Positions 1 to 64,000 of a DNA stretch of 64,000 bases are shown piece after piece (the stretch's first letter is position 1; each line of letters starts with the position of its first letter). The position numbers and the translations under genes are program-made. The stretch is from contig JAGUCH010000007.1 in assembly GCA_019096065.1 (NCBI GenBank), positions 4,920,501 to 4,984,500 of the forward strand, read 5' to 3'. Below the pieces are notes generated by a model. The model searched no databases. It had not been told where the DNA came from and saw only the letters and a list, made by a program, of their open reading frames with translations. Source of the DNA: Paracyclopina nana (Eukaryota > Arthropoda > Copepoda > Cyclopoida > Cyclopettidae).

Positions 1-2
1 TC

Positions 3-1991
3 ACTGAGGCGACTCTCATCACGGAGGATCACTTCGACGCCAAGATGAAGAACTTCCAGGAGCAATTTGTCACTTCTGTGTCAACTTCGGATGCTATGAA
101 GCATTTGGTTCGCCAACAAGTTGAGGCTGTGTTCCTGGAGAGCATTGCGCCATTCATGAATGACCTCAAGTATGAGATCAAGGACGCTATCAAGGAGGAA
201 GTTGGCAAAGTCTTGTCTGGCCAAGCAAATGTCGCCAAAAGGGCAGCTGTGACGGTAAGCAGTAATTAGTAACTTTCGAATTGCTTTTGATTGCAATTTG
301 AGCACTTTGCAGAAACTACTTGAGGAAACAAGCGCGATGAAAGATGCCATTGCCGACTTTAGCGTCGAGCATGCTGCCATCAGGGTGGAAATTGGCAAGT
401 TGCGTGAACATGAGGCGGACTTTCAATCGCGCTCCAATGGCATTTTGGCACGAATGTTGCCTTTTGAGTACATGGGCCCCGCTGCGGACATTTTTTTTGC
501 GTCCCACTTTGTGCAGGAGAACATCATCCATTTCGTCAAGGATGAGTTGTCAAACTTGACTGACAAGGTGAATGTCAACATTGCGTTTGCTTTCACAAAC
601 GCCTTCTTCACCCGTATGGCTCTTGCTCACTTGGTGTGGAAGCATCCTATCAGGTAATTGATTTGCGAAGCAATTTCGAATGCGAGTTGAGTTAATATTT
701 TGCAAAATTGCTTATTCTTTAGCGAGGATCAGATGATGTACTACAAGAGGACTGTGCCGGAGCCTGTAGAGAGGATCGTCAAGACCATCATCATTCCTTA
801 CGTGCAAAAGGAAATGGAGCTCCGCAATTCCAACCTGGTCATCGTTTGGAAGAAGATCCGGAAGATTATTAGTCGCCGATTCACCAACTCTCGGACCAAG
901 ATGCTGGAATGGGCCTTCAAGAAAACATTCACTCCTGAGGAAGGCTTCGAGGCATTGTTCAATGTGGACAATGAGTTTTACCTCTACAATGAAGTAAGTA
1001 CATATTTAACTTCCGAATCGCTTCCACTTTGTAACGCGAATGTTTTCAGCATGCTGTTCCTCCTGTTGCCATTGATGACCAGGACGCTTACATTGAGAAG
1101 CTGACCAACAGCCGAAAGGAGGCCAAAACGGCACTGCTTGCTAGCCAAGACGACAAATGGGTCGATGGCGCAACTTTTCCATCAAGCGACAAGGTTTTCG
1201 ATGGCTTTCGAGGCAAGTCCTACACTCGAAAAGTGTTCAGCAAGTATGACGCCATCAAAATTATTGTGGCTGCTGCTGCTGCCAAGAAAATGGATGTGAC
1301 GGCTCTGACATGGGACGAGATCTCCAATGTTCCCGACGTAAGCTTGCTAATTTTTACTTGCTTAACTTTCATACTTATTCGTAAACGCTTCCGTAGTTGA
1401 AAGAAGTGTATGCCGATGTGCTGAATGACTACAAACATTCTTTGGACGACTTGGTCAGGGAGTTCCCGCACGACCCTGACTACATGATTAAGATCAAGTC
1501 GAATTCGAGCAGCGAAGAGCAAAGCACTGTGCACACGCCAAGGAAGGAGCAATCCAGGTCGAGCGATGATTCCAGCTCCAACAATGACGATGACGATGAG
1601 GTCGAGGAGGTTCTCACCCAGCAACCCAAAGAAGAACCAAAGGACAGCGAAAGTCGCGAAACCACTCCCCCAGTAAGCCCGTCTACCAAAAATAAGCCTT
1701 ACCTTTACTTTCAAAGCCCTTTTAATGGCTGCCAATTAGAAATTTGTAACATTTTCTAAAACAATTCACTTTTCTTTAACGTATGCAAAATTGTACGTTA
1801 TAGACTTTTTATTTACATTGAATGCAATGCAAGGCCGCTTTTAATTAAGATTCCTAACCCCTTTCGAACCTTTGCAGGACGCGACGGCTGAGCTTGTTGG
1901 TATTGCTGGTGCGAGTACCACGGATCCTAATGACATCAAGGAGCAGTTGGCGATTGAGCGCACCATCAAGAAGGCCGCCGCCAAGAAGTAA
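3..1991 (+). CDS. Unrecognised protein, 3' portion (5' end outside window)
   Basis: Six exons are supported: 3-254, 313-653, 723-993, 1050-1337, 1397-1672 and 1878-1991. All have GT-AG borders and matching phases, giving 513 residues plus a TAA stop. The frame is open to the left edge, so the true start lies outside the window. The first 300 or so residues are mixed helical, with many Lys/Glu and aromatic residues and no signal peptide or membrane segment. An Ala-rich patch (IIVAAAAAKK) is followed by an acidic and Ser-rich low-complexity tail containing NNDDDDEVEEV, and the protein ends in a basic tail, KKAAAKK. I recognise no domain. The acidic and basic tail suggests a soluble nuclear or cytoplasmic protein, but that is inference. 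The exon structure is well supported; the function is unknown. Confidence 0.75.
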
Positions 1992-2187
1992 ATCAGCTCC
2001 CAAAAGCATTTCAAAGGACGTCAAAGGACGAAAGGCAATGTTACTGCAGTTTTAATTGCTTGCAGCAGCCAAATATTAAAGTATTTTGTATGACTTAATT
2101 CATGTCACTTGTAAATTGTTCAGTAGTCAAAAAGACGCGTAAATTATCTGAGTGAATTTGTGTATATGTTCGGCCTTTATATGTAAC

Positions 2188-2193
2188 AATAAA
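2188..2193 (+). terminator. Polyadenylation signal AATAAA
   Basis: A canonical AATAAA lies 197 nt after the stop codon of the preceding unrecognised gene, followed by an A-rich and then T-rich stretch. It is the likely 3' end of that transcript. Confidence 0.55.
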
Positions 2194-2840
2194 GAAAAAA
2201 GACATGACCTTAATCCCAAAAGGCTTTGGCATTTATTCAGTGCCAAATCATATCTTTCGCTGGAAGTAACATGTGTTGAAACTTCGAGTAAGGCCAAAAA
2301 GGCCATTGGAGTCCAATAAGGGTCGCGATTCCTAGGCCGCGGCCGTGCATGCAGTAGATTTGGCTTTCAGAGGCTCCTAAATGAAGGCTTTCAAATGGTT
2401 TCCAAATTTGGGTTTTGTGACTTCTGCATCGGAAAAATTGACTTCCAAAACGTTTCCAAACATCGCTGCGAAAGTTGATAAGGCGAGACATGAAAAAAAA
2501 AAAAAATGGCTTTCATTAGGTTTTCTCTAGTCAAGAAAAAGTACTTTCAAGTACCGATTTTCTGTCGGCTTTTTTGTCACGCTCGTAATAAAAAGAAATG
2601 ACTTTGGAAGTTACAACTTTTAGCGATTTCCATTTGACTTTCTTTCGGCTAGGCAATCCCGAAAAGGGTTCGCTGGGAATATGACCAATCAGTTCTCTAA
2701 TGTTGCACTGCAGGTATGCTCAACAATACAATTTGTAGCATGATCAACGCAAAGTGGCGCGAAAAAGTGTAAACAAAACCACGTGGTCACAGGCCTAAAC
2801 AAAACAAATGGGAAATTAACCCATGATTTATCTTTGTCAG
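2194..2840. other. Intergenic region / 5' flank of the Ski-Sno gene
   Basis: About 650 bp with no credible coding exon. It includes a 13-A tract near 2494. A pyrimidine-rich stretch ending in CAG at 2839-2840 reads as a 3' splice site, so part of this stretch is probably the end of an intron of the Ski-Sno gene. No promoter motif is clear. Confidence 0.5.
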
Positions 2841-2885
2841 CATCCCCAACCGGTTGGTCATAGGAATCCAATAGAAGATCCCAAA

Positions 2886-5800
2886 ATGTTCAATCCGGCA
2901 ACATTGTACAGCAATCCGACCATGGCAGCTGTAGCTGAACAGCAATCAAGATTCTACAGTCAAATCTACAGAACTATGGCAATTGCTGCTGTGCACCAAC
3001 AACAGCAAATACAGCAACATCACACCACAGTCCAACCCAAGCAGCCCAATTTGGGCCAACTGCAGGTTCATCAGCAGGATCAGCAGCAACAACAGCAGCA
3101 AAGACCCAAAAGGAGAAGGACAAGTGCTGGCAATGATCCTTCAGCCCCACCAACCCACTTGAGTGGGGAAATGATCAGAAGGTTGAGGGAGAAGCAAAGG
3201 CTGAGAAATGCAGCGGCAGCAGCCTCAGCAGTGGCCTCAGTGGCTGCAGTGACCACTTCTGGAGGCCGAAAATTTGACAATCCTTCACAAGCAGCAACAG
3301 CAACATCACCTGGTCCAGCTTTGCCTGCACCCAACAAGTAAGTCACTTTTTTCCAAACATGTGCTGCACTTTTCATTCTAGTGTTGAAAAACAATGTACT
3401 GTATCATTTTTGTTGCTGTTTTCAGCAAACTTGCTCCTATGATGACAAGTCAAGACTCTGTTGGCAAGGAGTCCATCATCATCAGTGAGGCTGATGTCAA
3501 ATCACCCCTGATGGCTCCACTCATGTCAAGCAGGGACATGACTTTGGCCAGCCTGGAAGAGACTGTGATCAATGGCCAAGTGATTCCATGCTTCAACATT
3601 GGCGGGGAAATGAGGCTGTGCTTCCCTCAAATCCTCAAGCAAATCCTGGGAGCTTTTCACATGGAGCAAATTTGCTTGGCTTGCGAAGAGCTCCTCATCC
3701 ACGTGGCTCCAGCCTCCAATCAACAGCTGACTGTACTCAAGGGAGCCAAAGTTTTGCCCATGACAGCTCACCAGTGTGGACTCATCACCAAGAGTGATGC
3801 CGAAAGACTGGCAGCCTTCCTCATGACCAACAAAATGGCTGCCAACGCGGCGGCCTCCAAAAGCAACAGGCTGGACTCTGACAGCCAAGAGGCCAAGGTT
3901 GTCCTCCATGTCCAGCATGAGTGCTTTGGCAAGGCCACAGGGGCCCTGTATCCGGCCCTCTACAGATGTCCCACTTCTAAATGCATTTCCTGCGATATTT
4001 GTGGTGAGTTCAAGTTTACCTTCTTAATTAGCTTTAGTTGATGAATTTTTGAGCCCTTAAAAATTGCTCAATGTTTAATAGTTGCAATTTCAGAGGCAAA
4101 GAATACCTCATAGCAATTAGCAAACATGAAATGCATCCAGGGTGACCAGAAAATTTGAGCGGACTGTAGCCAGATTTATCCCAAAAATAGCCACGTTTGG
4201 CTATCTAAGAAAAATGACTCAAAATAGCCACAAATTGGCGAAAAGTAGCCACATTTTTAGGAATTTTCACAAGAACTACTATGCATTATGAAAATTAGAT
4301 CCAATTTTTGGGATTGCTGTGTTGAAAGCAAGGATTAATAATGATTTTCTTCTTATTTAGGAGGCAAAAGATTTTTTAAAAAGTCAGCCATTAATGTAAA
4401 TTTAGTTTTCCCCTGCTTTTTTTGATGATTTTCAAGCGTTTATTAAATAAAAATTCTAATTTTTCGGGCTTTTCAAAAATAGCCACAAATGGCTATGGCT
4501 ATTCGGCCTAAATTACCGTAGCCACACATGGGTCAAAAATAGCCCCTTTGGCTATAAATAGCCACATCTGGTCACCCTGAATGCGTCTTCAGCTGACGGG
4601 GAAAAATCAGATCGACTTCAAGCCATGTTTGAAGTAAACAATATCAGATTTAGCAAGTTAGTTGAATAAAATTGCTTATTTCCTCGTTTTCATGTTGTTA
4701 GCTTTTGATAGAGCAAATTAAAGAATGTGAGGTAAGTTTGGGAATTTTTTTATCATAATTTGCAAAAGTAGCCGAATTTGCCCGTGAAAACGCTGTTCGG
4801 CCTCTAGCTAAACTTGTAGTGTGCTACTTACGCGGTAACTTGCAGCCGATTCACTTTAATTTCAGACACTTGTTTTATTCCCTCGAGCTGATAGGCTTTT
4901 TTTAGCAGTGAAGGTTTGCAGTTATCCAGTTACTGGGACTTGCCTTTTTTGACATATATATACAGACACTACATTTAGTTTTTTCAAAATGAGATGCATT
5001 TATGCCTTCAGATTTAACCATAATTTTATAATCAAATCAATCTGCTAAGTAATAATTCCCGATAATCCTCTTTCAATTCTAGCCATCATTTTCCAAACTG
5101 AAATATTCATACGCAAGAAAAGTGCATCAAATCAAGATTTTCTGATGCACTAGCCTATAATAATTTCACATTTATTTAATGTAGAGGGCGCTCTGAAGCT
5201 GATGTGTGCGATTCCATTTTTTTAAGGCATATTCTTCCATTTTCAGGCTCTATGCTTGATCCTCAATCATTTGTACGTCATTTGCACACCGATCGAGAAA
5301 ACCAGACTTGTCATTGGGGCTTTGACGCCACCCATTGGCGATCATACGTACACATCGCCGATGCGTATTACAAAGATCATGGCGGAGTCATAGACCGATC
5401 TGGGGAGAAACTGAGTCGTGACGGAGCTCAAGCTCTGCTGGAGGATATCAAAAAGCGTTTCAGCCATCCCAAACTGATAAGGAAGCAGGTAAATAGCACA
5501 AGTTAAGCCCAATGTTGGATAAGTGTCGGAAAATGCGTCGTCGCGACTACTTTACGTTCGACGCTGTGCATTGCAAAAATTGCATTTTTCAAGTACTTGT
5601 ACACATATACACACACTGTCTAGACATATTTTATCAAATTAGGGTCATTGAACTACTTAGCGCTGCCGAAAAAAGCTATATTTACTTTAATTGTGAGAAG
5701 GGCCGCCAAAATCCCACATATCCTTTATATGTTTTCCACTTTTTGGATTTCATGTCTGGCCAGCTATGACTTGCAAATTTTTCTAAGTAGATGATGATGA

Positions 5801-8800
5801 TGTTTGTATGTGGCGTGCAAAAGCATTGCAAAAATTGTCTGACACTCCCTGAAGCTGCACGCAATATATCGTATGTACTACATTGGCTGAGAACTTTTTA
5901 AGTCTTTCAGTATGATTTGAGGAAAATCTGCTTTGAAAATTCGAATTGCTTTTGAAAGCAGAGCGCCATATTTTCACCTGGCGGCTGAAAATGTCAACAT
6001 AGAGGAGGAGTTTTTAAAAGCCACTTAAAAAAAATAGAGATAGTAACTTTTTTATTGCATTCACAATAAGGTGTTTTTTTAAGTGAGAACACTAACTTGA
6101 ACTTTTCCAAAGTTTTCAATAATTGGCTTTCTTTTTACTACTCACTGCAACTTTCAGAGAAACTGTCACACTTTGTTCAAGGGCCAAATTGAGGGTGTTA
6201 TCAGGGGGAAAAATTAATAAAAAGTGCACTCAATTACACTTTTTTGAGTGCGCTTTCACGCGTGCCAAACCATCAACTTAACCATTCAATTATGCATTTA
6301 TGTAGCTTCAAATTGCCATTCAAAATGATATGGTGCAAGAAATTCTGCCAGGAATTCGCAGTAGCAAAAAACCTCAAAACTGACAGCCATAATTTACTTT
6401 TAAGTGCAGGCACATAAATCCATAAATGAAATCTATACTAAATTGCTTCCATATGCAGTTGAATTTTGGAAAAAGTGGTATTTCTGCGGTCAGCATTTTT
6501 TGCAGCACAAAAATTATGGCTATTTCGCATGGAAGTCGCGTAAACAGGCAGCGCCATCTAGCGGCTCAAAAACGGATGTGTTTACAAGTTCCTATACCAA
6601 CTTCGGTATAGAAGGCAATTGATGCAGTTTCCCTAGTCCACAAGCAAGCAAGGTGCACTTTTTCAGGCAGTTCTTGTGTGCAAAAAATGCTTTTCGCGCA
6701 GGTGCATTTTCTTCTATACAAGTAGAAGAGATCCAGACAGACGAAATTGTTACGAGGAGAAACTTTCTTACACTCTAAGGCTAGTGCACTGTGGGCATAA
6801 TTATCACTAAAAATGCAATTAAAACTAAATTGCCTCAGATGCAGAGCAGCTAGTGCACTGCAAGCCACTTTTTGAAAAAGATACTAAAAAAGGTGTAAAA
6901 ATACAGTAGAAGTGGCATACATGTTTGAATAGTGCCTTAAAATGCACACAGTGGTTTTTGTGGCTAATTGATTGCGTCTAGCCAACCAAAAGCTACTAGC
7001 ACATATAATACTGTGCTACCACTTGACTCATAAAATGGATTTTTATGGAGTGCTATGCCAACATTTACTACACAGCCCTTTTTTGCTCGTTTTTCGTATT
7101 CCGCTCGCGTGGCCTTGATTGCAGTTGTGTCCAATGGTTTGACGGCAAATTGCAGCCCTTGGCAAAAAACCAAAAAAGTTGTTGGCAGTTTCCCAATTGA
7201 AACGTGCATTATTAATAAGGCATGGTTGCACTTACCTGTGAAACTTGTAAGGCTTAGGTTTCAGCATGTCGAGAAATTTCAAGGGTAAAAATAAAGGATT
7301 TCTTGCTTTGAAAGCAATTTTGCCTGCCCATTTTTAAACCTTTATGCCTTTCGCAGCGACTGCAATTCGTAGTACGTATGAGACGCAGTACACACATTTA
7401 TTTGGGTCAATTGGGCAGATATCTCCCTGCTATCTTATCCATAAAGGCCAACCATTATGGGCACTTCGTGAAAAAGTGCATTTGGAAACCAGACTGCATT
7501 TCACCTAATGATGCCTCTCAATGTTGGTTTATCACTTCTAATTTGGTTTTTATATCCTATTTCACATTAACTCACTTGAAAGCTAAATTAAAAATTTTGA
7601 GCAAATCTTGGCAAAAATCTTCAATATGAATTTGCACTGATAATTAATATGAGAGCTAGTTTAATATCTTGAAATAACGCAAACTTTTATTTTTTTGGCT
7701 GCTGGTTAGGAGTATAATTTTATTTTCACGTTATGGCAGCCATAAAAAGATGCTTTTATTTGCAATGTGATGCAGAAAAAAATCTTCAAAAGCAATCTCA
7801 TTTGCATTTCAGACGCTGCTGCAGTTTTTTGTCTGAAAGCGCTGGGTGAAATTGAGTATGGACATTTTAAAGTATGGCATGAGTGGCCTACTTGGATGAT
7901 TTTGCACTGCATCAATAAATAATGTACTAGCACAAAAGAAAGGGTGATATTTGCCCTGAAAAAGCTCCACTTTTTCCCACAGTGCAAAATCCATTTGGGT
8001 TTTATGTGCTGCAGATTTTGGCATTCTTTGGTGTGCGTTCTACTTTTGCTGTTTTGGGCAAAGAGACAAGGCAGCAAAAGTTGTGGATTTGTCCCTTTGT
8101 AGAATGCAGTCAGTTTTGAAAGCCTGCGCAAAAAACGGTCTGGTTTTGTCTGGGTCGCTAACCTTTTGCTGATATGTAAAATTTTCTAGCTGTAATCTTC
8201 TTGCTGAAAGCAGTGATATTGCATTTTTCGCCTCTCTCTGACATTGGAAGGCAGCCAAAAGTGTAAAGGCAATTTTTAGCCCTCCCCCCCCAAAAAAAAC
8301 TGTAATTTTCCACCTCAATTTCAAACCGGATCTCTTGGCATGCACGTTTTCCATTGTGGACTTTATGATGAGGGCTTAGGCCTTGCTGAAGAAATAATAA
8401 TGTCTGAAAAAAGTGCATTTTTCGCATTGAACACCTGCCTTGGATGCCACAGGGTGCTTGAAGTACGCCATTTGCCAGGCGGGGCTCCATAATCGTGGTC
8501 TAGACTTTTGGGTCATTTTTGTTAGTGGCTGAACAAAGTGCATTTTATGCCTACCGATTGTTAATCAGCTGCAGGGCCTCTTTTTATGGAACGCAAAAAA
8601 AAACTCGTCAGATGGCATTGCAATGTCTGGAAATCAAAACAAGGCGAGCCGGTACCAAAATATTGAGTCTAGGCGCGGCCAACTGCAGCAATGTAAACAA
8701 AGTCGAGCCGGTACAAAAATGTCGAGACCATTAGAACTTTGCAAGTTTGCCAAAACATTCTGTGTGTGTTTTGCGTCCGTCAATCAACACAAGTCCTCAT

Positions 8801-11800
8801 TTTGGCCATCAAAAGTTAGCATGCAAGTGTTCAAACTGACAACACTTCAGCCTCACTAATCTTAAGAAAGCAGCTTTTTGCCAACTTTTTCATTTACTCA
8901 AAAAACCTTGCAAACCAACTTGAATCAATTTTAATCATATCAAGGAGTTAAAATGCTTGCTTCTCATCCATAAACAGCATTTGATTGCTTAAAATCGACT
9001 GAGTCATGGCTCCATTTTGGATCCCTGCTGCACAGTAGCAGTTGCAAAATTTCGCCAATGAAGGCTCCCTTTTGCAAGGTGAAAGCCCTCAGTTGGCCTT
9101 GAAAGGCAGCCGACTGTCTGAGTCTGCGAGGAAAGGCTGGGGCTTGCAAAGGCCATGTCTGCTTTCACTCTCGTTCCTCTTCCGGACTTGCGAGTGCACA
9201 AAATGCATCCTTTGCTTGGCGCCTAAACAGACATTTTTAGCTATGCATTGATGGATGTGTTTGGGAATCGAGCCAACAAAAAGTTTGAATTTTTATTCAT
9301 AATCTCGCGGCCTCAAAAGTGAGATGATGGCGCGAAAAATGGTCTCAAGACTTTTGCCCTTGGCCGTTTGCCCTTGGTCTATTTGCCCTTGGCCGTTTGC
9401 CCGTAGAGACTTTTGCCCATGAGACTTTTGCCCTTGGGAACTTTTGCCTGTAGGATATTTGCCCTTGAGACTTTTGCCCTTGGGGACTTTTGCCCTTGGG
9501 GACTTTTGCCCTTGGGGACTTTTGCCCTTGGGGACTTTTGCCCTTGGGGACTTTTGCCCTTGGGGACTTTTGCCCTTGGGGACTTTTGCCCTTGGGGACT
9601 TTTGCCCTTGGGGACTTTTGCCCTTGGGGACTTTTGCCCTTGGGGACTTTTGCCCTTGGGGACTTTTACCCTTGGGGACTTTTACCCTAGGGGACATTTG
9701 CCCTTGGGGACTTAAGCCCTTGAGACTTCTGCCCTTGAGAACTTTTGCCCTCCTTAACTTATTGCCCTTTGTGACATTGGCCTTTTGGGACTTTTGGCTG
9801 TGGGTCTTGGTTGTGGGGACTTTTGCCCATGAGCACTGTAGCAGGGAGTGTGTCGGCCTACGGGTCGACTGCTTGCTGCGCGCGCTCGCCTCGGGCGCGC
9901 GATAGTTTAACGAGTAGTATAGTGTGACCATCAGTAAAGGAAATAAATTCACCGCATTGACACGTGTTGTCTGCGGCCCAAGATCGACCTCTGCTTGCCT
10001 TCCAGGCCCATCCCCGCTAGACGTAGCCTAGATCCGAGTAGTGGCTTGATAAGTCACAGTTGTATATCTCGACCTACTACAGGACTTTCTATTGGTTGCT
10101 TTTACTATGTCCAGTAGATCAAAGGGCCTTGTACACGCACACAGACAAAATTCAGATTTAATTTTCATTATTCTCTAATTGTAGGTTAAAAGCAAACTAT
10201 CAGAACTTCAAAAAAAAAAGTTCAAAAAGGGCAAATGTCCCCAAGGGCAGAAGTCACCAAGGGCAAAAGTCCCCAAGGGCAAAAGTCCCCAAGGGCAAAA
10301 GTCCCCAAGGGCAAAAGTCCCCAAGGGCAAAAGTCCCCAAGGGCAAAAGTCCCCAAGGGCAAAAGTCCCCAGGGGCAAAAGTCCCCAGGGGCAAAAGTCC
10401 CCAGGGGCAAAAGTCCCCAAGGGCAAAAGTCCCCAAGGGCAAAAGTCCCCAAGGGCAAAAGTCCCCAAGGGCAAAAGTCCTCAAGGGCAAAAGTCCTCAA
10501 GGGCAAAAGTCCTAAGGGCAAAAGTATCTAAGGGCAAAAGTCCCCAAGGGCAAAAGTTTCAAGGGCAAAAGTCTCCATGGGCAAAAGTTCAATGGGCAAA
10601 AGTACCAAGGGCAAATGGCCAAGGGCAAACGGCCAAGGGCAAAAGGGACGCAGCCGCGAAAAATAGCCCGAGGCGATGCATGCCCTAAATTGCACGATGC
10701 GCTTTCCAAGTGGCGCCAAATTATGATTTATGACTGGGCAACTTTTTCGCTGGTGCAGTTTAGGTTTGGCTCGGCTGAATTATATGCACTGTACATGCTA
10801 TTTGTTTGGCAAACTGGCAATAGGTAAAATTGCAACGACGCATTATGTACTCTGACGCTGTCTAGACGTCTATAAATGATACTAGATAAAAGGTGGAGGA
10901 GCGCGTTTGGTTGTGGGCAAAAAAAGTTGACATGCAATTTTTGATCCCAGGCAGAATGTGAGAAATCTGTCTAGTCATTCTTTCTTGGAGTACAGTGCAT
11001 TTGCTCCAGAGGATTACATAAATTAGCTTATTTTTAAGGAAAATATATTCTTGCCATGCTCGGATTGATTCGAGGAAAAACTAAGGCTAGCAATTATTTG
11101 GCAGGGAGGAAAAGTTGATTGGACACACTGTACGAAAAGTCTCGCGTGATATCTATGGATGTGTCATTAATGCACTTTTAAAAGGCTCAACTTCCATATT
11201 GAAACGAAAATTACACTCTTCTGCAGAGAGCCATGATTCAGCACAATTTTCAGGGAATAATGAGGCCAGCTGGGGCTGAGACAAGCACGCAACAAAGCAG
11301 CTTTGGATCGAGCTGAACCTGAAATTTGCAATCTAAGCTAAAAAAACAGGCCGCAAAATCTTGGGCTCGCGTTTTGCGTCTCTCCTAATAACCCTGTAAT
11401 CGAGCTGAGCCGATCCAGACGCTTTAATTATTTGCTTGAGCTGCCTTGCAATCTTCTCCAGCTCAGCAACTTGATGTTTTTCTCCGCTAATTTTTGGAAA
11501 TTCGTTTTTCTGCAGACTTTGCATGTTGGAAAATTCGAGGCCTGCTATTTTCGAATTTTCACAAAAACACTTGCTACATGAAGTAGCACTATTTCAGCTC
11601 TGCAAAGTTTTATTTAGAGGATAGGGCATGCTATTTTGCAATTTTATAGCCTTTTTGCCTCCATATCACTACTGATGTACGCCATCTTTGGAGAGAACTT
11701 GAGAAGCTCGAATTTCAAAGCCCTATAAACAATATTCAAATTGGAGTCCACTGCGAAAATCAGATCAATTCAGCTTGCATTTCCATCACTTCTTTCCTCC

Positions 11801-14800
11801 GAGCAATCAATTTTTGCAAAAGCTTTCCATTCAGAAATCATTCAGATATTGCATCGACTTTTTTCATAATACTAATTTTTCCCCCTCCTGCAAAATGCCT
11901 TTCCATCAAAGCTTGCCATAATCCATCACATTCAGGAATTTCGGAACGAAATCCAGAAAAAAAAATCAATCATTTTTATTGAAGCCATGATTGCTGTGCA
12001 GCCGCATCATGGAGGCGTAATTCGAGTTTTCCCGGAAAATCAGTCGTGTCGCAAATGAAGCTGTCAAAAAGACAATAAAAGGCGAAATAATAAAAGAGTG
12101 CAATTTTGGCGTTGCGGTTGCGTTGCCCAAGTCTCGACGTCGCGAATTTTTTGCGCAGCCGTCGTCGTTGTCGAAGAGGGCGGTGCACTTGGAGAGCACG
12201 GCGTGACAATCGGCCTCTAAAAGGCCATCGGCTCAGAATGGGATTTCAATGAGGCACCGGCCCATTGTGCCCCGCTCACTGCACAGGTGCTGCGAAAAAC
12301 GACGTCTGCATGGATGTCTGTGAGACAACTGCATGGATGTCTGAATGCACGTCTGGCCTTTCTCCTCGCAAGATTAATGCGCGCAAATATTCCTTTTCTC
12401 ATCTTTGGCCGTTTATAGCGGGATCCCGCCACATATTCTCCGTTTCATATGAGTAACGCTGCAACGAGAAAATCAGCCTCACTTGTGGCGCCACCTGCAT
12501 TTTCCGCGCTGCAATATTCGGGAGTAAACAAACATCTTGCGTTTTGCGCGCAATGTTTAATTTCTCGCCATAAATCAGTCAAGCCTGCAGAAGTGGGTGA
12601 AGAAGATTTGCACGTTTTTTCCAAAGCTCTCAGTGCATATCTCCTTGGAGCAGCATTTGCAATGCACCAACTTGAAGTTGCTGTTGCAAAGCAGCTAGAA
12701 ATATTTTTTTCGCTGCATTTTGCAGCAGCAGCTGCTGATAAAAATTATCGCATGTCCTTGGGCATTTAAAAACACACATGCTACGTAGGATGACGTACTG
12801 AGCAACTAGAGCATGCCTAAATGAGTTGGGAGGATGCAGCACTCTTGCGAAATGTCCTTGTGCAAAATATTTCTCGGGAGGAAAAGTTTCCACTGAATGC
12901 ATTTAGTAGGTTGTGCACTGATAGAATAAACTCATTTTGCATTCGATGCACATTAATGGCGAAAAAATGTTGATGTTTCAGTCTGATGCATCGTCCACAG
13001 ACGACAGCAGCGGTAGCATTGGCGGCGGCGGCACAAATGCAAAAAGGCCGAAATTGGAAGAGCAAGAACAGCAGCAGCAGCATTCGAAAGCGAGTTTTAG
13101 GCCCTGGAGCTGCCATTCGGAGGATGTGGCCGCAGCCACAGCAGCTGCGGCTGCGGCCACGGCCGCGGCCGCCGAAACGGCCAGAAGAGGCCACTACTAC
13201 CAGAGTAAGTTGATGCTTATTTTTCAAAAAAAAATCTGTTTGAAATTTCGCGCGCTTTTTTGACTGGCTGTCACTCAGCTGACGATGATGCACCGGTGCA
13301 CTGGCTGGCGCGGGAAATAAATGCATTTACTTTCACTAGTTCGTTGAAATTGCATTGCAGACATAAATCGGCATCACTTTTTTGGCGAAGACCCGTCCCA
13401 TTATGTCGACGAGGTCAAGCAGAGTTTGGCTGGTGAACGCGGCCTGAGCCCGCGAAATCGGGACCTCGTCATGGAAGTCCTTGGAAGGCTCGCGGATAGA
13501 GTGCAATCCGCGGAGAATTCCAGAAACGTTGTTGTCAATGAGCTTGTTAGTCTGCGAGAAAGGTTCCAGGTAATCCACGGCGCTTTTCAACAACTTCTGG
13601 CCACTTTTCCTGCCTATCATACCTTGCTGACTAACTCGCATGCTTGCTTGCTAGATTCTAGCGTAACATCATTTTGCCTTTCCTTGTACCTTTCATAGCC
13701 GCCATCCGAGTGATTTCTGGCTGTTTTACACAATTTATGGCTATCTTTTCATACTCTAGTACTGTACACACGCTAGGTATCGACTGTAGCGCCATCTAGC
13801 GGATGTATGTGAAAACAACGCTTATTTTGCTTGATGTCACTCAAAACACTCTAATATTTGTAAATGATTGTTCCCCTTCATAAAATCTAAATTAATTCCA
13901 ATTAGATAGAGAGTTAAAAGAATCTTTAAAAATATCTTATCGAATCAAAACAAAAGTTTGCATGAATGGCCTAGGGCGTATGAAATTAGTAGTGTACGCT
14001 AACCAAAGTGAATCTTGCAAAGTCCAAATGGGATAATATGAATTCATTTTCATTATTGTAGAACCTGGAGGCCGAACTGTCGAAGAAATGTGATGAATTG
14101 CGGCAGTTGTTTCTCCTGCAGCAGCAGCAGCAAAGTAATAACAGCTCTGAGGCCGATCTAACCTCGACCTCTTCGCCATCGCCGCCGACTTCCACTGCAA
14201 TCCTGAGGTCACTCCGCAAAAACAAGATGGACGACGACGATAACAGTAACTCTAGCTTCATGTTTGAGCCCAACTACAATAGGCCTACCACCACCTGTGT
14301 CACCGCACTCAATTTCACGAGAGAAATCGAAAGCCTCAAGGAAAACCTAAAAACTCAGGTGAGAGTCGTATTTTTTGGCTAATTAAGAGCGGCGCTGCTC
14401 GCTGGGAAAAAATGCTGTCAAGTCTGGTCGCGCGCAATTTCAAGTTGTTGCATATAAATGCACCAAAGATTGTCAGGGAAGATAACAGTTCCTCATTGCA
14501 AAATGGCGGCGGTATGTGCAAATGGCATCAAGTGCATCGAAAGTGCACCACGCCATCATATCAGCCAAAACAGGAATAGTAAACAACTTGAAACTTTCCA
14601 ACTTTACCACCATCAGTCTGGCAAATCTAGCCACTTTTGCATAGGCCATAAATCAGATTGCTTTACCGCATATCATTAACGACGCAGATTGCCATAAGGA
14701 AACTTACCGAATGACTAGATGCAGCATTCCTTACTTTTTTCCAAAAGATTTGCCAGTTTCTGCTACGGTCAGCTAGTGATTCGCTTCATTCATTGGCGCA

Positions 14801-17800
14801 ATAGCCTTAATGGAACAACAGCTTTGAATAGGGATAATTCCTACACGAGATGGCGCTGGGAGCTCCATCGGGGCAGATTATTTTCCTAATTCAAGGGTTT
14901 CAGTGGGTTTTAATGGACTTATGAGGCAAACTTGATGATATTTCGTCGCATCGAAGTGAGTTTGGCATTTTTAGCTAATTGTAAACCGAGTTTTAGAGAC
15001 TTTTTTTTCGGACTGCCCCGATGAGCGACTGAAGCGCCACTCTGTGCTAAAATACCGCAACTAAGTTCCACTAAGGATATTCACGCAAAACCGCTTAAGT
15101 AAGGCGAAGAAACAAATCAACTCCAACCTCAATATATACACAAGACATCGCCTGAAAGTTTTTTTACCCTTCCTGAATTTGCGCCAACAGCTGACCCCAT
15201 TTGGAATAGTTCAGGGGGGATTTTTACCCAGTAAAGTGTTCCAAATGAGTACAGCTGATTTCCTCATTGGGTAACCCAATAACGAAGTGCAATGAAGTCG
15301 CGGAGGAATTTGTAGAACAGGAATGAAGCAAGCAATTTTTCGAACCTTTTTTAACAAATGTCTGCTTGCCAATCTCGGGTGAACTTTTTATGTTAGAAAG
15401 TCAAGTCGTTTTAAGTTAGACACGCCAAGTTACTTTAGGTTAGACAACGTCTATGCTTTTGTGTAGACACCTTTTGGCATAGTTGGATTTTGTTAGAAAG
15501 TCAAGATATTTTTATTTAGACACCTTTTGGCATAGCACTTTTAGCGTAGACAGATTTCATGGACTAGTATACTTTATGATAGACACCTTTTGGCACAGTA
15601 CTTTTTGAGTAGACACAAATTAGTGACTAGTATGTTTTAGGTTAGACACCTTTTGGTACAGTACTTTTAGCTTAGACACACCAAGACGTTTTAGGTTAGA
15701 CACCTTTTGGTACAGTACTTTTAGCTTAGACACACCAAGACGTTTTAGGTTAGACACCTTTTGGTACAGTACTGTTAGCCTAGACACACCAAGATGTTTT
15801 AGGTTAGACACCTTTTGGTATAGTACTTTTAGCTTAGACACACCAAGACGTTTTAGGTTAGACACTGGGTTATCAAGCTTTGCATTTTTTGGGTTTCAAG
15901 CTTTTTCAAGTTTTTCATAATTTGGTTCAAGCTGGGTTTTAGCTTCAGGCTTTGCAGTTTTAGGGTTTCAAGCTTTTTCAAGTTTTCAAAATTTGGTTCG
16001 TCAGTAATTCGTCAGAGTGACAAGAGCTTATTCAAGAAAGTAGACAAATTGTTGGCATTTGCATAAAACTAGTATTGCTCTTTTACATTACTTCGAATTA
16101 TGATTAAATAATGCATCATTATGATTTTCATAAAAGAATTATCAGGGACTTTTCAAGTGGGGTGTGTCTTGACATGTCTTATCTAATAGTGCTATGCCAA
16201 AAGGTGTCTAACCTAAAATGTCTTGGTGTGTCTAAGCTAAAAGTGCACATTGACTTGAAGAAGGTCCTAACCCAAAATCTTAACAACACCCAAAAAATAT
16301 ACATTTTCTGAAAGCATATGTTCTTAGGGTTCATTTGGTAGCAATTTAAAAATCCTGGCCTATCCTATGGCTTCCCATAACATAAAATTTTCAAAAACGT
16401 CTAGCACCTACAGTTTATTATTTTATGAGATTATTAATAGCAGTGACCCTTCATAAAAAAGGAGATCTAACTTTTCTTATTTCATAAGCAAGTCTGTAAA
16501 ATGCACCCAAAATGAGATATTTGTTGCCAAACTTATTGAGCAAAATTAATCAAGGTGGCAGTAATCAACTTTTAGCATAGCTATATCTCCGTTTCTGTTC
16601 ATCCTAGCCATTTTACTATGAAGTAACTTAAGTTTTATTTTTGAATTTTAGTGGGGGTCATTGAAGCTAACTATCCCCAAAAAATGAGCCGTTTTTGCGC
16701 AAAACGTTTTTATGTATATAAACGTTTTATATTATTGGAAGCTAAAGGCCAGGATTTTTATTTTATCACCAAATGAACCCTTGGGACATAAGCTTTCAGA
16801 AAATATATAATTTTTGGGTGTTGCAAGTAGTTTGGGTTAGGTCCTTTGCCAAGTCAATGGGTGAACTTTTTATGTTAGAAAGTCAAGTCGTTTTAAGTTA
16901 GACACGCCAAGTTACTTTAGGTTAGACAACGTCTATGCTTTAGTGTAGACACCTTTTGGCATAGTTGGATTTTGTTAGAAAGTCAAGATATTTTTATTTA
17001 GACACCTTTTGGCATAGCACTTTTAGCGTAGACAGATTTCAAGGACTAGTATACTTTATGATAGACACCTTTTGGCACAGTACTTTTTGAGTAGACACAA
17101 ATTAGTGACTAGTATGTTTTAGGTTAGACACCTTTTGGTACAGTACTTTAAGCTTAGACACACCAAGACGTTTTAGGTTAGACACCTTTTGGTACAGTAC
17201 TTTTAGCTTAGACACACCAAGACGCTTTAGGTTAGACACCTTTTGGTACAGTACTTTTAGCCTAGACACACCAAGATGTTTTAGGTTAGACACCTTTTGG
17301 TATAGTACTTTTAGCTTAGACACACCAAGACGTTTTAGGTTAGACACTGGGTTATCAAGCTTTGCATTTTTTGGGTTTCAAGCTTTTTCAAGTTTTTCAT
17401 AATTTGGTTCAAGCTGGGTTTTAGCTTCAGGCTTTGCAGTTTTAGGGTTTCAAGCTTTTTCAAGTTTTCAAAATTTGGTTCGTCAGTAATTCGTCAGAGT
17501 GACAAGAGCTTATTCAAGAAAGTAGACAAATTGTTGGCATTTTGCATAAAACTAGTATTGCTCTTTTACATTACTTCGAATTATGATTAATTAATGCATC
17601 ATTATGATTTTCATAAAAGAATTATCAGGGACTTTTCAAGTGGGGTGTGTCTTGACATGTCTTATCTAATAGTGCTATGCCAAAAGGTGTCTAACCTAAA
17701 ACGTCTTGGTGTGTCTAAGCTAAAAGTGCACATTGACTTGAAGAAGGTCCTAACCCAAACTCTTAACAACACCCAAAAAATATACATTTTCTGAAAGCAT

Positions 17801-20800
17801 ATGTTCTTAGGGTTCATTTGGTAGCAATTTAAAAATCCTGGCCTATGGCTTCCCATAACATAAAATTTTCAAAAACGTCTAGCACCTACAGTTTATTATT
17901 TTATGAGATTATTAATAGCAGTGACCCTTCATAAAAAAGGAGATCTAACTTTTCTTATTTCATAAGCAAGTCTGTAAAATGCACCCAAAATGAGATATTT
18001 GTTGCCAAACTTATTAAGCAAAATTAATCAAGGTGGCAGTAATCAACTTTTAGCATAGCTATATCTCCGTTTCTGTTCATCCTAGCCATTTTACTATGAA
18101 GTAACTTAAGTTTTATTTTTGAATTTTAGTGGGGGTCATTGAAGCTAACTATCCCCAAAAAAGGAGCCGTTTTTGCGCAAAATGTTTTTATGTATATAAA
18201 CGTTTTATATTATTGGAAGCTAAAGGCCAGGATTTTTATTTTATCACCAAATGAACCCTTGGGACATAGGCTTTCAGAAAATATATAATTTTTGGGTGTT
18301 ACAAGTAGTTTGGGTTAGGTCCTTTGCCAAGTCAATGTGAGTACTGTATCAAAAGGTGTCTAACCTAAAACGTCTTGGTGTGTCTAACCTAAAACGTCTT
18401 GGTGTGTCTAAGCTAAAAGTACTGTACCAAAAGGTGTCTAACCTAAAAGGTCTTGATGTGTCTAAACTAAAAGTACTGTACCAAAAGTTGTCTAACCTAA
18501 AATGTTCCTATCACAAAAATGGTGTCTACTTTAAAAGTGCTATGCCAAAAGGTGTCTAACTTAAAGCATACCAGTTATTCAGATTTGTCTAACCTAAAAG
18601 TACTATGCTTGTGTGTCTAAATTAAAACATCTTGACTTTCTAACAAAATCCAACTATGCCAAAAGGTGTCTATGCTAAAACATGACAGTCATGAAAAATG
18701 TGTCTAACCAAAAATGACTATGCCAAAAGGTGTCTAACTTATTCCGACTGTACAAAATGTGTCTAGCTTAAAGATGGCACCCAAGTCAATGTGAGTACTG
18801 TATCAAAAGGTGTCTAACCTAAAACGTCTTGGTGTGTCTAACCTAAAACGTCTTGGTGTGTCTAAGCTAAAAGTACTGTACCAAAAGGTGTCTAACCTAA
18901 AAGGTCTTGATGTGTCTAAACTAAAAGTACTGTACCAAAAGTTGTCTAACCTAAAATGTTCCTGTCACAAAAATGGTGTCTACTTTAAAAGTGCTATGCC
19001 AAAAGGTGTCTAACTTAACGCATACCAGTTATTCAGATTTGTCTAACCTAAAAGTACTATGCTAGTGTGTCTAAATTAAAACATCTTGACTTTCTAACAA
19101 AATCCAACTATGCCAAAAGGTGTCTATGCTAAAACATGACAATCATGAAAAATGTGTCTAACCAAAAATGACTATGCCAAAAGGTGTCTAACTTATTCCG
19201 ACTGTACAAAATGTGTCTAGCTTAAAGATGGCACCCGCCAATCTCTCTAAATACACGTGTCTGGTTTCTACTCATAAATCAAATTTGTTGGTTTAAAATC
19301 TTCCTCAAAGAGCTCTTTTCCGTGAAAATATCTCGAACTACAGCAGCGATGAACATATACGTTAAGCTTCGACTATGCCTTAAAAAGGTTGGCTCGTTTC
19401 TCCAAACCGAGTAACGTCACCAGCTTCTGATTGGTCATCGCAAAATTGCACCACATTTTGATTGGTCTAAGAGTGCTATTGTTTCGTAGAGCGTTTTTAC
19501 ATTAAAATTAGACAGAAATTGTCTGAAGCAGCGCCACCTTTAGCAATTGCGGCGAAAATGGCGAGCGCCAAAGATATTCGCGTTTGCATCTCTAATTTTC
19601 GAGGAGCTAGTGGTTGCCGAAAAAAAAGTTGACTGCAAATTGCAACGCTATTTTTATGACAAACTCATGCAAATTCTAGCATGGTCTGCTGGTTGTGCAA
19701 AAAGTGGGAATACTTTTTTTTGCATCTGCACAGCGCAGGAATATATAATTTGATATGGGTGCATTTTGTGTGTGTGTGTGTGTGCAATTGCGATATCAGG
19801 CCAAAGAGGCTTTGCCTTTGTGTCGCGACAAGTTACTGCACTGGTCGGCCATTCCGGACTCCGGACTTTTTCCGTGTCCATGATTGATTATTACCTTACA
19901 TTATGAAAGGACAGCTTCTATGTTCGGTGCAGTTGCCAATTGCCATTTTTTTTTCACTCAAATGTCTGGAGGAACGAGAAGTGCTTTTTATGATTTGCTA
20001 GGCAGTAAAATAGTCTCATTATCTTTCGAGTGATCTAAGCGTGTATTGGTGTCATTCTAAATTCAAGCCTTTCTTTTCTTTGATGGCACAATTCAAAAGT
20101 TTTGATTGTAAGCTTTTTAAAGGCAGAAGAACACCCCATTATAAATTCTTCTTATTGATTAGAGCTGATTTGCGATGGACTCATAATTCAAATTCCAAAA
20201 TTGTCGTGTTAATAGTTTAAAAAAATCTGCAACATGTGGAATATAGAAGCTGTCTTGTTGATATTTAGACATTTAAAATTGTAGAATCCTCTGAAAGTCT
20301 GTACTTGCTTTTATAGATTATTTGCGGAAAAAATGCAAGCTCGGTGTATCGAAAATCGAGGACAATCTGTGTATTTATGTATTCAAGGTGTTGGAGATTA
20401 TTTAATGGCAAATAGGCCGTTAAAAGGTGATCTGTAACGGCGATGAGCTGCTGCGTCCCTTTAATGCAGCCTTAAATATTCTGCAGACAATTTACAAGCT
20501 AGAGAATATGCAATCCCAACCGTCTAACTTGTGCACATTCTACAACTATCGCAGCAGTGTACTACAGTACGCCCTTTTGGCAAAATGCATCAAGCAGCAG
20601 CAGCAGCAGTCGAATTCACAGCACCAACAGTTGTAGTAAAATGGCAATGCAATTTTCAAGGCCAAAACAGGGAGACTACTATCTAATTCCCGGCTTCTTT
20701 TTTCTCGCAGGATTCAGATTGTCTGAGAGAACGGATGCTGACGATTGAGAACCAGTTGAAAAAATTGCAACAAAGGCTTGTGATCAAGTCTCAAAACTCC

Positions 20801-20920
20801 ACAGAGGAAAATCTGAACAATAATTCTCCGCAAGAAGTCATTTTGGTACGAGAGGCCGAAACGTCGGCTAATGTCGCTGAAGATACTGACCAGGACAAGA
20901 ATTCCGATGAAAATACGTAA
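2886..20920 (+). CDS. Snoo: Ski/SnoN family transcriptional corepressor
   Basis: Exons: 2841-3337, 3426-4003, 5247-5488, 12982-13204, 13361-13569, 14062-14358 and 20711-20920; phases agree throughout. From ATG 2886 the product is 736 aa. An in-frame ATG at 2823 also exists, but a good acceptor (tctttgtcag) ends at 2840, so I prefer 2886; an upstream coding exon is possible. The N-terminus is Gln-rich and basic. Next come the Ski/Sno/Dac fold (GGEMRLCFPQILKQIL, then CGLITKSDAERL) and the Smad4-binding SAND-like domain (HECFGK, CPTSKCISCDICG, CHWGFDATHWRSY). A Ser/Gln/Ala-rich linker and a Leu-rich coiled coil (NVVVNELVSLRERFQ, ENQLKKLQQRL) close the protein. Family members repress TGF-beta/Smad targets in the nucleus. 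A Fussel/CORL paralogue is the main alternative. Introns of 7.5 and 6.4 kb hold mobile elements. Confidence 0.85.
4130..4587. mobile_element. hAT-type MITE (442 bp) with 13-bp TIRs and 8-bp TSD
   Basis: The element runs 4138-4579. It begins CAGGGTGACCAGA and ends with the exact reverse complement TCTGGTCACCCTG. The 8-bp flanks are aatgcatc (4130-4137) and aatgcgtc (4580-4587), a target-site duplication with one mismatch. The interior is AT-rich, with many copies of a 'tagccac' word near both ends in inverted arrangement, and has no coding capacity. A CAGGG-type TIR plus an 8-bp TSD fits non-autonomous hAT elements. It sits in an intron of the Ski-Sno gene. Confidence 0.85.
6550..6564 (-). promoter_or_regulatory. 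CTCF-like motif
   Basis: The + strand reads agcgccatctagcgg. Its complement CCGCTAGATGGCGCT matches the vertebrate CTCF consensus CCASYAGRKGGCRSY except for one A/G difference. The same 15-mer recurs at 13788-13802. Confidence 0.5.
9332..10664. mobile_element. Foldback element of 16-bp repeats with 9-bp TSD
   Basis: Perfect 9-bp direct repeats gcgaaaaat at 9332-9340 and 10656-10664 flank a 1,315-bp insertion (9341-10655). The left arm (about 9341-9836) is a tandem array of the 16-bp unit ggggacttttgccctt. The right arm (about 10230-10655) holds the same unit in reverse complement, so the two arms can pair. The outermost 19 bp of the two ends align without gaps and share GG....C....CTTTTGCCC. 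There is no transposase. The structure resembles Drosophila Foldback and Mutator-like foldback elements, in which long terminal inverted repeats are made of short direct repeats. A 9-bp TSD is typical of Mutator-like elements. The class is inference; the structure is seen directly. Confidence 0.85.
9837..10081. mobile_element. Candidate solo LTR inside the foldback element
   Basis: The non-repetitive centre of the foldback element includes a 245-bp block that starts TGTAGCAGG and ends CCTACTACA, an imperfect inverted terminal repeat with TG...CA ends. It contains an AATAAA at about 9944 and a GC-rich first third. These are features of an LTR, probably of a Ty3/Gypsy-type retrotransposon. No target duplication is visible (agcac versus ggact), so the borders or the call may be wrong. 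No internal retrotransposon coding sequence is present. Confidence 0.5.
13788..13802 (-). promoter_or_regulatory. CTCF-like motif
   Basis: A second exact copy of agcgccatctagcgg, in the intron between Ski-Sno exons ending at 13569 and starting at 14062. It is 7.2 kb from the identical copy at 6550 and in the same orientation. Confidence 0.5.
15368..19245. mobile_element. Internally amplified foldback element with 9-bp TSD
   Basis: Perfect 9-bp direct repeats gccaatctc at 15368-15376 and 19237-19245 bracket a 3,860-bp insertion that starts GGGTG and ends CACCC. The left part holds tandem copies of a 54-bp unit containing 'ggttagacaccttttgg'; the right part holds the same unit in the opposite orientation ('ccaaaaggtgtctaacc'). 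It therefore forms a foldback like the 9.3-kb element but with an unrelated repeat. Internal amplification is visible: 15379-16860 (1,482 bp) is repeated at 16861 to about 18336, and a 454-bp block starting near 18337 is repeated at about 18791-19236. No transposase is encoded. Long peptide-like frames across it (VSNLKRLGVSKLKVLYQK repeats) are by-products of the 18-codon period. Confidence 0.85.
15379..18336. repeat. Tandem duplication of a 1.48-kb segment inside the foldback element
   Basis: 15379-16860 and 16861 to about 18336 align end to end with scattered substitutions and small indels (for example a 5-bp difference near 16370/17848). Each copy contains the 54-bp array, a unique central stretch and a single inverted repeat unit. 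The divergence shows that the amplification is not an assembly echo of one sequence. Confidence 0.85.
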
Positions 20921-21267
20921 AATTGCTGGTAGAAGAGCTCCTTTTCTATATACTGTCTTAGAAGACATTTCCAGAGTCTAATAATAATATATAAAAGTAG
21001 ATTGTGTAATCATCCCTTCCCGTACGGAAATCCAAGCGCACCAAAATATTTTTCAATGTCTTTCATGTCTCAAAAAATATACATATGAAGAAAAAGATGC
21101 TACAGTTGAAGAGTAGATTGAGCCTTTGTCACAATGATGCGTTAGATTTTGGCAAAAAAAGAACAACCTGTAATGAACTCGTGGAAATTGGAAAAAATTG
21201 GCTCATCGAGTATTTGCTTGAATTAATGGCACTGTTATACAGTTATGTACATAATTATGATGTCCTT

Positions 21268-21273
21268 AATAAA
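21268..21273 (+). terminator. Polyadenylation signal of the Ski-Sno gene
   Basis: AATAAA 348 nt after the stop codon at 20918-20920, with GT/T-rich sequence following (acttcgtggattgtaatt). It is the likely 3' end of the Ski-Sno transcript. Confidence 0.5.
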
Positions 21274-22180
21274 GAATAATCACAACTACTTCGTGGATTG
21301 TAATTAACAAATTATGTTTCCTCTAGGCGTAACTATGCGATGCTAACGTGTCTTCTTCGCGTATTATTTTTGCAGCAAAGGTTGCGTGAGTCCTGTTTAC
21401 AATGTTGCGAGCATTAAGAAATCCAGCTTTCCTAAAAGTATAGTTGGTTGCGAAAATGGCAAATTTCGATACAAGCTGGATTTTAAGCTCTACCCTAACT
21501 TTATTACTAAGCACCTGAATTTTGGGCCATTTCATTTCCACTTGGTTTTTCTAACAATAAACCTCACAAACAAGCTATTTTTAACTTGATAATGTCTCAA
21601 TGAACGTGTGAAACTTTAATTTTACTAGAAGAGTTGCAGTTGTGTATGCTCGGGATTTACTCTGACGGAGCCAATTGATCATTTCAGCTACGTGACTTTT
21701 CGCGATATCTAACGAATGACTAAGACGTATGTGAAGTAAAAGTGCTATTTTATATTTTCGAAAGTTTCAAAAGGGAAAAAAAGAAAAAAAATCTTTTTCA
21801 TAATCAAATGATTTTCTTTTTGATTGGGTGGAAACCGGAGTACCCGGAGTAAAACCACCCGAGTCAGTCATTGAACGTGGAGACATCAATGCCTGCAAAG
21901 AGGAGAAAAAAGTTTATACTAGAATTCAAGGAATGAGTTCAATTAGAACGTACCTGACTCAAAGTTGGGGGCCAGCATTTGGAGCTGCTCCAGAGTCCAG
22001 TCTGTTGCATCTCACCAGGGGGACGACAGGGACAGTGTTGAAGACAACGCGGCGACCATTGCGAGAGACAAATTGAACCATATTCAGACTGTCGGAGTGT
22101 TCCTTCCCAAAAACGATTGACGATGATGAATTTCAAGCAAAGACCCCACACGCAAAGGAACACGATTGACAACAGCGCAA

Positions 22181-25023
22181 GAATTTGGGCCCAAAGCAGG
22201 AGCTCGCCAAATTCTCGCCGAAACCTCCAGGAGTCGGACTCTTCTTCATCTCGGATGATAACGTTCCTTCTTCTGCATCCAGTCTTCTTCCAATGCTAAC
22301 CTACTCCTAGCCCACGGAGGAACCACCAACCACACGAATATTTCGAGCAGCGAGACTTGGAGAGATGAAGATGAAAAATAACGGCTGTCAAGTCTCGAAT
22401 AATGCGATGGAAGAAGCTAATTCTACACCAGTCTTGCCCTCTCCTTGCCCATTTGAGCCTCTTGCGAGGCCTCTTCTGTGTCCAGTACCGACAACTGGGC
22501 CCACTGCAGGAGCTCACCAGCCTCGGTTTATCTTCTGCAACCAGGTCTTCTTTGAGAACGTTCCTTCTTCTGCAGCCAGTCTTCGTCGGAAATAGCCAAG
22601 ATCATTTTTTTTTAAGTGAAGATTTTTTCGCCGCGTCAGAGACAACCCGGAAAAACTCAGTTGACGTGTGTCGCCTGCCAAAGTCAGTTGCGACTGGGTA
22701 AAAAAGTAGAGTGCCCCTTATTGCTTGATTTTTCGAACCACTGAAGAAGACCCGCAAATTCTTCGAACCCATTAATTTGTCTGCGACCCAGCACGACGAG
22801 AACCCTTGTGATTTTGCGATCGAGCTTGCCAAGATAGTAGTAGTAGCCGTAGTACTCAATTGGGGGAATTTAGGGGGTGTACCACCGAGACGAACCTCTC
22901 CCACAACACATCCATATGGAGGAACCTTCTCTCAACTTGCGTCAAATTTTTTCAAAAATCCACACCTTGATTGCGGGGGCAGTAAAATTTTCGCTCTCCT
23001 ACTTGAGATGTGTGGACGTAGCCTAACTTGAGCAGACATCTTTTTCTTCAATCCTAACTGCGTGCCACCTTCTTGCATTGCCACTGCTCTCGTCTTTTTG
23101 CATACACATACAGTATTATGTCAGAGGCAAAGAGAATAATTACGGGGCTCAGTAACAGCTGCGCCCCCTCAAAAAAACCATCTTTTGTGCAGATTTCAAA
23201 ACATGGCCAAAAAGAAGTTACATCAGCACTTTACACACACAGCAGAGTCATTACATAATTGCCTAAGCTGCTTGGCCTTCCTTGCTTTTCTTTTTTAGTG
23301 TGTGCATGTAAGGTGGCAAAATTGCCCTAGTCTAGTGGGAATGAAATGGTGATAATTACAAATACGCCTGGGCCCTTGCGGAGCTCTCCAGGTTGCATTG
23401 TGGTCACTTGCTTGCAGGTCCTTTTCGACTACTTTGATGGATGCGTGTGGTGTTGTTGTTGTCGTGGCGTTTTTCCAGAATGGTAGAAGTTGCCACATCT
23501 CTCGCAAGATTGGGGGAGAGCCATGAATTGAAGAAAGAACATCACTTCTTATTTCTAGTTGGCCTGGGCCCTGTGGAGCTCACCAGGCATCTCTATTTCA
23601 CTGTAACACTTGGACAAAGACATTTTTTAAGGACACATTGGGCTTACTTGGTCACGAGGACCACAAACCACGTGGTCGAGGCGTGTGTGTAAACAACAAC
23701 AACAACAGCTGCGATAATCTCCAAATGATACGACGCACTGTTTCTTTAGCTCTCGCTCTCTGGGCCTGTAACATAGGTTAGCCAGATACTTGGTGCCAAT
23801 GCACACTTACATGAGCCTGGGCCCATGCGGAGCTCTCCAGGCTTGAGCTGCAATCATCCTCTCGCTAGCCACACACTAGAAACTCGACAAGTCCGCCTTT
23901 TGGCCGGCGGCGCCAGTAGAAAGTCCTGTCCTTCACCTATAAAAGGCACCACAACACATTTTTTGAGGGCCCTACCCTAGCTAAGGCTGTGAGCTACACA
24001 TCAGCAATTTTTTTCAACTTATCTTCAGACTTTTCTGCTTGATAGGTAGGGCACCGTAAATCACCACAGCTGGATGCTCTTTAAGAAGCACTGACCACAA
24101 TTTCGACTTTTTCTCGTGGCGGCTGCAACAACAATCAAAACACACTTCTTTGTTTGGCGGCCCTGCCCTAACGTAACACTCTAGTTGCATGCTAATTGCA
24201 AAGAACTTATCTGTCGTCGACTCTCCAAATATGGGCCATTTTGGTTTTGGGGGCCACAGACACTACAGGGGTGCTGTGCTGATTTCTAGCTGAAAGTAGC
24301 AGAAATGGTTTTCTTTTTCGACACCTACCCACTATTGTTGCTTTTATAAAAAATAAATCTAATAGAAAGCTAAAAGAGGTTTGTTTGGCTTTTTATAGTT
24401 GCACTTATCTCGCCTCGGGTCCACGCACTCGAAGGGGGGAAAGCCGAGCTTTTATATCTTCATATTTTTAAAAGTCGTCTAAAAAGAAAGGTGACAAAAG
24501 TTTGTTTACGTAGGGCAATACCTGAGTCGACTGTCAGTTCTTAAACTGAGCCCAGGTCACCTAAGATTTTTTTGGGAGGGCTCTGCTGCAATGGAAATGT
24601 GGTGAGCACTAAGAGAAAAAGTATTGACCTTTCAGCTTGAACGTCCTCCACGTGGTCGCTGTTACGTAACTAAATCGGAATCTGGAATCGGGTCTGGAAA
24701 ATGCAATACATTTTGAATGCCTACCTACCCTAGCTAACAAATTGCTAGTGTTCTGATAATTCACTTAACCTGTTGCGTCTGGAGAGATACTCAACAAATC
24801 CGAGATTGTGTTGCGAAATCTGAACAGAGCCTGTTGAAAAAGGGAAAAAGGCACTTGGGCCCATGCGGAGCTCTCCAAGTTGCATTTGACGAGAAAAAGT
24901 ATCTAAACTGCTTACCGCTGCCCGGGCCCACAGGAGCTCACCAGGCAGACAGGCAGAACTGGGCTGGCCAACGAAGGCAATTACTAGCATAGCCATGACT
25001 TGGGCCCTTGGGAGCTCACCAAG
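22181..25023 (+). repeat. Family of eight covarying stem-loops (TGGGCCC...GGAGCTC...CCA)
   Basis: Copies lie at 22181-22214, 22495-22520, 23367-23392, 23562-23588, 23814-23843, 24853-24880, 24918-24948 and 24999-25023, all in one orientation. Each has a conserved inner GGGCCC, a 3-8 nt spacer, GGAGCTC, one variable base and CCA. The outer stem changes in a compensated way: GAATTTGG/CCAAATTC, CTGG/CCAG, CCTGG/CCAGG, GCCTGG/CCAGGC, AGCCTGG/CCAGGCT, ACTTGG/CCAAGT, CTTGG/CCAAG. The copy at 24918 has one C-A mismatch in eight pairs. Sequence outside the hairpins is mostly unrelated, although the regions around the first two copies form a diverged repeat about 297 bp apart. This implies selection or origin at RNA level. 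The identity is unknown. Confidence 0.75.
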
Positions 25024-28000
25024 CTGCTCGGCTAAAAAAGAAAAGAAAAAGGCAGCGCAAAAGCCGCCTCCGCTTTTTCGGAGTTGCACACATCAACACA
25101 CACACAACTGTGTTGTTATACAGCAAGCACATCAATATAGAAGTACTATTAGCTGCAGCAGCCATCACATTTCCCGCCAACTTTAAGATCACTAGAATAA
25201 CTTGCTCACCAACCACTGCCAGCTTTTTAGCTTCAGTTACTTATCAACATCAGCTGCTGATCTTCTCCCGTTTCTCTCACACAGATTTACTCTTTTGCGT
25301 GCAGTGGCAACACTTTTGGTTCCAGGCACAGAAGACAAACACATCTGGTATGTCCTAATTGGATTTTTCCCACTCTGACGACAAATTATGGAAAGAATCT
25401 GCAGCAGAAGCAGCAGCACACTCAAGTGATCATCACATCGCACACACCCCCAAACAGCGTGGGACCAGGCCTGTTAATGGGGGACATTTAAGTGGTAGGT
25501 ATTTAAGCTCTTGCAGTAAACTTTTTTGAGTTTTTTTTGAGTGTGTGCAAAAAGTTTTGAAAGCTCTCTCCTGCACAAGAGAGACTGGTACGTGTGATTT
25601 TCTTCAATTATACTTCATGCTTTTAGTAAAAGGGAGACTAAGAAGTATAGTAGGAAGCAGTTGCAGTAGTGAATCTGAAAGAAATTTTGAAGTAACTTAT
25701 ATGAGGAAAATGAATGTAGATCAATATATACCAATGGAAGTTTAACTTTTGGTACATGGGGAAAATTCAACCACCCAAATTTGTTTTAAAAGTTACACTA
25801 CTGTAGTAGCAATTAGCTGTTGTGACACCCTAACATATGATGACAGCAGCATCACCAGTGCTCCAAAGATATCCAAAAAAGCACAACATAGTGAATTAAT
25901 CATAACTTAACTTGGGACACAATACAAAATGGGACACTACACTGTTTTTAGATATGTACCAGTACAGTTTTGCTTGTAGGGCAAAGGATTTGTATCTTGA
26001 GCTTGACCCTACACCTCTTGCACTTTTTTAAGCGTATTTACAACCAAGTAGTTAAAGGACTAGATTTTCTTTTTGCTGAACCCTTGATAAGTGGTTAAAA
26101 TGTTTCCTTGGTGCGTGAAGTTAATATAAATTATGTCCATCTACCAGAGTAGTGAGAGAATACTGTAGACAATGCAAAGTCATACGAATACATAATTAGC
26201 AGCAGCAGTAGCAGCAATATAGCATGGCTATCAAATCCAGACATAAAACAAAAGGTGATTCATAAAAGTCCTTAACACAGAGCAAACATAAGATTTCTAT
26301 CTTCTTTTGTGCTAAGGATGTAGGATTTAAGGCAAATAGCAGCAGCAGCAGCAGCAGCAAATACAGTGAAAAATATCCAACAATATCAAAAAACATTTAA
26401 ATCAAATATGGTAGCAGAATAAACCATCAACACAGCCCATCAACCAAAGAAATGACAAGTATTGCTCTCAAACCTTCAATCAAGCAGAAGTTGCAGTACA
26501 AACTGAGTGCATGTCATAAATTCCCTTCCTCTCGACTCTTGTGTAAAATAGCAATCATGGTAGGTTAATTAGTTGCAGCTAATTTATGCAAACTATATGA
26601 GTATGGTGGCACCACCCACGTGCGAGTAATCATTGTAGTAGTAGAGCAGCTCTTAGTCTTAATCTTTTTTGTTGTAGCAGAAGTTGGCACTTTTTTTTCA
26701 ATAAAAAATGCAACTTAATTCTGGGTGTGTGAATAATCCCCTTGCCCATCTTCATGCAAGCCAAGCATACAAAGTTACACTATTTACACAACAATGATTA
26801 AAGAATGCTAAATGACTAGGTTTTCTATCTTCAAATTTGCGCTTGAGTTGGGTCATCTTTTGATAGCAGCAGGATAGGACAAGCACTATCAGAACAACAT
26901 TAAGTACTTCACTCTTGTGCTTTTTTCTCTTGCTTGTTGCAGTGGGAAAAACTCAAAATTATGATTTATAGTAGTGGTAGTTGTAGTAGTAGAACTAGTT
27001 GAGACGGGTCGTAGTAGTAGTAGTAAATAATTTCCGATTTATATCTTCTCCAGGCATTGTTTTGAACTAAATCACCTGGTTTTCTTTTGGGACGGACTAT
27101 GTCCTATTTTCTCCCTCTTTTTCTGTTTGACATACCCATCCTTTAAGCGCCTTTTTCATGGTAAAACTAAAAAGGCAACAAAAAGATGCAAAACTTTTTT
27201 GGGTACTTTAAGTGTGTGCAAGTTAGGCTACTCCATTCGCTTTCGTTTGGCCGAGAAGGAAAACAACAAAAAGTATATGCTTTTATGAACAATCACAAGA
27301 ACTGTCATGAAACATGGTTTCTCTTTAAATGGAGCAACAGTACAGCAAAAAGGAGAAAAAAAGGGGAAAAACTACACGGCCTGTGGCTGAGAGTAGTTAT
27401 ACAAGCTTTTAAAAGTGATTGAGATAAAACTCGAGAAAAAGAGCAGAAACTAAAGGCAAAAACATCATTTGAAATAATGCATATAGTATATAGTAAGTAT
27501 TAATCAAAGAGGCCGCAGGCGAGCACTCGGTATGATGAATTGGTAGCACATGAATATACTTAGCAATCATAAAGGCTAGTATAACAAAAACGAGAACTCT
27601 GCTACTAAAATGAGGGACGAATTCAGGGTGTAGAAGTGTTCTGGTAAATGAGTGAAAGTAGTAATAGTAAACTTTGAGCATACAGCATGATTTATATCTT
27701 CTTTTCTGATATGAGTGCAACTCTACAAAAGACCCAACATGTAGTAGTAGTAGTAAATAAGAGCCCAAGAATGGAGGTGGTAAGAGAAATTTATCGTTTT
27801 TGAAGTCACATGCAGTTTTGATGATGATGATAAATAACATCACTTGATATTTGACACTTTTTTAAAAAAAAGAGATCAGAAAAGCTAAGGCACTCTGATG
27901 TGTGAACATTCAGGGCCTTATTAATTAAAGGTCTTTAAAAAGATACATATGGATGATGGAAAAAAGGACTGACAGTCAGCATTAAATTGACACTCAGGAA

Positions 28001-31000
28001 ATAATTATAGATGAGAAACACTAGCACTGCATGACCAACAGAAAAATTTAAGCTGTTAGAGAGGCTAGAGTTGAAGCAACTTGGTGGCTGATGGTGAACC
28101 CATTTTGACAGCCAAATTTCAAGCTTGAAAAAAGTGTGTGAATGGTTTTTTGTTGCTGTAGCACTTGTGTGGAGACAACTTGCATTTACTCTGAGAGCCT
28201 ACTATTTAAAAGTATCTGGCATTATTAGTGGTACATCTAAAATGATCTCTCATCATAATGGCAGCAGTCTAAGTATTCTCCCATTAGAGGACATGCATAT
28301 TTGAGCTTTAAACCAGTCAAAATAGCAATAGATAGTAGTGGGACTCTGGTTGTGAAAAGTACTGTATGAAAACACTAAGAGTGAGGCCAGCAATATTAAT
28401 GATAAATGTAGGCTAAGAGGTGGAACTTGAAAAGCTATCAAGATATTCAACAACAGCTATTTCATGTCATATAGTAGAAGGAAATTTACAGAAACTCTGT
28501 GCATGGAACATGGACACATGCATGATTTTTTTATCTTGCTAAATAAAACAAGAGCAACTATTCCACCAATCAAGTGTGGGCAATAGTCACTGCCGTACTA
28601 TAATAATAAGATAAAGAGACACATTGGACGTAGTAGCAGCATTAGAAGGTAAAAAGCAGCACATAATCATATATAGTTGCTTTGTAGGTTCGTTTTTAGC
28701 TTTAGAAGTGGTAGTAGTAAAGTTTAACTAGTTTCGGTTGTAGGTTGATTTTTTACACTGATCATCTCAAAACGACGAGTAATTAGAGCGGTAGTAAGGT
28801 ACGTAAAAAAGTGGCTGAACAACCAGCAGAAACAATGTGATTATGATAATTGTCTTCAGCAGCAATAGTAGTAGTGGTAGAGAGATATGCAGTAGTAAGC
28901 TTTTTGAAACTTGAGAAATATATAGTAGGATACATGCCCAACTTCACAGTCAGTTTATGTGAAAGATGGTAAGATGATGATGATAAAAAGGCTATACGAC
29001 ATGAGAAGTACGCACATGTTCATGAGAGAGTGAGTTGCTGTAGTATTTATATATATATCAATGTGTCTGAAAGGGGGAGAGTTGACTTTTGGAGAAAGAG
29101 GCGGAGAAGCGGCTCTCCAATTCCCTCTTTCTGTTGGTATATACCCTTTTTTATGAAAAAAGTGAACTAAATTAAAGCACAACGAAATGTAGTAGTTACA
29201 ACAAAAAGTGGAACAGCTGATAACGTATGAAGTCACCACCGTGCATAGCTGAAAGCAGGCGTCGGTAGCGAGCAACATAACATATTGTTATAAAGGGGGA
29301 AAAACAAACTTTCCATCATCTACAAAAACGGCAGTTTTGTTCGTTGTTGGTATAAACAGAACAAAGCTCTGCAACGCTGTGAGAGAAAGAAAAAATCTCG
29401 TTCAAAACAACGGAACTTAGGGTGGCTTAATAATTATATGGTGATGCATATAATGGAGATAGAGAGTATAACAAAAACAACCAAAATGCAGTAAATATGA
29501 TTTACCAGAACTTGCCACCAAAGAAGATTTGTGACTGGTTAATTTAGTAGTAGCAGTAGTGAAAGTGTCCCATATGTATGTGCAAGAAGTTAAGTCAACA
29601 TTGAATATGAATTGTCAAGATAAAGAGAGTAGGGAACAACTAGCAAATCAATTTCCCATTCTCACTACTCTTGATAGCAGTAATAAGCAATAATTGGTCT
29701 AGTCACAACAACAACAACAACTGATGTTGCATTTAAAAAACAAAGCGAGCAGCAATAGAGGACTAAAAATCAGAGAAAAAGAATACCTTTTGAGAGGAGC
29801 AACAAAATGGGGTGCACCACTTGGAATGGAAGTTGAGGGACACAGTGTGTAGTAGTAGTAGTAGTTTTGCCACAACATGAACTTTGATTCAAGGGGTAAA
29901 GTTGCAGTAGAAGTGAAAGCTTTTCTCTCTCTCAGTCTGTGATATTGTTCTTATGTGATAACCAATTATGTTGAAGCTGCAGTCTAAGTCATGTAGCAAA
30001 TAGTACCACGGAGAAGGAGCCATTATATGAACACAGAAATCTGCTTGCAACACTCACTGACATAATAGAAAGAAGTAGGAAGGCTTTTTCTCTTTTGAAT
30101 ATTCTGCTCTGAAGCTGATGTAGTAAAGGGGACTCAGTTCCGGGTCAAGTGGGAATGAGCAACAAGGGCATCTGCACATAGCCATCTAATGGTTGAAGGT
30201 GGATGTCAAGTATACTTTTTTCGAAGTGTGAGGTAAGCTGCCATTTTGCAAACCATCATCTTACTTGAATACATTTCAGATTTCTATCTTGAACAGTACT
30301 GACTTGAGTAGTAGTAGTAGCAGCAGCAGGGAAGTAGTAGCTTTTTGCGAGAGAAGGCATATAAAGGCTGCAGCTTATTAAAGACCATGCCAAGCTTGCT
30401 TCAAAGATCACAGCAACAACTTTTGGGGGTATTTAGCACAGCATCTGCAGCGGGGACATCTTGAAAGCTTTCTGTTTTTGGACTGATAGACTTGTTGCCT
30501 GTTCTGGAGAAGCAGCATAATCTACCTAAGTTTAGTGGTAGCAATGTAGAATTAAAGGCCTCGTAAAGGCACACCACCGTAGCATGCAAAGATGTTACAT
30601 CATAATTAAGATTGCTTACCAATCAATAAGTAATGGTAAACAAGAGCAGTGCTTGAAACTAAAAAAAGAAAGGAACACTTCTCTTCTTAAATGGACATTT
30701 TTGCTGGCTGGGAACAACACTTGGTGTTTTCTTAGTTTTCTTGCAAAAAGGAAGAAACAGTAGAAAGTTAAAAGTAGCTTGATGCACGCATCATTAGAGC
30801 ACATCAAATGTTAATCTACAGGTACAAATGCTGTGTACATGGAGATAATAAAAAAGAGCAAAAAAGTATATATCGTGCAAGATATAGCAATAACAGCTGC
30901 TGGTTTGCTGAGGTATAGTAGTAGTAGTAAAAAAGCGCCCATTTGCCCAGAATCAGTATGATTTCTATCTTGAGAGAGTTTTGGCGTAGTTGTAGTACGT

Positions 31001-31690
31001 TGTGGTAGTTGATGTCATGGGCATATTTAACAACAAATGAGTAGCAGTAATTAAAGTGGTAACAGTAATAGTTGCTTGTCCCTGCTCATTATGATAAAAG
31101 GTTAAAAGGCCAACCATACACATAGTAGGTCTTGTAGCGAAATGAACAAAAAAATGCGTCATTCTCGGGCACTTCCTTCCTGACCAGATTTGTGGTAAGT
31201 CAAACTCGTCCATATTTTTTCCTTTGGCTCTGGAGTGTGCAGCACAAGTGCGCAACAGCCACCTAGTCAAGCTACACAATTTGCTAGTAGGGGAAACAAG
31301 CAAGCACGCCAGCACTCCGGCGGCTTTTTTCTCTTTTCATGCCTAAATATCAGCATTAAGATAAGTGTGTTGAAAAAGGCAGCTACCTGTTCCTTCGGGG
31401 GCAAGAAGGGCCATTGATTTCCATTTCGTATTTCTCGTCGCTCGTCTCCCAACCTTTCCTTTCGTACGTATTTCCTTAAGCCACACATTTTCTCTCTCAA
31501 GAGAAAAATACAATTTCTCTCGCTCTCCTCCATTAGCAGGATTCTGCAGTCTCAAAAAGAAACTAGCGGTAGGATTTTGGACTCGTCCAACGAGCCCACG
31601 TCGCCTTGGTTTTTGCGTTTTTGCGAATTAATTATAGCTTCCCCGGTCGGCATTTTCTCGCTCGCGATCGTAGTAGGATTATATCTTGAG
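24449..31690 (+). repeat. Dispersed GATTT(M)TATCTT motif with TAG/AGC trinucleotide tracts
   Basis: Nine same-strand matches to GATTTMTATCTT[C/G] or close variants occur at 24449, 25987, 26292, 26819, 27036, 27689, 30279, 30960 and 31677. Between them lie more than a dozen (TAG)n or (AGC)n tracts, for example near 26338-26360, 27011-27025, 27740-27756, 29849-29862, 30307-30329 and 30916-30932. Some motif copies follow a TAG tract closely (27011 then 27036; 30916 then 30960). There is no tandem period and no open reading frame of interest. Confidence 0.6.
26337..26360 (+). repeat. (AGC)n microsatellite
   Basis: About eight uninterrupted AGC units. It is the longest of the AGC/TAG tracts scattered through 25-32 kb. 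Confidence 0.8.
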
Positions 31691-31964
31691 ATATCATATG
31701 GGAATCGAGCTTTTCTAAAGGCGGCGACAAGACAGCATCAGGCTATACACAGAGGCAGCGGCCAGGCGTGTCTGAAATCTTTTCAAAGGGACTCACAGCG
31801 GAGCTGGGGTGATGTAGTTGTTGCGGTTGTAGCAGTAGAGCGATATTCAAAAGATTTTTAGCTTGATTTTGGTAACGGTAGCGAAGGCGAAGACCACCCC
31901 GGACAAGATTCTAACTTGATTGAGTGCTATGCGGTCGAAAATCTGTCTGAGCTCCCTCCTAGGA
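31540..31964 (+). CDS. Doubtful coding exons, possible membrane segment
   Basis: A strong acceptor (ctcctccattagcag, ending 31539) opens a frame of which 31540-31669 could be an exon. It reads ...RILDSSNEPTSPWFLRFC and then a hydrophobic stretch (ELIIASPVGIFSLAI). A donor gtagta at 31670 and an acceptor tttttag at 31861 keep phase 0 into a second block at 31862, which reads LDFGNGSEGEDHPG... and LPPRMALDLGDVVYQ; a possible donor gtgtat lies near 31965. Read through without splicing, the hydrophobic stretch extends to about 22 residues (SPVGIFSLAIVVGLYLEI). There is no start codon, no polyadenylation signal and no recognised family. This may be part of a gene whose other exons I cannot see, or chance. 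Confidence 0.25.
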
Positions 31965-32621
31965 TGGCCCTGGATCTCGGGGACGTGGTGTATCAAAAGC
32001 GAAATACCTCTTCAACAAATGGGCTTGCTTGAAGCAAAGCAGTACAGCTCAAAAGCAGTTGAAAAGGGGAAGGGAGTTGCAGTAGTAGTGGTAGCCAGTG
32101 AGGAGAAGCCGCCAAAGGGGTGCCAGTCTCGGAAAAACAATGCAAATAGCGATTTGGTATCAGTAGTAGTGACTTGGCAATGGTGGACTCTGCAAATTAA
32201 TGTAAGAAATGGCTTGAGACAAATCCTGCTGATAATGATGATTCATTCATTTTATCTTGCAAATTGCAGTGCTGCAACAGCAGAAAAGGAAAGGAAAGAG
32301 GCCTTGAAACCTGGGCTGGTACAGGCCACTTGCCAGCGCGGAAAGCTAGCATTAGATCAATATCGATGCAGTTTAGACTCAAAATGCCACTATAACCAAA
32401 CATGGCTGAGTTCATTGAGGCTGCAGCTAGCCAAAGCAAATGGGAATTCACAAAGAATTGAGCAAAACGCCAGAAAAATCTGGATTCTGGCCAGGGACTT
32501 TCCAGCCGAGCAGCCCAAGCCGAGCATGACGTCATCAGCTGAATCAAATATGGCGTAATTTTACAGAGACAAAGAAAAGTTCGCCAACTTCGGCAGGGAA
32601 AATCCAAGAATGGGTACTCAC

Positions 32622-32854
32622 CATTTTGGGACAAATTCCTCTTCAGGTTTGGATTGAACGACGATGGAATTTCCCGCAAAATTACAACTTTTTTGTTTTT
32701 TCCAACGACTCGAAAGTCGAAGGACGTCCAACAGCCCCAACGCGCTTCTCCTCACTGAAGCAAACGTAGCGTTGCGTTCCATGAAACGTTCTAGATAAAA
32801 CGCAAGGTTCGAAAATATAAGTCTATCCAAAAAGATTTGAAAGTATAGTTTCAT
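32622..32854 (-). other. Possible first exon on the minus strand
   Basis: Read on the minus strand, this 233-nt block ends in a good donor, CCAAAATG followed by GTGAGTA. It has an in-frame ATG at 32854 and a basic N-terminal frame (MKLYFQIFLDRLIFSNLAFY...). An ATG in good context sits directly at the donor, so it could equally be a 5' untranslated exon. I found no convincing downstream partner exon to its left. It would be divergent from naa80, whose start codon is about 0.5 kb away. Confidence 0.25.
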
Positions 32855-33371
32855 CTGTCGGAAACAATGTCTTTTTCAATTTTATAGGTACGATTATCTT
32901 CTTTTAATGTTTAAACAGGAATTATTTTCAATGATCTGATAATCACGCAATAAGATAAATTACTTATTTAAATTATACTGGTTGCCTTAAAAATAGTAAC
33001 TAGTTTTTCCTATAGAGTACGTAGTTACTCTTTTTTAGGCACTTAGAATTTGAAAAATAACCGTTTCATCACATTAATATAGCCATAAAACTACCTGAAA
33101 ATCATTTCGTCCTCCATTTTTTTGGTATTCTTGTGTTCTGAAAACTAAAGTACGCAAATTGTCTCAATGATATTTCGAAAGATTCAAGAATCGACTCACT
33201 TCGAGCTCTTTTGGACCTTCTACCTTTTCAGAGTGACTTGCTTTTTCGGTGCTGCAATTTGGCGGAAAATGAGGCTTTTGGGCAAGACAAAAAATATTTA
33301 AAACCTATGTGATCTGGTAACGCGAGAGTTTATTTACATTTTGTTTCCAAAATGAAAAAACTCAAAATATA

Positions 33372-34109
33372 ATGGAATTAATCCCCGTTCATGCGGATTT
33401 ACCGCTGGAAACAAAGAATAGCATTAAAAGCCAGTGTTTGCTTATTCTAAATGAGGAATGGCCTCGTAGTGAAGCTCTTCGTCAACGGACTCTGGACGCT
33501 TCTAAAGAGACATTTCCAATGTGTCTAGCATTAGTTCATCAACCTGACCACACTGTGTTGGGTAACATTTCCCTTTCAAATGTGTGGCAATGTGATTATT
33601 TTTTTTATTCGATAGGCCATGTCAAACTGAGTGAAATTCCGTCCGTTCATGGTGCTATTTGGATTGAAAGTGTTGTCATTCACCCTGAGCTTAGAGGCCA
33701 AGGCCTTGGGAAATTCCTCATGCTCAAAACAGAGCAGTTTTGCAAGGCCAAAGGTTTCGGCCTTGCTTACCTTTGCACGATTGACAAGCAAATATTTTAC
33801 TCCAGGATCGGGTACAAATTTTGTAAACCTGTCACTGCCTCAAGTGGAACTGTCAGTTTGAGACCAGGATTGTTTGGTGGGAATTGCCTTGACAGTAATT
33901 GCATTGAAGACTTGTTACCTCCTCGAGAAGATGAACTGGGTCAAATATGCAGGAGTGTTTTCCAAGAGAAGCCCTGCTTGAGTGATTTGCCTGAACCAAA
34001 GATAAATTTGCCTTTAAAAGCCCTTAATAAAAAGCCAAGAGTTTGCAATGATAAGTCACAAATTTCAAGAGTGACAATTCATAAAGATTTCATGAAAAAG
34101 TGGCTATGA
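33372..34109 (+). CDS. naa80: NAA80-like actin N-terminal acetyltransferase
   Basis: An intronless 245-residue GNAT-fold acetyltransferase. The N-terminal NEEWPRSEALRQRTLDAS matches the NAA80 (NAT6/FUS2) signature around the 'WPRS' loop. The acetyl-CoA binding motif A is WIESVVIHPELRGQGLGKFL, with the R-G-Q-G-L-G pyrophosphate loop, and motif B is YLCTIDKQIFYSRIGYKF. In animals NAA80 acetylates the processed acidic N-terminus of actin in the cytosol. A hydrophobic insert (CDYFFYSIGH) before the beta-strand leading to motif A is unusual; the underlying T-rich DNA ends in 'ttcgatag' and could be a cryptic intron end, but the frame is open through it. The start is the first ATG after stops. The mTERF gene begins 15 nt downstream on the same strand. 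Confidence 0.85.
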   Translation: MELIPVHADLPLETKNSIKSQCLLILNEEWPRSEALRQRTLDASKETFPMCLALVHQPDHTVLGNISLSNVWQCDYFFYSIGHVKLSEIPSVHGAIWIESVVIHPELRGQGLGKFLMLKTEQFCKAKGFGLAYLCTIDKQIFYSRIGYKFCKPVTASSGTVSLRPGLFGGNCLDSNCIEDLLPPREDELGQICRSVFQEKPCLSDLPEPKINLPLKALNKKPRVCNDKSQISRVTIHKDFMKKWL

Positions 34110-34124
34110 ATTCTTCTATTTCAG

Positions 34125-35285
34125 ATGAATGGTTCTCGAGCGTTGCTCAACAATCTGGGAAGATTGAGGCGTGCATCAAAAATACTAACTTTTCATAGGA
34201 ATGCTAGTGATAGTCAACAAGATCTTGACTTTATGTCAATCAGCCTTAATTTGCAAGAGCGTTTGAGAAGTGGCGAAAAAACGGCGAAGCAAACAGAAAA
34301 GCTTGCTCGCATTATGGAAGCAAAGAAAGAAGTTCATACGCCCAACCAATTAAAGACATTGAGTACCTTATTAAGCAGAGACGAGGCCAGTTCTTATCAT
34401 TGGGTTTCTGTAAGTGTGCAACTATTTTCTATGTTTAACTTATTTACCCGAAAAGACTCTTTAGTTATCCAATGTCAGGCCAACAGTGTTGAATCAAGAA
34501 GCAGTAAATTTGCTTTTCATCAAAAATATTCTGGCTGAGGAGTTCAAAGTTTCCAAAAAGAAGATTTTCCAAATAATCAGGCTCATTCCGGATGATTTGA
34601 TGAAGAAGAAAAGTCACGAGACTCTTTTGCACAATCTGTCTGGTTGGAAAGGATTTTGCGCTCTGCGAGAGCTGAACTTTGAGCTGATTTTGGAAGTTCC
34701 GTCTGCTATTGTTGTTGATCCTTTGCTATTCGAGGAGCGATGTGAAGATCTGGCAGAGTTTTTCTCCAACAAAAAAGAAATATCAGCCCTTATAAAAAAT
34801 GCACCCGCAATTCTTGAGGAGCCTTGGCCGAGGCTGGAGAAAAAGCTGAAATTCATAATTCAAGAAATGCAAGTGCTGCCCAGAACGTTGGTTAAGACAA
34901 AAGTTTTGCTGTACGATCTCCGTCACATTCAGGTGAAGCAACTTGGATATGATAGTGCACTTTTCAGTCTTTAATTACCTCACTAAATTCTCAGGACCGG
35001 TATGAGTTTTTGGTCCGGGCTGGATTATACCAGTATCCAAGCCTGAAAAATCTCGGTGGAAGGGCAGAGGCTTACCCGGCCATTGATGAGATCGTGGAGA
35101 CAAATTTGCAGACATTCATCCGTGAAGTGGTTGGGCATGGCTTTGAAGCCACTGATTTTGAGCTTTTTGTCAGAGTGCTAGATCTAGAAGATCCTGACGA
35201 GGACAAAGTTGCTTACCTTGAGCAAGGCTATGAACTTGATGAAATTGATCCAGAATTGGAGATTGATCCAGAATTGGAGAGATGA
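34125..35285 (+). CDS. Mitochondrial mTERF-family protein (MTERF4-like)
   Basis: Exons 34125-34409, 34465-34932 and 34995-35285 give 347 aa. The N-terminus is basic with few acidic residues (NGSRALLNNLGRLRRASK), as in a mitochondrial presequence. The middle holds degenerate helical mTERF repeats, with motifs such as IIRLIPDDLMKKK, LIKNAPAILEEPWPRLEKKL and LRHIQDRYEFLVRAGLYQYP. The C-terminus is acidic (DPDEDKVAYLEQGYELDEIDPELEIDPELER), including a small duplication. mTERF proteins bind mitochondrial nucleic acids and act in transcription or ribosome assembly. MTERF4 is my best guess from the length and acidic tail. For exon 2 the acceptor ending at 34464 keeps the frame; the nearby AGs at 34478 and 34486 do not. 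The ATG is placed exactly after a 3' splice site (ttctatttcag), so an upstream untranslated exon is implied. Confidence 0.75.
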
Positions 35286-35403
35286 TACATAAATCTTCTA
35301 ATACAAAATTGCTTCTCTTTTTTATGCAGCTTAATTCAAGAATGGGGGACTAAGGAGAAAATTGATTGATTGATGAGAAAGCCAGCATCTTTGTTGTATT
35401 ATC

Positions 35404-37694
35404 CTAGTAAGCATCTTGCGCATATTTCGTGAAAATTCTATGCACTTCATCAGTCAGGAATGCAAAATCAGTCAGAGCAATGCCAGTCTGCAGGTGCCAT
35501 TTGGCATGAGGAATCACCAAATTGCACCACTCCTCACCTGGGTACATATTGAGGCCAGATTGCATTTGAGTGTTGCTATAAGTGAAGCTGTTCATCTGGT
35601 TGGCAGCTCCATTGATGAGCGGTAACAGCAGTGTTCCTATCTCATTCGTGGATGGTTGTAGCCAAACATCATCAACTGTCAGGACTTCCTCCTGAAAATT
35701 TAAATAGTTTTAAATAGCAACGATAGCAAAGGTTGTGCTCGTTAAATGGCATATAGGAACATTTCAGCATCAATTATTCAGAGCTGCTCTCCAAACATGA
35801 GAGATGGTGGAAATCTTGAGATGTCTTGAAATCGATACTTCCATCCGGCTTTCGCTTCTCAAGGAACTGAAGTACCATTTCCTTTCCTGTTTGAAAAGCT
35901 CCCATTTTTACAAAATTATTTTTAATGGGAGATTGCGTTAAGAGCGCAAAAGTTGCGCCTCTTCTCTCCTTTCTCAATTTGCCAACATAAGTCAACAACG
36001 CAAAGAGAACGAGGTGGAATCTCTGCATGCAGCTTAGTGGAGCTTCTCCTGATATCTCTTGAGTAATGAGTTGCTAGAGGAAAGCTGGTGAGGCCAGAAG
36101 TTACCTGCCACAAGAAAGCATAAAGGAGCTTGATCAAGGTGCTGAACGTATTCCCTTCCAAGGTGAGAAACTCTTCATTCGTCAAATTGAAATGGCTTTG
36201 GGCCTCGCGCACTTCAGGCAGAAATTCTTGCAAGCAAAATACTTTGATGTCCTCAGAAATGCTGTTTCATGGAAGCAGATTGTTTTGATGTGATCATTTG
36301 AAGTATGTGTTTTAATTACTCTGTGAATTGGTTGAGGAGATAGTCAACGATGTCATCGACAACTTCGGGGGGATAGAGAATGGTCAGAACTGTGCCAAAG
36401 TAGCCACACATGGTTAATCTCAAGCTAGGAATATCAGCTGCTTCCAAGAGTTGACCCCATTCCTCCACTGGCACTTCAATGTACATTTCCACAAAGTTGT
36501 TGGTCACCTCGATTCCGGATGTGGCCCTGATTTGAATATAAGCTCCACTTTTTAAATGTCAAAATAATGCAAACTTGCAAAAAAAGTCTGACCTTGGAGT
36601 GGCACTCAAGTCATGGATGATTGAGTTGTCAAAGGGCTCCAATTTTTGCACTGCAGCTTGATAGGCAACATAGGCAAAGAGATCATTCAATCTAACATCA
36701 GCACTGCCTCCATTGATTGTGTTGCTGCCATGCATAAAAGCAGAGCCTTGGCCAAGTATGGCAAACGTAGTTCCAATAGCATTGACTAAAATGAAAAAGT
36801 TAACGAACATTTTTTTATCATAGCTTTAAACAAGATTGCTTAGGAGCTAGAACAACAGCATGCTATGCTGGGTCATCTTTTATCAAGCGCCAACAACAAA
36901 AAGTTCTCTGAGCTTTAAAAAGTTTTAAAGTTAAGCTGCAGAGCTTTTGTCTCTATCTAAATGAAAAAAATATGTATAATAATAGTTCATTTTCTGAATC
37001 AAATCGACTTAATAAGGCCTTTTTTGTTTTTTTAAATCAAGGCCGTGCTGGGTCACCTAGCACTGCTATTTTTAGTAAAGCGCCCTCTACAATTTCCTTG
37101 AGCTTTTTGATGAGCTACATAGGGCACAATTGGCAAAAAAGATTTCCTCGCTAATTTAATTTTAAAAAGTCATGCATTATACCTGTTTCCGTGTCCAGGA
37201 TCCAGTTTTTACGGGCGCAGATCTCAGTGGCTGTATGGTAGTAGGCCACATTTGAGGCATAATTACAGGGCTCGTAAATGGGCATTTTTCCGTAGTCTTG
37301 CGTCGTGCAGTTGTATTCAAACCACTTTAACGAGTTGGTGCATGTGGGCCAGGGATCATTTGCTTCAGGGTTGCCTCCATTGCCTGCATAAGCAATCATT
37401 CCATCCCATTGGGCCCCTACAGACTGCAAGACCCTAGGTCCTAACTGGTTGAAACAAGTAGCCATTTCTTGGTAGAATACTGGATCAAATTCAGTTTGGC
37501 CGTTCATAAAAACTTGCATTCCATCCAAGGCATCTTTGATGGGCTCTAAAAATGTTAGATGCAAATTATTTTTTGCGCTAGTCTTGATGGAAAATACGTT
37601 GCAGATTTTTTTTAGGGGGTTATGATTAATTACCAGCTCTGACCACGCCCACAATTTGAAAGGCCAGAAGGGCCACACCTTCAAAAAGCTGCAT
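35404..37694 (-). CDS. Secreted protein of unknown function, 422 aa
   Basis: Six exons on the minus strand: 37694-37634, 37545-37183, 36785-36593, 36526-36320, 36261-36105 and 35691-35404, totalling 423 codons with consistent phases. The start MQLFEGVALLAFQIVGVVRA is a signal peptide. The mature part has a Cys-containing region (NDPWPTCTNSLKWFEYNCT, then YEPCNYASNVAYYHTATEIC) and a long C-terminal part rich in aromatic and acidic residues without membrane segments. The exon-3 donor is gtcaga, weaker than its neighbours. An additional open stretch at 35774-36030 could be an alternative exon, but its phase does not fit the neighbours. The overall look is that of a conserved extracellular protein, but I cannot name the family. 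Its 3' end converges on the mTERF gene, with stop codons 118 bp apart. Confidence 0.75.
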
Positions 37695-38865
37695 TTTCGA
37701 GCAGAATGCGGCTCAGGCCTTTAATTGACAAAAGGTCAAATGTGATAATTGGCATCTACAAATAACATTATCTTAGTGCCTTGACGTTATTCAGTTTTTC
37801 CAGTAAAAGTTTACACAACGCAATTTTAACGCAACAACAAAAAATGAGGCGGAGTTTTGTGATCAATCACGCAATGTTGCGTTGCAATTTGCGTCGTTCG
37901 CATGTCATGCTACTTCAATTATGAGCCAGCAATTTTTTAATTCACTCTCTTTTATGCTCTTCAATGTAGGCCATTTTTTTGTATCGTACTATTTTTAAGA
38001 ATTAATACTTCCATTGCATTTTTATTGTCACGTCAGTAGGAATTTTTTCTTAAAGCCTTTTTTGAAACGTCTAATGATTTGCAAAATTGCTTAGAATTTT
38101 TTCCACTCACAGAGCTCTAATTCATGGATGGGAAAAAGGTCCTATTTGTTTCTTTGACAACTAATTATCAGAAAAAAGTTTTCCAAGGAAAAGAGCAAGT
38201 AGCTTGTTTTTTCCATGGTAGCAAAGGTGAGGAAAAATCATTGTGCATGATAGTGATCAAGATAAAGTTAAATAACTAAAAATCCTCTGATCAGGCAATC
38301 TTCACGTGATCTCCTGTTACCAGGGGTGCTTTAATGCATTGCTAGCTTTGAATGGTGTGTTCATCTACCATAGCATGAGCATTTTACGCAGACGACCTCA
38401 CTAATTTTGTAAGTGACCTGTTGTGGCGAGCGTAAAAAAAACGGGTTTGGGCTTGGATGGGGCCAAAATGATTCCACTCCAAGACTGACCAGACCTTGCT
38501 TGGGCTGTTGCGTTTTTCTTCGCTTAAATCGAAAACTGAGCAAGTCACCAAAAGCATGCAAACCATTGAAAATTGAAGAAAATTGATATTTTTAACAGGG
38601 TATTTTCCCAATTATTACAAAAATGATGCATTTTCAGTGCAGCCGTCAAAAATAGATTATTATGAATGAAAGAAGCTGCGGGGGAAAAAACAACAGCCTA
38701 TTTTTGCCATTGTTTGTTGAAAAAGTCCAATAACTGGTTATTACAGAGTCAGATCTTGTGTAATAGTGTTATTTGGCTACAGGTCAAAGCGAACATGTGA
38801 TGATGCTCTCTTTGCCTTGGCTGCTTGAAGATCTTCAAGCTTCCAGCCTGTGAAACTGGTTGCAT

Positions 38866-38884
38866 TGACGTCACATTGACGTCA
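38866..38884. promoter_or_regulatory. Two perfect CRE palindromes (TGACGTCA) 11 bp apart
   Basis: TGACGTCA occurs at 38866-38873 and again at 38877-38884, start to start 11 bp, about one helical turn. This is the full palindromic binding site of CREB/ATF bZIP dimers. It lies about 1.15 kb upstream of the glutamine synthetase TATA box and 1.17 kb upstream of the divergent secreted-protein gene. Confidence 0.55.
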
Positions 38885-38921
38885 CACTCAAGACAACTTC
38901 AAAGTGAAAATCCTCAATGGC

Positions 38922-38941
38922 GAGGTGTTACATAACACCTC
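38922..38941. repeat. Near-perfect hairpin palindrome
   Basis: GAGGTGTTA, a CA loop and TAACACCTC form a 9-bp perfect inverted repeat. The flanking caatg/cattg continue the pairing with a small bulge. It lies 38 bp after the tandem CRE sites, so it may be a protein-binding palindrome rather than an RNA structure. Confidence 0.4.
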
Positions 38942-40002
38942 ATTGAAAAAATTTTTTTTTATACCAGTCAATATTGACAGTGCAGTGATTTGTATACCCA
39001 AAAATGTGAGAAATCTTGTCCTTTTCTTCAATGGGCATTTTCTAACAGTCTGCATTTGAAAAAAGCTGTTTTGCTGGCGGGCCCCCAAATAAGTGATGGT
39101 ACAAGATTCGAAGACACGATTTGAGCCACTTTGGATATCTAGCAAAAATGCGTAGAAGTTGCTTGTTTGTAGAAAGTGATTGAAGCCCAGCTAAAGCACT
39201 TTTAACAAGTGTTTTCCCAATATTCGTTTTCTACAAAAATGCATTCTAGCTGCTTAAAGTTGTTACTAAGGCAACATAAGCTGATTATTAAAAACTGATT
39301 AAAGCCCGCTAAAAACTTGATTAATTCACATGGATGCATTTAACATTTTGTTGTTGTTGTGAGTAAGCAACAAGAGGCTCATTTCGTCAAGCTTACTTCT
39401 GTATTCCCAATAATTAAGCCTTATTAAGCCAGCTTGCTTGCAATACAGCATGTCAATATTTTTCTGGCTTTCTCTCTCCAGTGAGCTATGTTATTTTAAG
39501 GCAATGGGTGTCCAATAATGAGCCATGCATAATAAAAAGAAATGGGCATGGAACACGAGACGCGTCCCACATGCATTATTATTACATTAGTTCACCCATG
39601 TTACGAGCATGCAGCTAATTAGAGTAAATATGCGCGAGAGTTACGCAACATAACAAGAACGGGTAATGTTTGTTTACACAGTGTCAAAAGTCTGACGACT
39701 TTCTCAGTATACTGATCATTGCTGCTAAAATATGTTTTTCAACATGGCAGGCAAATGCTATGTTAGTCAAGTGTATGGCAACAACCCATTATTTATTGCT
39801 GCGTGTACTCCAATGCACTGTCTGTTTTTTTGCGTGCATGATTGACATTTCATGCATTCAATGCAAACAAGTGGCATGCCTTTTTAATTAAAAATATCAT
39901 GAATTTTGACCCTACTCATAGTGAAAAAAATGTTGACACATCTCCTGGTAAAATGTTGACCTCCATATCTTTTGGGAAAAATTCAAGCGCGCGCAAGTTA
40001 AC

Positions 40003-40008
40003 TATAAA
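40003..40008 (+). promoter_or_regulatory. Candidate TATA box of glutamine synthetase
   Basis: TATAAA within 'aactataaatgctgcgc', about 330 bp upstream of the glutamine synthetase start codon at 40336. A transcription start near 40033-40038 would give a 5' leader of about 300 nt. No other good TATA is seen between 39.7 and 40.3 kb. Confidence 0.45.
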
Positions 40009-40335
40009 TGCTGCGCTTTTTTTGTCTGGTGTTAACTGGCTCGCGGCGAAGGTTTTTTTCCTCCCGAAAAGTGCAGCTGCAGCGTGCTGATGATCAGGTG
40101 GTTTTCTCCATTTTTACCCCGCAGTGCAAGCAGCCAGCGCTAAGAATACGGAGGAGGAGGCTGAAACTGGGGCGCTTTTGGACACACCAGCAGCTTGAGC
40201 TTCATAGCAGCAATCTACGTTGTAATTCGCGTCGTTTGACTCCATCCCGGCCACTTGTCCACAAGGCTCCGTCAGAGTCACTTGTCCCAATAAGCCTCTA
40301 CCAATCTTCAATACTAGATCAGCTGCAGCATCGCC

Positions 40336-43137
40336 ATGGCCTGGACTGGAGCTACCAACAAGACTGTCTTGGACAGATACCGAGCCCTTGACACGTCGAA
40401 ATGCGGCATGGTGAGCCTCCTTTTCATGTCAAAACACTTTTTTTAAAGATTGGCAACTCCTTTATGGAAAATTAAAAATTGATCAGCCTTTAAGATTCAC
40501 TTAAGCCCCTTTTAAAAATATTCGATATGGCTTTTAAAAAAGCTTGACTTGAAGTGAACTCCATGTTCATTTTTTAATTAGCTAGTCCAAATCTCCGTGG
40601 CATTGAACGGAAAATTCCTCAGTTCTGTTCGCATCGATTTTATTCAAAAAATAATTAATGGCCTTTTTCAGACCCAAGCTATGTACATTTGGATCGATGG
40701 CACTGGCGAGAATCTGAGGGCCAAGACCAGAACTTTGGATTTCGTTCCCAAGCACCCTTCAGGTAACTATCAATATTTCTTCCTTTGACAAGTTTGAGCA
40801 TGTCTCGAAAAAGCAAATTTTAATCAACCTTATAAATAGCTGCTGTGCAACAGAAAAGTGAATTCATCAATATGAAAAATCGTTCATGTTTGCCGTCTTG
40901 AAATTATGCTTCATTCCCGTGGAGCTTTTTAATTTTCGTTTGGGTGAGGCTATCTCCCAGCAAGCCGGGTTAGCAACAACGGATTCACGTCCATAACATA
41001 ATTGGCGGTCACCCTGTAATCATGGGAAATTGCGATCGGGTGTCATTTCAAGAGAAATTCCTTGCCAAATGTTACTCAAGGGGACAATTCAATAGCTGAA
41101 TTTACAGATGTCATCTTAGTTTGATTTTCCTCCTTTAATTTAGCTGTTGAGCATGTTTTTGGGGAGCTTCTTCATCCCACTTTATTTGGCAAACTTGTTC
41201 TGAGCTAATAGACCCTCTTTTGTTCTTCCAAATCTGGCAAATCCTGACTATCCTACAATTTTTTAGAAATTACACTCACTTCTCATAAATCGACCGAATC
41301 CATGAAGAATAAAAATTAGCCATCGAATTCCCTATTTCAAAAATAGGTAGGCTCGATTTATTTGAAAGCTACTAAACTCACAAAATTGTGGGAGAATCTG
41401 CACTTAAACAAAGCTCATCTTGGTTCTTGCAAAACCAGATTGAACCGCTCGAAAAATGCCCCTCGGGTGAAACAAAACAGGAACTCGGCCCCCAATCATC
41501 TGCGCATAATTATGATGCCCGAAATTCGCAAGGTTTGACATTTGTTTGAGGCCATATGAAATTGGCTGTAATTTCCGAATCACATTGATGGCCTTGTCAA
41601 GCCATCAACTTGTCAAGTGCTCTTGAGCTCAATCTATCAAAATGATGCCAATCCGAATAAAGATGCATGCAAATCCGTGTACACAAGTCAACCCTTTTCC
41701 CGAAAAAAAATTAAAGAGCCCGTTTCTTTCCAGAATTGCCCATTTGGAACTTTGATGGCAGCTCCACTGGCCAAGCCGAGGGCAGCAATTCTGATGTGTA
41801 TTTGTACCCAGTGGCCATTTACAGGGATCCTTTCCGCGGTGGCGACAACAAGTTGGTCATGTGCGAGACCTACAAGCACAACAAGCTGCCCACGGAGTCC
41901 AACCACCGCAAGACTTGCAACGAAGTCATGCAAAGGTAGTTTTTTAAAAATCCGCCAGATGGCTCTTGTTGTTGTTGCTATTTTTTAGCAGAGTTACATA
42001 TGTGGCGGTTTGTTTTTAGTCGCTTGTTTCATGAAAGCGCCAAAACTGGCCTTCTTTTAAATCCTAAATCCACATCTGGAAATTTTTTTTTACTCTTTCT
42101 CAAGTATCTAAAATAAAGACAACTTCATTAATGCTTAGTAAATAAATGGGATAATCTTATTTTTTAGGGCCAAAGAGTTTGTGCCATGGTTTGGCATTGA
42201 GCAGGAGTACACTTTACTTGACCAAGACCAACATCCCTTTGGATGGCCCAAAAATGGCTTCCCTGGCCCCCAGGGCCCCTACTATTGCGGGGTGGGCGCC
42301 AACAAGGTCTATGCTAGGGATGTTGTGGAGTCACACTACAGGGCTTGCCTCTACTCTGGCATCAACATTTCTGGCACCAATGCCGAGGTCATGCCCGCCC
42401 AATGGGAGTTCCAAGTGGGCCCCTGCGAGGGCATTGACATGGGTGACAGCCTTTGGGTGTCCAGGTTCATGCTCCACAGAGTGGCTGAGGACTTTGGCGT
42501 CGTTGTCTCAATGGACCCCAAGCCCATGCAGGTAATTTCAGCACCGAAATAGCTCTCAACCCTCGATTTTTGTACGTCATTTTGAATTGTGCTGCGAGTC
42601 TCGAGGAGTGTTGAGGTACTGCTGAGAATGCCAAATTGATCAGTTAACTTTAAAACCTCTTCTTGCAGGGTGACTGGAATGGAGCTGGCGCTCACACCAA
42701 CTTCTCTACTTTGGGCATGAGACAACCCAATGGCCTTGTGGAAATTGAAAAGGCCATTGACAAGCTGTCCAGGCATCACATTCGTCACATCAAGGCCTAT
42801 GATCCTAAAGAAGGTACTTTATTACGCAGCAGCGCCATCTATGCTAAATTATGCTTGGCATTCTAAGATGGAGCGCCACCTGGTGGCGATTTCGGGTACT
42901 AATAATTTTAATTCCCTTATAGGCAAGGACAATGAGAGGAGATTGACTGGATTGCACGAGACCTCTTCCATTCACGACTTTTCCGCTGGAGTTGCCAACC
43001 GTGGATGCTCCATTCGTATCCCAAGGGATGTGGCTGAGAAGAAATGCGGATATTTGGAGGATCGTAGACCTTCTTCCAATTGCGATCCCTACCAAGTCAC
43101 CGAGGTCTTGGTCAGGACTTGCTGCTTGGACGAGTAG
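40336..43137 (+). CDS. Gs: Glutamine synthetase (type II, GSII)
   Basis: Exons 40336-40410, 40672-40762, 41734-41935, 42168-42531, 42669-42813 and 42923-43137 give 363 aa, the usual eukaryotic length. The enzyme makes glutamine from glutamate, ammonia and ATP. Diagnostic stretches are [17 protein letters not shown] (beta-grasp domain), [13 protein letters not shown] and [20 protein letters not shown] (metal and substrate ligands), [11 protein letters not shown] (ATP/glutamate site) and [18 protein letters not shown] with the catalytic flap Glu. The start is the first ATG after an in-frame TAG at 40315. The N-terminus ([19 protein letters not shown]) shows no clear mitochondrial presequence, so a cytosolic form is likely. 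Exons 4-6 are duplicated downstream (44687-45656). Intron 5 carries two CTCF-like motifs. Confidence 0.95.
42831..42886 (-). promoter_or_regulatory. Pair of CTCF-like motifs in glutamine synthetase intron 5
   Basis: agcgccatctatgct at 42831-42845 and agcgccacctggtgg at 42872-42886. The complement of the second, CCACCAGGTGGCGCT, is a full match to CCASYAGRKGGCRSY. Both are in one orientation and fill most of the 109-bp intron. The pair is repeated in the duplicate at 45350-45405. Confidence 0.5.
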
Positions 43138-43600
43138 ACAACTACCACGTGTTCAAGGCTGCTATCAAAAAAGGGTTCAAACTATATGACACTACCTATT
43201 TCTGCTATATCCCTGCTTTTTTCCATCATTTATGATTGTACATAGAATAATTTTTATTTCGAAGAGAATAACTATCTTTAGCATTTTTGTGTATCCACTT
43301 CTATTCATTGGAGCTCGTTAACTCATCTTGTTAGAGAGGTAAATTTCCTGAGTGAGTTGGTTGAGCTGGAATTTCCTTGCTGAATGAGGAAAAAGTCGAG
43401 AAAGCCTCAAATTGACTACAAAGGGAAAATTCCACTTCTAACAGCGTTTCAGTGCCATGTTTACCTTAGAAAAAGTGCTCAAAAGTCTTAAGATATTTTT
43501 TGAAGGCTCACTTAAAAATTTCATTTTTCTCTAGACTCTAATTAGTAAAGTGAAAGCTTTTAGCCATTTGATCTTATCTGATGAAAGAGTGCAATCTTTT

Positions 43601-44423
43601 TTAATTCTCCCTTAGAAAGCGTTTCAGCTCAGGCGAGGACAAATATTGAGCTAATGGCAACAAAAGCATATCCATCACAATGAAAACGACTCCAGACACC
43701 CACATTTGTGCTTGCCACGAACCGCTCGCATAAATGGTCAAGGTGAAGATGGGGAAGCAGATTTTGGCCAAAAAAGCCAAAAGTTGGCCGCTGAGTGTGA
43801 TGGCATTTCCTCTATTTCGTAGCCTCACCAACTCACTCGTGATGATTCCTCGCTTGCCAATTTTCACATTGTGCGAATACAGTTCGAAATACAGGGCCAA
43901 ATAAGCAGAGAGCTCAATGAGAGCCAATGAAAAGAGGAGAATTGTCACACACTTCCTGTAAGCTTGAGCATCATCAGGATTTTGTCCGAATCCTTGATAA
44001 GCACTCATGATGTCTCCCATTGAATTGGAGAACCCATGGCAGAAATTGATGGCAAAAGCGTTGCCAGTCAAATTGTAGCCGAGAACTAAGCCGAAATGAG
44101 CCTGAGCGAAAAGCAGTGCTTCCACCGCATAGATGCAGCAAAGGATTCGTACTTTTTTCACTGCAGATCTGGTGTGGATTAGAATCAGACGAAAAACTGC
44201 AAATCCACAGCCATCAACGAAGGAGAAGTGCAAATACACTATGGACAAATGCCAGAGTGCGACGCAGCCGGAATCACCCACAAATTCGATAGATGGATGC
44301 ATTGTGACCAAGTAGGAGATCACACTGAGCGTTGGGCCAATTCCAGAGCACAGTTGGACGATTTGGCCAAAAAGGACCATGATATTGATGATTCGTCCCT
44401 TGGGAGCATAGTACAAAATGTAC
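43601..44423 (-). pseudogene. Duplicate 3' exon of the seven-transmembrane gene (copy 1)
   Basis: An 823-nt exon, 44423-43601, encoding the same 273 C-terminal residues as the 46124-46946 exon, with the acceptor intact. It has no first exon of its own: the only copy of exon 1 is at 47401-47262. It is therefore either a silent fragment or an alternative terminal exon reached by splicing over copy 2 from the promoter at 47.4 kb. The reading frame is undamaged, as expected for a very recent duplication. Confidence 0.7.
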
Positions 44424-44686
44424 CTAAAATTGATTCAGGAGTTTTTTAGAGGTCAAAAATCTTTGCCCTTGCGTTCATCAAAATGCTTTCATTAATTGAG
44501 ATGAGAGCTGTATCGCGTATTGAAAAAGCAATTTCCTTAAGAAATTCCCTTGCAGAGCAAAAAACTGGCCTTCTTTTAAATCCTAAATCCACATCTGGAA
44601 ATTTTTTTTTACTCTTTCTCAAGTATCTAAAATAAAGACAACTTCATTAATGCTTAGTAAATAAATGGGATAATCTTATTTTTTAG

Positions 44687-45656
44687 GGCCAAAGAGTTTG
44701 TGCCATGGTTTGGCATTGAGCAGGAGTACACTTTACTTGACCAAGACCAACATCCCTTTGGATGGCCCAAAAATGGCTTCCCTGGCCCCCAGGGCCCCTA
44801 CTATTGCGGGGTGGGCGCCAACAAGGTCTATGCTAGGGATGTTGTGGAGTCACACTACAGGGCTTGCCTCTACTCTGGCATCAACATTTCTGGCACCAAT
44901 GCCGAGGTCATGCCCGCCCAATGGGAGTTCCAAGTGGGCCCCTGCGAGGGCATTGACATGGGTGACAGCCTTTGGGTGTCCAGGTTCATGCTCCACAGAG
45001 TGGCTGAGGACTTTGGCGTCGTTGTCTCAATGGACCCCAAGCCCATGCAGGTAATTTCAGCACCGAAATAGCTCTCAACCCTCGATTTTTGTACGTCATT
45101 TTGAATTGTGCTGCGAGTCTCGAGGAGTGTTGAGGTACTGCTGAGAATGCCAAATTGATCAGTTAACTTTAAAACCTCTTCTTGCAGGGTGACTGGAATG
45201 GAGCTGGCGCTCACACCAACTTCTCTACTTTGGGCATGAGACAACCCAATGGCCTTGTGGAAATTGAAAAGGCCATTGACAAGCTGTCCAGGCATCACAT
45301 TCGTCACATCAAGGCCTATGATCCTAAAGAAGGTACTTTATTACGCAGCAGCGCCATCTATGCTAAATTATGCTTGGCATTCTAAGATGGAGCGCCACCT
45401 GGTGGCGATTTCGGGTACTAATAATTTTAATTCCCTTATAGGCAAGGACAATGAGAGGAGATTGACTGGATTGCACGAGACCTCTTCCATTCACGACTTT
45501 TCCGCTGGAGTTGCCAACCGTGGATGCTCCATTCGTATCCCAAGGGATGTGGCTGAGAAGAAATGCGGATATTTGGAGGATCGTAGACCTTCTTCCAATT
45601 GCGATCCCTACCAAGTCACCGAGGTCTTGGTCAGGACTTGCTGCTTGGACGAGTAG
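44687..45656 (+). pseudogene. Glutamine synthetase exons 4-6, duplicate copy lacking exons 1-3
   Basis: Exons 44687-45050, 45188-45332 and 45442-45656 repeat glutamine synthetase exons 4-6 exactly, with splice sites and stop intact. No copy of exons 1-3 (start codon and beta-grasp domain) precedes them, because the duplication begins within intron 3 at 42042. Alone it cannot make an enzyme: it lacks about 120 N-terminal residues. It could still be joined to exon 3 by skipping copy 1, giving the same protein with a different 3' UTR. Confidence 0.8.
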
Positions 45657-46123
45657 ACAACTACCACGTGTTCAAGGCTGCTATCAAAAAAGGGTTCAAA
45701 CTATATGACACTACCTATTTCTGCTATATCCCTGCTTTTTTCCATCATTTATGATTGTACATAGAATAATTTTTATTTCGAAGAGAATAACTATCTTTAG
45801 CATTTTTGTGTATCCACTTCTATTCATTGGAGCTCGTTAACTCATCTTGTTAGAGAGGTAAATTTCCTGAGTGAGTTGGTTGAGCTGGAATTTCCTTGCT
45901 GAATGAGGAAAAAGTCGAGAAAGCCTCAAATTGACTACAAAGGGAAAATTCCACTTCTAACAGCGTTTCAGTGCCATGTTTACCTTAGAAAAAAGTGCTC
46001 AAAAAGTCTTAAGATATTTTTTTGAAGGCTCACTTAAAAAATTTCATTTTTCTCTAGACTCTAATTAGTAAAGTGAAAGCTTTTAGCCATTTGATCTTAT
46101 CTGATGAAAGAGTGCAATCTTTT

Positions 46124-47401
46124 TTAATTCTCCCTTAGAAAGCGTTTCAGCTCAGGCGAGGACAAATATTGAGCTAATGGCAACAAAAGCATATCCATCA
46201 CAATGAAAACGACTCCAGACACCCACATTTGTGCTTGCCACGAACCGCTCGCATAAATGGTCAAGGTGAAGATGGGGAAGCAGATTTTGGCCAAAAAAGC
46301 CAAAAGTTGGCCGCTGAGTGTGATGGCATTTCCTCTATTTCGTAGCCTCACCAACTCACTCGTGATGATTCCTCGCTTGCCAATTTTCACATTGTGCGAA
46401 TACAGTTCGAAATACAGGGCCAAATAAGCAGAGAGCTCAATGAGAGCCAATGAAAAGAGGAGAATTGTCACACACTTCCTGTAAGCTTGAGCATCATCAG
46501 GATTTTGTCCGAATCCTTGATAAGCACTCATGATGTCTCCCATTGAATTGGAGAACCCATGGCAGAAATTGATGGCAAAAGCGTTGCCAGTCAAATTGTA
46601 GCCGAGAACTAAGCCGAAATGAGCCTGAGCGAAAAGCAGTGCTTCCACCGCATAGATGCAGCAAAGGATTCGTACTTTTTTCACTGCAGATCTGGTGTGG
46701 ATTAGAATCAGACGAAAAACTGCAAATCCACAGCCATCAACGAAGGAGAAGTGCAAATACACTATGGACAAATGCCAGAGTGCGACGCAGCCGGAATCAC
46801 CCACAAATTCGATAGATGGATGCATTGTGACCAAGTAGGAGATCACACTGAGCGTTGGGCCAATTCCAGAGCACAGTTGGACGATTTGGCCAAAAAGGAC
46901 CATGATATTGATGATTCGTCCCTTGGGAGCATAGTACAAAATGTACCTAAAATTGATTCAGGAGTTTTTTAGAGGTCAAAAATCTTTGCCCTTGCGTTCA
47001 TCAAAATGCTTTCATTAATTGAGATGAGAGCTGTATCGCGTATTGAAAAAGCAATTTCCTTAAGAAATTCCCTTGCAGAGCAAATTATTGAGATGGCTTG
47101 AAGTTCCTAGATTTTTCCTATTTTTACGCCTTTCTAATGATATAAGATAAAGAAATTTACTAATATCAGTGAATATTTCGTGATTCAAAACAGCCATTTA
47201 TGTTAACTTTTCAATATAACTGAATGATGAAGATATTGATGAAAACTGTTTAGTATTTTACCTAATGATGTTGGATTTAGCCAAGACCCAAAAAATGCAA
47301 ACGAAGATGAAGCCTGATCCAAAAGCAAGCGTCCAAATTCTTCCTTCTTCAGCGTTGATGATCGCCTCTTTTCTTACCGAAAGTAGTTGAATGTCCATCA
47401 T
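46124..47401 (-). CDS. Orphan seven-transmembrane receptor-like protein, 320 aa
   Basis: Two exons, 47401-47262 and 46946-46124 (321 codons with stop). Seven hydrophobic spans are visible: IWTLAFGSGFIFVCIFWVLA; IINIMVLFGQIVQLCSGIG; ALWHLSIVYLHFSF with FAVFRLILIH; ILCCIYAVEALLFAQAHFGL; TILLFSLALIELSAYLALYF; LSGQLLAFLAKICFPIFTLT; and MWVSGVVFIVMDMLLLPLAQ. A basic segment (KIGKRGIITSELVRLRNRGNAI) precedes span six, as in many G-protein-coupled receptors. It lacks a DRY motif and the C-terminal signature of insect gustatory or odorant receptors. The length and layout recall nematode serpentine chemoreceptors, but I cannot assign a family. It converges on glutamine synthetase copy 2, and its large exon is duplicated at 43601. 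Confidence 0.7.
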
Positions 47402-48559
47402 CGCTAAGCAACGACTGAAAGCTAAAAAATGCTCTCTTGTTGCACATAAAAAATTGAGGGGAAACCGAGAGGGAGAAAACTCCTCAAAATGAGAGTTTTT
47501 GCAAGACAGAAAAAAACTTATTTTGGCTTTTTTACAACTGAAGGCTGTCACGCTCTTTGGTAATTTGGTAATTCGGCCTTGTCTGGCCTTTGAGGGGCAG
47601 GAGGAGCCTTTTTATGTCTAATGGCCATTCTGGCCATAAAAAGTTTATTAAAGACCACCTTGGTGCAATATCTGTCAATCTCGAATTCTCTGTATACAAT
47701 GCCTCCTTTTTGATGTGCAAAAATTGCTATTCCAGGGATATTTTCTCAAGTCTGTATAGAATATGGCGTGCTATCGTTCATTTTTCCTCGCGCTCATTAT
47801 AAGTTTTTCAGGAAAGAAGTTTTAGTAGGGCAAAAGGTTGCATGATTATTATATTGTGACTTCAGTGCAGATAATGTCCAAGAAGAAGAAAGGCTACTAC
47901 AATTCCAAAAGCACAGTGGGGTGTAAAGTGAGTAAAACACTCATTTTAAGTAATCTGCATTTTGAACTGTTCATTTATCCAGTGTGGCCAAAAATACCGC
48001 GTGGGAATTCAAAAGTGGAGCTAAACAATGCAGCAAAACTACCATAAGCTATTTGTCTTAGTGTGGCTCGATCCCTTTGAAGTCCCAAAATTACTTTCTT
48101 CAACTGCAAAGTTTTGAAAGTAGCGGTGGCCTTTAATTGATCACAGTGTGCCCAGATGGCCAATAAACGGAAATGATTTTTGCACACCTTTTGCAGTTTG
48201 AGGCAAAAAGGGCCAAACAGCGAGTGCACTTCACCTGACCGAATATGGTCCACGGAAGATCATGACAATATGCATAAATAATTGCAAAAAGAACGTTTTC
48301 CAGTGTGGACACTGTAGTTTGTGGTGCAATGCAGATTCCAAGTGCAGAATTGTCTTGATCCAAGACACACCTTGATTTCTCTGGCTGCCACCGCCGTTTG
48401 ATTCGCTGGAAGAGCCGCAAAAGTAGAAGCAGTTGGTTGTGGGAAACGCAGCTGGAAAATGCATTGAAAAAAAGGCAATATATTCTGCAGCCAATTCCTC
48501 ATGGATACTAAAAGTCTGACCTTTGGATTTATGCAATAATTTTAACTGCGAGCCTTAAA
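47402..48559. other. Intergenic region between the 7TM gene and the TRPV gene
   Basis: Divergent upstream region of two genes. The only exon-like object is the small frame at 47874-47927, listed separately. Nothing else is recognisable. Confidence 0.5.
47874..47927 (+). other. Possible short first exon (18 codons)
   Basis: ATG at 47874 opens MSKKKKGYYNSKSTVGCK and meets a good donor, gtgagt, at 47928. It could be an untranslated or alternative 5' exon of the TRPV gene 0.6 kb downstream. However, joining it in phase to the acceptor near 48490 meets a stop within seven codons, so it would act as an upstream reading frame rather than an N-terminus. Confidence 0.2.
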
Positions 48560-51500
48560 ATGGGGAATTCTGAAAGCAATGAATCAGCTGCTGTCAAAAG
48601 GCAAGCTGAAGGAGGATCAAATCCCATGTATGACTTGTTGGACTTGTCAGGTAAGAATTTAGAGTCTTTGAGGGCGATGCAGTAGAAATGGCACTTTTGC
48701 TTTTCATTGAGGTGGAGGGCAGCTTTTTTACGTGACCAAAAGGGCCATGGTGAAGAAAGACTACAAGGAGCTAGATGAGACAATAAAGGCCAAAATTCAG
48801 CCTTATCTCTACAATGATGGGAAAGGCGCCATGGTCCCCATCGCCCAGCTTGCATGCTTAAGAAATAGGGATAGACCAAAGTCAAAGCAGGTAGGCCTAC
48901 TTAGGTAAAAAAAATGTTTAGTTTCCAGGTTTGAATATTCCAGTTTCCTGAGATCAAAGCACTTGGTGATGACGCCTTCAATTTTGTGTTTGAAGGCAGC
49001 GAATTTTTGGCCAAAATGACAGAGGGATTGGACCCACAAAAATGTAAAAATTATGCTACAGAAGGTTTTAAAATATTTCATTTTAAATTTGTTTTCTAAG
49101 CTCCTCATCTGTTTCGAGAATGTTGCTGGATGGTGGAAAAAAGAGGATCAGTGGGCGAAACCACTTTCCATGTCTGCTTTCTTATGCAAACTCCAACTCA
49201 TCTAGCTTTGGGAAGAAGGCTTCTCAAACATTATCCTAAATTAATCAATGATGTTTACCTCTCGGAAGAATATTATGGTATGTTTCTAAATAATTCCGCC
49301 AGGTGGCGCTGCTTGTGTTTTTGCCCTATGAAAGTAAGTGGCGCCATCTGTGGATGATCATAACAGCTTTTATCTTTAACAGGCGAAAATGTGCTGCATA
49401 TGTCTGTGGTGGCTGAGGATCCCACAATGGTGAAATATTTACTGGATCAAGGCATAGAAATACACGAAAGAGCCTATGGCAACTTTTTCTGCCCTGAAGA
49501 CCAAAAGGGAACCAGAAACGACTCTCTCGATCATGAAATTGTGGATGTGGCCCCAGAAACGAACTATGAAGGGTATCTTTTATCGTTATAGAGTTAAGAA
49601 AATCTGATAAAGGCCCATTTTCTACAGGTATGTCTACTGGGGAGAGTATTCGCTGTCTTTTGCTGCTGTGCTGAATCAGGAAGAATGCTTTCGACTCATT
49701 TTGTCCCGAGGTGGAAATCCAGACTTGATTGATACCAATGGCAACACTGTCACTCATATCATGGTGGTCTATGATAACATGAAAATGTTTGATTTGGCAG
49801 TGGAATGTGGGGCCACGATAAATACCCTCAATAACCTGGGCATGACACCTTTGACCACTGCAGCCTATTTGGCCAGGAAGGACATGTTTTTCCACATTGC
49901 CAACATTGAGAGGGAAGTGTACTGGCAAATTGGAAACGTTTGCTGCTCAGCTTACCCAATTGAACAATTGGACAGCATCAATTCGAGCACTGGAGAGCTG
50001 CAAACTCAGTCAGCCTTGAACTTGATTGTTTTTGGGGTAAAGCAATATTCATTCTCGCTGTGGACGGAAATGGACTCTTTTTTTTAGCCACTTATTGAAC
50101 ATTTGGACTTGATAGAGGGAGTTGTGGTGGATCTGCTCCAAACTAAATGGAATTCATTCATAAAAAAGACTTTCTATAGGCAAATCATGATGTTCACAGC
50201 GTACTTTTTTGTTTCTGCTTTCTGCTTTGTCACCAGGCCAGCTATGCCAATGGCAGATTGCATTAATAGTACAGCATTAACTACAAGTAATGGCACCATG
50301 ACAACCTCTTCTTTGTATGATGGCACTTCTCTGGAAGAAGACTTCTTGACAACCATAACTGGGAGTGATGATTATTCTGAAATAACTCGATCGCCTTTCG
50401 AAGGTAAAGAGCACTTTCCAATTTTCGTCGGTAGATGGCGCTCTGAAAGTTTTATTAATTATTCATCAAGAAAACTTGAAGTCTATTAATGTGGTTTTTT
50501 AAAATTCTTTTCTGGTATTGAAAGGCCATCAAAGCCTTTTTAGTCAATTTTGAACTAAATAGATTAATTTATCAATTTTGGCTTCCAGACGGATGGAGTT
50601 GGACCTCTTTTCTGAATGGAACTACCATTGATAATATGACTATAGCTAATAGAACAACGCTGGGCCCATCCAGATTGAAGCCAAAAACAATAAAAAAGGC
50701 CTTTTCATGCCCAGAGGGCCAAGAAGATATTAGTGACAGGAAATGCTATCTTCACACTTATGACACTCCTTTCAAGCAAATCAGAGGAGTGCTTGAAGTG
50801 GTTCTGGTTCTTTGGTCAATTGTTTACATCCTGATTGCAGTGAGAGAGCTGACATTTTTGCCATTGGATATTTTTATGCAAAACATGGTCTTGTGTCCAT
50901 CAAGAGTGGTGTTTTTAATTGGTTGCTTTTTGTTGCTGGGCACAGTTCCTCTGAGGCTAGCCTGTGAAGCTGATTTGGAAAACAAGCTGGCAATATTGGT
51001 AATGCTCATGACAGGCTTTTACTTTTTGTTTTATGGAAGGTAAACATTATCAAAATTATGAAAAAACCCTAATACATGAACATACATTAATTTTCAGAGG
51101 ATTCAAGTTGACTGGACCCTTTGTGATCATGACTTATCGCATGATTAGCAATGATTTGCTGAAATTTGGAATTATGTATGGCATTTTTGTGATGGGCTTT
51201 GCCCAAGGTACTTAAGATTTAACTTAATATATAATAATTATACTAAACTCATTCATTCTTGTTGCTAGCTTATTATATCATTTATCAGTCTCACAGTTCA
51301 AAAGAAAATTCAAATCCTATGAAAACTCCAATTGAAGCCATACTCAAAGTCTTCATAATGTCCCTTGGGAGTTTTGGAGATGTTTGGGGATCTCTAGAGG
51401 AGACAAATCACTCTTTCATTGGGAAAGTAAGTGAAAAAAGCACATGGAAAGCTTAAAAATACTGATTATAATGCACAAATCTCTGTTTCAGCTGCTTTGC

Positions 51501-51977
51501 TTCTTGTTTTTGGCTCTGGTTTACATTTTACTTGTCAATTTGCTTATTGCCATGATGGGTGACACTTACACTAGGATTGCAGAAATTAAGAATGAGTGGA
51601 TGAGACAATGGGCAAGAACTGTGCTCATTGTGGAGAGAGGAATTCCGCCCAAAGAAAGGCTGAGGCAGCAAAATTTGTACTCTGAGAGAATGGCAACTGG
51701 GGAAAAAGCTCTAGTTTTGAAACAAACCATGTCTGTAAGTACAGCAACAATTGAATTCTTTCTCACGCAACCTCATCCGCGGAATTTCCAAAATTAGATT
51801 GAGCAACTGGAAGAGATCAAAGATATCATTGAAATGAAGGTGGCCCACAGAAAAAATATCCTGAGAAGGAAAGATCGATTCGGCTATGAGTCAAACTCCT
51901 TGATTGGTCTCAATTTGGGTGATGCTAATGTAATTGCACCAGAAGCTGATGATGATGAAGAAGATCAGTATAACTGA
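48560..51977 (+). CDS. iav: TRPV channel, Inactive-type (chordotonal mechanosensory TRP)
   Basis: Thirteen exons by phase: 48560-48650, 48712-48890, 48944-49043, 49101-49277, 49383-49572, 49628-50036, 50088-50403, 50589-51039, 51098-51207, 51269-51426, 51492-51734 and 51798-51977 are the twelve coding blocks; at least one 5' exon is assumed. Product 867 aa, beginning MGNSES. Ankyrin repeats (residues about 150-370) include [20 protein letters not shown] and [18 protein letters not shown]. Six membrane spans follow: [84 protein letters not shown] and [20 protein letters not shown]. The pore loop is [10 protein letters not shown]. The NFFCPEDQK and [17 protein letters not shown] stretches fit Inactive better than Nanchung. 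These two subunits form the cation channel of insect stretch and hearing organs. The S1-S2 loop is long and Ser/Thr-rich, with several N-glycosylation sites. Confidence 0.8.
49296..49353. promoter_or_regulatory. Two CTCF-like motifs in one TRPV intron
   Basis: 49296-49310 reads ccgccaggtggcgct, a full match to the CTCF consensus core on the + strand. 49341-49353 reads gcgccatctgtgg, a partial match on the opposite strand. The two face each other 30 bp apart in the 105-bp intron 49278-49382. Confidence 0.5.
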
Positions 51978-52026
51978 AAAAACCCATAAAATATAAAATG
52001 TTTGCTTCTTCATGCTTTTTAATGTA

Positions 52027-52937
52027 TTAAAATATGCCCTTGCCAGAGCCGATGGGAATATTGATGATTGATCCTTTAGAGGGTCGGCCTTTTGGCCTTT
52101 TAGTAGTAACTTGACCACCACTTTGAAAATTGCCTCCAGTTAGCCCAGAATTGCCCCAACCTTGCCCACTTTCATAGTCAACATCATCGTGATTATTGTG
52201 GTCATCATCATCATGGTAGCCTCCATTTGGCCTATTATGACCTCCATTTGGCCTATTATGACCTCCATTTGGCCTATTATGACCCCCATTTGGCCTATTG
52301 TGGCCTCCGTTTGGCCTATTATGACCTCCATTTGGCCTATTATGACCTCCGTTTGGCCTATTATGACCTCCGTTTGGCCCATATTGTCCTCCATTTTGGT
52401 CAAAGTGTCCTCCATTTGGCCCATAGTGGCCTCCATTTGGCCCTTGGTAATTACCTCCATTTTGCCCATGATAGTTACCTCCATTTTGCCCATAATAATC
52501 ATTTCCATTTTGCCCATAATAATCATTTCCATTTTGCCCATGGTAGTGGCCTCCATTTGGTCTCCCATTGTAGCCTCCACTGTTTCCAAGCAAAGGACCT
52601 CCATTCAATATTGGTCTTGAACCTCCAATTCCCAATCCTGGTCCAAGAATGCCACCGTTAAGTAAAGGCCTTGAACCACCGACTGGTCCCAAGATACCAC
52701 CAATGATTGAGGTTGCAATGCCACCAATATCTCCCAAACATCCACTTGGTGGGCAATTGATATTAGTCGATTGTGATCCCGAATGGTAAATTTGATTGAA
52801 CTGCCTTTTTACTAGCCTACAAAAAGTTTTAATTGGCTAATTACGTATATTGATCGTCTAAGTAATTAAGCTTACTCTCCAGATGAAATGCTAGATAGCT
52901 CACATGAAATGAGCACAAAAATGGCCAAAATCTTCAT
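52027..52937 (-). CDS. Secreted Gly/Asn-rich repeat protein, 283 aa
   Basis: Exons 52937-52876 and 52816-52027 (284 codons). The start MKILAIFVLISCELSSISS is a signal peptide. After a short region with two Cys (NCPPSGC) comes a Gly-rich segment (GGIATSIIGGILG). Then follow imperfect repeats of GQNGNDYY, and tandem heptads GGHNRPN of which eight are nearly identical in DNA (21-bp period, about 52218-52380). The C-terminus is acidic and then basic (YHDDDDHNNHDD, TTKRPKGRPSKG). Low-complexity Gly/Asn/His composition suggests an extracellular matrix, cuticle, silk-like or antimicrobial Gly-rich protein; nothing decides between these. Confidence 0.75.
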
Positions 52938-53197
52938 TATTTTTTGCTTCCAACAATTTTTGCAATGGCGTCTCTTGGCAAGCCTGAGCTGACCGGCGCG
53001 CTAGCTCAATTCGAACGTCAACAGGATTTCAAGATTCCTTGGTCTTGGTGACATTTAGCTAAATTCTCGCAACGGCGCCATCTCTCGGGAATAAAATGAA
53101 GCTTACAGGTATTTCTTCCTATATTTAAGATAGTTATTGAGGTGTTTTAGAAAAACAAATATGACTTTTAATTATTTCCAAGCCCGCATAATATTGC

Positions 53198-54067
53198 CTA
53201 ATAATTTGCAGAATCTCTTCGAGGAAAAACAACTCCCTTTGATCTCTCATATTCAGTTGATGGCCCCCATTGATCTGGATCAAAATCAAGCACTTCAGTG
53301 TGCCTGGATTCATTTTCATCAAAACTTTCGGCTTGATCATCATCACCAAGGAGGTCTTCACTTATATCAGGATTGAATGGTGTCGTAGTTGTAGCATCTT
53401 GGCTTACCACTGGAGTTGAGCTTGTCCCATTATTTAGTGGTGCAAAAGTCTCATTGCTTCGAGAAGCGTTAAACTCATTATCATTCAAGATCGCAACTGA
53501 TTTAATTGTGGTCGTAAAAATTTCCTCCGTGGTTGCATTATCAAGTATTGTCACATTTTCTACTAATGTAGACCTAAAAAATACATATTTAATATTAAAT
53601 AATTGTGAAAATCCTATTTTTTACTTGTTGCAAATAATTTCTTCAATTGGGATCAGCTGTGGTACCATGGGATATGGAGCATCGAGATCAAATAAGCTCT
53701 CCTCGTCTCTTCCGGTGTAATTTTGCCATATGCAAGGAGTTCTATTCTCTTGGCCTTCGTTGTACACTTTAAGGCAGAACCTCCTGCAAATTCTGCCATA
53801 TTCAATGTACTTTTTGTGCCCGCCGCAACAATAACAATGTCTCGATCCATAAGTTCTGCATCCCTAGGAGTCAAGTATTCGTTTATAAAAACATGCAAGA
53901 ACGAAAAAAAAGTCTATTACTTTGTCTAGTTCGTCCGGATTCTCCAATTTCTGCAAGCAAGGGTAGCTGTTGCACAATAAACCTGGGCTTTTTTGCACTG
54001 GCACTGCAATCGTATGGCAGAAATAAAGGAAAAATATGCTCAAAGATGAGCACTGACGAGCAGACAT
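53198..54067 (-). CDS. Secreted Cys-rich protein with Ser/Thr/acidic tail, 253 aa
   Basis: Exons 54067-53921, 53863-53625 and 53573-53198 (254 codons). The start MSARQCSSLSIFFLYFCHTIAV is a signal peptide. A compact region with about ten Cys follows (LLCNSYPCLQKL, then GSRHCYCCGGHKKY, GRICRRFCLKVY and TPCIWQNYTG). The rest is disordered and rich in Thr, Ser, Asn and acidic residues with several N-glycosylation sequons. In exon 2 another frame is also long (DAELMDRDIVIVAAGTKS...), but only the Cys-rich frame joins both neighbours in phase. Family unknown; a small extracellular domain on a mucin-like stalk is plausible. Confidence 0.65.
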
Positions 54068-54289
54068 TCTGCCTCTTTCGTATACAAACTGGTTCTGTGG
54101 GCCTTCCAGGTGATTTTTTGGTGTGCAGCCATAGCTTTAGAGATGTTACGCTAAGTTCAAAATTATGACGTAAGTATATTCATTCGCGCAAGGGTAACTA
54201 AGAACCTGGAAATTCCCCACCTGAGTAACGCGTAAAAATAGCTTGGTTCCTATCACAGAAATGTGTATTGTTCATGACTCGTAATTTTT

Positions 54290-56272
54290 TCAGCTCTTTT
54301 TAAAGCGTTCCCACGGATTTCCGTTCAGGCTGGGCAAATTGTCCTCTTGGCTGCTGTCAGCCTTCACAAATTGACTGTATAAAGGCTTGAATTTGGCCTT
54401 GGCACCTGGCAAGGCAGGGATAGCTTCCGGTGGAGGAGGAGGAGGTGGCAAGGTCAGTTTTTGCTTGATTTCATCTGCTTTCTTGGCATTCAGCTCTTTT
54501 TGACGAACTTGCTCTAAATGCTGTAAATACTGATCATGGCTGGCACTCAAGTTCTTCTCAAGTTGCTCCACTTTCCACTCGTTAGGCACGGGACGATATT
54601 CATTTTCAAGCCTCTTTTTCTCCCTTTCCACTTCCAGTTGAGCTTGAGTTTTGTAGCCAGACGTCATGGCAGTCAATTTACCACCAAAAATTGAGGTTCC
54701 TAGTGTCTTAAGTAAGAATAGTAAGTAGGTGAAAAAATGATGAATCCAGATAAGGCTTACTCGAAGTCCTCCAGCTTGTTGAGGATTGCTCAGTGCTCGA
54801 GCTTGAGCACTTGCAGCTCCAGGTGCTGCACTGCCATTTGTCAACATAAGAGGTGCCACTGGTGCCTTCAAACAGGCTGACAAGTCTCCCATTGGTGGTA
54901 CATACGGCTTTTCACTTTTGGATTCACCTGCCTGGAGTCCCATGTCATTGAGGAAGGCTTCATATTCGGAGTCTAGCACAGCTGGATCAGCTTTCTTTTT
55001 CGTCACAAATGATACTCCTGGTCGCTGTTGGTTGCAATCTTTAGCTAGATAAAAAGATTGAATATGAAAGCAAATAATAATTAACGGCTGCTATTCAAGG
55101 ATTCGTACTTAGGTGACCAACTCCACCGCAAGCAGAGCAAATAACGGCCGAGGTAAAGTTTGGCCGTTCATCACATTGCCAAGTTTTATGCCCCATTCGT
55201 CCGCAATTGAGGCATTTCATGTCCAACTCCTTCAGGGTTCCATTCAAAATGGCCAATTCATGCATGTGCTGAGACCTTAGTGCAACAGCCTGCTCGCAGT
55301 CTGGATTGTAGATTTGCATCTCGATAATGTCTTTGATTTTCTTCGAAGCCTTTTGAACATCTTCAGCAGTTGAGCCCTAAGGTTAAATTGGATTATGAAT
55401 TTTCCGTGAGAATAACGTCTATTTCCGTTACTGTGATCAGAGCGTGCAGTGGTTCATCTTGGGCTTCAACTTTACGCCCATCTTTGGTGATGCCAGTCAT
55501 GCCAGCCTTTAAAGAGCCTTTGCCCCTTATAATAATGTTACACTTGGTGTCTTCCTTGATTTTGTCAAGGAAACGTCCTCTTGGACCAAGAAGCAATCCA
55601 ACGAAATTAATCTGAGGATGTTCCTGAAATGGCAACAAAAGCTTATACAACTGATGAATAGTAAAATAACAACTTTAGGCTGATTACATCGGCTGGTATG
55701 GGAACTTTGTCTTCTAGCTGAGCATTCTTATACTTGAACTGCGAGGGAGGCTGATAAGTTGGGTCGATTTCTTTCAGTTTTGTGATTGCCATATTCCTCT
55801 GATTGATGAGTTTATTTTTGGTGCGATCAAGCCTAGTGTTGATTCGGATGCCTTTACTATTATAAATGGGCTCTGGTGAAGGACTTCTGTCTTTTGGATT
55901 AGGCGGGATTCCCAGATCAGGTCTGGCCAAGTTTCGCGAAGCCTCCTGGATTTGCACTTGCAACAGGTAAATTGTCTGCTGCTTGTCATCCATTTTTGAG
56001 GCATCAATGGTGGTAGGAAATGCCGACCTTTGAAGTGCCAAGGCTGATGGATTGTCTTTAATTCCACCTGGAGGAGGAAGAGCCAAGATGGGAACTTGGT
56101 TGGAAGTTGTTGAGGCTCCCCTTTTTGAACTTTGGTCCCATCTCGATTTGCGCTCTCGTCGGCGCTCTTCCCGTTTTTTCCGGTCTTCCTCAGATTCAAC
56201 CTGAATTGCTCCATTGATTGTGATGGCTTTTAATTTCGGTGGAGTGGGTCCGTCGAACAAGTTGCTCGCCAT
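54290..56272 (-). CDS. SF1: Splicing factor 1 (branch-point binding protein)
   Basis: Exons 56272-55688, 55623-55432, 55376-55109, 55044-54761 and 54706-54290 give 581 aa. SF1 binds the intron branch point with U2AF during early spliceosome assembly. Visible parts, in order: an N-terminal basic segment with SRWDQ (the U2AF65-binding ULM, residues 50-60), the SPSPEPIYNSKG motif (the paired SP site phosphorylated in the family), the helix hairpin, then the KH domain (INFVGLLLGPRGRFLDKI, GPRG loop; IIRGKGSLKAG). Two CCHC zinc knuckles follow (CLNCGRMGHKTWQC and CSACGGVGHLTKDC), then a Pro-rich C-terminus. Drosophila SF1 likewise has two knuckles; the human protein has one. The domain order is complete with no damage. 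Confidence 0.95.
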
Positions 56273-57290
56273 TTCCACGAAATTGCACTTTTCACTTTTT
56301 TGTAAATGTTTATTTTCTGTTTTTTGACAGAAAGAGTCCGTTTGATTACCTCGAGGTAAACAAAAAAAGATTTTGAGGCACATATTATTATTTTTATAGT
56401 TGTATGTCATGACAGGTCATTTTTGATGCGAAATAAATAGATTATGAAGTTGAAAGTTCCATAGTTTAGTAGCAAGGAACCCAAAAGAAATAGGCATTGA
56501 AAAAATGGTTAATGCCTTAAAAAGTGCAAACGGGTTTTTGTTACGCTACTTTAAAGAGATACTTCTGAATTTAATTATGTGTTGATACATTCCGCTCCCC
56601 TTGGGCAAAGCAAAATATTGCGGAAAAGAGCAAATTCTTGGGAAAAACAAAAAAATGACAGTCTCTTTAGGGTTTTTATTCACAATGAAAGCCTTTGTTA
56701 GGGCAGTTTATTTCGATTTTTGTTGAATACGCTTAGCAATTTTATGTGTCACAAATCTCTTCACTCTTTGGGGCATAAGTGTGAAAATAAGGGGTTCATG
56801 CTTGGTAGCGCATTATGGTTAGCTAATCAGCATCAAATGAGATGTACACTGTTATATATAGCGCGCCATGTCACGGTCTGTCGGCAGAATCGCCTCAATT
56901 TTGGCCAAAATCGGTACCAGATCGCACTTTTGCGGCCATTTAAAAGCTCCGTGTCATTTGACGAGAAAAATACTCGGCCGAGATGACTAGCTATCTTTGT
57001 TCGCAACAACAATTTAATTTTCGTCAAATAGCAACGGGGCAAATTTCGCCATGAAAAACAGCTCAAGCGGCTCATTTTCGCATTTCTTTGAGATTGGAAT
57101 GTCTGGCAGCGCTGTCGTGAATGCTCAGGGCCAATGCATCGGTGGCAATTCCTCCATTTTGCTGGCTGTGCCTAGAGTGCTGCACGGCTGACTGTCGGCA
57201 AAAGAAATCTTTCTCGTTTCTGGCGATACGCAAAATTTGCATTCGAAACGGAAAAGTCGCCATTTCGCAGTGTTTGTGGTTCATATAGCC
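56273..57290. other. Divergent intergenic region SF1 / tousled-like kinase
   Basis: About 1 kb between the SF1 start (minus) and the first untranslated exon of the kinase gene (plus). AT-rich near SF1, rising in GC from 57.1 kb. No TATA or repeat stands out. Confidence 0.45.
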
Positions 57291-57439
57291 AAGTTCCAGT
57301 GATCCTCCGGCGAGAACGACGTGGGACTGTCAAAGCTGGACGGTCATGTCGTGATCTCGGGAGCGAAGACGATCGGCCAGTTCGGCGACTTTTCGGTCTG
57401 GAAAATAGCATCGACTGGACAGCATTTCTAATTATGCAG
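57290..57439 (+). other. Probable 5' untranslated first exon of tousled-like kinase
   Basis: GC-rich sequence ending ATTATGCAG, then the donor gtaagc at 57440. The next exon begins at 58736 after a good acceptor (tactccttcag). An ATG at 57434 cannot be the start, because the joined frame meets TGA twelve codons into the next exon. The left border is a guess. Confidence 0.4.
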
Positions 57440-58735
57440 GTAAGCTCCATTTCTCATCATCGTAATAGAAAGAGTGAGGGGTCGTGCCCGTAGAGCGGGT
57501 TGGCCCTGGCGGCGTCGGCTCGGCTCCAATGGCCTCTTAAAAAGGGTGAAAAAGCAAAAGTTGGTTTTCGTTTTTGAGTCTTGACATTGGCTCCGTCTGT
57601 GTTCTGTCGTCCCGTCTGCGAGCGTGAGCCTCGTGGCCGAGTGGCACGAGGAGGCTCTGGGTGCATTTTTCGGTGCACACGAGCCTTAACTCGAGTTTTT
57701 ATCGTCATGCCTATTCGGCCCTCGTCAACGGCTTTGGCAGAAAAGAAGAGCAGCAGCAGCAGCCGCGAAGCAGCAGCATTCGCAGCCGTGGAAAATAAGG
57801 CGAAAAGTGAAGAAGTTAGACGGTACACCGCTGCCGCATGCGTGTGTGTGTGTGTCAGTCCTGCTCGGTGGGCCTACTTGGCTGAATTTCACCAAGAACG
57901 TCACGGGATGATTGCGATGCCTGACAACAAAGGCTGCTCGCGTTTCTTCCCTCGGATCCTCCTCCATTGCACGGTAATAGTTGCGGCGGCAGTACATGTA
58001 TATAGTCTTAATGCTATGAAGTGTCTGGCTCTGGATGAGTTCCCCTCGCCTGTCAACGTCGCGCCGCCATTCAAGCCCAACTTTTGACCCAAGCTGCCAT
58101 GACAGTTTTTGGTCGGGCTGACCCTGATGGATGGAGAGCAAGCTCAAGCGGAGCAGCAGCCACCGGGCCAATCCTTTCCGTTCGCTGTTCTTCCCCACCA
58201 CGACGACGACGTGGTTTCAATTGCAATTGGCCAAAGCTCTGCCACCACCGTCGGACAAGATGGGACAAGAGCTGTTGTACACATGCTATAATACTGCAGC
58301 AGTTGGGCTGCCATTGGCTTTCGAGATACACACACGTGCAGTTCGCTTCATGCCGCAATAATGCTATGAAATAGTCACTCAATAAGATTGAGAGATGCAC
58401 ACACGCACTCTCCGACTCTCTTTAAAAGCAGAATCGGCGGCAGCAGCTGGGAGAAAGAACAAAAAAGCTGCTTTTGCAGACGGTCGTCGCGTAGGATGAT
58501 CCTCCTCCTCCTCCTCTTGCTACTTCTCCTTTCGCACCGCGGCCTTTGACTCGCGCGACACCTTTAGCGTCAGGTTTTCCCACCGTGCACCCGCCGTGGC
58601 CATTGGCAGTCACAGCCATCACCGAGCTCTAGTTGACTACTACTACGACGACGACATGACTATTTATGCTGTTGTGTCGAAGTTCAGCTGACTCGTGCTA
58701 ATATGTAACTCCATCATCTTTTGCTACTCCTTCAG

Positions 58736-61700
58736 GTTGGTGCCGGTCAACCGGACCACTGCCCCAGGTGATCATGGACTCCCATCTACAGTCCTCAAGG
58801 GTAGATCCTAGAAAGCAGGCCCTTCTCGAGGGAAGACTCTCGGGACGAAGCAAGGTACGTTCCAAAATCACTTTAGCCTCGTGAACAACCGTGAATATGT
58901 TGTCTTTTGCAGGGCTGCGCAGCAGAGTGCCATTCTGGTGACGGCGGACATTCGCAGAAAGAGACTGCACACATCCACCCTCCGCACACGCTGGCCTTGA
59001 GCTCCGCCATGGCCTCCAACGTTAACGTCAAAACGTTCTCCAATCCTCAGATCAATCATCAGCTCATGCAGCAACAACAGCAGCCTCCGCCGCCGGCGCC
59101 CCCACTGCCACCCCAGCAGAAGCAGCAGCCTCAGCAGCAGCCTCCAGGAGGCCTCGGGGTCGACCACGTGCAGCCCGTGTCGGTGGGACCCCTAGCTGCC
59201 AACTTGCTGCAGCAAGAAAACAGTGATAGCCTAAAAAGTCAGAGCAACTCTTCAGTGAACAGTGGCGTGAACCATAACGTCACGAACAACAGCGGTAGCC
59301 ATAAAGGGGGCAGCGGCGGCGGGGTCGGGCCCGGAGGAGGACGCCTTCAAAACAACCATGGCTCAAATTCCAGCAAGCAGAGTGATAGTAACTGTAGTGG
59401 GCCTAAAAGGCCGCGAAAGACCTCGGGCCCCGTGGTGGGCTACGTGCAGCCCAAATCCTCGCCACTCGAACAACCCGTAAGTCGATTTTTACATCATCAT
59501 CGGCTTATCGTCATCGAAAAAACAAGTGTAGTTGTGCGCACGTAACGCGGCAAGATTGTTAACGGCTTTGTACACGTGTGTGACGTGGATAACGACGTTG
59601 ACGGGTTTTTTTTGCGAGTCGATCGTGGGGCATTTCTTTAATTGCTTAGCATCAGTTTTCGACGTTTGCTTCTTCTGGTTTGCATAGCCCGGACTCTATG
59701 GAAAGTTAAATGTCAACTGGAAATTTCCACTCGAAATCAGCTTCTGAAATGAGCTACCAAACTGGCAAAGAAGCGTTACATTTTTTTACTTATGTCGCGG
59801 TGTAAGAGTGCAAAAGCAGCTTGTTATTTTTAGCTGTTAGATCGGCGAGTCGTCATTCGCAGGAACAAAGTGAATCTTATCAATTGTCTTCACTCAGCGA
59901 AAAATGCGAGCTTGATCTTCATCATTGGCTTTGTCATGCGGTGCCGTTGCCCTCGTGTAAAACGTGCGCTAGAGTGCTTGTAATGCATTGATTAGCAATC
60001 CGGGCAATTTTAGTTTTTACCCTCGATGAGGTCAGTCCCTACTGTTGCTCATCATCATGCAAGTTGCGCAAAGCTGCTTGAACTGAACAACTCTCCAGCA
60101 AGAATTACGAAAGCGCGTTCTCTCTGTTTAACTTGCCATCATTGATGGACAAGCCAGAATGAATTCGGGCAGGGCATGTATAGCAGAACTCTCGCAGAAA
60201 TGATTTGGCAACAGAGAACATTGACATCTATCCTAAAATGTGCGACTTTCGTGCGATTGTCTCGCGGCTATTTCGTTTACTTTGGCTTGTTACTTAGCAG
60301 TCAGATTGCCCGACCCGCGTGATGTAGTTGTAGTATTAGCCGCTTATGGTCTCGTCCCTCCGTTCAGTGCGCACTTTACAGTCTTTACTGTGTAGCGCTA
60401 CGTTGCTGTTCTGCTGGCTGGACATGATGATGCTTTTAGCTTATGGCGGGAGCTGTTGTTAGTGCCCCTCTCGGTCACCAGGTGTCGCGCCTTGAGGAAG
60501 CAAGCTAGCGACGACGACGACGGGAAGGAAGGAGGAGGAGAGGTTGTATTGACTGCTGTATTGAGTGTGTGTGGAATTGTTACTAGCCTAGTATTGTTGG
60601 CTGCCCAAAAAAGAAGCTTCGCTGCCGCACCAGCTGCCCCGCCAAAGCGGCTGCTCATGCTGCTGCTGCTGGTCTCATCACACCAGCAGCTGAATGAACT
60701 AGAAGTGGAGCCACCATCAATTTCATGAGGATTGGCGCCTTAACGAGATTTTCGACGTTGTTTTCATCTTTGTTTACTTTTTGCCGTTGAGCGTTTTTTA
60801 TCTCGCCAAATCGTCAGTGGTCAACGCATGCCGCGCGAATTCCGCGAAAGCGCCCGTTACGGGCCCAAGTGAGAATGGAAGAGCCTCTACTGAGCTCCCA
60901 TCCGGCCGATACGACAAAAACAACCAAGCGCAGGCGGAGGTCGTCGTCCACGGCCTCCACCTCGCTCAGCCCCGCCAAAGAGAACCGCCAAAAGGCGCCC
61001 AGGCGAAAAAGGACGGTGAGCGAGAGCAAAAACAGCAGCAACACGCTCACCTTTTGGGGCTGGTCGCCCAAGAGGGCCAAGTTCAAGCCACGCGTCATGG
61101 ACGAAAAGGGCGAGCTTGCGGACCACCCGCACCCTGAAACCCTTGCCATTCGCAGCAAATGGCAGCCCGTCGTCGTGAGTAGCCGTTGTCACGCGTCAAA
61201 TTTCGAGTTCTTTTTACCATGGAGCGTCGCGCGGCTTTTGTTTCAACCCACGATTTCAATATTGGCTTTTTTGCCACTTTCAGATGTCCAGCCTCGGCCA
61301 CAGTCCCATGCCGTTCCACAACCAGGACTCGAATAACACGGACGGCGGCTCAAACCACTCGGCCGGCGTCGGCGACCTCGAGCCCAGCCCCGAGAAGCCT
61401 GTGACGACCGCGAGGACTCCCACGGAAAGGAAGCGTAAGCGGAAAACCACCAACGCTAGCGCCTCGAACCCGGCCACCGTGGCGACCTCGTCGCCCGGAA
61501 TGATGGCCCCGGCGGGCGACCTAGTCGACGGTCACAAACCCAACAAGACCATCAGCGAGTACTTCCCCAAGCGGGCGCCAGCCTCGCCCGTGCGAGGCGG
61601 TACCAAGAGCCCACTCTCCTTCGGGTCCATCTACCCCCAGTCGCCCAAGACCACGCCCTATTCAACCGTGGTGACTAGCTCGGGCAACTCCAACGGCCCA

Positions 61701-63946
61701 CCGCCATCGACCACCTTCGGGCCGGACTTTTTCGGTGCCGCCTCACAGACGCCACTGGGAAGGCCCTGCAAGAACATCCAAACCGACATGACGATGGCCG
61801 AGCTAACCAAAAAAGCCTCCGACCTCGAGGGCAGGGACAACCGCATCGACGAGCTGCAACGCATGAACGAGGAGCTCACCCGCCACCTGACCACGCGAAA
61901 CAAGGATTTGGACACGTCCAAGAACACGATCAACAAGTGCTTGAATGTGGTGAAGGAGCTGCTCATCGAGAAGTCGCGGATTGAGCGGAAAGACGCGAGA
62001 GCAAAGTGCATGCAGAATCGGCTACGCTTGGGCCAATTTGTCACCCAGAGAGTGGGGGCAACCTTTCAAGAAAACTGGACGGATGGCTATGCATTTCAGG
62101 TAAACTATTTATCAATTGAGTCGGCTGCCAATTTGAGAATATACTGATCTTGCTAAGAATATCGTTTTAAAACCGTGTCCCTCTGTTTTAGGAGCTGAGC
62201 AAGCGTCAAGAGGAGATCGCGATTGAGAGGGAGGAAATCGACAAGAAGAAGAAACTTCTGACGAAGCGAAAGCCCTCCGACTCGAATGGGCCTGGTGGTG
62301 GTCGAAAGCGATCCAACCCGAACAGCAACAGTGCTGGTGGGCCCCCTGGTGGCTCCGCCTCTGCCAATTCTACAGGCAGCGGGTCCGACTCTCCTGGGGC
62401 CAGCGTCGCGATCCTCAACCGTGATGGCAACAATAGTCAGGGATCCAATGCTGGGCCGAGCGGAAGTGGAGCCCTGCACAATGGCTCCGTTGAGGAGACC
62501 ATGTTCACCAAGCCGCCCCCGAGGGACGGCATGACAATGCAGGAGTACTACGAAGCTGAGGAGATTCTCAAGCTCAGGCACGCATCGTTGCGAAAAGAAG
62601 ACGCAGATTTGCAGGTCGAGATGGAAAAGCTGGAGCGAAGCCGGAACTTGCACATTCGGGAGCTCAAGCGAATCCACAATGAAGACCAATCGAGGTAACG
62701 TTGATTTCATTAAATTGTTTCATGTCTGGGATATGATCAATGTGGTTCTTTTAGGTACAACAATTACCCGATGTTGAACGAACGGTACCTTTTGCTCATG
62801 TTGCTCGGCAAGGGCGGCTTTTCCGAAGTACATAAAGTAAGTTATTTCTCGAATGTCCTTGAATTTTTTTTTATTGATGGCACTTTTCAATTTTAGGCTT
62901 TTGATGCCAAGGAGCAGAGATATGTAGCTTGCAAAATCCACCAGTTGAACAAGGACTGGAAGGACGACAAGAAGGCCAACTACATTAAACATGCTCTCAG
63001 AGAGTACAACATTCACAAGAACCTTCAGCACCCAAGGATCGTCCAGCTATTTGACGTCTTTGAAATCGATGCCAACTCGTTCTGCACTGTCCTAGAATAC
63101 TGTGATGGTCATGACTTGGACTTTTACCTTAAGCAGGTACCTATCAGCACCAAGATAGGCTTAATTCCCCAAAGCTAATAACTATTTTGCTTTTTTTCCA
63201 GCATAAAACCATTTCCGAGCGAGAAGCGAGGTCGATTGTGATGCAGGTTTCTTCAGCTCTCAAGTACTTGAACGAAATTAAGCCTCCCATCATCCATTAT
63301 GATCTCAAGCCAGGTATTTTTTCCGCTGAAAAGTTGCAAATGAGCTCCTCTTGTAACAAATTGTTATTTTATTTCCTAGGAAATATTTTACTAACTGGTG
63401 GAAGCGTAAGCGGTGACATAAAAATCACCGATTTCGGTCTGTCCAAAATCATGGACTCTGACAACTACAATCCTGATCATGGTATGGACCTGACTTCGCA
63501 AGGCGCTGGAACGTACTGGTACTTGCCACCGGAGTGCTTCGTGGTGGGTAAAACGCCGCCCAAAATCTCCTCCAAGGTCGATGTGTGGTCGATTGGTGTC
63601 ATTTTCTACCAATGCCTCTACGGCAAGAAGGTGAAACTTGAACATTTAGAATTTGGCTAGCGTTTTCGGAATTGCTAATTGTCTTCTTTTTTTGCAGCCT
63701 TTTGGGCACAATCAATCTCAAGCCACAATTCTCGAAGAAAATATAATTTTAAAAGCGACTGACGTCCAATTCCCTAATAAGCCCACGGTTTCAGCCGAGG
63801 CCAAGAATTTCATACGTAGATGCCTGGCCTACAGGAAAGACGATCGCATGGATGTCATGGAAATGGTGAGGGATGCCTACATGTGCCCACCTCAGACGAA
63901 ACAGCAGAAAATGCAGGTAATGACGAATGCATCCCCAATGGTGTGA
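58736..63946 (+). CDS. tlk: Tousled-like serine/threonine kinase
   Basis: Coding exons: 58774-58854 (exon from 58736), 58913-59476, 60818-61174, 61284-62099, 62192-62694, 62755-62836, 62897-63136, 63202-63313, 63380-63630 and 63698-63946, i.e. 1,084 aa. An untranslated first exon probably ends at 57439 (gcag then gtaagc). The start [22 protein letters not shown] matches the TLK N-terminus. Poly-Gln/Pro and basic regions, TISEYFPK, and coiled coils (61.8-62.05 and 62.2-62.69 kb) precede the kinase domain: [43 protein letters not shown]. TLKs phosphorylate the histone chaperone Asf1 in S phase. Exon 60818 is in phase but has its own ATG at 60875, so an alternative promoter is possible. The last exon could instead splice at 63913 (gcag/gtaatg) and continue beyond the window. 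Confidence 0.92.
59477..60817 (+). other. Intron (1.3 kb) of tousled-like kinase
   Basis: Donor gtaagt at 59477 and acceptor aatcgtcag ending at 60817. The frame at 60456-60725 (Ala/Leu-rich) has no splice support and looks like chance in GC-rich sequence. It contains GAC/GAG trinucleotide tracts near 60510-60540. Confidence 0.5.
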
Positions 63947-64000
63947 CTTGGAGGCAACGCGATCGATCGTGGGCTAGGTGTCTTACGTGTCTACTTTACT

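Follow-up and report, generated by a model that had tools for sequence, protein, structure and literature searches.

Described hairpin-array RNAs and the present locus

To our knowledge, few of the well-studied noncoding RNAs are built on a reiterated hairpin, and the best known of them serve dosage compensation. The roX RNAs of Drosophila carry several stem-loops. In dosage compensation of that genus, the long noncoding roX RNA presents a stem-loop that is bound by protein, as outlined in PMC6451107. Repeat A of XIST, the noncoding RNA of mammalian X inactivation, mostly comprised eight or nine cores, each GC-rich, 24 bp long and composed of two palindromes, and the effect of the cores was additive, according to PMC3734131.

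The DNA analysed here (the window) was the whole 64,000-nucleotide stretch C7:4920501-4984500 from a genome of 91,952,342 bases in 10 contigs, and all sequence comparison was made inside this single genome of ~92 Mb. Eight hairpins were located at 22179-25029. In likeness to repeat A as sketched in that source, there were eight cores, 21-24 nt long when the leading T or C was counted, and they held two palindromes, GGGCCC and GAGCTC. Moreover, a further motif domain adjoined the array. On the other hand, the gaps between copies were 30 to 1,001 nt long, whereas the same account gives spacers of ~20-50 bp that are T-rich, and none of the loops of 3-6 nt was ATCG or ATAC, the tetraloops it names for repeat A. 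Since sequence, fold and spacers all differed, the likeness is an analogy only and implies no homology. With roX the locus would share a protein-bound stem-loop in a long noncoding RNA, which is proposed here; it differed in having no Rfam match at the gathering score. The roX, TAR and 7SK families are included in the Rfam library. Considering all the evidence below, we judge that 21.9-31.2 kb probably encodes a long noncoding RNA not described before, whose hairpin array would dock a protein several times.

Genomic setting

The hairpin cluster appeared to be intergenic, inside a gap of ~10 kb, since the Ski/Sno-like gene upstream apparently ended at 20920 and the next longer ORFs began near 31.4-31.9 kb. 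This Ski/Sno gene encoded DHD and SMAD-binding domains (ORF 3388-4038). Its apparent last coding exon was at 20713-20920 on the plus strand, where an acceptor-like site preceded an ORF that was read as coiled-coil-like, with AATAAA at 21268; we infer a single gene from 3388 to 20920. GNAT and mTERF domains were found at 33.3-35.0 kb, beyond the next ORFs, and a splicing factor 1 gene was also present in the window; the presence of these genes marks the DNA as animal. The GC content of the cluster was higher than that of its surroundings.

Several other features of the window and the assembly were recorded. The large inferred intron of the Ski/Sno-like gene (15380-19230) contained, by eye, a minisatellite-like array (AGGTGTCTAACCTAAAA...) and apparently two duplicated blocks of ~1.5 kb. 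At 42142-46957 there was an apparent tandem duplication of ~2.5 kb, where the ORFs of 42142-44434 reappeared ~2.52 kb farther on, at 44661-46957, unchanged in length and with identical composition scores. TTAGG-type repeats were found at three of the eight contig ends read (the others had one CTGGC-type repeat, N in two cases and neither in two), and TTAGGG arrays were also found on C8. Together with the Ski/Sno gene, these repeats make an arthropod genome likely. A COX1 search gave no match.

Eight hairpins with an invariant core

The pattern GGGCCC-N(3-6)-GGAGCTC-N-CCA fitted all eight copies, spanned 22187-25021 and was on the plus strand in every case. Each hairpin was ~30-40 nt in size. 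Sixteen alignment columns, namely GGGCCC, GGAGCTC and CCA, were invariant in 8/8 copies, and the loop between the two core blocks varied from 3 to 6 nt while the core stayed fixed. Both invariant hexamers, GGGCCC and GAGCTC, were perfect DNA palindromes. The copies were scored against R1, a covariance model built from the eight copies themselves: copy 1 (22179-22217; 40.3 bits) had the longest outer stem and a loop of 6 on the plus strand, and was followed by copy 2 (22489-22527; 36.7 bits), copy 3 (23362-23398; 43.3 bits), copy 4 (23558-23593; 40.0 bits), copy 5 (23811-23847; 46.6 bits), copy 6 (24849-24885; 45.2 bits), copy 7 (24916-24951; 42.5 bits) and copy 8 (24994-25029; 39.7 bits).

The initial annotation, made from this sequence, had listed eight cores of the TGGGCCC type on one strand. 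The eight copies and their common strand were recovered, with the correction that seven began with TGGGCCC and the core of copy 7, at 24924, with CGGGCCC. The perfect stem attributed to copy 1 was present and slightly exceeded the 8 bp given for it, reaching 9 bp with GG/CC included. A suspected ninth copy at 21966-21992 was dropped, as an unfiltered search with the covariance model gave no match there at E up to 10. The description of the sequence between copies as mostly unrelated held: at 10-60 nt from the copies, the flanks were at chance identity (0.263 and 0.242 vs an expected 0.252). The exceptions were copies 1 and 2, which had in common a diverged block of 105 nt with 67.6% identity, and copies 3 and 6, which matched at 34/40 positions with a few common bases beyond the stem.

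Occurrence in the genome

When the window was shuffled 100 times, the pattern that fits seven copies had 0 matches. Genome-wide, GGGCCC-N(3-12)-GGAGCTC-N-CC had 10 matches, all forward; eight were the cluster copies and the other two were on contigs C2 and C4. The reversed control pattern matched eight times (three forward and five reverse). A core search with two mismatches, restricted to loop 4, returned 12 rows, including three exact cluster copies and one shifted reading of copy 8, and its 8 off-cluster matches compared with 7 for the control. As far as searched, a core cluster existed in the 92-Mb genome at this locus only, and the shuffles and genome-wide pattern searches together ruled out a chance origin of the hairpins. 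Contig C4 had one isolated hairpin-like core that also carried a stem (L001 1494-1535; 26.1 bits to R1); ~0.4 lone stem-bearing cores were expected by chance genome-wide, and this one is possibly such a chance occurrence.

The same searches bear on the idea that the hairpins derive from a mobile element, as its ends or as remnants of it. Inverted repeats that are short and multiple would suit such an origin, but we hold it to be very improbable, considering that core matches outside the cluster were at control level and that the 3.5-kb cluster and the 5.7-kb downstream neighbour each had one genome match, itself, in a search that passes over simple repeats and words of very high frequency. Copies dispersed through the genome, as for a transposon terminal repeat, were not found, and the hundreds of scattered copies that the initial annotation had named as a sign of a transposon end did not appear.

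Coding potential and known RNA families

At E up to 0.01, no Pfam family was detected in the seven ORFs (stop to stop, 100 aa or longer) overlapping 22179-25029, or in the ORFs 27412-27861, 28958-29287 and 30968-31336. Additionally, the hairpin copies fell in different reading frames. On these grounds a protein-coding explanation was rejected for the ORFs covered, in agreement with the earlier remark that no protein gene explains the region. A known RNA family was likewise rejected: no Rfam family reached the gathering score in the whole window, and at E up to 5 the only match in 21.3-31.4 kb was snoR14 (E 4), whose 20.4 bits were under the cut-off of 40. The tRNA search gave no match. A literature search for the hairpin motif gave papers whose titles concerned microRNAs or aptamers. 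The hairpin element is therefore called undescribed as far as the Rfam and literature searches reach.

Covariation of the stem arms

Pairing between the arms was assessed by permuting the 3' arms among the copies in all 40,320 orders, with the copies treated as independent. Fourteen pairing statistics were tried; between 4 (for the best) and 856 (for the weakest) of the 40,320 permutations reached the observed value. The Watson-Crick run was 33 vs a permutation mean of 16.6 and was reached by 4/40,320; the other four statistics of this set were reached by 40, 64, 280 and 704, and the nine statistics of a second set by 14 to 856. When the partner was slid by one to three columns, pairing on the plus strand dropped from 84% to at most 54%, and that on the minus strand from 85% to 62% or less.

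Other measures did not all agree. The number of pair types was within the shuffles (reached by 124/500 and 87/500), a partner slide of +1 left the covariation score close (0.203 vs 0.228 and 0.201 vs 0.269), and RNAalifold gave a small covariation term (-0.42 of -10.81) with both-side changes in 3/10 pairs. The inner stem was invariant and so contributed no covariation. Since copies 1 and 2 as well as copies 3 and 6 shared flanking sequence, the eight copies were not fully independent, and such a set, in part with common flanks, is few for covariation statistics.

The arm permutations bore out the claim that the stem arms differ and yet stay complementary. A selected hairpin element was well supported by its fixed core, the covariation of its arms, the unrelated sequence of the linkers and the single orientation and locus of its copies, and a variable loop with a constant core is as expected of a hairpin tip. 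The initial reading of selected RNA structure was partly supported, in so far as it concerned this element (core, arms, linkers, orientation and locus), which is a candidate for action as RNA from one strand or the other. Because an unchanging core was combined with complementary changing arms, a variable loop and one orientation at one locus, an RNA hairpin read by a protein that needs the core was the best explanation.

A serious rival persists at the DNA level, since both invariant hexamers are palindromic DNA. The array could then comprise eight sites for a sequence-specific DNA-binding protein that recognises both palindromic hexamers and prefers flanks that are palindromic too, and it would serve as a cis-regulatory element or insulator beside the Ski/Sno-like gene. 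A DNA-binding protein could read the two perfect palindromes of the core, and regulatory DNA commonly contains several sites of one type close together; a cluster that is GC-richer than its surroundings and appears intergenic would also fit. However, freely changing complementary arms and a variable loop are not obviously needed for DNA contacts, 8/8 sites share one orientation, and the adjoining domain is strand-asymmetric. Considering both sides, we find the DNA-level array unlikely, at somewhat more than one chance in four.

A strand-asymmetric domain downstream

Directly downstream of the hairpins there was a strand-biased domain, which the earlier account of the region had missed. Thirteen dispersed GTAGTAG clusters were found on the plus strand at 25803-30927, with 26 overlapping occurrences on the plus strand and 0 on the minus strand over 25551-31250. 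In the rest of the window, GTAGTAG was present 6 times on the plus and 5 times on the minus strand. The controls were 47 pieces of 5.7 kb, of which 7 came from the window and 40 were overlapping halves of 20 stretches of 10 kb taken at random; in them, the count of GTAGTAG per strand was 0.54 on average and never above 3. The words of the domain were picked because they were prominent there, which makes their enrichment post hoc; what counts for GTAGTAG is its strand bias and the effect size.

The domain also had seven GATTTNTATCTT-like elements at 25987-30972 on the plus strand, with up to 2 mismatches to GATTTCTATCTTC, starting at 25987, 26292, 26820, 27036, 27689, 30279 and 30960; there was one minus match, at 30041. 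With the same tolerance, GATTTCTATCTTC was found 10 times in 400 kb of control strand. Four of the seven GATTT elements were within 45 nt of GTAGTAG clusters, a proximity that 6% of random placements reached and that was not significant. Trinucleotide-repeat words of the domain included 43 AGT, 20 AGC, 9 ATG, 9 AAC and 2 AAT, and 0 of their complements. CAGCAG was not special, as its 14 plus-strand occurrences in the domain were matched or exceeded in controls (22 in one).

A purine-skewed stretch extended over 27001-31200 on the plus strand, with a GC skew of 0.09 to 0.25 in 600-nt windows. At 28001-30000 the skew was 0.195; among 100 controls of this size (2 kb), no absolute value was above 0.134. 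In the hairpin part it was approximately zero or slightly negative, and since the skew differed between the two parts, a single transcript through both was unsupported. AATAAA occurred four times on the plus strand and never on the minus strand in 25.6-31.2 kb. Acceptor-like sites in 21.2-31.6 kb numbered 8 on the minus and 4 on the plus strand, a surplus that could come from the pyrimidine richness of the minus strand alone. The skew and the motif bias suggest that the 25.8-31.2 kb part is transcribed from the plus strand. The sequence GGUAGUAG is bound by human hnRNP A2/B1, as indicated in PMC5789076; GUAGUAG-type sites could suit hnRNP A/B proteins.

Folding and the candidate RNA strand

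Single folds were only weakly better than shuffles on both strands (z from -1.94 to -0.06 on the plus and from -2.23 to 0.08 on the minus strand). On the plus strand, six of the eight copies folded into a stem, a UCN bulge, GC, a bulged A, CC/GG and the loop; copy 7 shifted the bulge and copy 8 folded otherwise. On the minus strand the same bases could fold into a lower stem, followed by an NGA bulge and an uninterrupted GCUC/GGGC stem that contains a U-G pair. This form was the predicted fold in 5/8 copies, copies 1-3 having a bulged U instead. In this form the fold of copy 8 conformed, and the C/A mismatch of copy 7 on the plus strand was a U-G pair.

Further details of pairing were compared between the strands. 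On the minus strand the five core-adjacent outer-stem pairs and the four inner pairs formed in 8/8 copies, whereas among the nine loop-nearest pairs of the plus strand, two were broken in one copy each. At arm positions 1-4, A/C mismatches in copies 2, 7 and 8 became G-U pairs on the minus strand, and one G-U pair was gained on the plus strand, in copy 3; farther out, both strands gained some. Summed fold energy was -114.1 kcal/mol for the minus vs -102.2 kcal/mol for the plus strand, and the minus strand was lower in 6/8 copies. For the fixed structures the values were -67.0 and -58.2 kcal/mol, with copy 7 supplying 5.4 of the 8.8 difference. Run pairing was reached by 14/40,320 permutations on the minus vs 226 on the plus strand. 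These folds gave a moderate preference for hairpins carried by a minus-strand RNA. The minus strand folded somewhat more cleanly despite the plus orientation of the core, so either strand could be the transcribed one.

With its lower stem, 5' bulge of three nucleotides and upper stem of four pairs, the minus-strand form resembles bulged hairpins of the TAR and 7SK type. Those hairpins differ from it in the sequence of bulge, stem and loop; moreover, the present hairpins had no Rfam match at the gathering score and were found in eight copies in an animal locus.

The strand data also raise a variant that overlaps with our preferred explanation, namely two neighbours: a leftward hairpin RNA from the minus strand and a separate plus-strand neighbour at 25.8-31.2 kb, which would be a noncoding RNA or the 5' leader of the next gene. 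The greater summed stability of the minus-strand folds, their rarer run pairing among permutations and the change of GC skew between the hairpin and downstream parts are consistent with it. However, the energy difference was modest and, in the fixed structures, came largely from copy 7, and 21.2-31.6 kb contained 0 donor-pattern words on the minus strand vs 3 on the plus strand. We treat the arrangement of two neighbours as a tentative possibility, with about one chance in three.

Two other sequence features were seen near the hairpins. TATA-like words were present on opposite strands at 23937 and 24398, between copies 5 and 6. On the minus strand at 25032, a tract of 16/16 pyrimidines with AG was found directly before copy 8; it is a possible splice acceptor, if the minus strand is transcribed.

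A model for the locus

In the long noncoding RNA explanation that we prefer, the eight hairpins would make up a multivalent platform on which an RNA-binding protein docks; this protein would read the fixed core and need the outer stem only to pair. The adjoining 5 kb would supply a second class of sites that are linear, GUAGUAG and AUUUNUAUCUU. Either one RNA or two divergent ones would then build a particle and exert their effect close to the gene they come from. The copies, their single locus, the covariation of the arms and the strand bias of the downstream domain were observed; transcription, protein binding and nuclear action in cis are the predictive part of this model. A bolder version is that this locus of a small, probably arthropod genome encodes an independently evolved regulatory RNA of the XIST/roX kind, in which an eight-unit hairpin domain and an hnRNP-type UAG domain would act in cis on a chromosome or on a developmental neighbour; we consider this version doubtful, with roughly one chance in eight.

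Since the element has a sharp sequence signature, its transcription, strand and binding partner should be easy to test. If the model is true, this unrelated design, with its fixed core, freely covarying stems and eight copies, would point to a repeated evolution of multivalent docking by hairpins.
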